Positions 1 through 64,000 of a DNA stretch of 64,000 bases are shown piece after piece. The stretch spans positions 992,001 to 1,056,000 of the forward strand of contig NZ_CP097800.1 in NCBI RefSeq assembly GCF_000612545.2, in the 5' to 3' direction. Each line of letters starts with the position of its first letter. Positions within the stretch are counted from its first letter, which is position 1. The position numbers were made by a program, and so were the translations under genes. This DNA is from Streptomyces sp. PCS3-D2 (GTDB lineage Bacteria; Actinomycetota; Actinomycetes; Streptomycetales; Streptomycetaceae). The notes under the pieces are model-generated. The model was given only the letters and a program-made list of their open reading frames with translations. It had not been told where the DNA came from and did no database searches.

Positions 1-8
1 CCCGAGGG

Positions 9-1094
9 CTACGGCAGGCTCGACCCGTGGTCCTCGGCGAGCGGGGCGAAGAACCGCTCCACGTCGGCCTCGGTGACCGCGGCCAGGGTCGGCGGGGACC
101 AGCGCGGGGCGCGGTCCTTGTCGACGACCTGCGCCCGGATGCCCTCCACCAGGTCGGGTGAGGCCAGCGCGTTGCAGGAGACCCGGTACTCCTGGGCCAG
201 CGCCTGCTCCAGTGTGCCGAGTTCGGCGGCCCGGCGCACCGAGGCGAGGGTGACCTTCAGCGCGGTCGGGGACTTGGCGAGGATCGTCTCCGCGGCCTCC
301 TTCGCCGCCGGATCGCCCTGGTCGGTCAGCCTCTGGACGATCTCCTCGACGGTCCCGGCCGCGTAGCAGCGGTCGATCCAGGAGCGCTGTCCGGCGAGTA
401 CCCCGGGGGCGGGTGTGGCGGCGTACCGCGGCAGGACCTCGCCCGCGGGGGCGGTGGCGAGCGCGGCTGTCAGCTCCGGGAGTCGGGCGGCGGGTACGAA
501 GTGGTCGGCGAGCCCGCAGAGCAGCGCGTCGGCGGCGCCCACGGCGGCACCGGTGAGGGCGAGATGGGTACCGAGCCGGCCCGGGGCGCGGCCCAGCAGC
601 CAGGTGCCGCCGACGTCCGGGACGAAGCCGATGCCGGTCTCGGGCATGGCGACTCGGGAGCGTTCGGTGACGACGCGGACGCTGCCGTGGGAGGAGACGC
701 CGACGCCGCCGCCCATGACGATGCCGTCCATGAGGGCGACGTACGGCTTGGGGTATCGGGCGATACGGGCGTTGAGCCGGTACTCGTCGCGCCAGAAGCC
801 GGCGGAGGCGGTGGTCCCCGCCCTGGCGTCGTCGTGGATGGCCCGGATGTCACCTCCCGCGCACAGTCCGCGCTCGCCCGCTCCGCGGATCAGCACCTGC
901 CCGACGGCGTCGTCGTCCGCCCAGGCGTCGAGGGCCTCGGCCATCCGCAACACCATCGTGTGGGTGAGCGCGTTGAGGGCCCCGGGGCGGTTGAGGGTGA
1001 CCACGCCGGTCCGTCCCTCGACGTGGAACAGGACGGTGCCGTCGTCGGAGGTGGCGTGCGTGTCGGTATCGGGTTGCCTTTTCACAGCCCTCAC
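9..1094 (-). CDS. enoyl-CoA hydratase/isomerase family, 3-hydroxyisobutyryl-CoA hydrolase-like
   Basis: The 361-residue protein has a crotonase fold: NRPGALNALT near residue 35, the oxyanion-hole segment GLCAGGDIRAI near residue 75 and the second glycine-rich loop GIVMGGGVGVSSHG near residue 124. Length, the PETGIGFVPDVGGTW segment and the C-terminal EGIRAQVVDKDRAPRW are typical of the 3-hydroxyisobutyryl-CoA hydrolase branch (valine catabolism) rather than short 260-residue hydratases. The frame is complete, opening with GTG and closing with TAG just inside the window. It may act on 3-hydroxyisobutyryl-CoA or a related acyl-CoA in the cytoplasm; substrate is family inference. Nothing links it to the peptide cluster. 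Confidence 0.85.
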   Translation of the reverse strand: MRAVKRQPDTDTHATSDDGTVLFHVEGRTGVVTLNRPGALNALTHTMVLRMAEALDAWADDDAVGQVLIRGAGERGLCAGGDIRAIHDDARAGTTASAGFWRDEYRLNARIARYPKPYVALMDGIVMGGGVGVSSHGSVRVVTERSRVAMPETGIGFVPDVGGTWLLGRAPGRLGTHLALTGAAVGAADALLCGLADHFVPAARLPELTAALATAPAGEVLPRYAATPAPGVLAGQRSWIDRCYAAGTVEEIVQRLTDQGDPAAKEAAETILAKSPTALKVTLASVRRAAELGTLEQALAQEYRVSCNALASPDLVEGIRAQVVDKDRAPRWSPPTLAAVTEADVERFFAPLAEDHGSSLP

Positions 1095-1168
1095 AGTAGG
1101 GCCACGCCAACGGTGCGCCCCGGGCGCCCGGCGCCGGCAGCACGGGGCACGGGCCGGGCGGCGGGCGC

Positions 1169-1906
1169 TCAGTGCACCAGGCGTACGCGCTGGCTGGTCA
1201 GTTCGTAGCGGGCGCCCACGACGGCAAGCGCCCCGGCGGAGATCCTGGCGGCCATCTCGGGCTCCGCGGCCAGCCGCCCCCGCACCAGCCGCACGTTCGC
1301 GGTGATCGCGGCGTCGATCCGCGCGGCGCCGCGGAGCCCCCGGTCGATGGCGGGGCGGATCTGATCGACCAGATACTGCATGTGGCCCGGGAGCGGCGGT
1401 CCGCCCTCGGCGGCCCGCACCGCTGCGCCGACGGCCCCGCAGGACTGGTGTCCCAGGATGACGACCAGCGGGATGCGCAGCTCCAGGACTCCGTAGGCGA
1501 TGCTCCCCAGGACCGCCTCGTCCAGGACCTCGCCCGCCGAGCGCACGGTGAGCAGGTCACCGAGGCCCTGGTCGAAGACCAGTTCCGGCGGGACCCGGGA
1601 GTCGACGCAGCCGAGGACGACGGCGAACGGGTGCTGGCCGGCGACCAGCGTGCGCCGCACGGTGCGCGTCTGGTCGGGATGGCGCTCGTGGTAGGTCCGC
1701 CAACGCCCGTTTCCCGTCACCAGTGCACGCAGCGCCGACTCGGGGGTGGTGGGCCTCGATCCGGCCCCGCCCCCGGGCGGAGCGGCCATGGGCACGCGGG
1801 CGGAGCCCGCCACCAGCCCCGCCCCCACGGCGGCCACGCCCGTCAGCACCGCCCGGGCCAGCCGCCGCCGGCCCGGTACCTCTCGACCTTCAGCCTCGAC
1901 ACTCAT
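1169..1906 (-). CDS. exported beta-class carbonic anhydrase
   Basis: A 245-residue beta-carbonic anhydrase interconverting CO2 and bicarbonate. Zinc-site motifs are present: CVDSR (Cys, Asp-Arg dyad) near residue 99 and GHQSCGAV (His, Cys) near residue 151. The first 40 residues carry arginines followed by a hydrophobic Ala/Val/Gly stretch, so the enzyme is probably exported or membrane-anchored; a twin-arginine signal is possible (GRRRLARAVLTGVAA). Length beyond the signal fits the family. It lies alone between two unrelated minus-strand genes, and no regulatory site was recognised. Confidence 0.88.
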   Translation of the reverse strand: MSVEAEGREVPGRRRLARAVLTGVAAVGAGLVAGSARVPMAAPPGGGAGSRPTTPESALRALVTGNGRWRTYHERHPDQTRTVRRTLVAGQHPFAVVLGCVDSRVPPELVFDQGLGDLLTVRSAGEVLDEAVLGSIAYGVLELRIPLVVILGHQSCGAVGAAVRAAEGGPPLPGHMQYLVDQIRPAIDRGLRGAARIDAAITANVRLVRGRLAAEPEMAARISAGALAVVGARYELTSQRVRLVH

Positions 1907-1961
1907 ATCAGGACAAACTATTCACTTGCGACTCGCCGGCTCCGCAGGACACGTCCCCGGT

Positions 1962-3794
1962 TCAGTCGAGCCCCGAGCGCGCTTCGGGGTCGGTGGCGTG
2001 GACGGTGTCGTGGAGGAAGCCGCCCGACTGGTGTTTCCACAGCCGCGCGTAAGCGCCCTCTGCGGCAAGGAGCTCCCGGTGCGAACCCTGCTCCACGATG
2101 CGGCCCCGGTCCAGGACCACGAGCCGGTCCATGGTGGCCACGGTGCTCAGCCGATGGGCCACCACGAGGGCGGTCCGGCCCTCCATGAGCCGCCACAGTG
2201 CCTCCTGCACCAGGATCTCGCTCTCGGAGTCCAGGGCGCTGGTCGCCTCGTCGAGCAGGAGGATCGGCGCGTCGCGCAGGATGGCTCGGGCGAGGGCGAC
2301 CCGCTGGCGCTGTCCGCCGGACAGTTTGACGCCGCGTTCGCCGACCATGGTGTCGAAACCGTCCGGCAGCGCGTCGGCGAACTCCGTGACGTGCGCCGCC
2401 TCGGCGGCGCGGCGGACCTCTGCCTCGGTGGCGCCGGGCCGGGCGAAGGCGATGTTCTCCCGCAGTGTCCGGTGGAACATCGCCGGGTCCTGGGGCACGT
2501 AGGCGAGCCGGCTGCGCAGGTCCGCCTGCCGCAGCCGGCTGATGTCCTGGCCGCCGATCATGATCCGGCCGCCGTCGACGTCCGTCATCCGCAGCAGCAG
2601 CCGGGTGAGCGTGGTCTTGCCGCCGCCGGACCGGCCGACGAGACCGATCTTCGATCCGCTGGGCACGTCCAGGTCGAGGCCCTCGAAGAGCGGCCGCGCT
2701 CCGCCGTGGGAGAAGTCCACCCGTTCGAACCGGACGTCGGCGCTCTCGGAGCGCAGCGGCTCCGGCACCGCCGGGTCGAGCACCGTGGGCGGCTCCAGCA
2801 GCAGTTCGGTGAACTGCGCCGCCTCCGTCATCGAGCTCTCCAGGCGCCGGTAGATCTGGTTGAACTCGAACATGATGCGGGTCGCGTTGGCGTAGTAGGT
2901 GAAGGTGACGATGATCGCCTCCACGCCGTGCTCGCCCGCGCCGAGGGCGACGGCGATCAGCAGTCCCAGCACGTTCGTCAGCACGGACAGGGGCGCGACC
3001 AGCGTGTCGATGCGCAGGTTGCCGTAGTCCCACGAGCGAAGGGTCAGCCGCCGCGACTCCGCGACGCGGGACTGGTGCTCGGCGGCCTCACGGCCCTCGG
3101 CGGCGAACGCCCGCACCGTGTCCATGTTCATCAGGCTGTCGGCGACGTGGCCCGAGACCCGGGCGATCGCCTCCTCGCGCTGGGCGACGAGGGTCTGGCG
3201 GCGGCGGATGAGGGGGGTGACACAGAACGCCGTCAGGACGATCAGCGCGAGGAGGCCGACCACGAGCATCGGTTCGTACTGCCAGAGCACCACGGAAGCG
3301 AAGAGCAGCGGCACGAAGCTGCCCATGACGGAGAACGTCAGCGTGTCGACGAACTCCTCGAAGCGGGAGGCGAAGCTCAGGACGCGCTTGGTCAGCGACC
3401 CGGCGAAGTTGTCGTGGAAGAACGCCGCGTCCTTCGCGAACAGCTCGTCCATTCCGATGACGTAGAGGTGCTCGATGCCGCGGGCGTCGAGGCGGTTGAG
3501 GCAGTGCAGTCCGATCCGCCACAGCACCTCGGCGAGCAGCAGGACGCCGGCGAAGCCGAGGACGTAGGGCAGCATCGCGTCGATTCCGGCGGAGCCTCCG
3601 TCGGCGACCCGGCCGACGAGTTTCGCGACGACCAGCGGCGCGACGTAGAAGATGCCGATGTTGCCCAGCGCCGGGAGCAGCATGGCCGGAGCGGTCAGCC
3701 CGCGCAGGCGCGCCAATTCCCGTCCGTAGGAGCGAAGTGCGAGGAGGACCGAGCCCCGGCTCGGCTTGTTCTCGGGTGATTTCGGTGAATCCAT
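1962..3794 (-). CDS. ABC exporter, fused membrane and ATPase domains
   Basis: A 610-residue half transporter. The N-terminal ~320 residues contain about six hydrophobic segments of a type I exporter membrane domain. The ATPase domain has Walker A GRSGGGKTT, Q-loop YVPQDP, signature LSGGQRQRVALARA, Walker B ILLLDEATSALD and the H-loop AHRLST. Such proteins work as dimers exporting lipids, peptides or drugs; the substrate cannot be read. The ATG was chosen because it follows a purine-rich TTGGGG stretch and gives the family length, while the upstream open frame reads like GC-rich non-coding sequence. No accessory gene adjoins it. Confidence 0.88.
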   Translation of the reverse strand: MDSPKSPENKPSRGSVLLALRSYGRELARLRGLTAPAMLLPALGNIGIFYVAPLVVAKLVGRVADGGSAGIDAMLPYVLGFAGVLLLAEVLWRIGLHCLNRLDARGIEHLYVIGMDELFAKDAAFFHDNFAGSLTKRVLSFASRFEEFVDTLTFSVMGSFVPLLFASVVLWQYEPMLVVGLLALIVLTAFCVTPLIRRRQTLVAQREEAIARVSGHVADSLMNMDTVRAFAAEGREAAEHQSRVAESRRLTLRSWDYGNLRIDTLVAPLSVLTNVLGLLIAVALGAGEHGVEAIIVTFTYYANATRIMFEFNQIYRRLESSMTEAAQFTELLLEPPTVLDPAVPEPLRSESADVRFERVDFSHGGARPLFEGLDLDVPSGSKIGLVGRSGGGKTTLTRLLLRMTDVDGGRIMIGGQDISRLRQADLRSRLAYVPQDPAMFHRTLRENIAFARPGATEAEVRRAAEAAHVTEFADALPDGFDTMVGERGVKLSGGQRQRVALARAILRDAPILLLDEATSALDSESEILVQEALWRLMEGRTALVVAHRLSTVATMDRLVVLDRGRIVEQGSHRELLAAEGAYARLWKHQSGGFLHDTVHATDPEARSGLD

Positions 3795-4065
3795 CCCCAA
3801 CCCTGTGTGGTCGGACCGGCAGGACAGGAGTCGGAGTGTCCCGTATGGGCGCCGGGGCGGTCCACGCGTTTTCCGGGCGCCGAGCGCTGTCCCCCAGCCC
3901 TCGGGAGGGCTCGCGCGCGGTCGGCGGGGCGGGGAGCCGTCGGCCGGGCGAAGGCGGCGTGTGCCGCGTTGGGCTGCCCCTGCGCCGCCGGAGCCCCCGC
4001 CCCTTTCGAGCCATTCACGCGGACACGCTTGCCGCCGACCACGCACGGGTGGCTAGGATCACGGC

Positions 4066-4455
4066 ATGATCACGGCTCGGTCGTCCTCCGGCGCGCCGCG
4101 GACCCGGGGAATCCGGAGTCCGCTGCTGCTCCTGTGGTCGGCCCTGCTCCTGCTCGGGCTGCTCGACGCGCACGGGATCGGCGCGGGGAGCGGCGACCTG
4201 CACCACGGCCGTTCGGTCTCCGCCTCCGCCGTGCCCTCGCAGGCCCTCGTGTTCGGCGCGGACACCGCCGCGCATCCGGCCGAGCAGTGCATGCCCGGCC
4301 GCTCCGAGCGCGGTACGGCTCCCGCGGGCCACCCGCAGGCGAGCGCCGGCCCGGCCACGCGCGCCCGGCGGGCAGACGCTTCCGCGCCGCCGCAGACGAC
4401 CCCGCGGACCTGTGGCGCCCCGCTCCCGCCCGCGCACGGAGTGCTGCGCCTCTAG
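4066..4455 (+). CDS. small hypothetical secreted or membrane protein
   Basis: A 129-residue protein with one hydrophobic segment ([20 protein letters not shown], residues 18-37) after an Arg-rich start, compatible with a signal peptide or anchor. The remainder is Ala/Pro/Arg-rich with a His pair and two cysteines. It is the first of two similarly built small genes ahead of the cysteine-synthase-like gene. I do not recognise a family. Compositional bias in GC-rich DNA means it could be a chance frame, but the ATG and hydrophobic segment favour a gene. Confidence 0.45.
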
Positions 4456-4763
4456 GCCGTGTCGCGAACGTCCCGCGCGGCGCCTGCACGCACCCTCGCG
4501 CGTTGTCGGGATCATCGGAGTACGCCCGGTAGGAGAGCGGACGGCGCCACATGCGCAACCCTTCCTCGACCGTCTCCACGCCGCCACGGGCCGGCTGGGC
4601 CACGCGGCCCAGGGCGTTCACCCTTCCCGGGTGTTCAGGGGGCGCGCCAACCGCTGCCCCGGGCATCGGCGGAACACTCCGCATGACCCCACGGCACCAC
4701 CCGCCTGCCCGTACCGGGCTCCCCCGTCCCCGCCCACGGTCCGACGCACCTCCCGGAGGAGCC
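4456..4763. other. intergenic stretch, no gene supported
   Basis: About 300 bases between two small plus-strand genes. Open frames here lack coding-like composition. The last 12 bases hold a good ribosome binding site (GGAGGAG) for the next gene. No hairpin or repeat was noticed. Confidence 0.4.
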
Positions 4764-5192
4764 GTGTCCTTTCGTCCTTCCCCCTCCGCCCGCCGCACGG
4801 GTGCCCTCGTACGGCCGCTGCTCGTGCTGTCCGCGCTGCTCGCGCTGTCCGCCTTCACCGCCGCGCTGGTCGGCTGCCTCGTCCACGAGGGCACGCCGTC
4901 CCAGCGGCAGGCCTCGGCGCCGTCCGCCCCGGTCCACCACCACGAGAGCGCCGCCGACGACTCCCCGGGAGTGCCCCACCCCGACGACCCCTGCGTCCTC
5001 CACCTCGCGCCCCGCGGCGTACCCGACGTCGCGGTACAGCGCCCGGCCGCCTTCCCGGTGCTGTTCGCGGTACTCCTCGCGCTGCTCGCCACCGCGCCGC
5101 CCGACCCGGCGCGGCGCGGCGCCTCTCCGTCTCCCGGCACCGCGCTCACGGGACGCAGAACCAGGAACCGGATCTGCTGCTGGCGGATCTAG
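4764..5192 (+). CDS. small hypothetical membrane protein
   Basis: A 142-residue product starting at a GTG two bases after GGAGGAG. It has a hydrophobic segment at about residues 14-34 ([20 protein letters not shown]), a His-rich loop (VHHHES) and a second hydrophobic segment near residues 93-110 ([15 protein letters not shown]), so it probably spans the membrane twice. The Gly-Cys after the first segment could also be a lipobox-like site. It lies 86 nt upstream of the cysteine-synthase-like gene and may be cotranscribed. No family recognised. Confidence 0.5.
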
Positions 5193-5278
5193 CAGCCGTT
5201 CGTGCGGCCTTGACCCAAGGCCGCCGTCCGACTCCGTCACCCGCGGGCCGACACCGCGGCGCGACGGAGACGGACGAG

Positions 5279-6445
5279 ATGTGCACGGAAACAGCCGTCT
5301 ACGAACGAGAGCCGAGGAAGATGTCCTCTCCGTCCACGCAGACCACCCCGCCCGCCCGCGGCGCCGCCCTGTCCGGGCTCGTCGGCAACACCCCTCTCCT
5401 GCGCGTGTCCGAACCCTTCGCCCCCGAGGGCCACGGCTTCTGGGCCAAGCTGGAGGGCTTCAATCCCGGTGGCATCAAGGACCGGCCGGGCCTGCACATG
5501 GTCGAACGCGCCCGCGCCCGCGGCGACCTGCTGCCCGGCGCCCGGATCATCGAGTCCACCAGCGGCACCCTCGGCCTGGGGCTCGCCCTGGCCGGTATGG
5601 TCCACGGACATCCGGTCACCCTGGTCACCGACCCGGGTCTGGAGCCGTCCATGACCAAACTGCTGACCGCCTACGGAGCCCAGGTCAACGTCGTGGCCGA
5701 GCCGCACCCCGCCGGCGGGTGGCAGGAGGCCCGACGCGAACGGGTACGGCAGCTGATGGCCCGGCATCCCGGATCCTGGTGTCCCGATCAGTACAACAAC
5801 CCCGACAACACTGCCGCCTACACACCGCTCGCCCTCGAACTCGCCACCGCACTGGGGCACATCGACGTCCTCGTGTGCAGCGTGGGCACCGGCGGGCACT
5901 CCGCGGGCGTCTCCCGCGTGCTGCGCCAGCTCTACCCGCAACTGGAACTGGTCGGCGTGGACACGATCGGCTCGACCATCTTCGGCCAGCCCGCGCGGCC
6001 CCGCCTGATGCGCGGGCTGGGATCGAGCATCTACCCCCGCAACGTCGCCTACGGCGACTTCGGCGAGGTGCACTGGGTGGCCCCGTCCGAAGCGGTGTGG
6101 GCCTGCCGGCAGCTCGCCGGCTCGCACTACGCCACGGGCGGCTGGAGCGTCGGTGCGGTGGCCCTGGTCGCCGGCTGGCTGGCCCGGACCCGGCCGGCGG
6201 ACACCCGTATCGCCGCGGTCTTCCCCGACGGACCCCAGCGCTACCTCGGCACCGTCTACGACGACGACTACTGCGCCGCCCACGGGCTCCTCGACGGCCC
6301 GCCGGCCGCCGAACCGGAGGTCGTGGGACGCGTCGACGAGAAGGAGGTCACCCGGTGGACGCGGTGCGCCGCCGTGGTCGATCCGCTGACCGCCGAGGAG
6401 CGGGCCCCCCGGTCACCTGAGCGGGCGGAGGGGTCCGGCCGGTGA
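5279..6445 (+). CDS. PLP-dependent cysteine synthase family protein
   Basis: A 388-residue fold-type II PLP enzyme related to cysteine synthase/cystathionine beta-synthase. The Schiff-base lysine lies in GGIKDRP (Lys67). The substrate loop reads STSGTLG where cysteine synthases have TSGNTG, so the conserved Asn-Thr pair is replaced, and the phosphate loop is GTGGHSAG rather than GTGGT. These changes suggest an altered substrate, perhaps making a non-standard amino acid or degrading cysteine. It has about 60 extra C-terminal residues. The start follows GGAGA; a second ATG lies 42 bases downstream. Its stop overlaps the MFS gene by 4 nt (GTGA), so the two are translationally coupled and probably make or handle a compound and transport it. 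Confidence 0.85.
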
Positions 6446-7746
6446 AGGGGTTCCTCACGCAGCTCCGCTCCTACGACCGCTCCGTCCGGCTGTTGATGGT
6501 GAACCAGTTCACCATCAACCTCGGCTTCTACATGCTGATGCCGTACCTGGCCGCGCACCTGTCCGGCTCGCTGGGGCTGGCCGGCTGGCTCGTCGGCCTG
6601 GTCCTCGGCGTACGCAACTTCAGCCAGCAGGGGATGTTCCTGATCGGCGGCACCCTGGCCGACCGGCTCGGCTACAAACCCATGATCGTCGCCGGTCTGC
6701 TGCTGCGCGTCGTCGGCTTCGCCGCCCTCGGAGTCGTCGACTCCGTGCCCGCCCTGCTGGCGGCCTCGGCGGCCACCGGCCTGGCGGGGGCCCTGTTCAA
6801 CCCCGCGTCCCGGGCCTACCTGGCCGCGGACGCGGCCGACCGCCGGGTGGAGGCGTTCGCCCTGTTCAACGTCTTCTATCAGGCCGGCATCCTGCTCGGG
6901 CCGCTGGTGGGAATGGTGCTGACCGGGGCCGGTTTCCGCATCACCTGCCTGACGGCGGCCGGGATCTTCGCCGTACTGAGCCTCGTGCAGATCCGCGGCC
7001 TGCCCGCACGCGGGGCGGACCGGGCGGGCACGGGGCCCGGCGGCGCACCGGAAAGCGTACGGGCCCAATGGCGGCAGATCCTCGCCAACCGGCCGTTCCT
7101 GCTGTTCGCGGCCGCGATGACCGGCTCGTACGTGCTGACCTTCCAGGTGTACCTGGCACTGCCGCTGGAGGTCCGGCGGGTCGGCGGCGACGGGGCGTTC
7201 TCGGGGGCCGTGACGGCCGGGCTGTTCGCCGTGTCGGGGCTGAGCACCGTCCTGTTCCAGACGCGGGTGACCGCCTGGTTCAGGGCGCACACGGAGCCCG
7301 GCCGGGCGCTGACACGGGGCCTGCTGGTGATGGGCGGCGCGTTCTTGCCGCTGCTCCTGGCGGCGGCCGTGCCGGTGCCCGACGGGGGTGCGGGACGGTG
7401 GCTGCTCGCCGCCGGGCCGCCGGTGGCGGCGGCCCTGCTGCTCGCCCTCGGCACGATGATCGCCTACCCGTTCGAGATGGACACCATCGTCCGGCTCTCC
7501 GGGGACCGTTTTGTCGCGACCCACTACGGGCTCTACAACACGGTCTGCGGCATCGGCATCACCGTGGGCAACCTGCTCACCGGTGCGGCCCTCGACGCGG
7601 CCCGGTCCTCGGGTGCGCCGGCGCTGCCGTGGCTGTCCCTGGCCGCTCTGGGCGCCCTGTGCGCCGCCGTGGTCCGTTGGCTGCACCGCAGCGGGCGCCT
7701 CGCAGCCACCGGCCTCGCGGAGCGCACGGAGCCGGCCGCCGCCTGA
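6442..7746 (+). CDS. MFS transporter coupled to the cysteine-synthase-like enzyme
   Basis: A 434-residue major facilitator protein with about 12 hydrophobic segments and the loop 2-3 motif [12 protein letters not shown] (residues 70-81), typical of the drug/metabolite-export branch. It starts with GTG overlapping the preceding stop, so its substrate is plausibly the product of that PLP enzyme. Enzyme-plus-MFS pairs of this type also occur in siderophore and amino-acid-like metabolite loci, but no other biosynthetic gene is present here. It converges with the ATPase-TPR gene with only about 30 nt between. Confidence 0.85.
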
Positions 7747-7779
7747 GTCGCCCCTCCCCCGGCGCGGGCGGTCCGCGGG

Positions 7780-9948
7780 CTACGCCTGCTGCCGCCCCGC
7801 CGGCGGGAGACCGGCCAGCAGCTCCCGGGCCAGGCGCAGATGGCGGTGGCCCGGCTCCAGCAGGGTCCGGGCGTCGCCGAGGGTCCGGGTGAGCAGCGTG
7901 CGGGCCTGCTCGGGCCGGCCCGTTGCGGCCAGGGCCCGGGCCCATTCCAGGCGGGCGTAGATCGTGTGCGGGTGATCGGGGCCCATGACCCGGGTGCGGT
8001 CGGCCACGAGCGACTCCCAGGCGGCCGCGGCCTCGGCGGCCCGGCCGGCCCGTGCCGTGAAGGCGGCACGGCTGCTGCGGACGGCGAGGGTGTGCGGGTC
8101 GTCCGGGCCGAGGCAGCGTTCCGCGTCGGTCAGCAGCTCGGCCAGCTCCGCTTCGGTGCGGGCCGGTTCGCCGGCCCGGTACCAGATCAGGCTGCGCCGG
8201 GTGGCGAGTACCTGGGGCTCGTCCGGGCCCTGCACCCGGAGCCGGTCGGCGAGCAGCCGGGTCAGCTGCCGGGCCGCCTCGGCCGGGGCGCCCGACTCGC
8301 CCGTGAAGTAGGCCAGTTCGTGGCGGGCGGCCAGGGTGTCCGGATGGTCCGCGCCGAGGACGGCCCCGGCGTGGGCGGCCAGGGCGGCGAACCGGCCGGC
8401 CGCGGCGTGCGGGTTGCCGGCCTCACCGGTGAAGAAGGCCAGCTGGTGGCGGGCGGCCAGGGTGTCCGGATGGTCCGGGCCCAGCCGGTCCTCGCGCCGC
8501 CGGGTGATCCCGGCGAGGTCGGCCGCGGCCCGGCGGGGGCGTCCCGCGTCCCCGACCGTGATGGCGAGCAGGAAGTCGGCTCCGGGGACGGCGCCCAGGC
8601 GGGCCCGGGACAGCGCTTCGGCGGCCCGGCGCGGCCTCCCCTCCTGGTGGGCCAGCAGGCCGATGTCGTAGGACTCGGCCGGCGTGACCCTGGTGACGAG
8701 GGTCTGCCACAGGTGTTCCGGCACCGGTGGCAGGCCGGGCGCGTTGAGGAGGTAGTCGAAGGCCGTGTATCCCTGGGAGTAGTTGCCGATGAGCAGCCCG
8801 CTGGTGGCGTAGACGGCCGTGCAGGCCCAGTTCATCGCCTCGTCGAAGGGTTCCGGCTGGAGATCACCGCCTCCGCGCGCCACCAGGTAGGGCCGGTGCA
8901 GTTCGCGCAGCCGGTCCCGGCTCACCGGGGTGCGCAGCCCGGCGCGCCGGCAGTCGACGGCAGCCGCTACCACAGCCGCACCGCGCGGATTGGTGCCGGG
9001 CGCCCAGGCGTTGTGCCAGGCAGCCAGTAACTCCGGTCCAGCAGCCAGGACTTCCGCGATGCCGAAGCGTTCACCCGCCCGCAGCGCCGCCCTGATCCGC
9101 GGGTCCTGTCCGTGCGCGGCGGCCCGCCGCCGCTCCTCGGGCGACCAGTGCCGGGCCAGCCGCACCACTTCCGCCTGTCGGAGGACGTCCCGCTGGGTGC
9201 GCCAGGCGTCGCGGTCGGAGCCCGTCAGCCGGCTCTCCTCGCGGGCGTCGAAGCGGCGGAACTCCTGGGTGCGCATGGTCGCCAGCACCACCCGGCGTCC
9301 CGGCACCGGCAGGGCGGCCAGCATGGTGGCCGTGAGTCCTCCCGCGCCGAGGAACTCCTCCAGGTCGTCGAGCCAGAGCACGGCCCGGCGCCGCTGGCCC
9401 GCCACACGCAGCGCCTCCGGGAGCGCGCCCCTGCCCAGGGGGCGGACGAAGGCGTGGCGGGGGAAGAGCGCACGGGCCGTCTCGTACGCCAGCCGGGACT
9501 TGCCCGCGGTGGACTCCCCCACCAGCAGGACGAATCCGCCCCGGCCGAGCGCCTCGCGCAACTGCGGCTCCACGTCCCGGCGGATGTACGCCGGGGCCGC
9601 GGCCGGGGTGCGGCTCCCGTCGGCGGGATGCCCGTCCGCGTGGTGGGCGCCGGCCGGCTCGGGTCGGTCCAGCCGGCGCAGGGTGGGGATGCGGCCCGCC
9701 GCGGTGCGCAGCAGCACGTCCGCTCCGCTCGCGGCGGCGTTCCCGCCCGGCGCCGCGCGGCGCCGGGGCTGCAGGCGTTCGGCGGCCAGCCCGGAGAACG
9801 TGGTGACGGCGGCGCCGATGCCCGTGGCCCATGCCCCGCTGGTCCACAGCGAGGCCAGGGCCAGGGCCGCCGCGCCCAGGCCGACCGCGCCCACGTAGGC
9901 CGGCCAGCCGCGCACGCGGCCGTTCTCCCGTACGAGCAACACCGGCAT
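7780..9948 (-). CDS. membrane-anchored P-loop ATPase with TPR repeats
   Basis: A 722-residue protein with two hydrophobic segments in the first 50 residues, Walker A GESTAGKSR near residue 149, Walker B-like AVLWLDDLEEF near residue 190, and at least four C-terminal TPR_10-type repeats marked by LGPDHPDT/GADHPDT. This STAND-like layout suits signalling or scaffolding in actinomycetes; no DNA-binding domain is seen. The start is a likely ATG directly after a G-run, and in-frame sequence upstream looks non-coding. A TTA codon at 9028-9030 (codon 307) suggests dependence on the bldA tRNA. Partner and trigger unknown. Confidence 0.75.
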   Translation of the reverse strand: MPVLLVRENGRVRGWPAYVGAVGLGAAALALASLWTSGAWATGIGAAVTTFSGLAAERLQPRRRAAPGGNAAASGADVLLRTAAGRIPTLRRLDRPEPAGAHHADGHPADGSRTPAAAPAYIRRDVEPQLREALGRGGFVLLVGESTAGKSRLAYETARALFPRHAFVRPLGRGALPEALRVAGQRRRAVLWLDDLEEFLGAGGLTATMLAALPVPGRRVVLATMRTQEFRRFDAREESRLTGSDRDAWRTQRDVLRQAEVVRLARHWSPEERRRAAAHGQDPRIRAALRAGERFGIAEVLAAGPELLAAWHNAWAPGTNPRGAAVVAAAVDCRRAGLRTPVSRDRLRELHRPYLVARGGGDLQPEPFDEAMNWACTAVYATSGLLIGNYSQGYTAFDYLLNAPGLPPVPEHLWQTLVTRVTPAESYDIGLLAHQEGRPRRAAEALSRARLGAVPGADFLLAITVGDAGRPRRAAADLAGITRRREDRLGPDHPDTLAARHQLAFFTGEAGNPHAAAGRFAALAAHAGAVLGADHPDTLAARHELAYFTGESGAPAEAARQLTRLLADRLRVQGPDEPQVLATRRSLIWYRAGEPARTEAELAELLTDAERCLGPDDPHTLAVRSSRAAFTARAGRAAEAAAAWESLVADRTRVMGPDHPHTIYARLEWARALAATGRPEQARTLLTRTLGDARTLLEPGHRHLRLARELLAGLPPAGRQQA

Positions 9949-10211
9949 GCCGCCCCCCACACGTCCGTGGCCGACCCCCATTTTCACCCGCGCGGGCGAA
10001 TGGGGAACCAGGGGCGACGAGGTGACCGCCACACCTGTCCGGAAGTCGGCGGTCGGGCGGAACGCGTGCGGGCGGTCCGGGGCGCTTCTCCCCGGCGGGC
10101 ACGGCGACGGGACCCCGTTCGGGTCCGGGGGGAGCCGGGCACGTGCGGCTCGGACGCCCGTACGGGATCGACACGGATCCGGGCCCTGCGCGGCCGGTGC
10201 GGGCCGGGCCG
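9949..10211. other. intergenic stretch upstream of the ATPase-TPR gene
   Basis: About 260 bases between the flavin-reductase-like gene and the start of the ATPase-TPR gene, both on the minus strand. It should hold the promoter of the latter, but no convincing -35/-10 pair, hairpin or small gene was seen. Confidence 0.3.
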
Positions 10212-10712
10212 TCAGGCCGGGTGGCCGGGTGCGAGGTCCGCGACGTCGCTGAGGAGCAGCAGCGGCGGCCGTTCCGGGCCGGGCGGCCCCGCCTCGACCG
10301 GAGCGAGCAGGAATCCGGTGTGGTCCCCGCCGTCGGTGCGCCCTTCGATCCGGCCGACGAACCAGGCGGCGGCGTCCGCCAGGATCGGCGCGGGGGTGTG
10401 TGCCGACCGCCGCCACGCGAGGTGCGCGAACTTGTCGGTGTCGTCACCGGTCCGGCCGCCGAAGAGCTCGGCGGTGCGTTTCTGGTCCTCCCTCAGGGCA
10501 TGCACCGCGAGGTGGGAGGCCGTCCGGGCGACCGTGTAGGTGTGGTTGGCCTTGGAGAGCCACACCATGAACCGGGGCGGATCGATGGAGCACTGGGAGG
10601 CGAAGCCCACCAGACACCCGGCGCGCCGCTCCCCGGCCGCCGCCGTCACCACGTACACGGGGTAGTCGAGTACGTCGGTGAACGCGTCCAGCTCCGCCAC
10701 GGTGGCACTCAC
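10212..10712 (-). CDS. flavin reductase-like FMN-binding protein
   Basis: A 166-residue split-barrel protein of the flavin reductase-like family. Supporting segments are YPVYVVTAAAGERRAGCLVGFASQCS (read as motif, key residues Y-V-T and GF-SQ-S), PPRFMVWLSKANHTYTVA and AVHALREDQKRTAELFGG. Such proteins bind FMN and reduce free flavin or act as the reductase of two-component monooxygenases. No oxygenase partner adjoins. The GTG start follows a GAGAGGG ribosome binding site and matches the family N-terminus; the longer frame adds an atypical Gly-rich stretch. It is divergent from the CsbD-like gene. Confidence 0.8.
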   Translation of the reverse strand: MSATVAELDAFTDVLDYPVYVVTAAAGERRAGCLVGFASQCSIDPPRFMVWLSKANHTYTVARTASHLAVHALREDQKRTAELFGGRTGDDTDKFAHLAWRRSAHTPAPILADAAAWFVGRIEGRTDGGDHTGFLLAPVEAGPPGPERPPLLLLSDVADLAPGHPA

Positions 10713-10840
10713 CCTCTCGCCCTCTCCCGGCCCCACCCCCGGCCACCCCATCGTCCCACCGCGGGTCCGGGCGGTCACTTCGGTCCCCGTGGAATCGGGC
10801 GGGCCGTGTTTGCCACCGGGGATCGCGGTCAGAAGCGGGG

Positions 10841-10862
10841 TGTACGACGCGATGTACGACGC
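10841..10862. repeat. 10-bp direct repeat upstream of the CsbD-like gene
   Basis: The sequence TGTACGACGC occurs twice, 12 bp apart start to start, 34-55 bases ahead of the GTG of the CsbD-like gene in the divergent region. One helical turn spacing would suit a regulator or promoter element. No stress-sigma consensus could be confirmed. Confidence 0.35.
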
Positions 10863-10895
10863 ATCCGTACCCCGAGCTCCAGGGAGTGATCATTC

Positions 10896-11069
10896 GTGTC
10901 CGACAAGGAGAAGAGCCGGGCCAAGGCCGAACAGGCCAAGGGCAAGCTCAAGGAGACCGCGGGCCGCGCGGTCGGCAACGAACGCTTGACCGCCGAGGGC
11001 CGCGCCGAGAAGACCAAGGGCAACGCCCGGCAGGCCAAGGAGAAGATCAAGGACACCTTCAAGGGCTGA
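10896..11069 (+). CDS. CsbD-like stress-response protein
   Basis: A 57-residue, highly charged Lys/Glu/Ala protein matching the CsbD family: KAKGKLKET-type repeats appear as AEQAKGKLKETAGRAVGNE followed by EGRAEKTKGNARQAKEKIKD. Members accumulate in general stress and are expected to be largely helical or disordered; their biochemical role is unknown. The GTG start sits about 7 bases after AGGGAG. Its stop is three bases ahead of a perfect palindrome that should terminate the transcript. Confidence 0.88.
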   Translation: MSDKEKSRAKAEQAKGKLKETAGRAVGNERLTAEGRAEKTKGNARQAKEKIKDTFKG

Positions 11070-11071
11070 CG

Positions 11072-11115
11072 ACGTCGAATGGCGGCGCCGCGATCGCGGC
11101 GCCGCCATTCGACGT
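11072..11115. terminator. perfect 44-bp palindrome, bidirectional terminator
   Basis: The two halves are exact reverse complements over all 44 bases, centred on CGATCG. It separates the convergent CsbD-like gene (plus) and the oxidoreductase (minus). No U-tract follows on either strand, as is usual in Streptomyces. Confidence 0.85.
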
Positions 11116-11149
11116 GATCAGCCCTGCCCGCCCGGACCGGTACGGGCAC

Positions 11150-12379
11150 TCAGGTCAGGGTCAGCACGACCGGGCCGCCCCCGCGATCCACCCGTCCCGT
11201 CCAGTCGGGCGCGAGGCGCAGGGAGCGGGACGGGGACGCCGCGAGCAGCGAGCGGCGCCGCCACAGCAACCGTCCGTCCTGGGTGACCGTCAGCGCGGGT
11301 ACGGCGGCGGAATGCGCGGGACGCAGCAGCAGCGGCCGCCGGACGGCGGCCCCGGTGCCGGCCGTGATGCGGTTCGGTGTCACCCACACGAGCGGGGCAC
11401 GGACCTGCAGCGGCAGGCCGGGCCCCGGCCAGGAGGCGCCCGCCAGGTGGGCGAGTACGGGGGCGGCCGCGGCGGCCCCTTCCGCCGCGGCGGTGGTCGC
11501 GCTCTCGATGCCGTGCAGGGCGTTGCCGACCGCGAAGACACCCGGTGCGGCCGTGCGGAAGGAGGCGTCCACGCCGGGGCCCCGCGTGCCGGGGTCCAGG
11601 GGGACGCCGCCGCGGCGGGCCAGTTCGTGGTCGGGGATCCAGTCGCCGGTGAAGACCACCGTGTCGCAGGCGAGGAGGCCCGTACGGCCGTCCCGGTGAC
11701 GGACCAGGACGCCGGTCAGCCGGTCCCGGCCGCGCAGTTCGCCGACCGTGGTCGCCGTGAGCAGCGGGATCCCCGGTACGGCGGCGGCGCGCGGATGCTC
11801 GGTGGTCATCGCCAGCACCTCCGTGCCCGCCTGCCGGAGCGTGGCCGCCGCGTGGCGGGCCGCGGGCTCGGCGCCCACGACCACGGCCCGCCGGCCGACG
11901 GGCAGTCCGTACGTGTGGACCGCCTGGAACAACTCCCCTCCGGTCAGCACCCCTTGCGGGCGTGAGCCGGGTACCAGCCGGGCGCTGCGCGGGCGTTCCC
12001 GGGCGCCGGTGGCGAGTACGACGGCGCGGGCCGTGATCCGTTCCAGGCCGGACGGGCCGGTGGTCTCCAGGGTGAGCGGGCCGGCCCAGCCGGTGGCGGT
12101 CACGCCCGTGCGGAGCGCGGCCCCCGCGGCGAGCGCAGCCCGCACCGCCCGGCGTGCGTACTGCGGGCCCCGCAGCCCCGGCAGCGGCGGCCGGCCGAAG
12201 CCGCCGTGGTGCAGGTGGCGCGGCATCCCGCCCGGCTCCGGCTCGCGTTCCAGGACCTCGACCCGTCCAGCGCCCGCCCGCGCCAGCCGGGCGGCGAGGG
12301 CCAGTCCGGCCGGGCCGGCGCCGACGACCAGCACGTCGGCCCGCACATCCGTACGGGCCGTCCGTTCCGCACGGTTCAC
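11150..12379 (-). CDS. FAD/NAD(P)-dependent oxidoreductase of the glycerol operon
   Basis: A 409-residue flavoprotein with the dinucleotide-binding VLVVGAGPAGLALAARLA near residue 18 and an ATG motif (VVLATGARERP) near residue 128. It is the last gene of a three-gene unit with an FGGY kinase and a glycerol-3-phosphate-dehydrogenase-like protein; its GTG start overlaps the preceding stop by 4 nt. In this arrangement the protein probably forms a complex that reoxidises the dehydrogenase or passes electrons on, comparable in role to GlpB, although the sequence is closer to pyridine-nucleotide-disulfide-type oxidoreductases. The C-terminal ~90 residues include APLVWVTPNRI, seen in such partners. 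Confidence 0.8.
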   Translation of the reverse strand: MNRAERTARTDVRADVLVVGAGPAGLALAARLARAGAGRVEVLEREPEPGGMPRHLHHGGFGRPPLPGLRGPQYARRAVRAALAAGAALRTGVTATGWAGPLTLETTGPSGLERITARAVVLATGARERPRSARLVPGSRPQGVLTGGELFQAVHTYGLPVGRRAVVVGAEPAARHAAATLRQAGTEVLAMTTEHPRAAAVPGIPLLTATTVGELRGRDRLTGVLVRHRDGRTGLLACDTVVFTGDWIPDHELARRGGVPLDPGTRGPGVDASFRTAAPGVFAVGNALHGIESATTAAAEGAAAAAPVLAHLAGASWPGPGLPLQVRAPLVWVTPNRITAGTGAAVRRPLLLRPAHSAAVPALTVTQDGRLLWRRRSLLAASPSRSLRLAPDWTGRVDRGGGPVVLTLT

Positions 12380-13776
12380 CGGCGCGACTCCTCGAACAGG
12401 GCGCGGACGGCGGCGCCGCAGTGGAAGCCCTGGCAGCGGCCGGCGCCGGCGCGGGTGCGCCGCCGCAGACCGTCCGGCGAGGCGGGCGGTACGGTCGCTG
12501 CGAGCGCGTCGCGGATCTCCCCGCGGGTGACGCGCTCGCAGTGGCAGACGATCCGGCCGTACTCCGGATCCGCCGCGATCATCGCCGCGTCGCGGTACGG
12601 ACGGGCGAACGCCTCGCCGAGGTTCGGCATCCGCACCGGTTCCGGCTCGCGGGCGCCGGTCAGGGGCAGGCCGCCCTCGGCGAGCAGCTCCACCACGTGG
12701 GCGGCGATCGCCATCGAGGCGGTCAGGCCCGTGGACCGGATCCCGCCCACGGTGACGCAGCGCTGGGCGGGATGCGCGCGGATCGCATAGTCCTCCTGCC
12801 CTGTGGCGGCGCGCAGCCCGGCGTACACGGCGGTGACCTCTTCGTCGAGGAGGGCCGGCAGGATCCGCCGTCCCTTCTCCCGCAGCAGCGCGAGCCCTTC
12901 GGCGGTCGAGCCGGTGGCCGTCTTGTCGTCCAGGTCCTCGGCGGTCGGCCCGAGCATCACGTTCCCGTACACGGTCGGCGTGACCAGCACTCCCTTGCCG
13001 CGGGCGTCGGGCACGGGCAGCAGGATGTGGCGTACGAGGCCGCGCGCGAGTTCGTCGAAGACGATCAGCTGTCCGCGGCGGGGCGTCACCGTGAAGTCCG
13101 CGTGGCCGAGGAGCCGGTCGATCTCGTCGGCGTACAGGCCCGCCGCGTTGACCAGGTGCCGGGTGCGCAGCGGGCCGCGGCCGGTGGCGAGGATGTGCGG
13201 CCGGCCCGGAGCGATGTCGCGTACGGGACAGTTGAGGTGCAGCTCGACCCCGCCGCGCACGGCCTGGGTGGCGTACGCGAGGGTGGTGGTCCAGGGGCAG
13301 ATCAGGGACTCGTCCGGGACGTGGAGGGCGCCGAGTGCGCCGGGTCCGAGCTCCGGTTCACGGGCCCGCACGTCGGCGGGCGGGAGGATGCGGGCCGCGT
13401 GGTAGCCGTTGCGCACGGCCTTGTCGGCGAGGCCCGGCAGGGCCGCGAGCTGCTCTTCGTTCCAGGCCACGAGCAGGGCTCCGACCGGTTCCGCCGGGAT
13501 ACCGCTGTCGGCGGCGTACGCGGCGAGCAGCCGCTGCCCGTCCCGGACGAGCCGGGCCTCCAGGGAACCGGGCACCGCGTCGAAACCGGTGTGCAGGATG
13601 GCGGTGTTGGCCTTGGAGGTGCCGTTGCCGACGTCGTCGCTGGCGTCGATCAGGGCGATCCGCAGCGGGAGGCGGGCCAGTTCGCGGGCGATGGCCGAGC
13701 CCACGACGCCGGCGCCGACGACCGTCACGTCGTACGGGTCGCCGCCGGGCAGCGGGCCGCGCCGGGTGACCGTCAC
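12376..13776 (-). CDS. FAD-dependent glycerol-3-phosphate dehydrogenase-like protein with BFD [2Fe-2S] domain
   Basis: A 466-residue protein with an N-terminal DAO-type FAD fold (VTVVGAGVVGSAIARELA near residue 15, and ASDDVGNGTSKANTAILHTG) and a C-terminal BFD-like domain with cysteine clusters CHC and CQGFHC that can hold a [2Fe-2S] cluster. This matches GlpA-type anaerobic glycerol-3-phosphate dehydrogenases and their actinobacterial relatives oxidising glycerol 3-phosphate to dihydroxyacetone phosphate. The GTG start overlaps the kinase stop (GTGA), and its own stop overlaps the next gene, so three coupled genes convert glycerol to a glycolytic intermediate. Confidence 0.83.
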   Translation of the reverse strand: MTVTRRGPLPGGDPYDVTVVGAGVVGSAIARELARLPLRIALIDASDDVGNGTSKANTAILHTGFDAVPGSLEARLVRDGQRLLAAYAADSGIPAEPVGALLVAWNEEQLAALPGLADKAVRNGYHAARILPPADVRAREPELGPGALGALHVPDESLICPWTTTLAYATQAVRGGVELHLNCPVRDIAPGRPHILATGRGPLRTRHLVNAAGLYADEIDRLLGHADFTVTPRRGQLIVFDELARGLVRHILLPVPDARGKGVLVTPTVYGNVMLGPTAEDLDDKTATGSTAEGLALLREKGRRILPALLDEEVTAVYAGLRAATGQEDYAIRAHPAQRCVTVGGIRSTGLTASMAIAAHVVELLAEGGLPLTGAREPEPVRMPNLGEAFARPYRDAAMIAADPEYGRIVCHCERVTRGEIRDALAATVPPASPDGLRRRTRAGAGRCQGFHCGAAVRALFEESRR

Positions 13777-15209
13777 GCCGGGCCGTCGAGCAGGGCGGAC
13801 ACCGCCGTCCGGAACCGTCCGCGGCGCTCGGCGGCCTGCCCGGCGCCGGCCTTCGGTTCGTAGACGGCGGACGGCTTCCACTGCGGTACGGCCTCGTGCA
13901 CGGTGAGGGAGGGGTCGAGGCCGAGCCGGGCGACGGCGCCGACGCCGAGGGCGGTGGCGTCCGGGAGGGCGGACACCTCGACGGGGATCTGCAGCAGGTC
14001 GGCCTGTGCCTGCATGAGCAGGGCGGACCGGGTGAGGCCGCCGTCGACGCGCAGTGCGGCCAGTGGCGCGCCGAGATCGGCGGCGACGGCGTCGGCGAGC
14101 TCGGCGACCTGGGCCGCTATGCCGTCGCACAGCGCGCGCACCAGGTGCCCGGCTGTCGTGTCGAGGCCGAGCCCGGTGACCGAGCCGCGCAGGTCGCCCC
14201 GCCACCACGGGGCGGCGAGGCCGGCGAGGGCCGGGACGAAGGTGACGCCGCCGGCGTCGGGGGCGGTCGCGCCCACGGTGTCGAGGTCCCGGGCGCCGGA
14301 GATCACGCCGAGGTCAGTGAGCCAGCGGACGGCGGACGCGGCCGTGTAGACCTGACCGTCCAGGCAGTAACTGGTCTCGCCGCCGAGCTGCCAGGCGACG
14401 CAGCCGACGAGTCCGGTGCTGCTGCGGCGGGGTCGCGGTCCGCTCTGTGCGAGGAGGAACGCCCCGGTCCCGTAGGTGCACTTGGCGGTTCCCGGCTCGG
14501 TGACGCGCTGGGCGAGGAGTGCGGCCTGCTGGTCGACGAGCAGGCCCGTCAGTGGCAGCGGGGGCCCGAAGGCGGTGGTGGTGCCGACGCGGGTGTCCGC
14601 GCCGACGACCGCGGGCAGCGGTTCGCCGGCGAGGCCGAAGGCGTCGAGTGCCGCGGGCGACCAGTCGGCGGTGTCGAGGTCGAGCAGTTGGGTGCGGCCG
14701 GCGGTCGCCGCGTCGGTGACGAAGGCACCCGTGAGCCGGTGCACCAGCCACGCGTCGCTGGTCGTCACGACGCCTTCCCGGGTGAGGTGACGACGTATCC
14801 AGGCCATCTTGGGCGCGGCGAAATACGGGTCGAGCGGCAGTCCCGTGAGCTCTTGCAACGCCTCTGCGTGCGACGCCAGTTCGGCACAGAGCTGGCCGGC
14901 CCGGCGGTCCTGCCAGACGATCGCCTCGGTCAGCGGCTCACCGCTGACCGGGTCCCAGGCGAGGACGGTCTCCCCCTGGTTGGCCAGGCCCACCGCAGCG
15001 ACCGGTTCACCGGCCTGGGCCAGGGCGGCGCGCCCCGCGTCGACGACCGAATCCAGCAGCTCGCGGGGGTCGACTTCTACGCGGCCGCCCGGCAGATAAC
15101 GGGGCCGGACGGGGGTGGCGGCGGAGCCGATGACCCCGCGTGCGGGGCAGACGACGAGGGCCTTGGTTCCCGAGGTGCCCTGGTCCACAGCGAGCACCGG
15201 GCCCGTCAT
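13773..15209 (-). CDS. FGGY-family carbohydrate kinase, probable glycerol kinase
   Basis: A 478-residue sugar kinase. Visible family motifs include VDQGTSGTKALV (phosphate 1) at the N-terminus, NQGETVLAWD and WQDRRAG in the substrate region, TYGTGAFLL and VDGGLTRSALLMQAQADLLQ at the adenosine site. Genes for a glycerol-3-phosphate dehydrogenase-like protein and its electron partner follow with overlaps, so glycerol is the likely substrate, although the sequence diverges from classical GlpK and another polyol is possible. The ATG was selected because GGAG lies 5-6 bases upstream. The divergent region upstream is AT-rich for this genome and should carry the operon control sites. Confidence 0.82.
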   Translation of the reverse strand: MTGPVLAVDQGTSGTKALVVCPARGVIGSAATPVRPRYLPGGRVEVDPRELLDSVVDAGRAALAQAGEPVAAVGLANQGETVLAWDPVSGEPLTEAIVWQDRRAGQLCAELASHAEALQELTGLPLDPYFAAPKMAWIRRHLTREGVVTTSDAWLVHRLTGAFVTDAATAGRTQLLDLDTADWSPAALDAFGLAGEPLPAVVGADTRVGTTTAFGPPLPLTGLLVDQQAALLAQRVTEPGTAKCTYGTGAFLLAQSGPRPRRSSTGLVGCVAWQLGGETSYCLDGQVYTAASAVRWLTDLGVISGARDLDTVGATAPDAGGVTFVPALAGLAAPWWRGDLRGSVTGLGLDTTAGHLVRALCDGIAAQVAELADAVAADLGAPLAALRVDGGLTRSALLMQAQADLLQIPVEVSALPDATALGVGAVARLGLDPSLTVHEAVPQWKPSAVYEPKAGAGQAAERRGRFRTAVSALLDGPA

Positions 15210-15499
15210 CACCACTCCGTCCCTGGCGTCGGCATGCACGATCGTCTCCGGGCAGCCTTCACCAGCGCACGCCACCCCGTCAAGATCGGTTTGCGCGCAC
15301 GGTGTTGGCTCTGACGCAAATTCACATCTTGTATGTGGCTTGATACTTGCATTCGAAAAAGTTTCATGACTCGAACGCTCACAGTCACTCTATAGTGATC
15401 GCCGATCACCAGGCGCGAAGGCCATGCGATGCGAGGACCGATGACCACCACCACCGCAAGACGCGCCCGACCCGACTACCTGCCGACCGGGGCGAGGTG
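15210..15499. promoter_or_regulatory. divergent promoter region, unusually AT-rich
   Basis: About 290 bases between the glycerol-type operon (minus) and the TTA-containing gene (plus). Positions 15310-15420 are markedly richer in A and T than the surroundings. A TATAGT hexamer at 15391-15396 could be a plus-strand -10 element; no good -35 was found. The direct or inverted elements CATTCGA (15351) and ACTCGAACG (15371) may be parts of an operator. These readings are tentative. Confidence 0.4.
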
Positions 15500-16480
15500 A
15501 TGGCGGGCGGCGACTTCCGGCCCGTGTACCACCCCGCCGGCCACGACAACGACCTGCGGGCCGCCGTGCAGGACCTGCGCACCGGCCGCTGGGTGGCGAT
15601 GGCCCACTTACTGGACCGGACGGACGGCTGGGGGCTGTGGACCCAGCGCACCCAGGTGCTCGCCGCCGTCGCGGCCGGATCCGACGTGGTCCAGGCGTGG
15701 CGGTCCGAGGAGCCGCGGAGCGTCGCCGCCTGCGTCATGCACACCCGGGTCTCCGTGGAACGTGCCGTCCGCGCCCACCGGGCGCGCCACCCCCGCACGC
15801 GCGAGTTATGGCAGGAGGCGTGGGCCGCCTGCCGCGACGCCGCTGAGCTCAGCCCCGCCGACCCCGTGCCCTGGGTGTGCTTGTTGGCGCTGGCCCTCCT
15901 CGACGAGCACCGCTCGATGGACGAGCACCGGCAGCCGCCGCCGGCCCTGATGCTGCCCCGCGGCCCCTGGGGCATCCTCGCCCAGATCGACAAGCGCGAT
16001 CCGTACAACCGCGAGGCGTACCACCGGATGCTGCAGTTCGTGTGCGCGGGTACGCCAGGACCGCTGACCGAGGCCGCCAACTTCGTCCACTGGGCGTCCG
16101 GTTCGGCCCCGCCCGGATCCGCCGTCCACCTCCTGCCGCTCTACCTCAGCGTCGAGCGGTACCGCCGCGAACGCGGCCAGGAGAAGGCACTCGACCTGCA
16201 CTGGGTCGCCGAGGAGGCCGTCCGCGCCGCCGGTCACGCCCTGGACACCTGGTTCCGCTGCAGCGACCTGCGCAGCGCCTCGCCGCTCGACCTGAACCAC
16301 CTCGCCCACGCGCTGTGGGGAGCCCACCGGTTCGGTGACGCCGCGCGGGTCTTCGATGCGATCGGCCGCTACTGGACCACCCTGCCGTGGGCCCACCGGA
16401 CCCGCGACCCGGCCGACCAGGAGCTGGCCATGGAGGTCTTCGTGCGGGCCCGGGCCCGCAGCCTGGCGGCCCTGGACTGA
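15500..16480 (+). CDS. conserved-looking hypothetical protein with two TTA codons
   Basis: A 326-residue, helical, Ala/Arg/Trp-rich protein without signal peptide or membrane segment. Repeated short helices (ARLLDR, VERAVRAHRARHP, LWQEAWAACRDAAELSPADP) and the phrase LSPADPVPWVCLLALAL resemble degenerate tetratricopeptide-like repeats. No catalytic motif or family was recognised. Two TTA codons (15608-15610 and 15806-15808) make translation dependent on the bldA leucyl-tRNA, so expression is probably tied to development. The ATG follows GGCGAGG; a GTG one codon earlier is equally possible. Divergent from the glycerol-type operon. Confidence 0.65.
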   Translation: MAGGDFRPVYHPAGHDNDLRAAVQDLRTGRWVAMAHLLDRTDGWGLWTQRTQVLAAVAAGSDVVQAWRSEEPRSVAACVMHTRVSVERAVRAHRARHPRTRELWQEAWAACRDAAELSPADPVPWVCLLALALLDEHRSMDEHRQPPPALMLPRGPWGILAQIDKRDPYNREAYHRMLQFVCAGTPGPLTEAANFVHWASGSAPPGSAVHLLPLYLSVERYRRERGQEKALDLHWVAEEAVRAAGHALDTWFRCSDLRSASPLDLNHLAHALWGAHRFGDAARVFDAIGRYWTTLPWAHRTRDPADQELAMEVFVRARARSLAALD

Positions 16481-16589
16481 CCGCGCGCGGGCCCCGCGCC
16501 CCGTGGCCTCCCCACCGGTTCACGCTGTCCCACCGCGCATCCCCCGCTCCACGTCCCCGCCGCTCACGACCCCCGGAGGTACTTCCCCC

Positions 16590-18122
16590 ATGTCCCGCAC
16601 CACGCCGACCGTCCGCCAGGACCACAAGGCCCCGCCCCGGCGGGACGAGGAGGAACGGCTCAGAGAGCTCGGCTACCAGCCGGTCCTCGCCCGCCGGATG
16701 GGCGGCTTCGGCAACTTCGCCATCAGCTTCTCGGTCATCTCCGTCCTCTCCGGCTGCATGACCCTCTACGGATTCGGCCTGGGCACCGGCGGTCCGGCCG
16801 TGATGCTGTGGGGTTGGGCCGGCGTCGGCCTGTTCGTGCTCTGCGTGGGCCTCGCCCTGGCCGAGGTGACCAGCGCCTATCCCACCTCGGGAGCGCTCTA
16901 CTACATGGCCGACCGACTCGGCGGGCGCCGTTGGGGCTGGTACACGGGCTGGCTGAACCTGCTCGGCCTGCTCGGTGCCATCGCCGGCATCGACTACGGC
17001 GCCGCCCTGTTCACCGGCGCGTTCCTCAACCTCCAGTACGGCGTCGAGCCCACCCCCGGCCTGACGTTCGTGATCTTCCTGTGCATCCTGCTGCTGCACG
17101 CCGCACTCAACCTCTTCGGAGTCCGCCTCGTCAGCGTGCTCAACTCGGTCAGCGTCTGGTGGCACCTCGGCGGCGTGGCCCTGATCGTGGGCGCCCTGGC
17201 CTTCATACCCGACCAGCACCAGTCGCCCTCGTTCGTCTTCACCGAGTTCGTCAACGACACCGGCTGGGCCAACCCCTTCTACGTGGCGGCCATCGGCCTG
17301 CTGCTCGCCCAGTACACCTTCTCCGGGTACGACGCCTCCGCGCACCTGTCGGAGGAGACCTCCAACGCCTCCGTCTCCGCCGCCCGGGGCATCGTCCGGG
17401 CCATCTGGGTCTCCTGGATCGCCGGCTTCGCGCTCCTCGCGGGCCTGACCTTCGCCATCCAGGACTACGCGGCCGTCCAGAACACCGCCACCGGTGTCCC
17501 CCCGGCCCAGATCTTCATCGACGCGCTGGGTTCGGGCGGGGCCACCGCCCTGCTCCTCGTGGTCATCGTCGCGCAGCTCTTCTGCGGCAACGCCGAGGTC
17601 GCCGCCGCGAGCCGGATGGTCTTCGCCTTCAGCCGCGACAACGCGCTCCCCGGTTCCGCGCTGTGGCGCAAGGTGAGCAGCCGTACGCAGACGCCCGTCC
17701 CGGCCGTATGGCTCTCCGTCGCCGTGGCGGCGGTGCTGGCGCTCCCGTCGCTGTACTCGGCCACCGCCTACGGGGCCGTGACCGCCATCAACGTCATCGG
17801 CATCACCCCGGCCTACGCCATCCCGGTCTACCTGAGGCTGCGCGCCGGGAACCGGTTCCAGCCCGGCCCGTGGAACCTGGGCCGCTGGAGCAAGCCGATC
17901 GGCTGGACCGCCGTCGTGTGGGTGGCCGTCGTCACCGTGCTGTTCTGCCTGCCGCAGCAGTCGCCGGTGACCATCGACTCGATGAACTACGCCGCGATCG
18001 CCCTGGCCGTGGTCCTGGCCCTGGCCAGCGCCTGGTGGTACGCCGCGCGACGCTCGTACGGGACCCCGTCGGCCTACGGCAATGCCCGCGAGCAGGCCGA
18101 GATCGCCGAGGGCATCGTCTGA
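16590..18122 (+). CDS. APC-family amino acid permease
   Basis: A 510-residue permease with about 12 hydrophobic segments. The N-terminal MGGFGNFAISFSVISVLSG and the AEVTSAYPTSGALYYMADRLGG segment are typical of the amino acid/choline (GABA permease-like) transporter branch of the APC superfamily. It probably imports an amino acid or amine with proton or cation coupling; the substrate cannot be read. The ATG follows GGAGGT at a suitable distance. A strong hairpin follows the stop by 40 bases. Confidence 0.87.
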   Translation: MSRTTPTVRQDHKAPPRRDEEERLRELGYQPVLARRMGGFGNFAISFSVISVLSGCMTLYGFGLGTGGPAVMLWGWAGVGLFVLCVGLALAEVTSAYPTSGALYYMADRLGGRRWGWYTGWLNLLGLLGAIAGIDYGAALFTGAFLNLQYGVEPTPGLTFVIFLCILLLHAALNLFGVRLVSVLNSVSVWWHLGGVALIVGALAFIPDQHQSPSFVFTEFVNDTGWANPFYVAAIGLLLAQYTFSGYDASAHLSEETSNASVSAARGIVRAIWVSWIAGFALLAGLTFAIQDYAAVQNTATGVPPAQIFIDALGSGGATALLLVVIVAQLFCGNAEVAAASRMVFAFSRDNALPGSALWRKVSSRTQTPVPAVWLSVAVAAVLALPSLYSATAYGAVTAINVIGITPAYAIPVYLRLRAGNRFQPGPWNLGRWSKPIGWTAVVWVAVVTVLFCLPQQSPVTIDSMNYAAIALAVVLALASAWWYAARRSYGTPSAYGNAREQAEIAEGIV

Positions 18123-18162
18123 CCCGGCGGTGCGGCACGACGGCCGCACCGCCGTACGCACG

Positions 18163-18200
18163 GCCGAGCCGCGCCCCGCAGGAGCGGGGCGCGGCTCGGC
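18163..18200. terminator. hairpin terminator between convergent genes
   Basis: A perfect 17-bp stem (18163-18179 with 18184-18200) closes on the 4-base loop AGGA. It lies between the permease (plus) and the PAP2 gene (minus) and can serve both. Confidence 0.85.
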
Positions 18201-18204
18201 GTTC

Positions 18205-19563
18205 TCAGACCAGTTCGGGCTGCGATTCGCGGCGCTGCTGCGGCATGTGCACCTCCGCGGCCGGACGGTCCCATCGCCCGGTGGTGCGGACGTAGGCGTA
18301 GATCACCGAGACCATGGCCAGGACGACCAGCGGGCCGGCGACCCACGGGTGCGCCGCCATCTCCGTCGACAGGAAGCGGTAGGACAGCAGGAGCCCGGCG
18401 AAGACCGCGGCGCCGTGGGCCACCAGCCGGACGCCCCTGCGGTCCCGGCCGTGGTCGAGGGTGCGCAGCCCGGCATCGATCGTGAGGGTGAACACGACAC
18501 CGGCGACGATGTCCGCGCCGTAGTGGTAGCCGAATCCCAGCGTTGCGCCGAGCGTCGCGATCAGCCAGAACGTTCCCGCCCAGCGGAGCGCCCGCGGGGC
18601 CTTGCGGGAGTGGATGAAGATCGCCGTGGCCCAGGCCGTGTGCAGGCTGGGCATGCAGTTGCGCGGGGTGAACTCGTCGAACGGAATCGGCTGCGGGACG
18701 GTGATCGGCGGCGGAGTGTTGGGCCAGAGTTCCGCCAGCGCCCACGGGCCGCCGTCGGCACCGTACGCGAAGATCGGCCCGACCACCGGGAAGACCATGT
18801 AGATTCCCGGTCCGAGCAGCCCGATGGCGAGGAAGGTGCGCACCAGGTGGTGGCGCGGGAAGCGGCGCTCGACCGCCACGTTGCGCAGCTGGTAGAGCGC
18901 GACGACGACCGCCATCACCGCCAACTGGATGTAGACGAATTCGAGGACGCGGAAGCCGACGACGCCGGTGGCCTCGACGATCCGGCCCGCCACCCAGGAC
19001 GGGTTGCCCAGTGCCTGGTCGGCGGTCGCCACGTACGGGTCGAGCACGCTCGGACGGGTCTTCGAGGTGATCAGCAGCCAGGTGTAGCCCGTCTTGCGGC
19101 CGGTGACCAGCAGCAGGGCCAGGCCGACGCCCTGCAGCAGCAGCGTCCGTTCACGGCCGGTGCGTCGCGTGAGCGCGATGACGGCACAGGCCAGGGTGAC
19201 CAGGAGGGCGCCGTTGCCGTACATCATCTCGGCGTCGACCGCCCGGCGCACGAGCCAGAAGGCGAGGTCGATGCCGACCGCGGCCCCGATCGCGATGCAC
19301 CGCTGCCGCCAGGTGAGCACCACCAGCATCAGGGCCATGCCTGCGTAGAGCACCGTCCCCGACTTCGGGGCGAACAGCACCTCCCGCGCCTGGTCGGCGA
19401 TCGGCCCCCGCACGCCGTAGTGGCGTGCGGCGATCTCCAGTGCGACGAGGAATGCGAGGGCCACCGCACCCACCGCGCCCCACAGCACGACATGTGGCCG
19501 CCGCCGTGCGGCGGACTCGGCTCCGCCTTTTCGCGAAATCGTTTGCTTTTCCGCAGATATCAA
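18205..19563 (-). CDS. PAP2-family membrane phosphatase/phosphotransferase
   Basis: A 452-residue polytopic protein with about ten hydrophobic segments. PAP2 motifs in the C-terminal half are CMPSLHTAWA (SxxH motif) near residue 305 and GYHYGADIVAG (HxxxD motif) near residue 345. Length and topology resemble the actinobacterial phosphatase PAP2/inositolphosphotransferase group, which dephosphorylate or transfer head groups on membrane lipids. The start is an ATG preceding a polar stretch and the first membrane segment at about residue 25. No neighbour indicates a pathway. Confidence 0.85.
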   Translation of the reverse strand: MISAEKQTISRKGGAESAARRRPHVVLWGAVGAVALAFLVALEIAARHYGVRGPIADQAREVLFAPKSGTVLYAGMALMLVVLTWRQRCIAIGAAVGIDLAFWLVRRAVDAEMMYGNGALLVTLACAVIALTRRTGRERTLLLQGVGLALLLVTGRKTGYTWLLITSKTRPSVLDPYVATADQALGNPSWVAGRIVEATGVVGFRVLEFVYIQLAVMAVVVALYQLRNVAVERRFPRHHLVRTFLAIGLLGPGIYMVFPVVGPIFAYGADGGPWALAELWPNTPPPITVPQPIPFDEFTPRNCMPSLHTAWATAIFIHSRKAPRALRWAGTFWLIATLGATLGFGYHYGADIVAGVVFTLTIDAGLRTLDHGRDRRGVRLVAHGAAVFAGLLLSYRFLSTEMAAHPWVAGPLVVLAMVSVIYAYVRTTGRWDRPAAEVHMPQQRRESQPELV

Positions 19564-19716
19564 TTTTTCAGCCGATGTTCACATGTCAACCTGATCATTG
19601 TTCGCTCGAACATGCTAGCGGAACGGGTGGATCTGTTCGGAATAGTAAGGAAGGCCACAGCGGGGAATCCCGGAGGGTGCGGGCGCGCACCATGCGGAAT
19701 ACAGAATTCCCCACCC

Positions 19717-20760
19717 TCAGCAGAGCGTGTCCCAGGAGTGGAGGGCATCCAGGGCGGCGCTGCGGGTGGCCGGCTCGGCCACGGCTCCGGCGGCCGGCGT
19801 GAGCAGGTAGTCCGCGACGGGGGTGAGCAGGAGGGAGGTGCCGGGGCTGGGGGTGAGGAGTCGGGCCTCGGCCCAGGAGTGCCGGATGACGGTGCGCCGG
19901 AGCAGCGCGCCGTGCCGGGTCCGGGCCGGTCGGGAGCCGGCGGGGTCCTCGCTGCGGCGCCGGTGCTCGGCGGCCAGCTCGGGGACGAGCGCGGCACGGA
20001 CCGTGGCGAGCGGGCCCAGCGGTAGGTGCTCGGCGGCGCGGTCGAGGAGGTCCGCGGCCTCGGGCGCCAGGCGGTAGGCGGCAAGGACGGCGGCGGTCTC
20101 GGCCGCCTCGAACGGCCGGTCGGCAAGGACCGCGACGTCGAAGAGCGTGAGGGGGTCGGGCGGCAGCGCGGGCCCGCCGAGGCGGGACTCGGCCAGGGCG
20201 ATGAGGCACTCCACGTGCGCGTCGGCGACCAGGTACGGCCGGACGGGCACCGCGTCGCCGTCGCCCGGCAGCGCGGCGGTGGACAGGTGCACCCGGTACC
20301 AGGGATCGACGAGGGGGTCCTCGGCCGGCCAGTGGACCGTGACGGCGGTGTGGTGGGGGCGCTCGCCGAGCAGGGAGACGCCGATGTGCTCCACCGGGTG
20401 GTCGGTGACCAGGCGGACGACCGCCTGCCAGAGCGCGGCCTCGTCGGGGGCGACCAGGTCGAGGGTGTCCAGCGGGCGCAGGAGACCGGCCGGGTAGTAC
20501 CCGGCGAGCGGGAGGCCCCGGATGGCGCGCACCCCCGTGGAGCAGGCGAGGCCCTCGGCCAGCCGGACGTAGTGGTCGGCCCGGTCGCGGGCCCGGCCCA
20601 GCTCTGCACGGGCCGGCCCGCCCATCCGGACCCCCTCGCGGTCCAGGGCGGAGAGCACCAGGTGGGGAAGGTGACGGCCGGCCCGGGCACGGTGCAGCAG
20701 TTCCGCCGGCCCGGCCTCGGGATCGGCGCCGAGCAATCTGTACAGCAATGGGGTGTTCAC
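19717..20760 (-). CDS. nucleotidyltransferase-like protein of unknown function
   Basis: A 347-residue soluble protein beginning at a GTG (VNTPLLYRLLGADPEAG). The middle contains IRGLPLAGYYPAGLLRPLDTLDLVAPD, in the place and style of the uncharacterised nucleotidyltransferase family (PF14907-like) whose members carry a DxDLLV signature; here the first acidic residue is displaced (LDTLDLV), so catalytic competence is doubtful. Length fits that family. It is divergent from the SARP gene across 227 bases, which may mean shared control. Family placement is by eye and could be wrong. Confidence 0.5.
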   Translation of the reverse strand: MNTPLLYRLLGADPEAGPAELLHRARAGRHLPHLVLSALDREGVRMGGPARAELGRARDRADHYVRLAEGLACSTGVRAIRGLPLAGYYPAGLLRPLDTLDLVAPDEAALWQAVVRLVTDHPVEHIGVSLLGERPHHTAVTVHWPAEDPLVDPWYRVHLSTAALPGDGDAVPVRPYLVADAHVECLIALAESRLGGPALPPDPLTLFDVAVLADRPFEAAETAAVLAAYRLAPEAADLLDRAAEHLPLGPLATVRAALVPELAAEHRRRSEDPAGSRPARTRHGALLRRTVIRHSWAEARLLTPSPGTSLLLTPVADYLLTPAAGAVAEPATRSAALDALHSWDTLC

Positions 20761-20987
20761 GGACGTCCGCCTCCGAATGTAGGGTCGGGCCCGGCGCCAC
20801 CGGCGGCCTAGGGGGGCGGGCGCGGTGCCCGGACGGTCTCCGGCGTGCCCGCGGCACGGTGCGATTCTGTATCGCAAGGTTCAACGCCTGATCACCACAG
20901 GCTCAACGGACTCTCGACACCGTGGGCGACGCTGTGGTTAAAAGGTGACACAAATCGAGACATGGGCGCCGAGCGGGGGCGGGCACC

Positions 20988-23900
20988 GTGTTCTGGGGCT
21001 GGGGGCAGGACTTGGGCGATCTGCGTTTCTCATTACTCGGTCTGATGCGGGCTCACCGGGGCGGTACCGCACTCAAGACAGGCAGTCCGCAGCAGCAGGC
21101 GATGCTGGCCGTCCTCCTGTTGCGGCCTGGGCACTCGGCCAGCGCCACCGAGCTCATCTCGGCGCTGTGGGGCGAGGAACCGCCGGGCGCGGCGATGACC
21201 ACCGTGCGCACCTACGCGTGGCGGTGGCGCAAGGTGCTGGACGCCGGGGCCGGTGACGGCGCGGGGGACACGGCCGGGAACGACCGGCCCGCGTCGAGCG
21301 TGCTGGTGTCGATGGGGGACGGCTACCGGCTGGTGCTGCCGAAGCTCGCGGTCGACGCCGCGGAGGCGGAGTCGCTGGCCGCCGAGGCGGAGCGCACCGC
21401 GCGGGCCGATCCACTGCGCGCCCGGGACCTGCTCAACCGGGCGCTGGAACTCTGGCAGGGCGAGCCGTTGGCCGGCGTACCGGGCCCGTTCGCGGAACGG
21501 CACCGGCAGCGGCTGGAGGAACTGCGGCTGACGTTGCTGGAGGAACGCATCGGGCTGGACCTGACGCTCGGCCGCTATGCACGCTGCATCCCCGAGCTGA
21601 CCGCCCTGACCACGGAGCACCCGCTGCACGAGCGGGCGTACGAGCTGCTGATGCGGGCGCTGTACCAGGCCGGACGGCAGGCCGACGCGCTGGCGGTGTA
21701 CCGCGGGGTGCGGCAGCTCTTCCTCGCGGAACTGGGCGTCGCACCGGGCTCGGAGCTGGAGCACCTGCACCGCAGGATCCTGGAGGGCGATCCGTCGCTG
21801 GCCGCCCCGGATCCGGTCGCGGCGGCCCCCGGGGAACAGCTCGGGCGACCGCCGGAGCCGGCCCGGGAGAGGGCCGGCGCCGAAGACGGCACCGGGCACG
21901 GGTCCGGTCCCCGGGCGGCCGCACCGGACCGGCACGAGGAGAAGAAGGCCCAGGAGGCTGCGCCCAGACCGGCGCCCGCCCCTCCGAGACCGGCCCAGCT
22001 CCCGCCGGACGCCGCCGACTTCACCGGGCGCACCGCGCCGGTCCGGGTGCTGGACGAGGCACTCGGCACGCCCTCGGCACAGGCACTGGTGATCGCCACC
22101 GTCGTCGGGATGGGCGGCGTCGGCAAGACGGCGCTGGCCCTGCACGTGGCGCACCGCGTCCGTGCGTCCTATCCGGACGGCCAGCTCTACGTCGACCTGC
22201 GCGGCTCCGATCCGGTGCCCGCCGACCCCGAAGCGGTGCTCAGCGGCTTCCTCGTGGCACTCGGGGTGCCCGGCGACGCGGTGCCCGACGGGCTGGACGC
22301 CCGGTCGGCGCTGTTCCGGTCCGTCGTGGACGGGCGGCGGCTGCTGGTGGTGCTCGACAATGCCAAGGACACCGCGCAGATCCGCCCGCTCCTGCCGGGC
22401 GCGGTCGGCTGCGCGGTCCTCACCACCGGGCGGACCCGGCCGGCCGGGCTGCCCGCCACCGTCCACGTCGACCTGGACGTGTTCCACCCGTCCGAGGCCC
22501 TGGACCTGCTCGGCCGCACCATCGGGGCGGACCGGCTCGCCGCCGAACGCGACGCGGCGCTGGAGTTGGTGGTGGCCTGCGGACACCTGCCGCTGGCGGT
22601 CCGGATCGTGGCCGCGCGGCTCGCGGCCCGCCCCGGGTGGACGGTGGAGACGCTCAGCCGCCGACTCCAGGTGGAACGGCGGCGGATCGACGAGCTGCGG
22701 ATCGGCGACCTCGCGGTGGCCGCCGCCTTCGAACTGGGCTACCGGCAGCTCACCGCCGCGCAGGCCCGGGCGTTCCGGCTGGTCGCGTCCGTCGACGGGC
22801 CGGACATCGGGCTGCCGGCCGCCGCCGCTCTCCTCGATCTCGACGAGTACGACGCCGAGGACCTGCTGGAGGCTCTGGTGGACGTGGCGATGGTGGAGTC
22901 GCCGTTCCCCGGGCGCTACCGCTACCACGACCTGCTGCGCGCCTTCGCCCGGCGGCGCCCGGTTCCGGAGGCGGACCCCCCTGCCGCGGCGGGCGGTGCG
23001 ATGGACTGCGGGGAGGCGGTTGCGGCCCGCGACCGGTTGTTGGACCACCTGCTGGCCACGGCCTGCACCGCTTTCCAGCACGCGGTTCCCGGTGATCCGG
23101 CGGCGGGCGCGCTGGGACCGGCCCGGTCGCCGGGGGTGCCGCTGAGCGGGTGGGACGCGGCCCGGGAGTGGACGGCGGCGGAGCGTGCAGGTGCGGTGGC
23201 GCTGGCGGCCCAGGTCGCAGCCGACGCGGGACCGGCGGACGGCACGGCGGGCACGGCGGGCACGGCCCCGGACGGCTTCCGCACGTCGGCGCTGCGCGCC
23301 GCGATCGACCTGCTGATCGCGCTCACCCCGTTCGTGCTCACCCCACCAAGTCGGCAACTCGCCGCCACCGCCGACGCGCTGGCCGAGGCGGCGACGCGGC
23401 ACGGCGACGTACGGGCCGCCGGACGTGCGCACTTCCTGCGCGGGAACGTCGCCCTGGCGGCGACCCGGCTGGACGCCGCCGAGGCGGCCGCGCGCCGGGC
23501 GGTGGACGCGGCACGGACCGCCGGCGACACCGTGATCCTCCGCCAGGCGCTCAACGACCTCGGACTGATCTGCCAGTTCCTCAGCCGCTACGACGAGGCG
23601 GTCGACCACTACGACGAGGCGCTGCTGCTGGCCAACGAACTCGGCCACCGCTCCGGCGCCCTGGTGACGACCGTGAACGCCGCGCTGGCGCGGGTGCGCA
23701 GCGGGCGGGCGGACGAGGCAGTGGAGATCTGTCACGAGGTGCTCGCCGAGCTGCGGACCCGGCAGGACGATCCGGGGCGTGCGTACACCCTGTACGTGCT
23801 GGGTCTGGCGCTGCACGGGCTCGGGCGGCACGAGGAGGCGGTGACCTGGTTCCGGGAGTGCCTGGCGGTGGCGACGGGAGCGGGGCTGCGGGACCGGGCC

Positions 23901-24206
23901 GCGCACGCGCGCTACCGGCTGGCGGACAGTCTGCGCTCGCTCGGCCGGGCCGACGAGGCACTCGACCACGCCGGGCGGGCGCTGCTGCTCTGCGAGGAGC
24001 TGGGGGCGGAGCGGGACCAGGCCCAGGCGCTGGTGGTGCTGGGCCGCTCGCTGGCGGACCTGGGGCGCGGGGCGGAGGCCGGGCGGCGGTTGCGGCAGGC
24101 GTACGAGATCTTCTGCCGGCTGGGTCTTCCGGAGGCGGCCGAGGTGGCCTGCCTGCTGGAGGAGTCGGCGCCGGCCCTGGCCGAACCCTGTGGGCTGGAG
24201 GCCTAG
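20988..24206 (+). CDS. SARP-family regulator with BTAD, NB-ARC and TPR domains
   Basis: A 1072-residue AfsR-like regulator. Residues 1-110 form an OmpR-type winged helix ([42 protein letters not shown]), 115-265 the bacterial transcriptional activation domain ([47 protein letters not shown]), 365-640 an NB-ARC ATPase (Walker [10 protein letters not shown] near residue 373), and 780-1060 TPR repeats. SARPs activate antibiotic clusters by binding direct repeats overlapping the -35 region. Codon 16 is TTA, the classical mark of bldA dependence for pathway activators. It is the gene nearest the left edge of the peptide cluster and the best candidate to bind the three repeated heptamer promoters there; that link is inference. 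Confidence 0.9.
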
Positions 24207-24243
24207 GAGGCCCCCGGTCGGGCGGGGCCGCCGGTGGCCGGGG

Positions 24244-24462
24244 TCAGGAGCCGGTGCTGTTCCAGTCCTTGTCGTCGGACGGGGAGGGGGAGGGCGCCGG
24301 GGCCTGCTGGGTGCTGACGGTGCCGCCGCCCTGCCCGCTGCCGCTGGTGTCGTCGGCCATCGCCGCGCCGGACGCGCCCAGGGCGATCAGGGTGCCGAGG
24401 CCGAGGCCCGCGACGGCCAGGCAGACCCGGGTGGCAACGTGGTTGTTCGCGCGGTTCGCCAT
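24244..24462 (-). CDS. small secreted Ser/Pro-rich protein
   Basis: A 72-residue product with basic start MANRANNHVATRV, a hydrophobic segment (residues 16-35) and an Ala-x-Ala cleavage site (AAMADD), followed by a Gly/Ser/Pro-rich tail. The ATG follows GGGAG at 5-6 bases, which decides it over longer in-frame starts. It converges with the SARP gene. Function unknown; secreted peptides of this kind are common in streptomycetes. Confidence 0.65.
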   Translation of the reverse strand: MANRANNHVATRVCLAVAGLGLGTLIALGASGAAMADDTSGSGQGGGTVSTQQAPAPSPSPSDDKDWNSTGS

Positions 24463-24563
24463 GACTGCTCCCTGGGGGACGTCTTCCCTGGTGGGAAGGT
24501 GGTTTCCGGTTCTTCCCGGCGTGTTCCGGGCTGATGGGACGAGCATGGCAAGGCGCGTTCAAC

Positions 24564-24600
24564 AGCCGATCGACGCAGGAGCACCGTGCGTCGATCGGCT
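24564..24600. terminator. hairpin terminator at the end of the peptide cluster
   Basis: A perfect 14-bp stem (24564-24577 with 24587-24600) with a 9-base loop, located 65 bases beyond the stop of the amidinohydrolase gene. It marks the probable 3' end of the minus-strand cluster transcript. Confidence 0.8.
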
Positions 24601-24665
24601 TCGTTGACCGGTGCGCCGGGCGGAGCGTCGCACGGCGGCCGGTCGGGCCCCGGTCAGGCCCCCGG

Positions 24666-25478
24666 TCAGGCCGCCGCGCGGATCTGCAGGGTGCAGCACT
24701 TCACGCTGCCGCCGCCCTTGAACAGCTCGGAGAGGTCCACCCCGATCGGCCGGAAGCCCCGCTCGCGCAGCCGGGCCGCGACGCCGGTCGCGGCCGCCGG
24801 CAGCACCACGTTGAGGCCGTCGCTGATCAGGTTGAGGCCGAACACCGCCGCGTCCGCCTCCTCCACGAGCACCGCGTCCGGGAAGAGCCGGCGCATCACC
24901 TCCCGGCTGCCCGCCGAGAACGCGCCCGGGTAGTAGACGACTTCGTCGTCGTCGAGCACCGCGAGCGCGGTGTCGAGGTGGTAGAAGCGCGGGTCGACGA
25001 GGTCCAGGCCGACCACCGGGCGGCCGAGGAACTCCTGCGCCTCCGCATGCCCCGCGCTGTCGCTGCGGAAGCCGCGCCCGGCGAGCAGGTGGCCTCCGGT
25101 CAGCAGCAGGTCGCCCTCCCCCTCGTTGACGTGCACCGGGTCGTGGGTGGCGAATCCGTTCGCCCGGAACCACTCCAGGTACGCGGGGCCCTCGGCGGCC
25201 CGCTCGGCGTTGCGGAAGCGGGCCCCGAGGACGCGGCCGTCGACGACGGTGGCGCCGTTGGCCGCGTAGACCATGTCCGGAAGGCCGGGCAGCGGGGCGA
25301 TCAGATCGACGCGGTGGCCGAGTTCGACGTACAGCCCGTACAGCCGCTCCCACTGGGCGACGGCCAGGCCGGTGTCGACGGGCTTGGTCGGGTCCATCCA
25401 CGGATTGATCGCGTAGCTGACCTCGAAGTGGGTCGGACGGCACATCAGGAAGCGGCGCGGGCGGGCTGTGCGGGTCAT
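24666..25478 (-). CDS. dimethylargininase-like amidinohydrolase (DDAH family)
   Basis: A 270-residue guanidine-modifying enzyme of the DDAH/arginine deiminase fold. Family motifs are MCRPTHFEVSYAINPWM near the start, EGEGDLLL (acidic residue) near residue 116, FYHLDTALAVL (catalytic His) near residue 164, and the C-terminal GGGSVKCCT with the nucleophilic cysteine. DDAH cleaves methylated arginine to citrulline and an amine. It is the last gene of the NRPS transcription unit, 63 bases after the exporter gene and ahead of a terminator, so it may process an arginine-type building block or product; equally it may be a housekeeping gene picked up by the operon. Confidence 0.88.
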   Translation of the reverse strand: MTRTARPRRFLMCRPTHFEVSYAINPWMDPTKPVDTGLAVAQWERLYGLYVELGHRVDLIAPLPGLPDMVYAANGATVVDGRVLGARFRNAERAAEGPAYLEWFRANGFATHDPVHVNEGEGDLLLTGGHLLAGRGFRSDSAGHAEAQEFLGRPVVGLDLVDPRFYHLDTALAVLDDDEVVYYPGAFSAGSREVMRRLFPDAVLVEEADAAVFGLNLISDGLNVVLPAAATGVAARLRERGFRPIGVDLSELFKGGGSVKCCTLQIRAAA

Positions 25479-25541
25479 GGGGGCTCCGGAAGGGTACGCG
25501 CGGGGTGCGGGGCAGGGAGGTGCGGGCGGGAGCGGTGCCGG

Positions 25542-26837
25542 TCAGGCCCGCTCGGGACGCTCGGGGAAGCTGCGCAGGCCACGGAGCGGGCCGGCCAGTA
25601 GGACCAGGCCGGCCGAGAGCAGCACGCCAGCCATGATCCAGAGGGTGGTGCGGGCGCCGAGCAGCTCGCCCAGCCAGCCCCCGAGCAGGGCGCCCACCGG
25701 GATGGCGCTGAAGTTGACGGTGGAGGCGCTGGCCCGGATCCGGCCGATCATCGCGGGCGGGCAGTAGGCCTGGTAGAAGCTGCCGGCGATGACGTTTCCG
25801 GCGATCACCCCGCACACCGCGACCGACCAGGCCAGGGCGCTCACGGCCAGTGGCAACTGCTCCCCCGCCATCGGCAGCAGGAGGATGAACGGCGCTCCGA
25901 CCAGCTCGCAGAGCAGCAGACCCCGGGCCGTCCCGAAGCGGCGGGCGATCCGTCCGGCGAGCGCAGCACCGGCCAGGCCGCCGACGGAAACCACGGCGAA
26001 GACGGCGCCCACGCCGCCGGGCGTCACGCCCACGCTCCGGACCAGGAAGACGGTCTGCACGGCCTGGATGCCGTTGAGGCCGAGGTTGCCGACCGCCGCG
26101 AAGCTCGCCAGGCTGCGCAGGTAGGGGTCGTGCGCCAGGAAGCGGACGCCCTCTTTGATCTCGCGGAGGATGCCCCGCCGTTCGGAGACCGGCGGGGGCT
26201 TCTCCTCCGCCGTGATGGAGCCCACGCAGACCGCCGCCACCAAGTAGGTGAGCGCGTCGGCGAGCAGTCCGGTGACGGCGCCGAACGCCTGGGAGATCAG
26301 GCCGGCCAGGCCGGGGCCGGCGATTTCCGCCGCCGCGTCCCCGGAGCGCAGCTTGACGTTGGCCTCCAGCAGGTCGGGCTTGGCGACCAACAGCGGCAGC
26401 ACGGCGCTGTTCGCGGTGGACAGGAAGACCTTGACCGCGCCGGCCAGGGTTGCCACCACCACCAGCTGGGCCATGGTCAGCATGCCCAGCCAGCCCGCCA
26501 CCGGCACGCTGCCGAACAGCACGAACAGCAGCAGGTCGCATACCAGCATGACCTTCAATCGGGGCCAGCGGTCCACCCAGGCGCCGGCCAGCAGTCCAAG
26601 GAAGAGCCACGGCAGCCAGGCGGAGGCGGTCAGCAGGCCGACCATGAACGGCGAGGCCTCCAGCGTGACGACGGCCACCAGGGCGAGCGCGACGTTGCCG
26701 ACGGCGGTGCCGAGGCCGCTGGTCGTCTCACCGATCCAGAGCTTGCGGAAATTGCTCTGCGCCCAGAGGCCCCAGCGGCTCTTCCGCGGCGCGTCCCCCT
26801 CGGGGGGAGACGGCGGTTTCACGGAGGCGGTGGTCAT
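25542..26837 (-). CDS. MFS exporter of the peptide cluster
   Basis: A 431-residue MFS protein of the DHA3/enterobactin-exporter-like group, with about 12 hydrophobic segments and the characteristic N-terminal SRWGLWAQSNFRKLWIGETTSGLGTAVG region (read key residues W-L--G---S-LG). Its ATG lies 6 bases after the NRPS stop, with the ribosome binding site GGGAGAG overlapping the end of the NRPS gene, so both are made from one message. Such transporters commonly export the peptide product and give self-resistance. Confidence 0.87.
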   Translation of the reverse strand: MTTASVKPPSPPEGDAPRKSRWGLWAQSNFRKLWIGETTSGLGTAVGNVALALVAVVTLEASPFMVGLLTASAWLPWLFLGLLAGAWVDRWPRLKVMLVCDLLLFVLFGSVPVAGWLGMLTMAQLVVVATLAGAVKVFLSTANSAVLPLLVAKPDLLEANVKLRSGDAAAEIAGPGLAGLISQAFGAVTGLLADALTYLVAAVCVGSITAEEKPPPVSERRGILREIKEGVRFLAHDPYLRSLASFAAVGNLGLNGIQAVQTVFLVRSVGVTPGGVGAVFAVVSVGGLAGAALAGRIARRFGTARGLLLCELVGAPFILLLPMAGEQLPLAVSALAWSVAVCGVIAGNVIAGSFYQAYCPPAMIGRIRASASTVNFSAIPVGALLGGWLGELLGARTTLWIMAGVLLSAGLVLLAGPLRGLRSFPERPERA

Positions 26838-26843
26838 GGCGGG

Positions 26844-40340
<13,497 letters not shown>

Positions 40341-40371
40341 GTCACGGCGTGGATGGTGTGCGGGGTGTGCC

Positions 40372-41382
40372 TCAGGCGGGGACTGCGGTCGTCGGGCGCA
40401 CCGTGGGCTGGCAGTCCAGGAGGTCCACGGGGCGGCCCATGGCGACGGCGATCTTCCGGTCGCCGCCGAAGGGGTCGCGGCCGTGTGCGCAGAGCACGTT
40501 GTCGACCAGCATCACGTCGCCCACCTGCCAGGTCTCTCGGACGGTGGCGGCGTCGTAGGCCGCGTTGAGGGCGTCCGCGTCCTCCCGGGAGAGGGGTTCG
40601 CCATCGCCGAAGCCGGTGTTGAAGGGCAGGCCTTCGGGTCCGAACTCCTCGACCATGGCCTCCCGGATGTCCGGATCGAGGGACCACTCGTTCCAGAAGG
40701 CCAGGTGGTTGAACCAGACCTCCTCGCCGGTCCGAGGGTGGTGGATCGTGGCCGAACGCAGCTGGCTGGTGCGCAGGTTGCCGTCCGGCTGCCACTCCCA
40801 GGCAATGCCGTTGTCCCGGCAGTACCGCTCGACGTCGGCCCGGTCCTCGGTACCGAAGGCGGTGCGCCAGCCGAGCGAGATGTAGTCCGAGAAGGTGCGG
40901 GTGAGCCTCCAGCCGGTGCTGCGGCCCCGTTCGACCAGGTGGTCGGGGAGGGCGGCGAGGACCTTGCGGACATCGGCGGTCGGGGTGGCGCCGCCGGTCG
41001 CGGGGGCGGTCAGGCAGGCGAAGAGCAGCCGGCCGGGAAAGGTCAGCGTGTAGCTGTTCTCGTTGTGCATCCGGATGGACTGGGCGGGCGGCAGGTCCGT
41101 GGAGGAGAAGACGCCGTCGCCGAAGTCGCTGCGCGGGGTGGCCTTCTCCCGGTACGGGGTGGGCTCGGGGATGAGCACGTCGCGTACGGCGGCGACGTCC
41201 GCGGCCTGCGCCACCGGCAGGCCGCGCAGGAAGATCGTGCCGTGCTCGTCGAGGGCGGCGGTCAGCGCGGCCTCGTTCTCGCGCAGCCACTCGCAGGCCT
41301 CGGCGAGCCCGGCGGTGGCGGGCACCTGGGCGAGGGCGGGGCGGCCGGGGTTCAGTTCCCAGTTCGGCATGGCGGCGGTCAC
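40372..41382 (-). CDS. SyrP-like Fe(II)/2-oxoglutarate amino acid hydroxylase
   Basis: A 336-residue TauD/TfdA-family oxygenase. The metal triad is visible as HNE (His106, Glu108) and a distal His near residue 300 in LCAHGRDPF; the Arg binding 2-oxoglutarate is probably in [10 protein letters not shown]. Segments [13 protein letters not shown] and [14 protein letters not shown] are typical of the SyrP/KtzO/KtzP group that beta-hydroxylates acidic residues bound to NRPS carrier domains. It lies between mbtH and the four-module NRPS. The GTG start overlaps the mbtH stop by 4 nt, the pattern seen elsewhere in this cluster; an ATG four codons later is an alternative. Confidence 0.88.
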
Positions 41383-41591
41383 CGCTGGTCGATGGCGGCC
41401 AGCAGGCTCGCCGGGCGGATGTCGGTCCAGTGGGCCTCGATCCAGTCGAGGCACTCCTGGCGGGGGGCCTCGCCGTGGACGGTGGTCCAGCCGGCCGGCA
41501 CGTCGATCCAGACCGGCCAGAGCGAGTGCTGGTTCTCGTCGTTGACCAGGACCAGGTAGCCGGAGTTGTCGTCCTCGAACGGGTTGCTCAT
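41379..41591 (-). CDS. MbtH-like protein
   Basis: A 70-residue MbtH family protein that binds and activates NRPS adenylation domains. The signature NxExQxSxWP ([10 protein letters not shown]), PAGW and the C-terminal WTDIRP are intact. It is the only MbtH seen and presumably serves all eight A domains. It is the first gene of the third transcription unit, with a good GGAG ribosome binding site and the triple-heptamer promoter upstream. Confidence 0.97.
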
Positions 41592-41635
41592 GGTGGTCTC
41601 CGTAGAGTGAGAGGGTGCTCTGGGGTGCGATGTCG

Positions 41636-41692
41636 AAGGTAGGGGCGCCGCAGGCGCGGGAGCGGCACAAGCTCCGGCAGGTGAGCGGCAGT
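41636..41692 (-). promoter_or_regulatory. triple-heptamer promoter, site C (mbtH unit)
   Basis: On the plus strand the heptamers CGGCACA (41663-41669), CGGCAGG (41675-41681) and CGGCAGT (41686-41692) start 12 and 11 bp apart. The minus-strand -10 hexamer TACCTT (41641-41636) is separated from the nearest heptamer by 21 nt. Sites A and B have the same geometry. The layout resembles SARP operators overlapping a poor -35 element. The mbtH start codon is 45 bases beyond the hexamer. Confidence 0.75.
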
Positions 41693-41729
41693 TGCGGCAC
41701 TGCCGGACCCGTGCGGGGCGGGACTGCCC

Positions 41730-42941
41730 TCAGCGGGGGGTGAGGCGGACCGGGAAGTGATCCAGGCCGAAGTTGATGATCGAGCGGTTGTAGGTGACGG
41801 GCGCGGTCGGCTCGATGACGGCGGCCTTCTCCAGCGCGGCCGTGTAGAGGGCGCTCAGCTCGGCCTTGGCCAGCGGGGCGCCGATGCAGTAGTGGGCGCC
41901 CAGACCCAGCGCGAGGTGTTTGTTGGGCGAGCGGTCGAGCCGGATCTCCTCGGGGTGTTCGAAGGCTTCCGGGTCCCGGTCGGCGGACCACACCCAGACC
42001 GCGACCCGGTCGCCCCGGCGGATCTGCCGGCCACCCAGCTCGATGTCCCGGGTGGCGGTGCGCAGCGTGTGCAGCCCCACCGAGGTCCAGCGCAGGAGCT
42101 CGTCCACGGCGGAGTCCATGGACACCTCTCCCCGCTGCAGCGCGCGCCACAGGTCGGGGCGGTGGACGAGGGTGTGCAGGCCCATGGCGGCCGTGTGGCG
42201 GACGGTCTGGACGCCGCCGACCACGATGTTGTCCAGGTTGAGCACCACGTCCTCGATCGGCAGCAGCCGTCCGCCGACCTTGTACGTGGCCATCATGGAG
42301 ATCAGGTCGTCGCGCGGGTCGGAGCGGCGCAGCATCACCTGGTGCATCAGGTAGGGGATGAGCTTCTGGTGACCGGCGCGCCGTTCCTCCGGTGTGCGGC
42401 CGAGGAAGGCCACGTCGCACACCCGGACCACCATGTCGCGGTCCTTCTCGGGGACGTCCAGCAGGTCGCACATGACCGCGAGCGGGAGCGCGGAGACCAC
42501 GTCGACGAGGTCCGCCTCGCCCTGCTCGACGGCCCGGTCGAAGAGTTCGGCGGCCCGTTCGGCGATCGAGCGGGCCGCGCCGCGCACGCCACCCTTGGAG
42601 AAGAACGGGTTGGCGGGGGCGCGCAGTTCGCGGTGGCGGGGCGGGTCGGTGAGGGCCATCATGCGGCCCGATCCGACCGGTACGTTGCCCTCTCCGGAGC
42701 CGAGCAACGAACCGGACTCCGAGCTGAACACGGCCGCGTTGCGCAGCACGTCCGCCGACTCCCGGTAGGTGAGCACCGACCAGACCGGGCCGTCGTCGAC
42801 GGTCTCGGTGCGGTGGACGGGGGCTTCCCGGCGCAGCTCGGCGATCAGGGCCGGGGTGTCGGGGCGGGCCCACAGGTCGGGGTCGGTGAGGTCGACGGCA
42901 CCACTGGTGGTGGCGGCGGCGGTGGCGGTGGGCGTCGGCAT
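41730..42941 (-). CDS. cytochrome P450, putative carrier-bound amino acid hydroxylase
   Basis: A 403-residue P450. The heme-ligand segment is LGLGAHYCIGAPLAKAEL with Cys352; the usual first Phe is Leu. The ExxR-type and the PRHRELRAPANPFFS region are recognisable. The I-helix reads GGVQTVRHT, keeping Thr but with Gln where an acidic residue is usual. The ATG shares one base with the stop of the type II thioesterase, which in turn overlaps the A-T gene. An A-T protein, thioesterase and P450 side by side is the known arrangement for beta-hydroxylating a carrier-bound amino acid (novobiocin NovH/NovI, nikkomycin NikP1/NikQ). Here the amino acid would be Gln- or Glu-like. Confidence 0.88.
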   Translation of the reverse strand: MPTPTATAAATTSGAVDLTDPDLWARPDTPALIAELRREAPVHRTETVDDGPVWSVLTYRESADVLRNAAVFSSESGSLLGSGEGNVPVGSGRMMALTDPPRHRELRAPANPFFSKGGVRGAARSIAERAAELFDRAVEQGEADLVDVVSALPLAVMCDLLDVPEKDRDMVVRVCDVAFLGRTPEERRAGHQKLIPYLMHQVMLRRSDPRDDLISMMATYKVGGRLLPIEDVVLNLDNIVVGGVQTVRHTAAMGLHTLVHRPDLWRALQRGEVSMDSAVDELLRWTSVGLHTLRTATRDIELGGRQIRRGDRVAVWVWSADRDPEAFEHPEEIRLDRSPNKHLALGLGAHYCIGAPLAKAELSALYTAALEKAAVIEPTAPVTYNRSIINFGLDHFPVRLTPR

Positions 42942-43765
42942 CACTGCTCCCTGGAGGCGTGGCGGGGCGCGGCGGGCACCTGGGGGTCCGCCGGGAGAGA
43001 GGTCAGGAGAGAGATCAGGAGGTCGGCCGGTCCGGGCCGGTCGACGGTGGCGAGCAGGTGTCCGCCGGGGACGACACGGTGGCTGAAGGCGCCTCGGGTG
43101 TGGGCCGCCCAGCCGGCGAGACCGGTGGTGGCGAGCATCGGGTCGTCGGCCCCGGCCAGCGCGTGGAGGGCGGAGCCGATCGGCGCGTGCGGCCGGTGGC
43201 GATAGGTGGCGCTGACGGCGAGGTCGGCGCGGATGGCGCCGAGGGCGAGCTCGGCCAGGTCCGGATGGGCCCGGACGGACTCCTCCAGGCCGGTCAGCCG
43301 CAGGAGTTCGGACGCGTCCAGGTCCCTGGACGCCCGCCCGCTCCATTCGGCGGGGCTGGGCGCCCCCACGGCGACGACCAGTTCGGGCCGGCGGTCGGCG
43401 GGGAGCGCGCGGGCGACCTCGTAGGCGAGCAGCGCGCCGAAGCTCTGGCCGTAGAACGCGAACCGTCCGCCGTCTCCGCCCGTCAGGTGCGGGGTCAGCG
43501 CCTCGGTGACGGCGGCCACCAGGGCGTCGAAGTCGGCCGGCATCGGGTGGCGGCTGCGGCCGCCGCGGGCCGGCGGGCGCAGCGCCCAGACTTCGGCGGC
43601 GGGGGCCAGGGCGCGGGCGAGCGGAGTGTAGGCGGTGGCGTCGCCGCCGGCGTGCGGGAAGCAGAACAACCGGACGGGACAGTGGGGTTGGGGCATGGGG
43701 ACGAAGAGCCAGTCGCCCTCGACCCGGGGGCGGGCGGTGCGCGCAGTGGGAAGGGCGGTGGTCAT
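42941..43765 (-). CDS. type II thioesterase
   Basis: A 274-residue alpha/beta hydrolase with RLFCFPHAGGDATAY, the nucleophile motif GQSFGALLA and a C-terminal PGGHLL histidine. Stand-alone thioesterases remove misloaded groups from carrier domains or release an amino acid modified on a stand-alone carrier. The ATG overlaps the A-T gene stop (ATGA), and its stop overlaps the P450 start, so the three are translationally coupled and probably act together. Confidence 0.93.
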   Translation of the reverse strand: MTTALPTARTARPRVEGDWLFVPMPQPHCPVRLFCFPHAGGDATAYTPLARALAPAAEVWALRPPARGGRSRHPMPADFDALVAAVTEALTPHLTGGDGGRFAFYGQSFGALLAYEVARALPADRRPELVVAVGAPSPAEWSGRASRDLDASELLRLTGLEESVRAHPDLAELALGAIRADLAVSATYRHRPHAPIGSALHALAGADDPMLATTGLAGWAAHTRGAFSHRVVPGGHLLATVDRPGPADLLISLLTSLPADPQVPAAPRHASREQ

Positions 43766-45567
43766 CGGACGGCCTCCCGACGGGCGGTGAGGGCGGGCCG
43801 GGCGGCGGCCGGGCCGGCCTCGGCTGCGCGCCGGACCGCGGCGGTGAATCCGGCCAGGTCGGCCGCGTCCAGCAGGTCGCGGAGCTGGAGCTCGACGTTG
43901 AGCTTGCGGCGCAGGAGGTGGACCACGCGCAGGGCTGCGAGCGAGTGGCCGCCGAGGGAGAGGAAGTCGTCGGTCTGCTCGACGTCGGGCACGCCGAGGA
44001 CGGTGCGCCAGACCTCGGCGACCTGCTCGTCCACTCCGCCCCGCCCGGCCGGCTCGGCTGCGGGTGCCGCCGCCGGGGCGGGCAGGGCGGCGTGGTCGAC
44101 CTTGCCGTTGGGGGTGAGCGGCAGGGCGTCCAGGACGGTCACCGAGGAGGGCACCAGGTGCGCCGGCAGGGTGCGGCGCAGTGCGGTGAGCAGGTCCGCG
44201 GGGCGGAGGTCGGCACCGGTGACGAATCCGGCCAGCCGGTGGTCCCCGGGGGCGGGCTCGTGCAGGCAGGCGGCGGCAGCGGTGACTCCGTCGAGGGCGC
44301 CCAGTGCGTGCTCGACCTCGCCGAGTTCGACGCGGAAGCCGCGCAGCTTGACCTGGCGGTCCACCCGGCCGACGTACTCCAGCAGGCCGTCGGCGGAGCG
44401 GCGCGCCTGGTCTCCGGTGCGGTACATCCGGGCTCCGGGCTCGGTCGCGAACGGGTCGGCGGTGAACCGGCTCGCGGTCAGGCCCGGGTGGCCCGGGTAG
44501 CCGTGCGCGAGGCCGGGGCCGGTCAGGTACAGCTCGCCGACGGCGCCGGCGGCCGTCACCGGGGCGAGGCGGCCGTCCAGCAGATAGGCGCGGACGCCCG
44601 GGAGCGGCTCGCCCAGGTGCGGGCCGGGGCCGGCGATCGGGGCGGTGATCGCGTCGACGGTGCACTCGGTGGGCCCGTACAGGTTGAGGGCGTCGGTGCG
44701 GGCGTCGGCCAGTTCGCGCCAGGTACGGGCGGGCACGGGCTCGCCGCCCATGAACAGGCGCGGGATGCGGGAGCCGGACAGCGGCTCGCGGAGCAGGTGC
44801 CAGTGCGAGGGGGTCAGGTCGAGGTCGGTGACGTCGTGCTCGGCGAGGAGCCGTGCGAGGCGGGCCGGTTCGGCCCGCTGCGTGTCGTCGATCACGACCA
44901 GGGTGTCGCCGCGGCAGATACGGACCCACTGCTGGACGGAGGCGTCGAAGGAGACGCTGGCGTTCCAGGCGACGACGCCGGGCTCAGGGCGGTAGGCGCC
45001 GCTGAGCTCCAAGGCGGCGACGAGTCCCGCGACGGCGCCGTGCGGGACCTCGACGCCCTTGGGGCGGCCGGTGGAGCCGGAGGTGTAGATCACGTAGGCG
45101 GAGTCGAGCGGGTGCGGGGCGAACGGAACCTCGGAGCCCTCGGCGGCGTCGGCGTCCGGGCGGAGCACCGGGACGCCGGCCGGTACGGGAGGCCGGGCAT
45201 CGGTGCTCACCACGGCGGCGAGGCGGGCGTCCGCGGCCATGAAGGCGATCCGCTCGGCCGGGTAGGCGGGGTCGAGCGGGACGTACGCCGCGCCGGCCCG
45301 CCAGACGGCGAGCAGCGCGACCGGCAGGTCGGCGGTACGGGCGAGGTGCACCCCGACCCGGTCGCCGCGCCGGACCCCGGCCGCCGCCAGGGCACGGGCC
45401 AGGCCTGCGGTACGGCGGTCCAGGCCGGCGAAGTCGAGAGTCCCGTCCACGGCGTGGACGGCGACCCGGCCGGGGTACGCGGCGACCACGGCGCGCAGCC
45501 GGGCCGACAGGTCGGCGGCTGCCGGGGTGGTGGCGGTGGCGCTGGACGGCTCGGCGAAGGTGGTCAT
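43762..45567 (-). CDS. stand-alone adenylation-carrier protein (A-T), Gln/Glu-like pocket
   Basis: A 601-residue two-domain NRPS protein: adenylation domain ([26 protein letters not shown]) and a carrier with LGGHS near residue 540. Pocket residues read DAQDFGLVDK, close to the glutamine code DAQDLGVVDK, so Gln or Glu is the likely substrate. There is no C domain. The preceding NRPS ends in an unpaired C domain, so this protein can complete a split module in trans; it may also present its amino acid to the neighbouring P450. The ATG follows AGAGGAG, which decides it over the longer Pro/Arg-rich frame. Confidence 0.92.
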   Translation of the reverse strand: MTTFAEPSSATATTPAAADLSARLRAVVAAYPGRVAVHAVDGTLDFAGLDRRTAGLARALAAAGVRRGDRVGVHLARTADLPVALLAVWRAGAAYVPLDPAYPAERIAFMAADARLAAVVSTDARPPVPAGVPVLRPDADAAEGSEVPFAPHPLDSAYVIYTSGSTGRPKGVEVPHGAVAGLVAALELSGAYRPEPGVVAWNASVSFDASVQQWVRICRGDTLVVIDDTQRAEPARLARLLAEHDVTDLDLTPSHWHLLREPLSGSRIPRLFMGGEPVPARTWRELADARTDALNLYGPTECTVDAITAPIAGPGPHLGEPLPGVRAYLLDGRLAPVTAAGAVGELYLTGPGLAHGYPGHPGLTASRFTADPFATEPGARMYRTGDQARRSADGLLEYVGRVDRQVKLRGFRVELGEVEHALGALDGVTAAAACLHEPAPGDHRLAGFVTGADLRPADLLTALRRTLPAHLVPSSVTVLDALPLTPNGKVDHAALPAPAAAPAAEPAGRGGVDEQVAEVWRTVLGVPDVEQTDDFLSLGGHSLAALRVVHLLRRKLNVELQLRDLLDAADLAGFTAAVRRAAEAGPAAARPALTARREAVR

Positions 45568-45697
45568 GCGGAGCTCCTCTTTGATCGGTTGCTGCGAAAG
45601 GGATGGGGCGCGCTGTGGTGTCGCCCGTGCCCGCCGCGGGCGGGGACGGTCCGGCGGGGCGGAGCCGCCGGCGCCGGGGCGGTACCCGGCGGGAGCC

Positions 45698-45775
45698 GGA
45701 CGTCCGGGTGCGCGGACGTCCGGGTGCGCGGGCGGGAGGCCCTGGCGGGCACGGGGTCGGGCGGGCACGGGGTCG
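45698..45775. repeat. two pairs of 16-bp tandem repeats upstream of the A-T gene
   Basis: Unit 1 (45698-45713, 45714-45729) contains GGACGTCCGGGTGCGC; unit 2 (45744-45759, 45760-45775) contains GGCGGGCACGGGGTCG. Both are exact and lie in the 243-base gap between the C-A-T-C NRPS and the A-T gene, the rest of which shows no gene. Confidence 0.8.
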
Positions 45776-45810
45776 GGCCGCGGTCGGGGAACCCCCGCCC
45801 GGCACGGGGC

Positions 45811-48800
45811 TCAGGCGGTGGCCGCCAAGCGGGCCAGGGCCTTGGTGTAGGCGTCGATGAAGCGGTTCGCGGTGGCGTCGTCCACCACCGCCCGCTGGTG
45901 GTCCACGGCGAGCAGTACGCGCTGCGACACCGGGTCCTGGATCAGCGAAGCGCCGAAGGCGAAACTGTTGGGCTCGTGCCGCAGCGTCGGCTCGCAGCCG
46001 ATCCGGCCGTCCTCGATACGGGCCGCGCTCAGCCGCCCGAGCGCATGGAACCGCAGGTAGCCGAACTGGCTGTCGAGCGCGGTGTCGGCCATCATCCGGG
46101 CCAGCCGGGCGAACGGCACCCGGCGGTGCGGCATCATGTCCAGCTCTTCGCGGTGCACGTGCCGTACCAGCGCGGCCAGGTCCTCCCCGTCCGGCTCCGC
46201 GACGAGCGGGACGGTGTTGAGGAACAGCCCGTACACCTCGGTCCCGCCGAGCCGTTCCAGCCGGCCGTTCATCGCCAGTCCGGTGGTGACCCGCCGACGT
46301 CCCGTGATCTCGGCCAGCGCGTACAGGTGGGCGGCGAGCGCGACCGACTTGACCGGGACGGCCAGCGCGTCGGCGACCGTACGCAGCTGTCCGGGGGCGT
46401 CGGGCAGCACCCGCTCGACGGTGCGCGGCAGTTCGTGGACGTCCTCGCTGCCGGGCCACAGCTGGCCGGTGGCGCCGTCGAGCCGGCTCCGCCAGTACGC
46501 CAGGGAGCCCGGGTCGGCGGCGGCCTCGCGTTCCACGGCGACGAAGTCCCGGAAGGCGGTGCGCGGCGGCGGCGTCGGCGCGGAGGCCGGATCGGCGGCG
46601 AGTGCGGTGTGCCGTTCGAGGATCTCGGTGAGCAGCGAGGTGAAGCTCCAGCCGTCGAGGATGGCGTGGTGTTCGGAGATGGTGAGCTGGAAGGCGTCGT
46701 CGGCCAGGCGCTGCACGGTGACCCGGAAGAGCGGCGGTTCGGCCAGGTCGAAGGGCCGGTCCCGGTGGTGCTCGAAGACCGCCCGGACCTGTTCGTCCTG
46801 CTCGGCCGCGGCCGCTGCCCGCAGGTCCGCGAACTCGACGGGCACGGGCAGCGTGCCGTGCACCAGCTGGAGGGGTTCGCCGTAGCCGGAGAGGTCGAGG
46901 CCGGTGCGCAGGACCGCGTGCCGGGCCATGGCCTCCTCGACCGAGCGGCGCAGCGCGCCCTCGTCGAGGTCGCCGGCGATCCGGTAGGAGTTGACGTTGT
47001 GGTAGCTGTCGGTGCCGCCCGCGACCTCCATGTGGAAGACCATGGACAGCTGCATCGAGACCATCGGATAGGCGTCGGCGATCCCGGGCGGCAGCAGGTC
47101 CCGGTCCTCCTCGGCGATGAGCGCGAACGGCCGGCCGGCAGCCGGATCGGCGGCCACCGGGCGGGCCAGCGGCAGCAGTCCGGCGACGGTGGGCGCGTTG
47201 AAGACGTCCCGCAGGGTGACCTGCCAGCCCCGGTCGTGCAGGGCGCCGGCGAGCTGGACGGCGCGGATGGAGTCTCCGCCGAGGTGGAAGAAGTCGTCGT
47301 GGACGCCGATCCCGCCGACGCCGAGGACCTCCGTCCAGACTCCGGCGAACAGCTCCTCCTCCGGCGTGCGCGGTTCGACGTGCCGGCCCGCCGCCGCGGG
47401 CACGGCCCGGTCGGGGTCGGGCAGCGCGGCCCGGTCGACCTTGCCGTTGACGGTGAGCGGCAGCCCCTCCAGGACGGTGAAGCTGGCCGGGATCATGTAG
47501 TCGGGCAGTGAGCGGCCCAGGAATTGCCGCAGGTCCGCGGGCTCGGCCGGGGGACGCCCGGTGAGGTACGCGGCGAGCCGGTCGTCGTGCACGGTGACGA
47601 CGCAGGCGTCCACCCCGGGGTGCGCGCTGACGGCGTTCTCGATCTCGCCGAGCTCGATGCGGAATCCCCGCAGCTTCACCTGGAAGTCGGCCCTGCCGAC
47701 GTACTCCAGCCCGCCGCCGGGCAGCCGCCTGGCGACGTCGCCCGTTCGGTAGAGGCGGGCGCCGGGCGGACCGTACGGGTCGGCGACGAAACGGCCGGCG
47801 GTGAGGCCGGGGCGCCCCCAGTAGCCGTGCGCGAGGCTGCCGCCGCCGATGTACAGCTCGCCGGGGACTCCGGGCGGGCTGGGGCGCAGCCAGTCGTCCA
47901 GGACGAGTGCGGTCAGGTGCGGCATCGGTTCGCCGACGAGGCTGCGCTCGAAGCCGGCGCCGCCCTCGGCGACGTCGTGGACGGTGACGTGGACGGTGGT
48001 CTCGGTGATGCCGTAGAGGTTGCAGAGGCGGGCGGGCGGCAGCGGGTCGAGGTCGTGCCAGCGCTGGACCACCCCGGGGTCGAGAGCCTCGCCACCGAGC
48101 ATGATCCACCGCAGGGCGGGCAGGGCGCGGGGGCGGCGGCGCAGGGCCGGTTCGAGCTGGCGCAGCGCCGACGGGGTCAGGCACAGGTGCGTGACCCGTT
48201 CCTCGTCGAGCAGGCCGGCGAACTCCTCGGGCGAGCGGCTGGTGAGGTGGGGTACGACGACCAGGCGGGCGCCGTGCAGCAAGGCGCCCCACAGCTCCCA
48301 GACCGTCCAGTCGAAGGCGTAGCTGTGAAAGAGCGTCCAGACCGTGTCCGGGCCGAAGCCGAAGTGGTCGCGGCCGGAGTCGAGGAGCCGGCTGACGTGC
48401 TCGTGGGCGACGGCGACGCCCTTGGGGCGGCCGGTGGAGCCGGAGGTGAAGATGAGGTAGGCGAGGTCGCCGGGGTGGCCGGCCGCGGGAGGCCGGACGC
48501 TCGGGTGCCCGGCGATCTCCTCGGCGTCCGCGGCCAGGTCGAGGGTCTGCCAGGGGCCGTCCGGGGCCCGGTCGGGCCGGTCGGTGACGAGAAGGTTCAC
48601 CGCGGTGTCGCCGAAGACCAGGGCCGCCCGGTCGGCCGGGGCGGCCAGGTCGACCGGTACGTAGGCTGCGCCGGTCTTGAGGACGGCCAGGATGGCGGCG
48701 GGTACGGCGGCGGTGCGCTCCAGCAGCAGGCCGACCCGGTCGCCGGGTCGGACGCCGCGGGCGAGCAGGGTGTGGGCCAGCCGGTTGGCACGGCGGTCGA

Positions 48801-50325
48801 GTTCGGCGTAGTCGACGGTACCGTGCGCGTCGGTCACGGCGGGCCGGTCACCGTGGACGTCGGCGGCACGCTCGAAGAGGTGGTGCAGGCAGTTGCCGGG
48901 GTCGAGCCGTGCGGGGCGGTGCGGCGGTGCGGCGGAGGTGAGCCGGCGCACGGTGGCGTCCGGGTCGGCGAGGGCGGTGTCCAGCAGGCCGGCGTAGTCG
49001 GCGGCGAGGCGGCGCACGGTACCGGCGTCGAACAGGTCGGTGCTGTACTCGGCTTCGCCGCGCAGGCCGCCGCCGCCGGTGTCCTCGAAGACGGACCAGG
49101 TGAGGTCGAACTTGCTGGTGCCGTTGGAGCGTACGGTTCGGCGGGCGGTGACGCCGGCGCCGAGGGAGAGGGGCGCGGGGTCCTCGGTGTGGGCGCCGAA
49201 CACCACCTGGACCAGGGGCGGGTGCTGCGGCGTGCGCGGGGCACCGAGCAGGTCGACGAGCTGGTCGAAGGGGACGTCGAGATAGCCGAAGGCGTCGAAG
49301 GCGGTGTCCTGCAGGTCGGCGAGCAGGCCGCGGAAGGTCGCGTCGGGTGCGAGGCGCACGCGCAGCGGCAGCAGGTTGACGAAGTAGCCGAGCAGGTCAG
49401 CGAGTTCGGGACGGTTGCGGATGGTGACCGGGGTGCCGACGAGCAGGTCGTCCTGCCCGGTCCAGCGGCTCATCAGCAGTGCGAACGCCGCGAGTTGGAC
49501 GGTGTACGGGGTGACGCCCTCCTGCTCGGCGAGCTCCCTGACCCGGGCGGCGGTGCCGTCGGCGAGGTCGAAGGGCTCGGTGGCGCCGCGCTGGCTGCGC
49601 TCGGCGGGCCTGGGCCGGTCGCCGGGCAGCTCCAGCAGGGTGGGGGCGCCGTCCAGGCTCCGCTTCCAGTGGGCGAGGTGCTCCTCGTAGGAGGTGTGCC
49701 GCTCCTCTTCGGCCCAGTCGGCGTACTGGGTGGTGAGCGCGGCCAGGACGGGGGCCCGGTGCTCGGCGGCCGCCCGGTACAGCTCGGCGAGTTCGTGGTC
49801 GAAGAGCTCGGCCGACCAGCCGTCCCAGATGATGTGGTGGACCACGAACAGGAGCGTGGTGCGGTCGTCGGCGAGCCGGAAGGCCTCGGCGCGCAGCAGC
49901 GGCCCGGCGGCCAGGTCGAACGGCTCGCCCGCCCGCTCGGCGATCAACTGCTCCGCCCGGTTCGCGCGTTGGTGTTCGGGCAGTCCGCGGAGGTCGGTGA
50001 CGGCGAGGTGCACGGGAAGGGCGGGATGGACGTGCTGGCGCGGGCCGTCCGCGTCCAGGACGAAGGCGGTGCGCAGCACCTCGTGCCGGGCGCTCACGGC
50101 GTCGAGGGCCCGCTGGAGCAGCACGAGGTCGAGCGGGCCGGTGACGTCGTAGGTCCAGGGGGTGGTGTAGGTGGCGGCCTGCGGATTCCAGCGGTCGAGG
50201 AACCACAGGCCGCGCTGGAGTCCGGTGACCGGGGCACTGCGGGGCGAACCGGCGGGGGTGGGGGCGGACGGCCCGTCCGGCGAGGGGGTCGGCGGCGCGG
50301 CGGGCAGGTCGGCGGACGGGCTCAC
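45811..50325 (-). CDS. NRPS, C-A-T-C with an unpaired terminal condensation domain
   Basis: A 1504-residue synthetase: C (about 30-450, HHIIWDGWS), A (470-960), T (LGGDS near 1017) and a second C domain (about 1075-1500, HHAILDGWS). The A pocket reads DWWCMGLVHK; with the YGITETTVHV segment it groups loosely with Thr-type domains (DFWNIGMVHK), but the substrate is uncertain. The terminal C domain opens with PPGIADAYPMVSMQLSMVFH, a style seen in C domains that use free-standing carriers. It should condense the growing chain with the amino acid on the separate A-T protein encoded just downstream. The GTG follows GAAGGGA. Confidence 0.94.
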   Translation of the reverse strand: MSPSADLPAAPPTPSPDGPSAPTPAGSPRSAPVTGLQRGLWFLDRWNPQAATYTTPWTYDVTGPLDLVLLQRALDAVSARHEVLRTAFVLDADGPRQHVHPALPVHLAVTDLRGLPEHQRANRAEQLIAERAGEPFDLAAGPLLRAEAFRLADDRTTLLFVVHHIIWDGWSAELFDHELAELYRAAAEHRAPVLAALTTQYADWAEEERHTSYEEHLAHWKRSLDGAPTLLELPGDRPRPAERSQRGATEPFDLADGTAARVRELAEQEGVTPYTVQLAAFALLMSRWTGQDDLLVGTPVTIRNRPELADLLGYFVNLLPLRVRLAPDATFRGLLADLQDTAFDAFGYLDVPFDQLVDLLGAPRTPQHPPLVQVVFGAHTEDPAPLSLGAGVTARRTVRSNGTSKFDLTWSVFEDTGGGGLRGEAEYSTDLFDAGTVRRLAADYAGLLDTALADPDATVRRLTSAAPPHRPARLDPGNCLHHLFERAADVHGDRPAVTDAHGTVDYAELDRRANRLAHTLLARGVRPGDRVGLLLERTAAVPAAILAVLKTGAAYVPVDLAAPADRAALVFGDTAVNLLVTDRPDRAPDGPWQTLDLAADAEEIAGHPSVRPPAAGHPGDLAYLIFTSGSTGRPKGVAVAHEHVSRLLDSGRDHFGFGPDTVWTLFHSYAFDWTVWELWGALLHGARLVVVPHLTSRSPEEFAGLLDEERVTHLCLTPSALRQLEPALRRRPRALPALRWIMLGGEALDPGVVQRWHDLDPLPPARLCNLYGITETTVHVTVHDVAEGGAGFERSLVGEPMPHLTALVLDDWLRPSPPGVPGELYIGGGSLAHGYWGRPGLTAGRFVADPYGPPGARLYRTGDVARRLPGGGLEYVGRADFQVKLRGFRIELGEIENAVSAHPGVDACVVTVHDDRLAAYLTGRPPAEPADLRQFLGRSLPDYMIPASFTVLEGLPLTVNGKVDRAALPDPDRAVPAAAGRHVEPRTPEEELFAGVWTEVLGVGGIGVHDDFFHLGGDSIRAVQLAGALHDRGWQVTLRDVFNAPTVAGLLPLARPVAADPAAGRPFALIAEEDRDLLPPGIADAYPMVSMQLSMVFHMEVAGGTDSYHNVNSYRIAGDLDEGALRRSVEEAMARHAVLRTGLDLSGYGEPLQLVHGTLPVPVEFADLRAAAAAEQDEQVRAVFEHHRDRPFDLAEPPLFRVTVQRLADDAFQLTISEHHAILDGWSFTSLLTEILERHTALAADPASAPTPPPRTAFRDFVAVEREAAADPGSLAYWRSRLDGATGQLWPGSEDVHELPRTVERVLPDAPGQLRTVADALAVPVKSVALAAHLYALAEITGRRRVTTGLAMNGRLERLGGTEVYGLFLNTVPLVAEPDGEDLAALVRHVHREELDMMPHRRVPFARLARMMADTALDSQFGYLRFHALGRLSAARIEDGRIGCEPTLRHEPNSFAFGASLIQDPVSQRVLLAVDHQRAVVDDATANRFIDAYTKALARLAATA

Positions 50326-50407
50326 GGCCTCGTTCCCTTCGGTCGGGCGGGCGGACGGGCGAACGGACGGGCGGGTGGACGGGCGTGGCTGCGGGCCGGG
50401 CGGCGCG

Positions 50408-55198
<4,791 letters not shown>

Positions 55199-55239
55199 CC
55201 AACCCCGATGAATTAACGACGCTGCGGGTAGTCGTCTCG

Positions 55240-55296
55240 ACGATAGGGCCGCATTTCCGAGGCGATCGGCAGATTGCCCGGAAGGCGATCGGCAGT
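55240..55296 (-). promoter_or_regulatory. triple-heptamer promoter, site B (NRPS unit)
   Basis: Plus-strand heptamers CGGCAGA (55267-55273), CGGAAGG (55279-55285) and CGGCAGT (55290-55296), start spacings 12 and 11 bp. The minus-strand -10 hexamer TATCGT (55245-55240) is 21 nt from the nearest heptamer. A short inverted repeat (GGCAGTT/AACTGCC, 55291-55306) overlaps the outer heptamer. The NRPS start is 42 bases beyond the hexamer. Confidence 0.78.
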
Positions 55297-55405
55297 TTCA
55301 ACTGCCGCCCGGACGAGGACTCGATGGGCAGCATCATGCGCAGACGGAAGGGCCCGCCGGAGCGCACACGGGCGCCCCGGCGGGCTGCGGGAAAGATATT
55401 TTCGG

Positions 55406-56680
55406 TTATCCGGCGGCAGGATTTCCGGGGAAATCCGGGGACCAGACGTCGTCGCGGTCCAGCGCCTCCGGCGCGTATTTTCCGAGGGCGCTGATCAGCA
55501 GCCGGAGTTCCAGTGCGAGGCACTCCGCGAAACGGATCAGCCCGTCCTGCGGATCCTCGGCGGTGGCGAGCAGGGCGGCCCGTCCCAGGCCCACCGCGCG
55601 GGCGCCGAGCGCCAGGCTCTTCACCGCCCTGCCGCCCTCCCACATCCGACCGGAGACCAGCAGGCACGGTGGCGGACCGGCGGCCGCCAGCCGGCGCAGG
55701 CACTCCGCGAGCGGCAGGCCGACCTGGTCCGGGAAGGCCCCGGGGGCCCAGCCGGTGCCGCCCTCGGCACCGTCCACGGTGACGGCGTCCGCACCCGCCT
55801 CGGCAGCCACCCGGGCGGCCTCCGCGACGTCCCGGCCGGGATGCAACTTCACCCACACCCGGGCGCGGGGGAAGTTGTTGCGCATGAGCCGGATCTGCTG
55901 GCGCAGGATCTCCGCGGTGAAGGTGCCGGGAGTACTGGAGCGCAGGACCCGGCCGTCCCCGAACACGTCGTCCAGCCCGTACCGGTCGCCGACCCGCGTG
56001 GCCGCTTCGGCGTCCAGGACGGTCATCCCGCCGAGGCCGGGCTTGGCCCCCTGCCCGAGTTTCAGCTCGAAGGCCAGCCGGCCGGACGCCAGGAGCGGCG
56101 ACGCAGCCGGGTCGCTGTAGACGAGGTTCCACACCTCGGCGTCGGCGTCCTCGGTGGACTGCTGGACGGCGACCCCGCCCCGTCCGTCGGGCAGTTGCCC
56201 GGTGTAGGCGCGCAGGCGACCGAGGAGCGCCCGGTCGGCCGCCTCGCCCTGCCTGCCGTAGCCGTTCACGGGCACGACGTTCTCACCGATCACCATGGGG
56301 AGGCCGAGCGCGCCCGCCTGCCGGCTGAGCGCGAGGCCGAGGTCGCCGCCGGCCGCCCGTGTGGAGCCGAGCGCCGACACGTACACCGGCAGGGACGAGG
56401 TGAACCCGCCTATCTCGGTGGTCAGTTCGACGTCCCGGTAGTCGGGCTCACGGCCGAGGTCGATCAACCGGGCGAGCCGCTGCGGCATGAGGACCGGCGG
56501 GGTGATCCGGAGCCCGTCGAGCAGATCGCGCCCCGCGTCCGGCCGGGCGTCCCCTCCGTGCTCCGCGCCGAACAGGACCCGGCCGTACGCGCCGGGCGGC
56601 GGGAAGGCGGCCGCCGCTCCGGCCCGGGCGCGGTGCCGCACCTCCTCCTCGGGGAAGCCGGGCGCGCAGAGGTCGCTCAC
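55406..56680 (-). CDS. stand-alone FMN glutamate-synthase-like domain protein
   Basis: A 424-residue protein matching the FMN-binding synthase domain of glutamate synthase: AFELKLGQGAKPGLGG, VWVKLHPGRDVAEAA, ADAVTVDGAEGGTGWAP and VGLGRAALLA. The glutaminase domain and the cysteine cluster of the large GOGAT subunit are absent. Such single-domain proteins could aminate 2-oxoglutarate to glutamate, feeding the mutase, or reduce another imine/oxime-type intermediate. The GTG start overlaps the stop of the AS-AR-like gene (GTGA); a longer upstream frame reads as a shadow of that gene. It closes the precursor-supply unit. Confidence 0.85.
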   Translation of the reverse strand: MSDLCAPGFPEEEVRHRARAGAAAAFPPPGAYGRVLFGAEHGGDARPDAGRDLLDGLRITPPVLMPQRLARLIDLGREPDYRDVELTTEIGGFTSSLPVYVSALGSTRAAGGDLGLALSRQAGALGLPMVIGENVVPVNGYGRQGEAADRALLGRLRAYTGQLPDGRGGVAVQQSTEDADAEVWNLVYSDPAASPLLASGRLAFELKLGQGAKPGLGGMTVLDAEAATRVGDRYGLDDVFGDGRVLRSSTPGTFTAEILRQQIRLMRNNFPRARVWVKLHPGRDVAEAARVAAEAGADAVTVDGAEGGTGWAPGAFPDQVGLPLAECLRRLAAAGPPPCLLVSGRMWEGGRAVKSLALGARAVGLGRAALLATAEDPQDGLIRFAECLALELRLLISALGKYAPEALDRDDVWSPDFPGNPAAG

Positions 56681-57681
56681 GGTGACACCACCCCGGCCAG
56701 CTTCGGGAAGGCGCTGGCCTGCCAGACGGCGTCCAGTCCGGCGACGTAGCGAGTCAGCCGCTCCACGCCGACACCGAAGCCCGCGCTGCCGGGGACGCCT
56801 TCGCGGACCAGGTCGAGGTACCAGCGGTACTTCTGCGGGTTCTCGCCGGTCTCCCTCATCCGGGTGACGATCTCCGCGTAGTCGTTGGTGCGCTGACTGC
56901 CGCTGCACAGCTCGCCATAGCCCTCGGCGGCGATCAGGTCGAAGTTCTTCAGGAGGCCGGGCTGCTCAGGGTTCTCCCGGTCGTAGAAGCCGCGCGAGCC
57001 CTTGGGGTAGTCGGTGACGAAGAACGGCCGGTCCCGCTGCGCCGAGAGCAACGCCTCGCCGCCCCAGTCGAGTTCCGCGTCCGGGCTCTGCGGGTGGCCG
57101 AGTCCTCGCAACTCGGAGACGGCCTCGGCGTGCCGCATCCGACCGAAGGACCCCTTGAGCAGTTCGGTGAACGCGGCAGTGTCCCGGCCGAGTTCCGCGA
57201 ACTCCTTCGGCAGCTCGCGGACCGTGCTGTCGACCATGTACACCACGAGGTCCTCGACGAGCCGGACGGCGTCGTCGCGGCTCGCGCCGGCCATCTCCAC
57301 GTCGAGCTGGTGGAACTCGGCCAGGTGGCGGCTGGTGCCGGCGGTCTCCAGCGGTTCCAGTCTGACGTTGGGGGCGATGCAGAAGATCTTGTCGAAAGCC
57401 AGCAGCGATGCCTGCTTGTAGAGGATCGCGCTCGTCATCAGTTTGTAGCGGTGGCCGTAGAAGTCGACGTCGACCTGCTTGGAGCCGCGCGAGCCGGGGT
57501 CGGTGACCGGCCCGATGATCGGCGGGAGCAGCTCGGTGAAGCCGCGTCCGCGCAGGAACTCACGTGCTGCGAACAGCAGTTGGTGCTGGATCCGCAGCGC
57601 ACTGCGGGTGGCCGGGGCGGTCAGGTGGCGCCCGGGGTCGGGGAGCGGCGCGACAGGGGCCGTGTGCCCGTCGGTGGTCAT
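56677..57681 (-). CDS. asparagine synthetase-like paralogue of asparaginyl-tRNA synthetase (AS-AR type)
   Basis: A 334-residue class II aminoacyl-tRNA-synthetase catalytic core without an anticodon-binding domain. Motif 2 is recognisable in VRLEPLETAGTSRHLAEFHQ and motif 3 in GFGVGVERLTRYVAGLD; GYGELCSGSQRTNDY is typical of asparaginyl-tRNA synthetases. Archaeal proteins with this layout (AS-AR, Pyrococcus) make asparagine from aspartate, ATP and ammonia. Next to glutamate mutase, whose product is 3-methylaspartate, it may amidate that to 3-methylasparagine, or activate it in another way; this is inference. The ATG overlaps the mutase stop (ATGA), so the two are translationally coupled. Confidence 0.85.
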   Translation of the reverse strand: MTTDGHTAPVAPLPDPGRHLTAPATRSALRIQHQLLFAAREFLRGRGFTELLPPIIGPVTDPGSRGSKQVDVDFYGHRYKLMTSAILYKQASLLAFDKIFCIAPNVRLEPLETAGTSRHLAEFHQLDVEMAGASRDDAVRLVEDLVVYMVDSTVRELPKEFAELGRDTAAFTELLKGSFGRMRHAEAVSELRGLGHPQSPDAELDWGGEALLSAQRDRPFFVTDYPKGSRGFYDRENPEQPGLLKNFDLIAAEGYGELCSGSQRTNDYAEIVTRMRETGENPQKYRWYLDLVREGVPGSAGFGVGVERLTRYVAGLDAVWQASAFPKLAGVVSP

Positions 57682-59156
57682 GTGGTCGGTCCCAACTCTC
57701 GTCGTGGCGTGGACGTCGTACGCGGCGGTACGGGCGTGCGGGGCGGTACGGCAGTGGACGGCGGGGGCGCGCGAAGCGCCTCAGGGGCACGGGCTGCGGC
57801 GGACGGGCCGACGGCGTACGCTTCCGCGGCGCGGTCGTCGTAGGTCCGCTGGACGTGGGACAGTGCCGAGATCAGCCCGGCCGAGCCGAGGATCGGCGGA
57901 CGCGGGCCGCCGTCCGCGAGGCCGGCGATCGGCATCGAGCCGACGCTCGACCAGAGCAGCCGGCCGTCCGGCGCCAGCGAGGTCCGGGCCCGGCCGGCGT
58001 TGTCGGGGTGCAGGCAGTAGGGGACGTCCAGGTATCCGGCGGCGAAGGCCCTCACGAGCGCCCGGCCGACGTCCGCGTCCAGCTCCAGCACCGCCCCGAT
58101 CAGCGCCCGCGCCTCCGCCTCGATGCCGGTGTCGGCCCCGTGCGGGGCGGGCCCCGCAGCGGTTCGCGCCGGGCGGGCGCGCTCTTCGGCGGCGGCCGCA
58201 GCGGCCGTCTCCAGCGCCCGGACGTTCTCCCCCACGGTCGGTATCCGGTGTGCCTCGGCGACGGTCTTGACGATCAGCCGGGCGGCACCGGCCCGCACCG
58301 CCAGCCGGGCCGCGTCCTCCAACAACAGCCGCGCGCCGCCGGCCGAGCGAGGGAAGACGCCCATGTAGGCGTACAGCACGACGTGGTGGTCGACGTCCGG
58401 CAGCAACTCCGCGGCCAGCCTCCCCAGGACGGTGAGCGCTTCCTCGTCCTGCCGCGGATCGGCCTGCTGGGCGTAGCTGAGCGAGACGGAGGTCAGGCCG
58501 TGCTGCCGGAAGAACAGCGCCTCCAGCACACTGACCGCGATCAGCAGGCTCGGCGGACAGAGCTGCCCCATCAGGCAGCCGCCGAAAGTCTCCAGGTGCG
58601 GCTCGGCACCGTGTTCGCGGGTCGAGGCCAGCAGCTCGCAGCCGCGTTGCCAGGCGGCGACCGCCTCGCGCAGCGGCGTACGGCTGTAGGGCAGACAGTA
58701 CGAGACCGGTCCGCCTTCGGTGGCGTCCAGGCCCACCGCCAGCAGCGCGCGGACGATGTGCTCCGGCATCGCCGAGCCGTGCCGGACCTGGACCGGGAAG
58801 CGCGCCCCCGCGACACCCCTGAGGACGGCGCGGGTGGTGTCGGCGGGGTGTGTGGCGATCGGGTAGCCGTTCAGGCCGACGCCGTCGGCGAGGGCCCGCC
58901 GGGCGGCTTCGAGGTCGCCGGTGCGGGTGTAGCTGTCCAGGGTGACGGTGCCGACCGTGACCGCGTCCGCGTCCCGGGTGGCTCGCAGGCCGTCGCGCAT
59001 CCGCAGCGGATCGGCCATGCCCATCCGGGGCTGGACCACCAGGGTGCCGGCGGCCCGGGCCCGGGCGACGAAGGCACCGAAGCCGGAGGCGAGCGCGACG
59101 GTGGCGTCCGGGCGCACGGCCGGGGCACCGCCCGGTGCGCCGGCGGCCCCGGTCAC
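57678..59156 (-). CDS. glmE: glutamate mutase (methylaspartate mutase) large subunit
   Basis: A 492-residue epsilon subunit of coenzyme B12-dependent glutamate mutase, which rearranges L-glutamate to (2S,3S)-3-methylaspartate. Supporting segments are VVQPRMGMADP, LNGYPIATHP, VRHGSAMPEHI (substrate-binding Arg in RHG), GCLMGQLCPPSLLIA and VSLSYAQQADPRQDEEA. Length fits the family. The C-terminal ~45 residues are Pro/Arg/Thr-rich and extra. The GTG start overlaps the small-subunit stop (GTGA). Glutamate mutases in streptomycete clusters supply 3-methylaspartate (for example friulimicin, vicenistatin). Confidence 0.93.
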   Translation of the reverse strand: MTGAAGAPGGAPAVRPDATVALASGFGAFVARARAAGTLVVQPRMGMADPLRMRDGLRATRDADAVTVGTVTLDSYTRTGDLEAARRALADGVGLNGYPIATHPADTTRAVLRGVAGARFPVQVRHGSAMPEHIVRALLAVGLDATEGGPVSYCLPYSRTPLREAVAAWQRGCELLASTREHGAEPHLETFGGCLMGQLCPPSLLIAVSVLEALFFRQHGLTSVSLSYAQQADPRQDEEALTVLGRLAAELLPDVDHHVVLYAYMGVFPRSAGGARLLLEDAARLAVRAGAARLIVKTVAEAHRIPTVGENVRALETAAAAAAEERARPARTAAGPAPHGADTGIEAEARALIGAVLELDADVGRALVRAFAAGYLDVPYCLHPDNAGRARTSLAPDGRLLWSSVGSMPIAGLADGGPRPPILGSAGLISALSHVQRTYDDRAAEAYAVGPSAAARAPEALRAPPPSTAVPPRTPVPPRTTSTPRRELGPTT

Positions 59157-59653
59157 AGCAGCACCCCCGACCCGGTGGGCAGGGCCCGGGAGCCCGATCC
59201 GGTGGGCAGCGAGCCGACGAACGACCGGAAGTCCAGCACCGAGCCGCCCTCTTCGAAGACCCCGTCGAAACCCGCCGTCATCAGCGCCCGCTGCCGGGCG
59301 GACGTGCCGGAACCGGAACCGGATATCCCGAGCTTGCCTCCGATCACGGTGGGCGTGCAGGCCAGTTCGGGGCAGGCGCGCAACGCCTCGATCACCCGCA
59401 GTCCGTCGTTGAAGCCGTGCCCGTTGACACTGCTCAGGACGATGAGGTCCGGTCCGATCCGGTGGCACTCGGCGACCAGCAGCTCGTCCGGCACACAGGC
59501 GCCCAGGTTGGTGACCCGGTGTCCGAGTTCCTCCAGCAGCAGCTGGAGGAAGACCAGGTTCCAGGTGTGCGAGTCCGAGGCCATGGTCGTCACGACGACC
59601 TCCAGACCGGCCGGCTCGGCCTTTCCGTGCTGCTCCACGGCATGCTGCTCCAC
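59153..59653 (-). CDS. glmS: glutamate mutase small (B12-binding) subunit
   Basis: A 166-residue cobalamin-binding subunit of glutamate mutase. The base-off B12 motif is present as DSHTWN (canonical DxHxxG; the His ligand is kept and Gly is Asn), followed by LSSVNGHG and IGGKLGI. Length is near the family norm with a Gly/Ser-rich tail. The start GTG lies 8 bases after GAGGG; a second GTG five codons on is possible. It opens the precursor-supply unit behind the first triple-heptamer promoter. Confidence 0.92.
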   Translation of the reverse strand: MEQHAVEQHGKAEPAGLEVVVTTMASDSHTWNLVFLQLLLEELGHRVTNLGACVPDELLVAECHRIGPDLIVLSSVNGHGFNDGLRVIEALRACPELACTPTVIGGKLGISGSGSGTSARQRALMTAGFDGVFEEGGSVLDFRSFVGSLPTGSGSRALPTGSGVLL

Positions 59654-59717
59654 GGCGCAAACCCTCTGTGTCGGTGGGTGGATGTCCGGGGGGCGGGCCC
59701 GCCCGGCCGTGGACAGA

Positions 59718-59774
59718 ACGCTAGGAAGGATCCCGGTACCGGACCGGCAGCTCGCCCGGCAGGATTCGGGCAGT
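59718..59774 (-). promoter_or_regulatory. triple-heptamer promoter, site A (glutamate mutase unit)
   Basis: Plus-strand heptamers CGGCAGC (59745-59751), CGGCAGG (59757-59763) and GGGCAGT (59768-59774), start spacings 12 and 11 bp. The minus-strand -10 hexamer TAGCGT (59723-59718) is 21 nt from the nearest heptamer. The mutase start is 65 bases beyond the hexamer. Same geometry as sites B and C. Confidence 0.78.
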
Positions 59775-59834
59775 ATCCGCCCAGGCCGGACCGCGGACGC
59801 GGCCGCGGGACGGGACGGGACGGTCGGCCGGGTC

Positions 59835-61073
59835 TCACCCCGCGGCCGCCAGTTGCGCGTACACGCCGGTCCCGCACAGGCGCCGACACAGGTTCAGCAC
59901 GGTGAACCGGACGCCGTCGCGGGCCGGGACGCTGCGGATGAGGCCGCTCGCCAGCAGCTCGTGCACCGCCGCCAGGCACTCCTGCGGGGGGCGGCCGCTC
60001 AGCTCGACGGCATCCTCGCCCGACCAGTCCCCCGGTGTGGCCGCGAGCCGCTCCAGCAGGTCCCGCTGGCCGAGCGTCAGCCGGTCCAGCGCGGCCCCGA
60101 GCGCCGCCCCCACGTCCGCCCGGCCGCCGAACCCCGCAGGGGGCGGCGCCAGATGGAACGGGCCGTCCGCGAGCCGTGCCACCAGCTGGCGTGGGGAAAG
60201 CACCGTCGACCAGCCCGCCACCAGCTCCAGCGCCCCGGGCAGACCGTCGAGCTCGCGGCAGATCGACGCCACGGCGGGCGCCTCCTCCGGCTCCAGGCGG
60301 AAGCCGGGCCGCAGCCGGCGCAGGTGCGAGAGCAGCAGCCGTACGGCGCCCACCTCGGCCAGCGCCACCGGATCGTGGTCGAGCTCCGGCCCGGGGGTGG
60401 GCAGCGGAGCGAGCGGGATCACCTGCCCGCCGGGCAGCGGCTGCGCCACCCGGGCGGTGATCAGCACCCGCAGGCCGGGGCAGCGGTGGAACAGTTCGTC
60501 CAGCAGGGCCGTGTCCACGCCCGCGTCGGCTCCGTCGAGCACGAGCAGGGTGGGCCGCTCCCCTGCCGTCCGGGCGAGCCCGGTCACCGGCTGCCGGCCG
60601 CAGTCGATCCAGCGCACCGACCACCGTGAGGCGAGGTGCAGCCGTCTCGCGACCTCCAGGACCAGCCGGGTCTTGCCGACCCCGCCGAGGCCCGCCACGG
60701 TCACCAGCCGGTCCCCGTGGACGGCGAGGGCGTCGGTCAGGACCTCGACCTCCAGTTCCCGGCCCACGATCGCGCCGCGGGCGACCGGCGGCGCGGTCGG
60801 TTCGTCGCGCGGCTCCTCCACGAGCCCCTGGCGGCGCGCGGCCGCCTCGAAGCTCGACCGGTGCTGGCCCTCCAGCCGCAGTGCGTCGGCCAGCAGCCGG
60901 ACCGTCTCCTGCCGGGGCCGCTGCACCCGCCCGCTCTCCATGTCCCGGATCGCGCGGACGCTCAGGGTCGCGTGATCGGCGAGCACCTGCTGGGTCAGGC
61001 CGACGCGCTCGCGCCGGACCCTGAGCAGCTCTCCGAAGCCCGTCGTCGACTGCAGCGACGTAACACCGTGCAT
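59835..61073 (-). CDS. XRE-type regulator with NB-ARC-like ATPase domain
   Basis: A 412-residue protein with an N-terminal helix-turn-helix of the XRE family (LLRVRRERVGLTQQVLADHA, IRDMESGRVQRP), then a P-loop ATPase: Walker A GLGGVGKTR near residue 120 and LLVLDGADAG as Walker B, and helical C-terminal segments (LDRLTLGQRDLLERLA). Actinomycete regulators of this build occur near biosynthetic clusters, so it may control the adjoining peptide genes, but no TTA codon or operator marks it. The ATG follows GGAAGG. It is the same strand as and just upstream of the mutase unit. Confidence 0.82.
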   Translation of the reverse strand: MHGVTSLQSTTGFGELLRVRRERVGLTQQVLADHATLSVRAIRDMESGRVQRPRQETVRLLADALRLEGQHRSSFEAAARRQGLVEEPRDEPTAPPVARGAIVGRELEVEVLTDALAVHGDRLVTVAGLGGVGKTRLVLEVARRLHLASRWSVRWIDCGRQPVTGLARTAGERPTLLVLDGADAGVDTALLDELFHRCPGLRVLITARVAQPLPGGQVIPLAPLPTPGPELDHDPVALAEVGAVRLLLSHLRRLRPGFRLEPEEAPAVASICRELDGLPGALELVAGWSTVLSPRQLVARLADGPFHLAPPPAGFGGRADVGAALGAALDRLTLGQRDLLERLAATPGDWSGEDAVELSGRPPQECLAAVHELLASGLIRSVPARDGVRFTVLNLCRRLCGTGVYAQLAAAG

Positions 61074-61264
61074 GCGTCGTCCACCTTCCGTGGGTTGGCC
61101 AAGTACCGGGGACCGAGGGACCCGGAGGCCGTACGGCCCGCCGGGAGCGGCTTCGACCGGTGGTGACCTTCGAGCCGTTGTTCCCCTTGCTGCCGATGGT
61201 CCCCGCCCCGGCTCTACGGCCGATCAACGGCGGATCACCACCCGCCCCACCGGGACCGGGAACG

Positions 61265-61308
61265 GCCGAGGGGCCGCCTCCGGATCGCTCCGGAGGCGGC
61301 CCCTCGGC
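61265..61308. terminator. strong hairpin, terminator or attenuator
   Basis: A perfect 19-bp stem (61265-61283 with 61290-61308) with a 6-base loop ATCGCT, in the 537-base gap between the XRE regulator and the aldo/keto reductase gene. It would end transcripts entering from the reductase side. Between it and the regulator no gene was seen. Confidence 0.8.
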
Positions 61309-61325
61309 ACGGGAGGTGAACGGGC

Positions 61326-61478
61326 TCAGCACCCGCAGAGGGCGGATTCCCGCTGGTGGGGCTCCTGGGTGTGGGGTTCCTGGGTGTGGGCCCGGACGAG
61401 GACCGCCCGCTCAGGCGTCAGGAGTCCGCGCCGGTTCCCGGCCCGCGCCCGCGCGGACCGGGACGACAGGTTCCGCAC
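61326..61478 (-). CDS. possible small ORF ending beside a hairpin
   Basis: A 50-residue frame whose end reads HTQEPHTQEPHQRESALCGC, with a short duplication, stopping 17 bases before the strong hairpin. The position could suit a leader peptide ahead of an attenuator for the regulator gene, and SALC-type endings recall streptomycete cysteine leader peptides, but the ribosome binding site is weak, no cysteine gene follows, and the duplication may simply be repetitive DNA. Reported as doubtful. Confidence 0.2.
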   Translation of the reverse strand: MRNLSSRSARARAGNRRGLLTPERAVLVRAHTQEPHTQEPHQRESALCGC

Positions 61479-61610
61479 CCGCGTCCCCTGCCGCGGATCG
61501 ACGGGCCAGTGGGGCAACCGTGCCGTGCCCGCCGGTCGCCCCGGCGCACCGGGGTGTTCCGCGCCCGGGGGACAGCGGGGTGAAGGAGTCCTCCCCGGTC
61601 CCGCGACGTG

Positions 61611-62618
61611 TCACACCCTTGACCCGAGGGTGCCGGAGGGGTGGCCCTCGGCCGCCTCCGGTGTGCGGTCGAGGTCGGCGAGGTCCTGGGCCGTCAGGTG
61701 CAGGTTCGCCGCCGCGACGTTGGCCCGCAGGTACGTCAGGCGGGTGGTGCCGGGGACGGGGATGACGTGGTCGCCGTGAGCGAGGACCCAGGCGAGCGCC
61801 ACCTGGGCCGGGGTGGCGCCGTGACGGTCCGCGACCTCGCGCAGGGGGGTGAGGATCCGCTGGTTCGCCGCGCGGGCCCGAGCGGTGAAACGCGGATGAC
61901 GAGCACGCAGGTCTTCGGACGGGAAACGGGTGTCCGGTGTGATGGTCCCGGTGAGGAATCCGCGCCCCAGGGGCGAGAAGGGGACGAACAGGGCGCCGTT
62001 GCGGGCGCACCAGCCGACGATGTCCTCCTCGGGGTCCCGGCCGCCGAGCGCCTGCCGGGACCAGAGCGAGAGCTCGGACTGGACGGCGGCGACGGGGTGG
62101 ATGCGATGCGCCTGTTCGGCCTGCCGGATGTGGACGTCCGAGAGGCCGAGGCGGGCGATCTTGCCCTCGGCCACCATCACGGCGAGGACGCCCCAGCTGT
62201 CCTCCAGGGGGACGGCCGGGTCGACGCGGTGCAGGTAGCACAGGTCCACGGTGTCGGTACGCAGGCGGCGCAGGCTCGCCTCGACCGCATCGCGCAGGTG
62301 CGCCGGCCTGCCGTCGCGGTGCAGGGTCATGGTGGCGAGGTCGTCCACGACCAGGCCGACCTTGGTGGCGAGGAACACCTCGTGCCGCCGGGGGGCGACG
62401 GCCCACCCGATCAGCGTCTCGTTGTGGCCCTCTCCGTACACGCCGGCGGTGTCCAGGAGCGTGGCTCCCAGGTCGACGGCCGCGTTCAGGAGCTCGGCCC
62501 AGGCCCGGTCGTCGGAGTGCGGGCGGACGTACATCCAGGGGCTCATGCCGGCGCAGCCGAGGCCCACGGCTCCGAGCCGCTGCCCGGTCGGCCGGAAGAG
62601 CCTGGTCCTCCGGCTCAC
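61611..62618 (-). CDS. aldo/keto reductase
   Basis: A 335-residue NADPH-dependent aldo/keto reductase. Catalytic tetrad residues are visible: Asp in LLDTAGVYGEG with Tyr, Lys in FLATKVGL and His in CYLHRVDP; the cofactor loop IPVPGTTRLTYLRAN is typical. It resembles the yeast Gcy/YakC-like group of broad aldehyde/ketone reductases. The start is uncertain: a GTG giving VSRRTRLFRPTG was preferred because it brings the family N-terminus to the expected place; a GTG nine codons earlier is possible. No link to the peptide cluster is evident. Confidence 0.85.
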   Translation of the reverse strand: MSRRTRLFRPTGQRLGAVGLGCAGMSPWMYVRPHSDDRAWAELLNAAVDLGATLLDTAGVYGEGHNETLIGWAVAPRRHEVFLATKVGLVVDDLATMTLHRDGRPAHLRDAVEASLRRLRTDTVDLCYLHRVDPAVPLEDSWGVLAVMVAEGKIARLGLSDVHIRQAEQAHRIHPVAAVQSELSLWSRQALGGRDPEEDIVGWCARNGALFVPFSPLGRGFLTGTITPDTRFPSEDLRARHPRFTARARAANQRILTPLREVADRHGATPAQVALAWVLAHGDHVIPVPGTTRLTYLRANVAAANLHLTAQDLADLDRTPEAAEGHPSGTLGSRV

Positions 62619-63243
62619 CGAACAGCCGTTTCGCGGTGGTGCCACCGACCGACGCGGTGACCGGGCCGAACGGCGCCGCGGACCGGGATCGACGGGTACG
62701 GGTGGCGGGCCGGGCCCGGCCCGCCGGCTTCCGCCGAGGTCACTGCACGCACCCCGCCTCGTGCCGTACGGAGGCGGTCCGGTCGGCCGCCTGCACGATG
62801 GCGGGGCCGTCGGTGGCGCTCAGATCCACACTGCTCTCCAAGGAAAGGGGACGGGGGTCCGGCTGCTCAGCATGCCAGCTGACCGTCCGTCGGGGAGGGC
62901 GTCCATCAGCCGAACAATGACCGGACAACGCCCCTTGCCGCGGGAGGCTTTGGCGATGTCCGGGCGTACTCGTGGTCCGAGGGCGGCTCCCGGCCGACAC
63001 ACCCCGGCCACGGGGCGACGAAGGGCCCGGACTCCCCCGCGGTCAGGGTCAGCACCGGGGGCGGGCGCGGCCCGGGCAGGAGCACGGAGGACGGCGGCGC
63101 GGGCGAGCGGACCCGGCCCCACCACACCGCCAGACCGGTGACTTCCCGGCGGTGCCTGGCGGGAAGTCGGCAGTCCCCGTCCTAGCGTCCCCGAGCGGGG
63201 CGGAATCCGGGACGGCACCCGCCACGCAACGGAAGGACACACG
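62619..63243. other. long intergenic stretch, no gene supported
   Basis: About 600 bases between divergently transcribed genes. Several open frames exist on both strands, but none combines a start codon, ribosome binding site and coding-like composition. The right end carries GGAAGGA ahead of the lipoprotein gene. No hairpin or repeat was recognised. Confidence 0.4.
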
Positions 63244-64000
63244 ATGGCACGTCGGTTTCGGACACGCGCTCTGTTGTCGACCTTCGTAGGACTGAACCTC
63301 CTCGCGCTGGCCGCGTGCGGCGTCGAGCGCTCCGCCGGCGTCTCGCCCCCCGACGACAGCCGGGTCAGGGCGCCGCGCGAGTTCAGCGGCATCGCCTGGC
63401 TCGCCACCGAGCGCAGGTCCACCGGCCCGGGGCGGGAGACGCAGCCACGAGAGGTCTTCCTGGTCTGCCACGACGCGAGGGACAACGACGCCGAACGCGA
63501 CCTTCCCCGCCTTTCGATCGTGCGGACGCCGGTCGACCCCGACGGCATCTCCGTCGAAGAGCTTCACGTGGCCTTCCCCACCGTGCCGAACGACCTGGAG
63601 AGCATCGCCAGACTGCCCGGCCGGGACGAGGCGCTGCTGGTGGAGAGCAACGCCGACGGCGACGACCCCGACCCCACCATCTACCTCGCCCGGTGGGACA
63701 AGGACCTCAACGTCGAGATCGCGGGCTCGGTGCCCTGGCCGAAGACACCCGAGCCACTGGTCAACGTCGAGGCGACGGCCGTCGCGACGGTCGGCGGGCG
63801 GGACTACTTCGTGTACGCCGAGCGGGCGCAGGGCAGCGACACCACCCGCATCAACATGACCCGCCTGAAGGTCGGCAGGAACGGTGCGATCACGTTCGGC
63901 GGGACCTGGACGTCGGTCTCGTTCACCGCACCCGAGCCCCCCGGTGCACGCCCGGCCTCGGGCCTCGACATCGACGCGAAGGGCAATCTCTACCTCTCGT
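63244..64000 (+). CDS. secreted lipoprotein, cut by the window end
   Basis: The first 252 residues of a longer protein. The N-terminus MARRFRTRALLSTFVGLNLL is a lipoprotein signal with lipobox LAAC (Cys25). The rest has repeating motifs such as LESIARLPGRDEALLVESNADGD and VEATAVATVGGRDYFVYAER, suggestive of a beta-propeller (esterase-like phytase or SMP-30-like), which is tentative. The ATG follows GGAAGGA by 5 bases. The reading frame remains open at the end of the window, so length and function cannot be settled. Confidence 0.75.
   Translation, partial: MARRFRTRALLSTFVGLNLLALAACGVERSAGVSPPDDSRVRAPREFSGIAWLATERRSTGPGRETQPREVFLVCHDARDNDAERDLPRLSIVRTPVDPDGISVEELHVAFPTVPNDLESIARLPGRDEALLVESNADGDDPDPTIYLARWDKDLNVEIAGSVPWPKTPEPLVNVEATAVATVGGRDYFVYAERAQGSDTTRINMTRLKVGRNGAITFGGTWTSVSFTAPEPPGARPASGLDIDAKGNLYLS

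Follow-up and report, generated by a model that had tools for sequence, protein, structure and literature searches.

Three promoters of an NRPS gene cluster in Streptomyces sp. PCS3-D2 carry the same triple-repeat operator, and sequence comparisons point to an XRE-type regulator with a putative STAND-type NTPase region, encoded next to the first of these promoters, as the protein that reads it. We hold with good confidence, on these comparisons, that a large SARP of the cluster activates the XRE gene and that the XRE protein in turn activates the cluster through the three operators (A, B and C); this order would also be the simplest reading, resembling the step from PimR to PimM. The window, that is, the whole stretch of DNA analyzed, comprises 64,000 nt. 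The original prediction had seen in the three sites one common operator for one regulon, which is supported by their uniqueness in the genome, their retention in relatives and the fixed distance to the −10 hexamer. It had also suggested, as an inference, the SARP encoded at 20988 as the binder; this is not supported, since presence of the operator goes with the XRE protein and the type of its recognition helix, and separate candidate boxes with the usual SARP layout exist, one of them upstream of the XRE gene.

Each operator is 57 nt long, with transcription running along the minus strand, and reads on the coding strand as CTGCCG, a repeat 11 bp on, a further repeat after 12 bp, 21 nt and the −10-like hexamer TANCNT. 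Operator A (59718..59774) has three CTGCCG repeats (59773-59768, 59762-59757 and 59750-59745) and TAGCGT at 59723-59718, upstream of the MutS-MutE-aaRS-like-glutamate-synthase-like genes. Operator B (55240..55296), located upstream of the first NRPS gene, consists of CTGCCG (55295-55290), CTTCCG (55284-55279), CTGCCG (55272-55267) and TATCGT (55245-55240). In operator C (41636..41692), upstream of the MbtH gene and the large NRPS gene, the order is CTGCCG (41691-41686), CTGCCG (41680-41675), GTGCCG (41668-41663) and TACCTT (41641-41636). Steps of 11 and 12 bp are found in all three and in those sites of relatives that were scored with this geometry. The operators lie between same-strand genes, XRE/MutS-like (A), glutamate-synthase-like/NRPS (B) and P450/MbtH (C), confirming the earlier description of a geometry identical to the base at three promoters in non-coding gaps. 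The same description had given CGGCAG-type heptamers and compared them with those of PimR: the repeat is real, but it was read on the strand opposite to transcription, and CGGCAAG is correct for PimR, where the spacers are of 4 bp (11-bp period) instead of 5 bp and the repeats lie on the coding strand in the part of PMC5930380 that was available. A PimR-type heptamer was rejected for A-C because of the opposite strand and the different distance to the −10 hexamer. No Rfam match was obtained at the gathering threshold, and the possibility of a known structured RNA was dropped for this reason.

All units downstream are encoded on the minus strand. Behind operator A (55406..59653) lie genes for a MutS-like protein (59153-59653), MutE (within 57678-59660), a class II aaRS-like protein (56677-57681) and a glutamate-synthase/FMN-like protein (within 55406-56908). 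The unit behind operator B (41730..55198) encodes two NRPSs (50408-55198 and 45811-50805), an A-T protein (43762-45768) and a P450 (41730-43346), and the one behind operator C (24666..41591) an MbtH protein (41379-41591), an NRPS-TE (26844-40340), an MFS protein (25542-26837) and a DDAH-like protein (24666-25478). The latter two would each be transcribed as one unit. The compound made by the cluster had no match in the literature searched.

In the 7,628,241-bp genome the operator pattern has three exact matches, all inside the window. No place fits with one or two mismatches and 14 further places fit with three; the reversed control pattern fits 28 places at up to three mismatches. This genome scan, proposed in the original prediction, agrees with its statement that there is no fourth copy. 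A survey of the genus detected the operator in 25 of 393 genomes (32 places) and the reversed pattern in 0 of 393; the surroundings were inspected for 10 of the 25 positive genomes. At the level of the class, 2 of 394 genomes (the strain itself and G571) were positive and the control gave none. The matches in G571 and G292 were taken as chance, with no XRE, SARP or query-set cluster gene detected nearby. A pattern with two repeats gave 19 matches, spread over 17 of the 393 genomes, compared to 9 in the control, so that about half may be chance before the neighbors are inspected; 3 kb was inspected around all 19 places, and at least 40 kb around the sites of G169, G259, G390, G090, G306, G104, G140 and G282.

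Related loci were collected with the aaRS-like protein (64 loci), and many of them have the same arrangement upstream of MutS-MutE units and of NRPS or MbtH genes. It is also present in Saccharothrix (L021) and Actinokineospora (L031, L044). Among 75 distinct sites, which had been picked by 12 of 14 repeat letters plus TA..T so that these columns are partly fixed by selection, the three repeats have one common consensus and the spacers carry little information. The second CTGCC of the 12-bp-spaced pair is located 27 nt from TANNNT in 30 of 34 cases (control: 3 cases, none at 27); the 45 loci behind this count were picked for having operators, and the number describes the geometry without being an independent test. 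Many of the wider loci came from searches with the operator pattern, and close relatives enter the counts more than once.

The XRE-STAND regulator (412 aa; 59835..61073, minus strand) is the proposed reader of A-C on the basis of Pfam matches, alignments and co-occurrence, and its gene ends 60 bp from operator A. An XRE regulator had already been named in the original prediction as a second candidate to test. The N terminus matches HTH_31 in Pfam (5.3e-11, 43.1 bits against a cutoff of 27). Matches of the NTPase region to nSTAND_NTPase5 (33.3 bits, cutoff 34) and AAA_16 (29.9 bits, cutoff 32.6) are both slightly below the cutoffs, and the P-loop G..GVGK.R is invariant in 26 aligned homologues. 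Pfam gives HTH and NTPase matches only, and thus no PAS-like ligand domain. The HTH is weakly similar to phage 434-type proteins and to 3pxp (E 0.16); with the helix register set by eye, the recognition helix reads SVRAIRDME. XRE proteins in which Pfam recognises the HTH only (G306, G104, G034) still accompany the operator, showing that the choice of site does not require a STAND domain.

Loci selected with the aaRS-like protein had been chosen without regard to the operator; 62 were scanned, 56 of them at least 12 kb long, and an XRE was counted when its HTH reached at least 80 bits. In these 56 loci the operator was present in 36 and absent in 7 with an XRE, and present in 1 and absent in 12 without; the corresponding numbers are 34 and 5 with a SARP and 3 and 14 without. 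The scan of the reversed sequence found no operator in 1.94 Mb. The SARP fits nearly as well as the XRE, these counts do not separate the two, and the case rests on discordant loci. Three of the seven XRE loci that lack the site contain variants or a two-repeat site (L013, L017, L060), and in the other four the helix is changed (L056-L059).

An XRE and the operator, with no SARP detected, are found in G169 (56.6 kb), G259 (60 kb), G306 (80 kb), G034:C234 (38 kb) and A. rubida (L016, 120 kb), and likewise in G103 (100 kb, one 22-bit ORF). In A. rubida an unlinked SARP is present, 52% identical over its SARP domain, and the contig of L016 carries an NB-ARC match 50 kb upstream, beyond the L016 stretch; in G104 the SARP is 33 kb away. 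A SARP could thus still act in trans at SARP-less operator loci. Conversely, no operator was found in two SARP clusters without an XRE (L028 and L034). Overall, 42 of the 56 operator loci have a linked SARP and 14 have none in the stretch examined, several of these stretches reaching contig ends. The scan found no site in 6 of 48 SARP loci; variants exist in two of these (L013, G104). One site with 14 of 14 letters (G188) is on a 38-kb contig on which neither an XRE nor a SARP was found, and two more sites without an XRE (L062, G248) are on contigs that end nearby.

The presence of the operator follows the recognition helix of the XRE protein. Every operator-linked XRE seen has the helix S[VI]R[AT].RD. 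Among 82 loci of at least 12 kb, those with this canonical helix have the site in 53 cases and lack it in 3, compared to 3 with and 23 without for loci with another helix or no XRE. The three canonical loci missed by the scan are L013 (28-nt distance), L017 (13-bp step) and G104, where a 12/12 triplet was seen once split stretches were joined; the three sites without a canonical XRE (L062, G188, G248) have a contig end at the site or within some 4-27 kb of it. Grouped at 60% identity, the XRE proteins form 22 lineages, and the operator or a variant accompanies 16 of 16 lineages with the canonical helix and 0 of 6 others. Lineages reached via aaRS or XRE searches alone gave 8 of 8 and 0 of 6, respectively. 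In the stretches examined no operator was found with the helices SVRAIRN (G029:C23), SSRAIRN (L056-L059), SERTIRD (L155), SVRAIGE (L156), SVRALRY (L117, in the L053 cluster) and TPHAVSS (L159); G029:C23 and L053 are SARP clusters. Three XRE control stretches (L157, L160, L161) contain no operator and gave no HTH match, hence no helix was assigned. Variant operators were sought at XRE loci with changed helices (L057, L059, L154, L196, L212), and none was convincing.

The SARP gene (20988..24206, plus strand) encodes an AfsR-type protein of 1072 aa. Pfam finds the SARP domain, NB-ARC and TPR that characterise a large SARP, and the best matches among solved structures are to AfsR (689 bits). Three candidate SARP boxes are present in the window, all on the minus strand and each made of heptamer direct repeats with an 11-bp period, 9 nt before a −10-like hexamer. 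One is located ahead of the XRE gene (61196..61239, GGTGATC-N4-GTTGATC-N4-GTAGAGC and GACCAT), and it is on the XRE promoter that the SARP is proposed to act. A second lies between the SARP gene and a divergent 386-aa ORF (20864..20907, GTTGAGC-N4-GGTGATC-N4-GTTGAAC and CAGAAT), and the third at the start of a 100-aa ORF at 24244-24546 (24542..24585, GGTGCTC-N4-GTCGATC-N4-GTTGAAC and CATGCT). The triple-box pattern matches three times in the window, not at all in the reversed sequence and 0.0 times on average in 200 Markov windows; it was drawn from the same three boxes, and the count of three against none is descriptive. A two-heptamer pattern has 8 matches in the window at up to three mismatches against 3.52 expected, a number reached in 2 of 100 shuffles.

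GGTGATC-N4-GTTGATC is the most conserved block upstream of the XRE gene in ten aligned upstream regions. This core is exact in 13 of 16 relatives of the XRE lineage of the window and degenerate in L013; L012 and L015 have no box near the XRE, and there the SARP gene lies directly upstream of the XRE gene on the same strand. In the strain's own genome the core is unique at zero mismatches and fits 2 places at one and 21 at two (control 2), and boxes like that at 61196-61239 may exist elsewhere in this genome. For the boxes at 20907-20864 and 24585-24542, stretches from ten relatives were scanned, and each of them has counterparts. The L022 group has its SARP and XRE genes in divergent orientation, with 11-bp repeats CGGTAC/CGGGAA in the gap instead (by eye), and its SARPs differ from those of the window group. 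The box at the XRE gene thus differs with the SARP, and CTGCCG stays constant.

In the mechanism that we propose, operators A-C are binding arrays for the XRE-STAND regulator, in which one protomer probably uses its recognition helix S[VI]R[AT].RD to read one CTGCCG repeat. The spacing of the direct repeats, roughly one helical turn, suggests a head-to-tail arrangement, and with steps of 11 and 12 bp three protomers would line up on one face of the DNA, reaching the −35 region. From there they would recruit RNA polymerase to the TANNNT −10 hexamer at its fixed distance. The STAND domain could drive this head-to-tail assembly, as in MalT. One tier higher, the SARP probably switches on the XRE gene by binding to the upstream box with its 11-bp period. 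The pairing of proteins with boxes, activation rather than repression, the number of protomers and the part played by the NTPase domain are inferred from what the computation shows, namely the operators with their conserved, fixed geometry, their match to the XRE and its helix, and the distinct conserved boxes of SARP type.

The most obvious alternative is direct binding of the SARP to operators A-C, with an 11/12-bp triple layout that would be unusual. As far as the available parts of PMC10936776, PMC5930380 and PMC10972967 describe them, SARP operators consist of direct repeats at or close to the −35 region, the linkage noted above is frequent, and the third repeat is in the register of the upstream repeat of AfsR, as reckoned from the excerpt of PMC10936776 with TA at −12, which would suit a SARP. 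As the main reading direct binding was nevertheless rejected, and we regard it as quite unlikely: near the operators of five XRE lineages 38-120 kb of sequence revealed no SARP, the operator is missing from SARP clusters that lack the right XRE, other conserved boxes are candidates for the SARP, and SARP recognition helices vary between clusters that have the same operator.

It is less probable still that SARP and XRE occupy A-C jointly, for instance in a STAND assembly of mixed composition that places one protein on some repeats and the other on the rest. The two proteins each have a region resembling STAND-type NTPases, their genes are usually linked, and the two steps are unequal; against this, a single consensus describes all three repeats, some operator loci have no detected SARP, and the operators persist with XRE proteins in which the HTH alone is recognised. 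Since repression is common among XRE proteins, the regulator could also bind A-C as a repressor, relieved by a signal through the NTPase domain. We give this a similarly slight chance, since repeats that extend from upstream as far as the −35 region, with a constant distance to the −10 hexamer, suit activation, as does a SARP-type, that is activator-type, box ahead of the XRE gene.

Returning to the two-tier reading, we consider a general form of it somewhat probable: an actinomycete XRE family with the helix S[VI]R[AT].RD would read tandem CTGCCG repeats at a fixed distance to the −10 hexamer, with or without a STAND domain, changes in the helix would track loss of the operator, and SARPs would feed the family through a changeable box of their own, the pair forming a readable two-tier code for silent NRPS clusters. 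If true, searches could be made for the recognition helix, the binding site and the promoter geometry of a little-studied type of regulator, prediction of regulons from sequence would become possible for silent peptide clusters, and the XRE gene becomes a switch to overexpress. It would also illustrate that the presence of a famous regulator such as a SARP in a cluster can mislead the assignment of an operator.

In its way of working only, the XRE-STAND regulator can be likened to MalT, a STAND-type activator that forms oligomers on directly repeated sites; MalT has a LuxR-type HTH and a long sensor. In polyene clusters, according to the part of PMC5930380 that was available, the SARP PimR targets the promoter of another regulator, PimM, and this one targets several biosynthetic promoters, the same order as proposed here. 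In contrast to PimR-PimM, the cascade proposed here starts from an AfsR-type SARP, has an XRE-STAND protein instead of PAS-LuxR in the second tier, and uses a triple direct repeat as the operator of that tier. AfsR, the closest solved structure to the SARP of the window, has the afs box CGTT(T/C)ATCG in the excerpts of PMC10972967 and PMC10936776; the candidate boxes resemble it in the 11-bp period and in GTTGATCG, which is one letter off (C)GTT(T/C)ATCG, whereas operators A-C have neither the afs sequence nor its distance to the −10 hexamer. A precedent for an XRE protein on three direct repeats is WhiJ9 of Streptomyces venezuelae, which binds them and is required to activate the neighboring gene, as described in the available part of PMC10294661; it differs in its consensus CGXXCTCAAC, located 113 bp upstream of the start site, and in its developmental locus, and the likeness is one of description. 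The MmyB/MltR family also links an XRE HTH to antibiotic genes, but with a PAS-like ligand domain and proposed pseudo-palindromic B-boxes, as far as the excerpt of PMC3406030 goes, where the regulator described here has an NTPase region and direct repeats. No earlier report of this operator or of this type of XRE regulator was found in the open-access literature searched. The parts are of known kinds; their combination and the operator code appear to be new.

The operator of the CTGCC type and its proposed reader, the XRE regulator, were compared among relatives. The XRE proteins L189-L190 (genome G306), L191-L192 (G104) and L158 (contig G034:C234) have an HTH as their sole Pfam match, and one to four CTGCC operators adjoin them. 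In the XRE relatives L154 (G029:C23) and L056-L059 the recognition helix carries Asn in place of Asp, and a search close to these genes revealed no CTGCC operator nearby. A triple operator with all repeat letters matching (14/14) is present on the 38-kb contig G188:C112 (loci L131-L132 and L203), on which neither XRE nor SARP was detected; its regulator may be encoded on another contig.

Behind operator A lies a module of four genes (55406-59653; MutS-like, MutE, class II aaRS-like and glutamate-synthase/FMN-like), which is conserved as one group in many actinomycetes, beside differing NRPS genes. At operator B, a perfect 8-bp inverted repeat with 2 nt between its arms was observed (55290-55307), one arm of which contains the first repeat of the operator.

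Two further triple heptamer boxes with an 11-bp period are located at a 386-aa ORF (20864-20907) and a 100-aa ORF (24542-24585), and Pfam searches with these ORFs gave no match. Both boxes have counterparts in relatives and are probably targets of the SARP.
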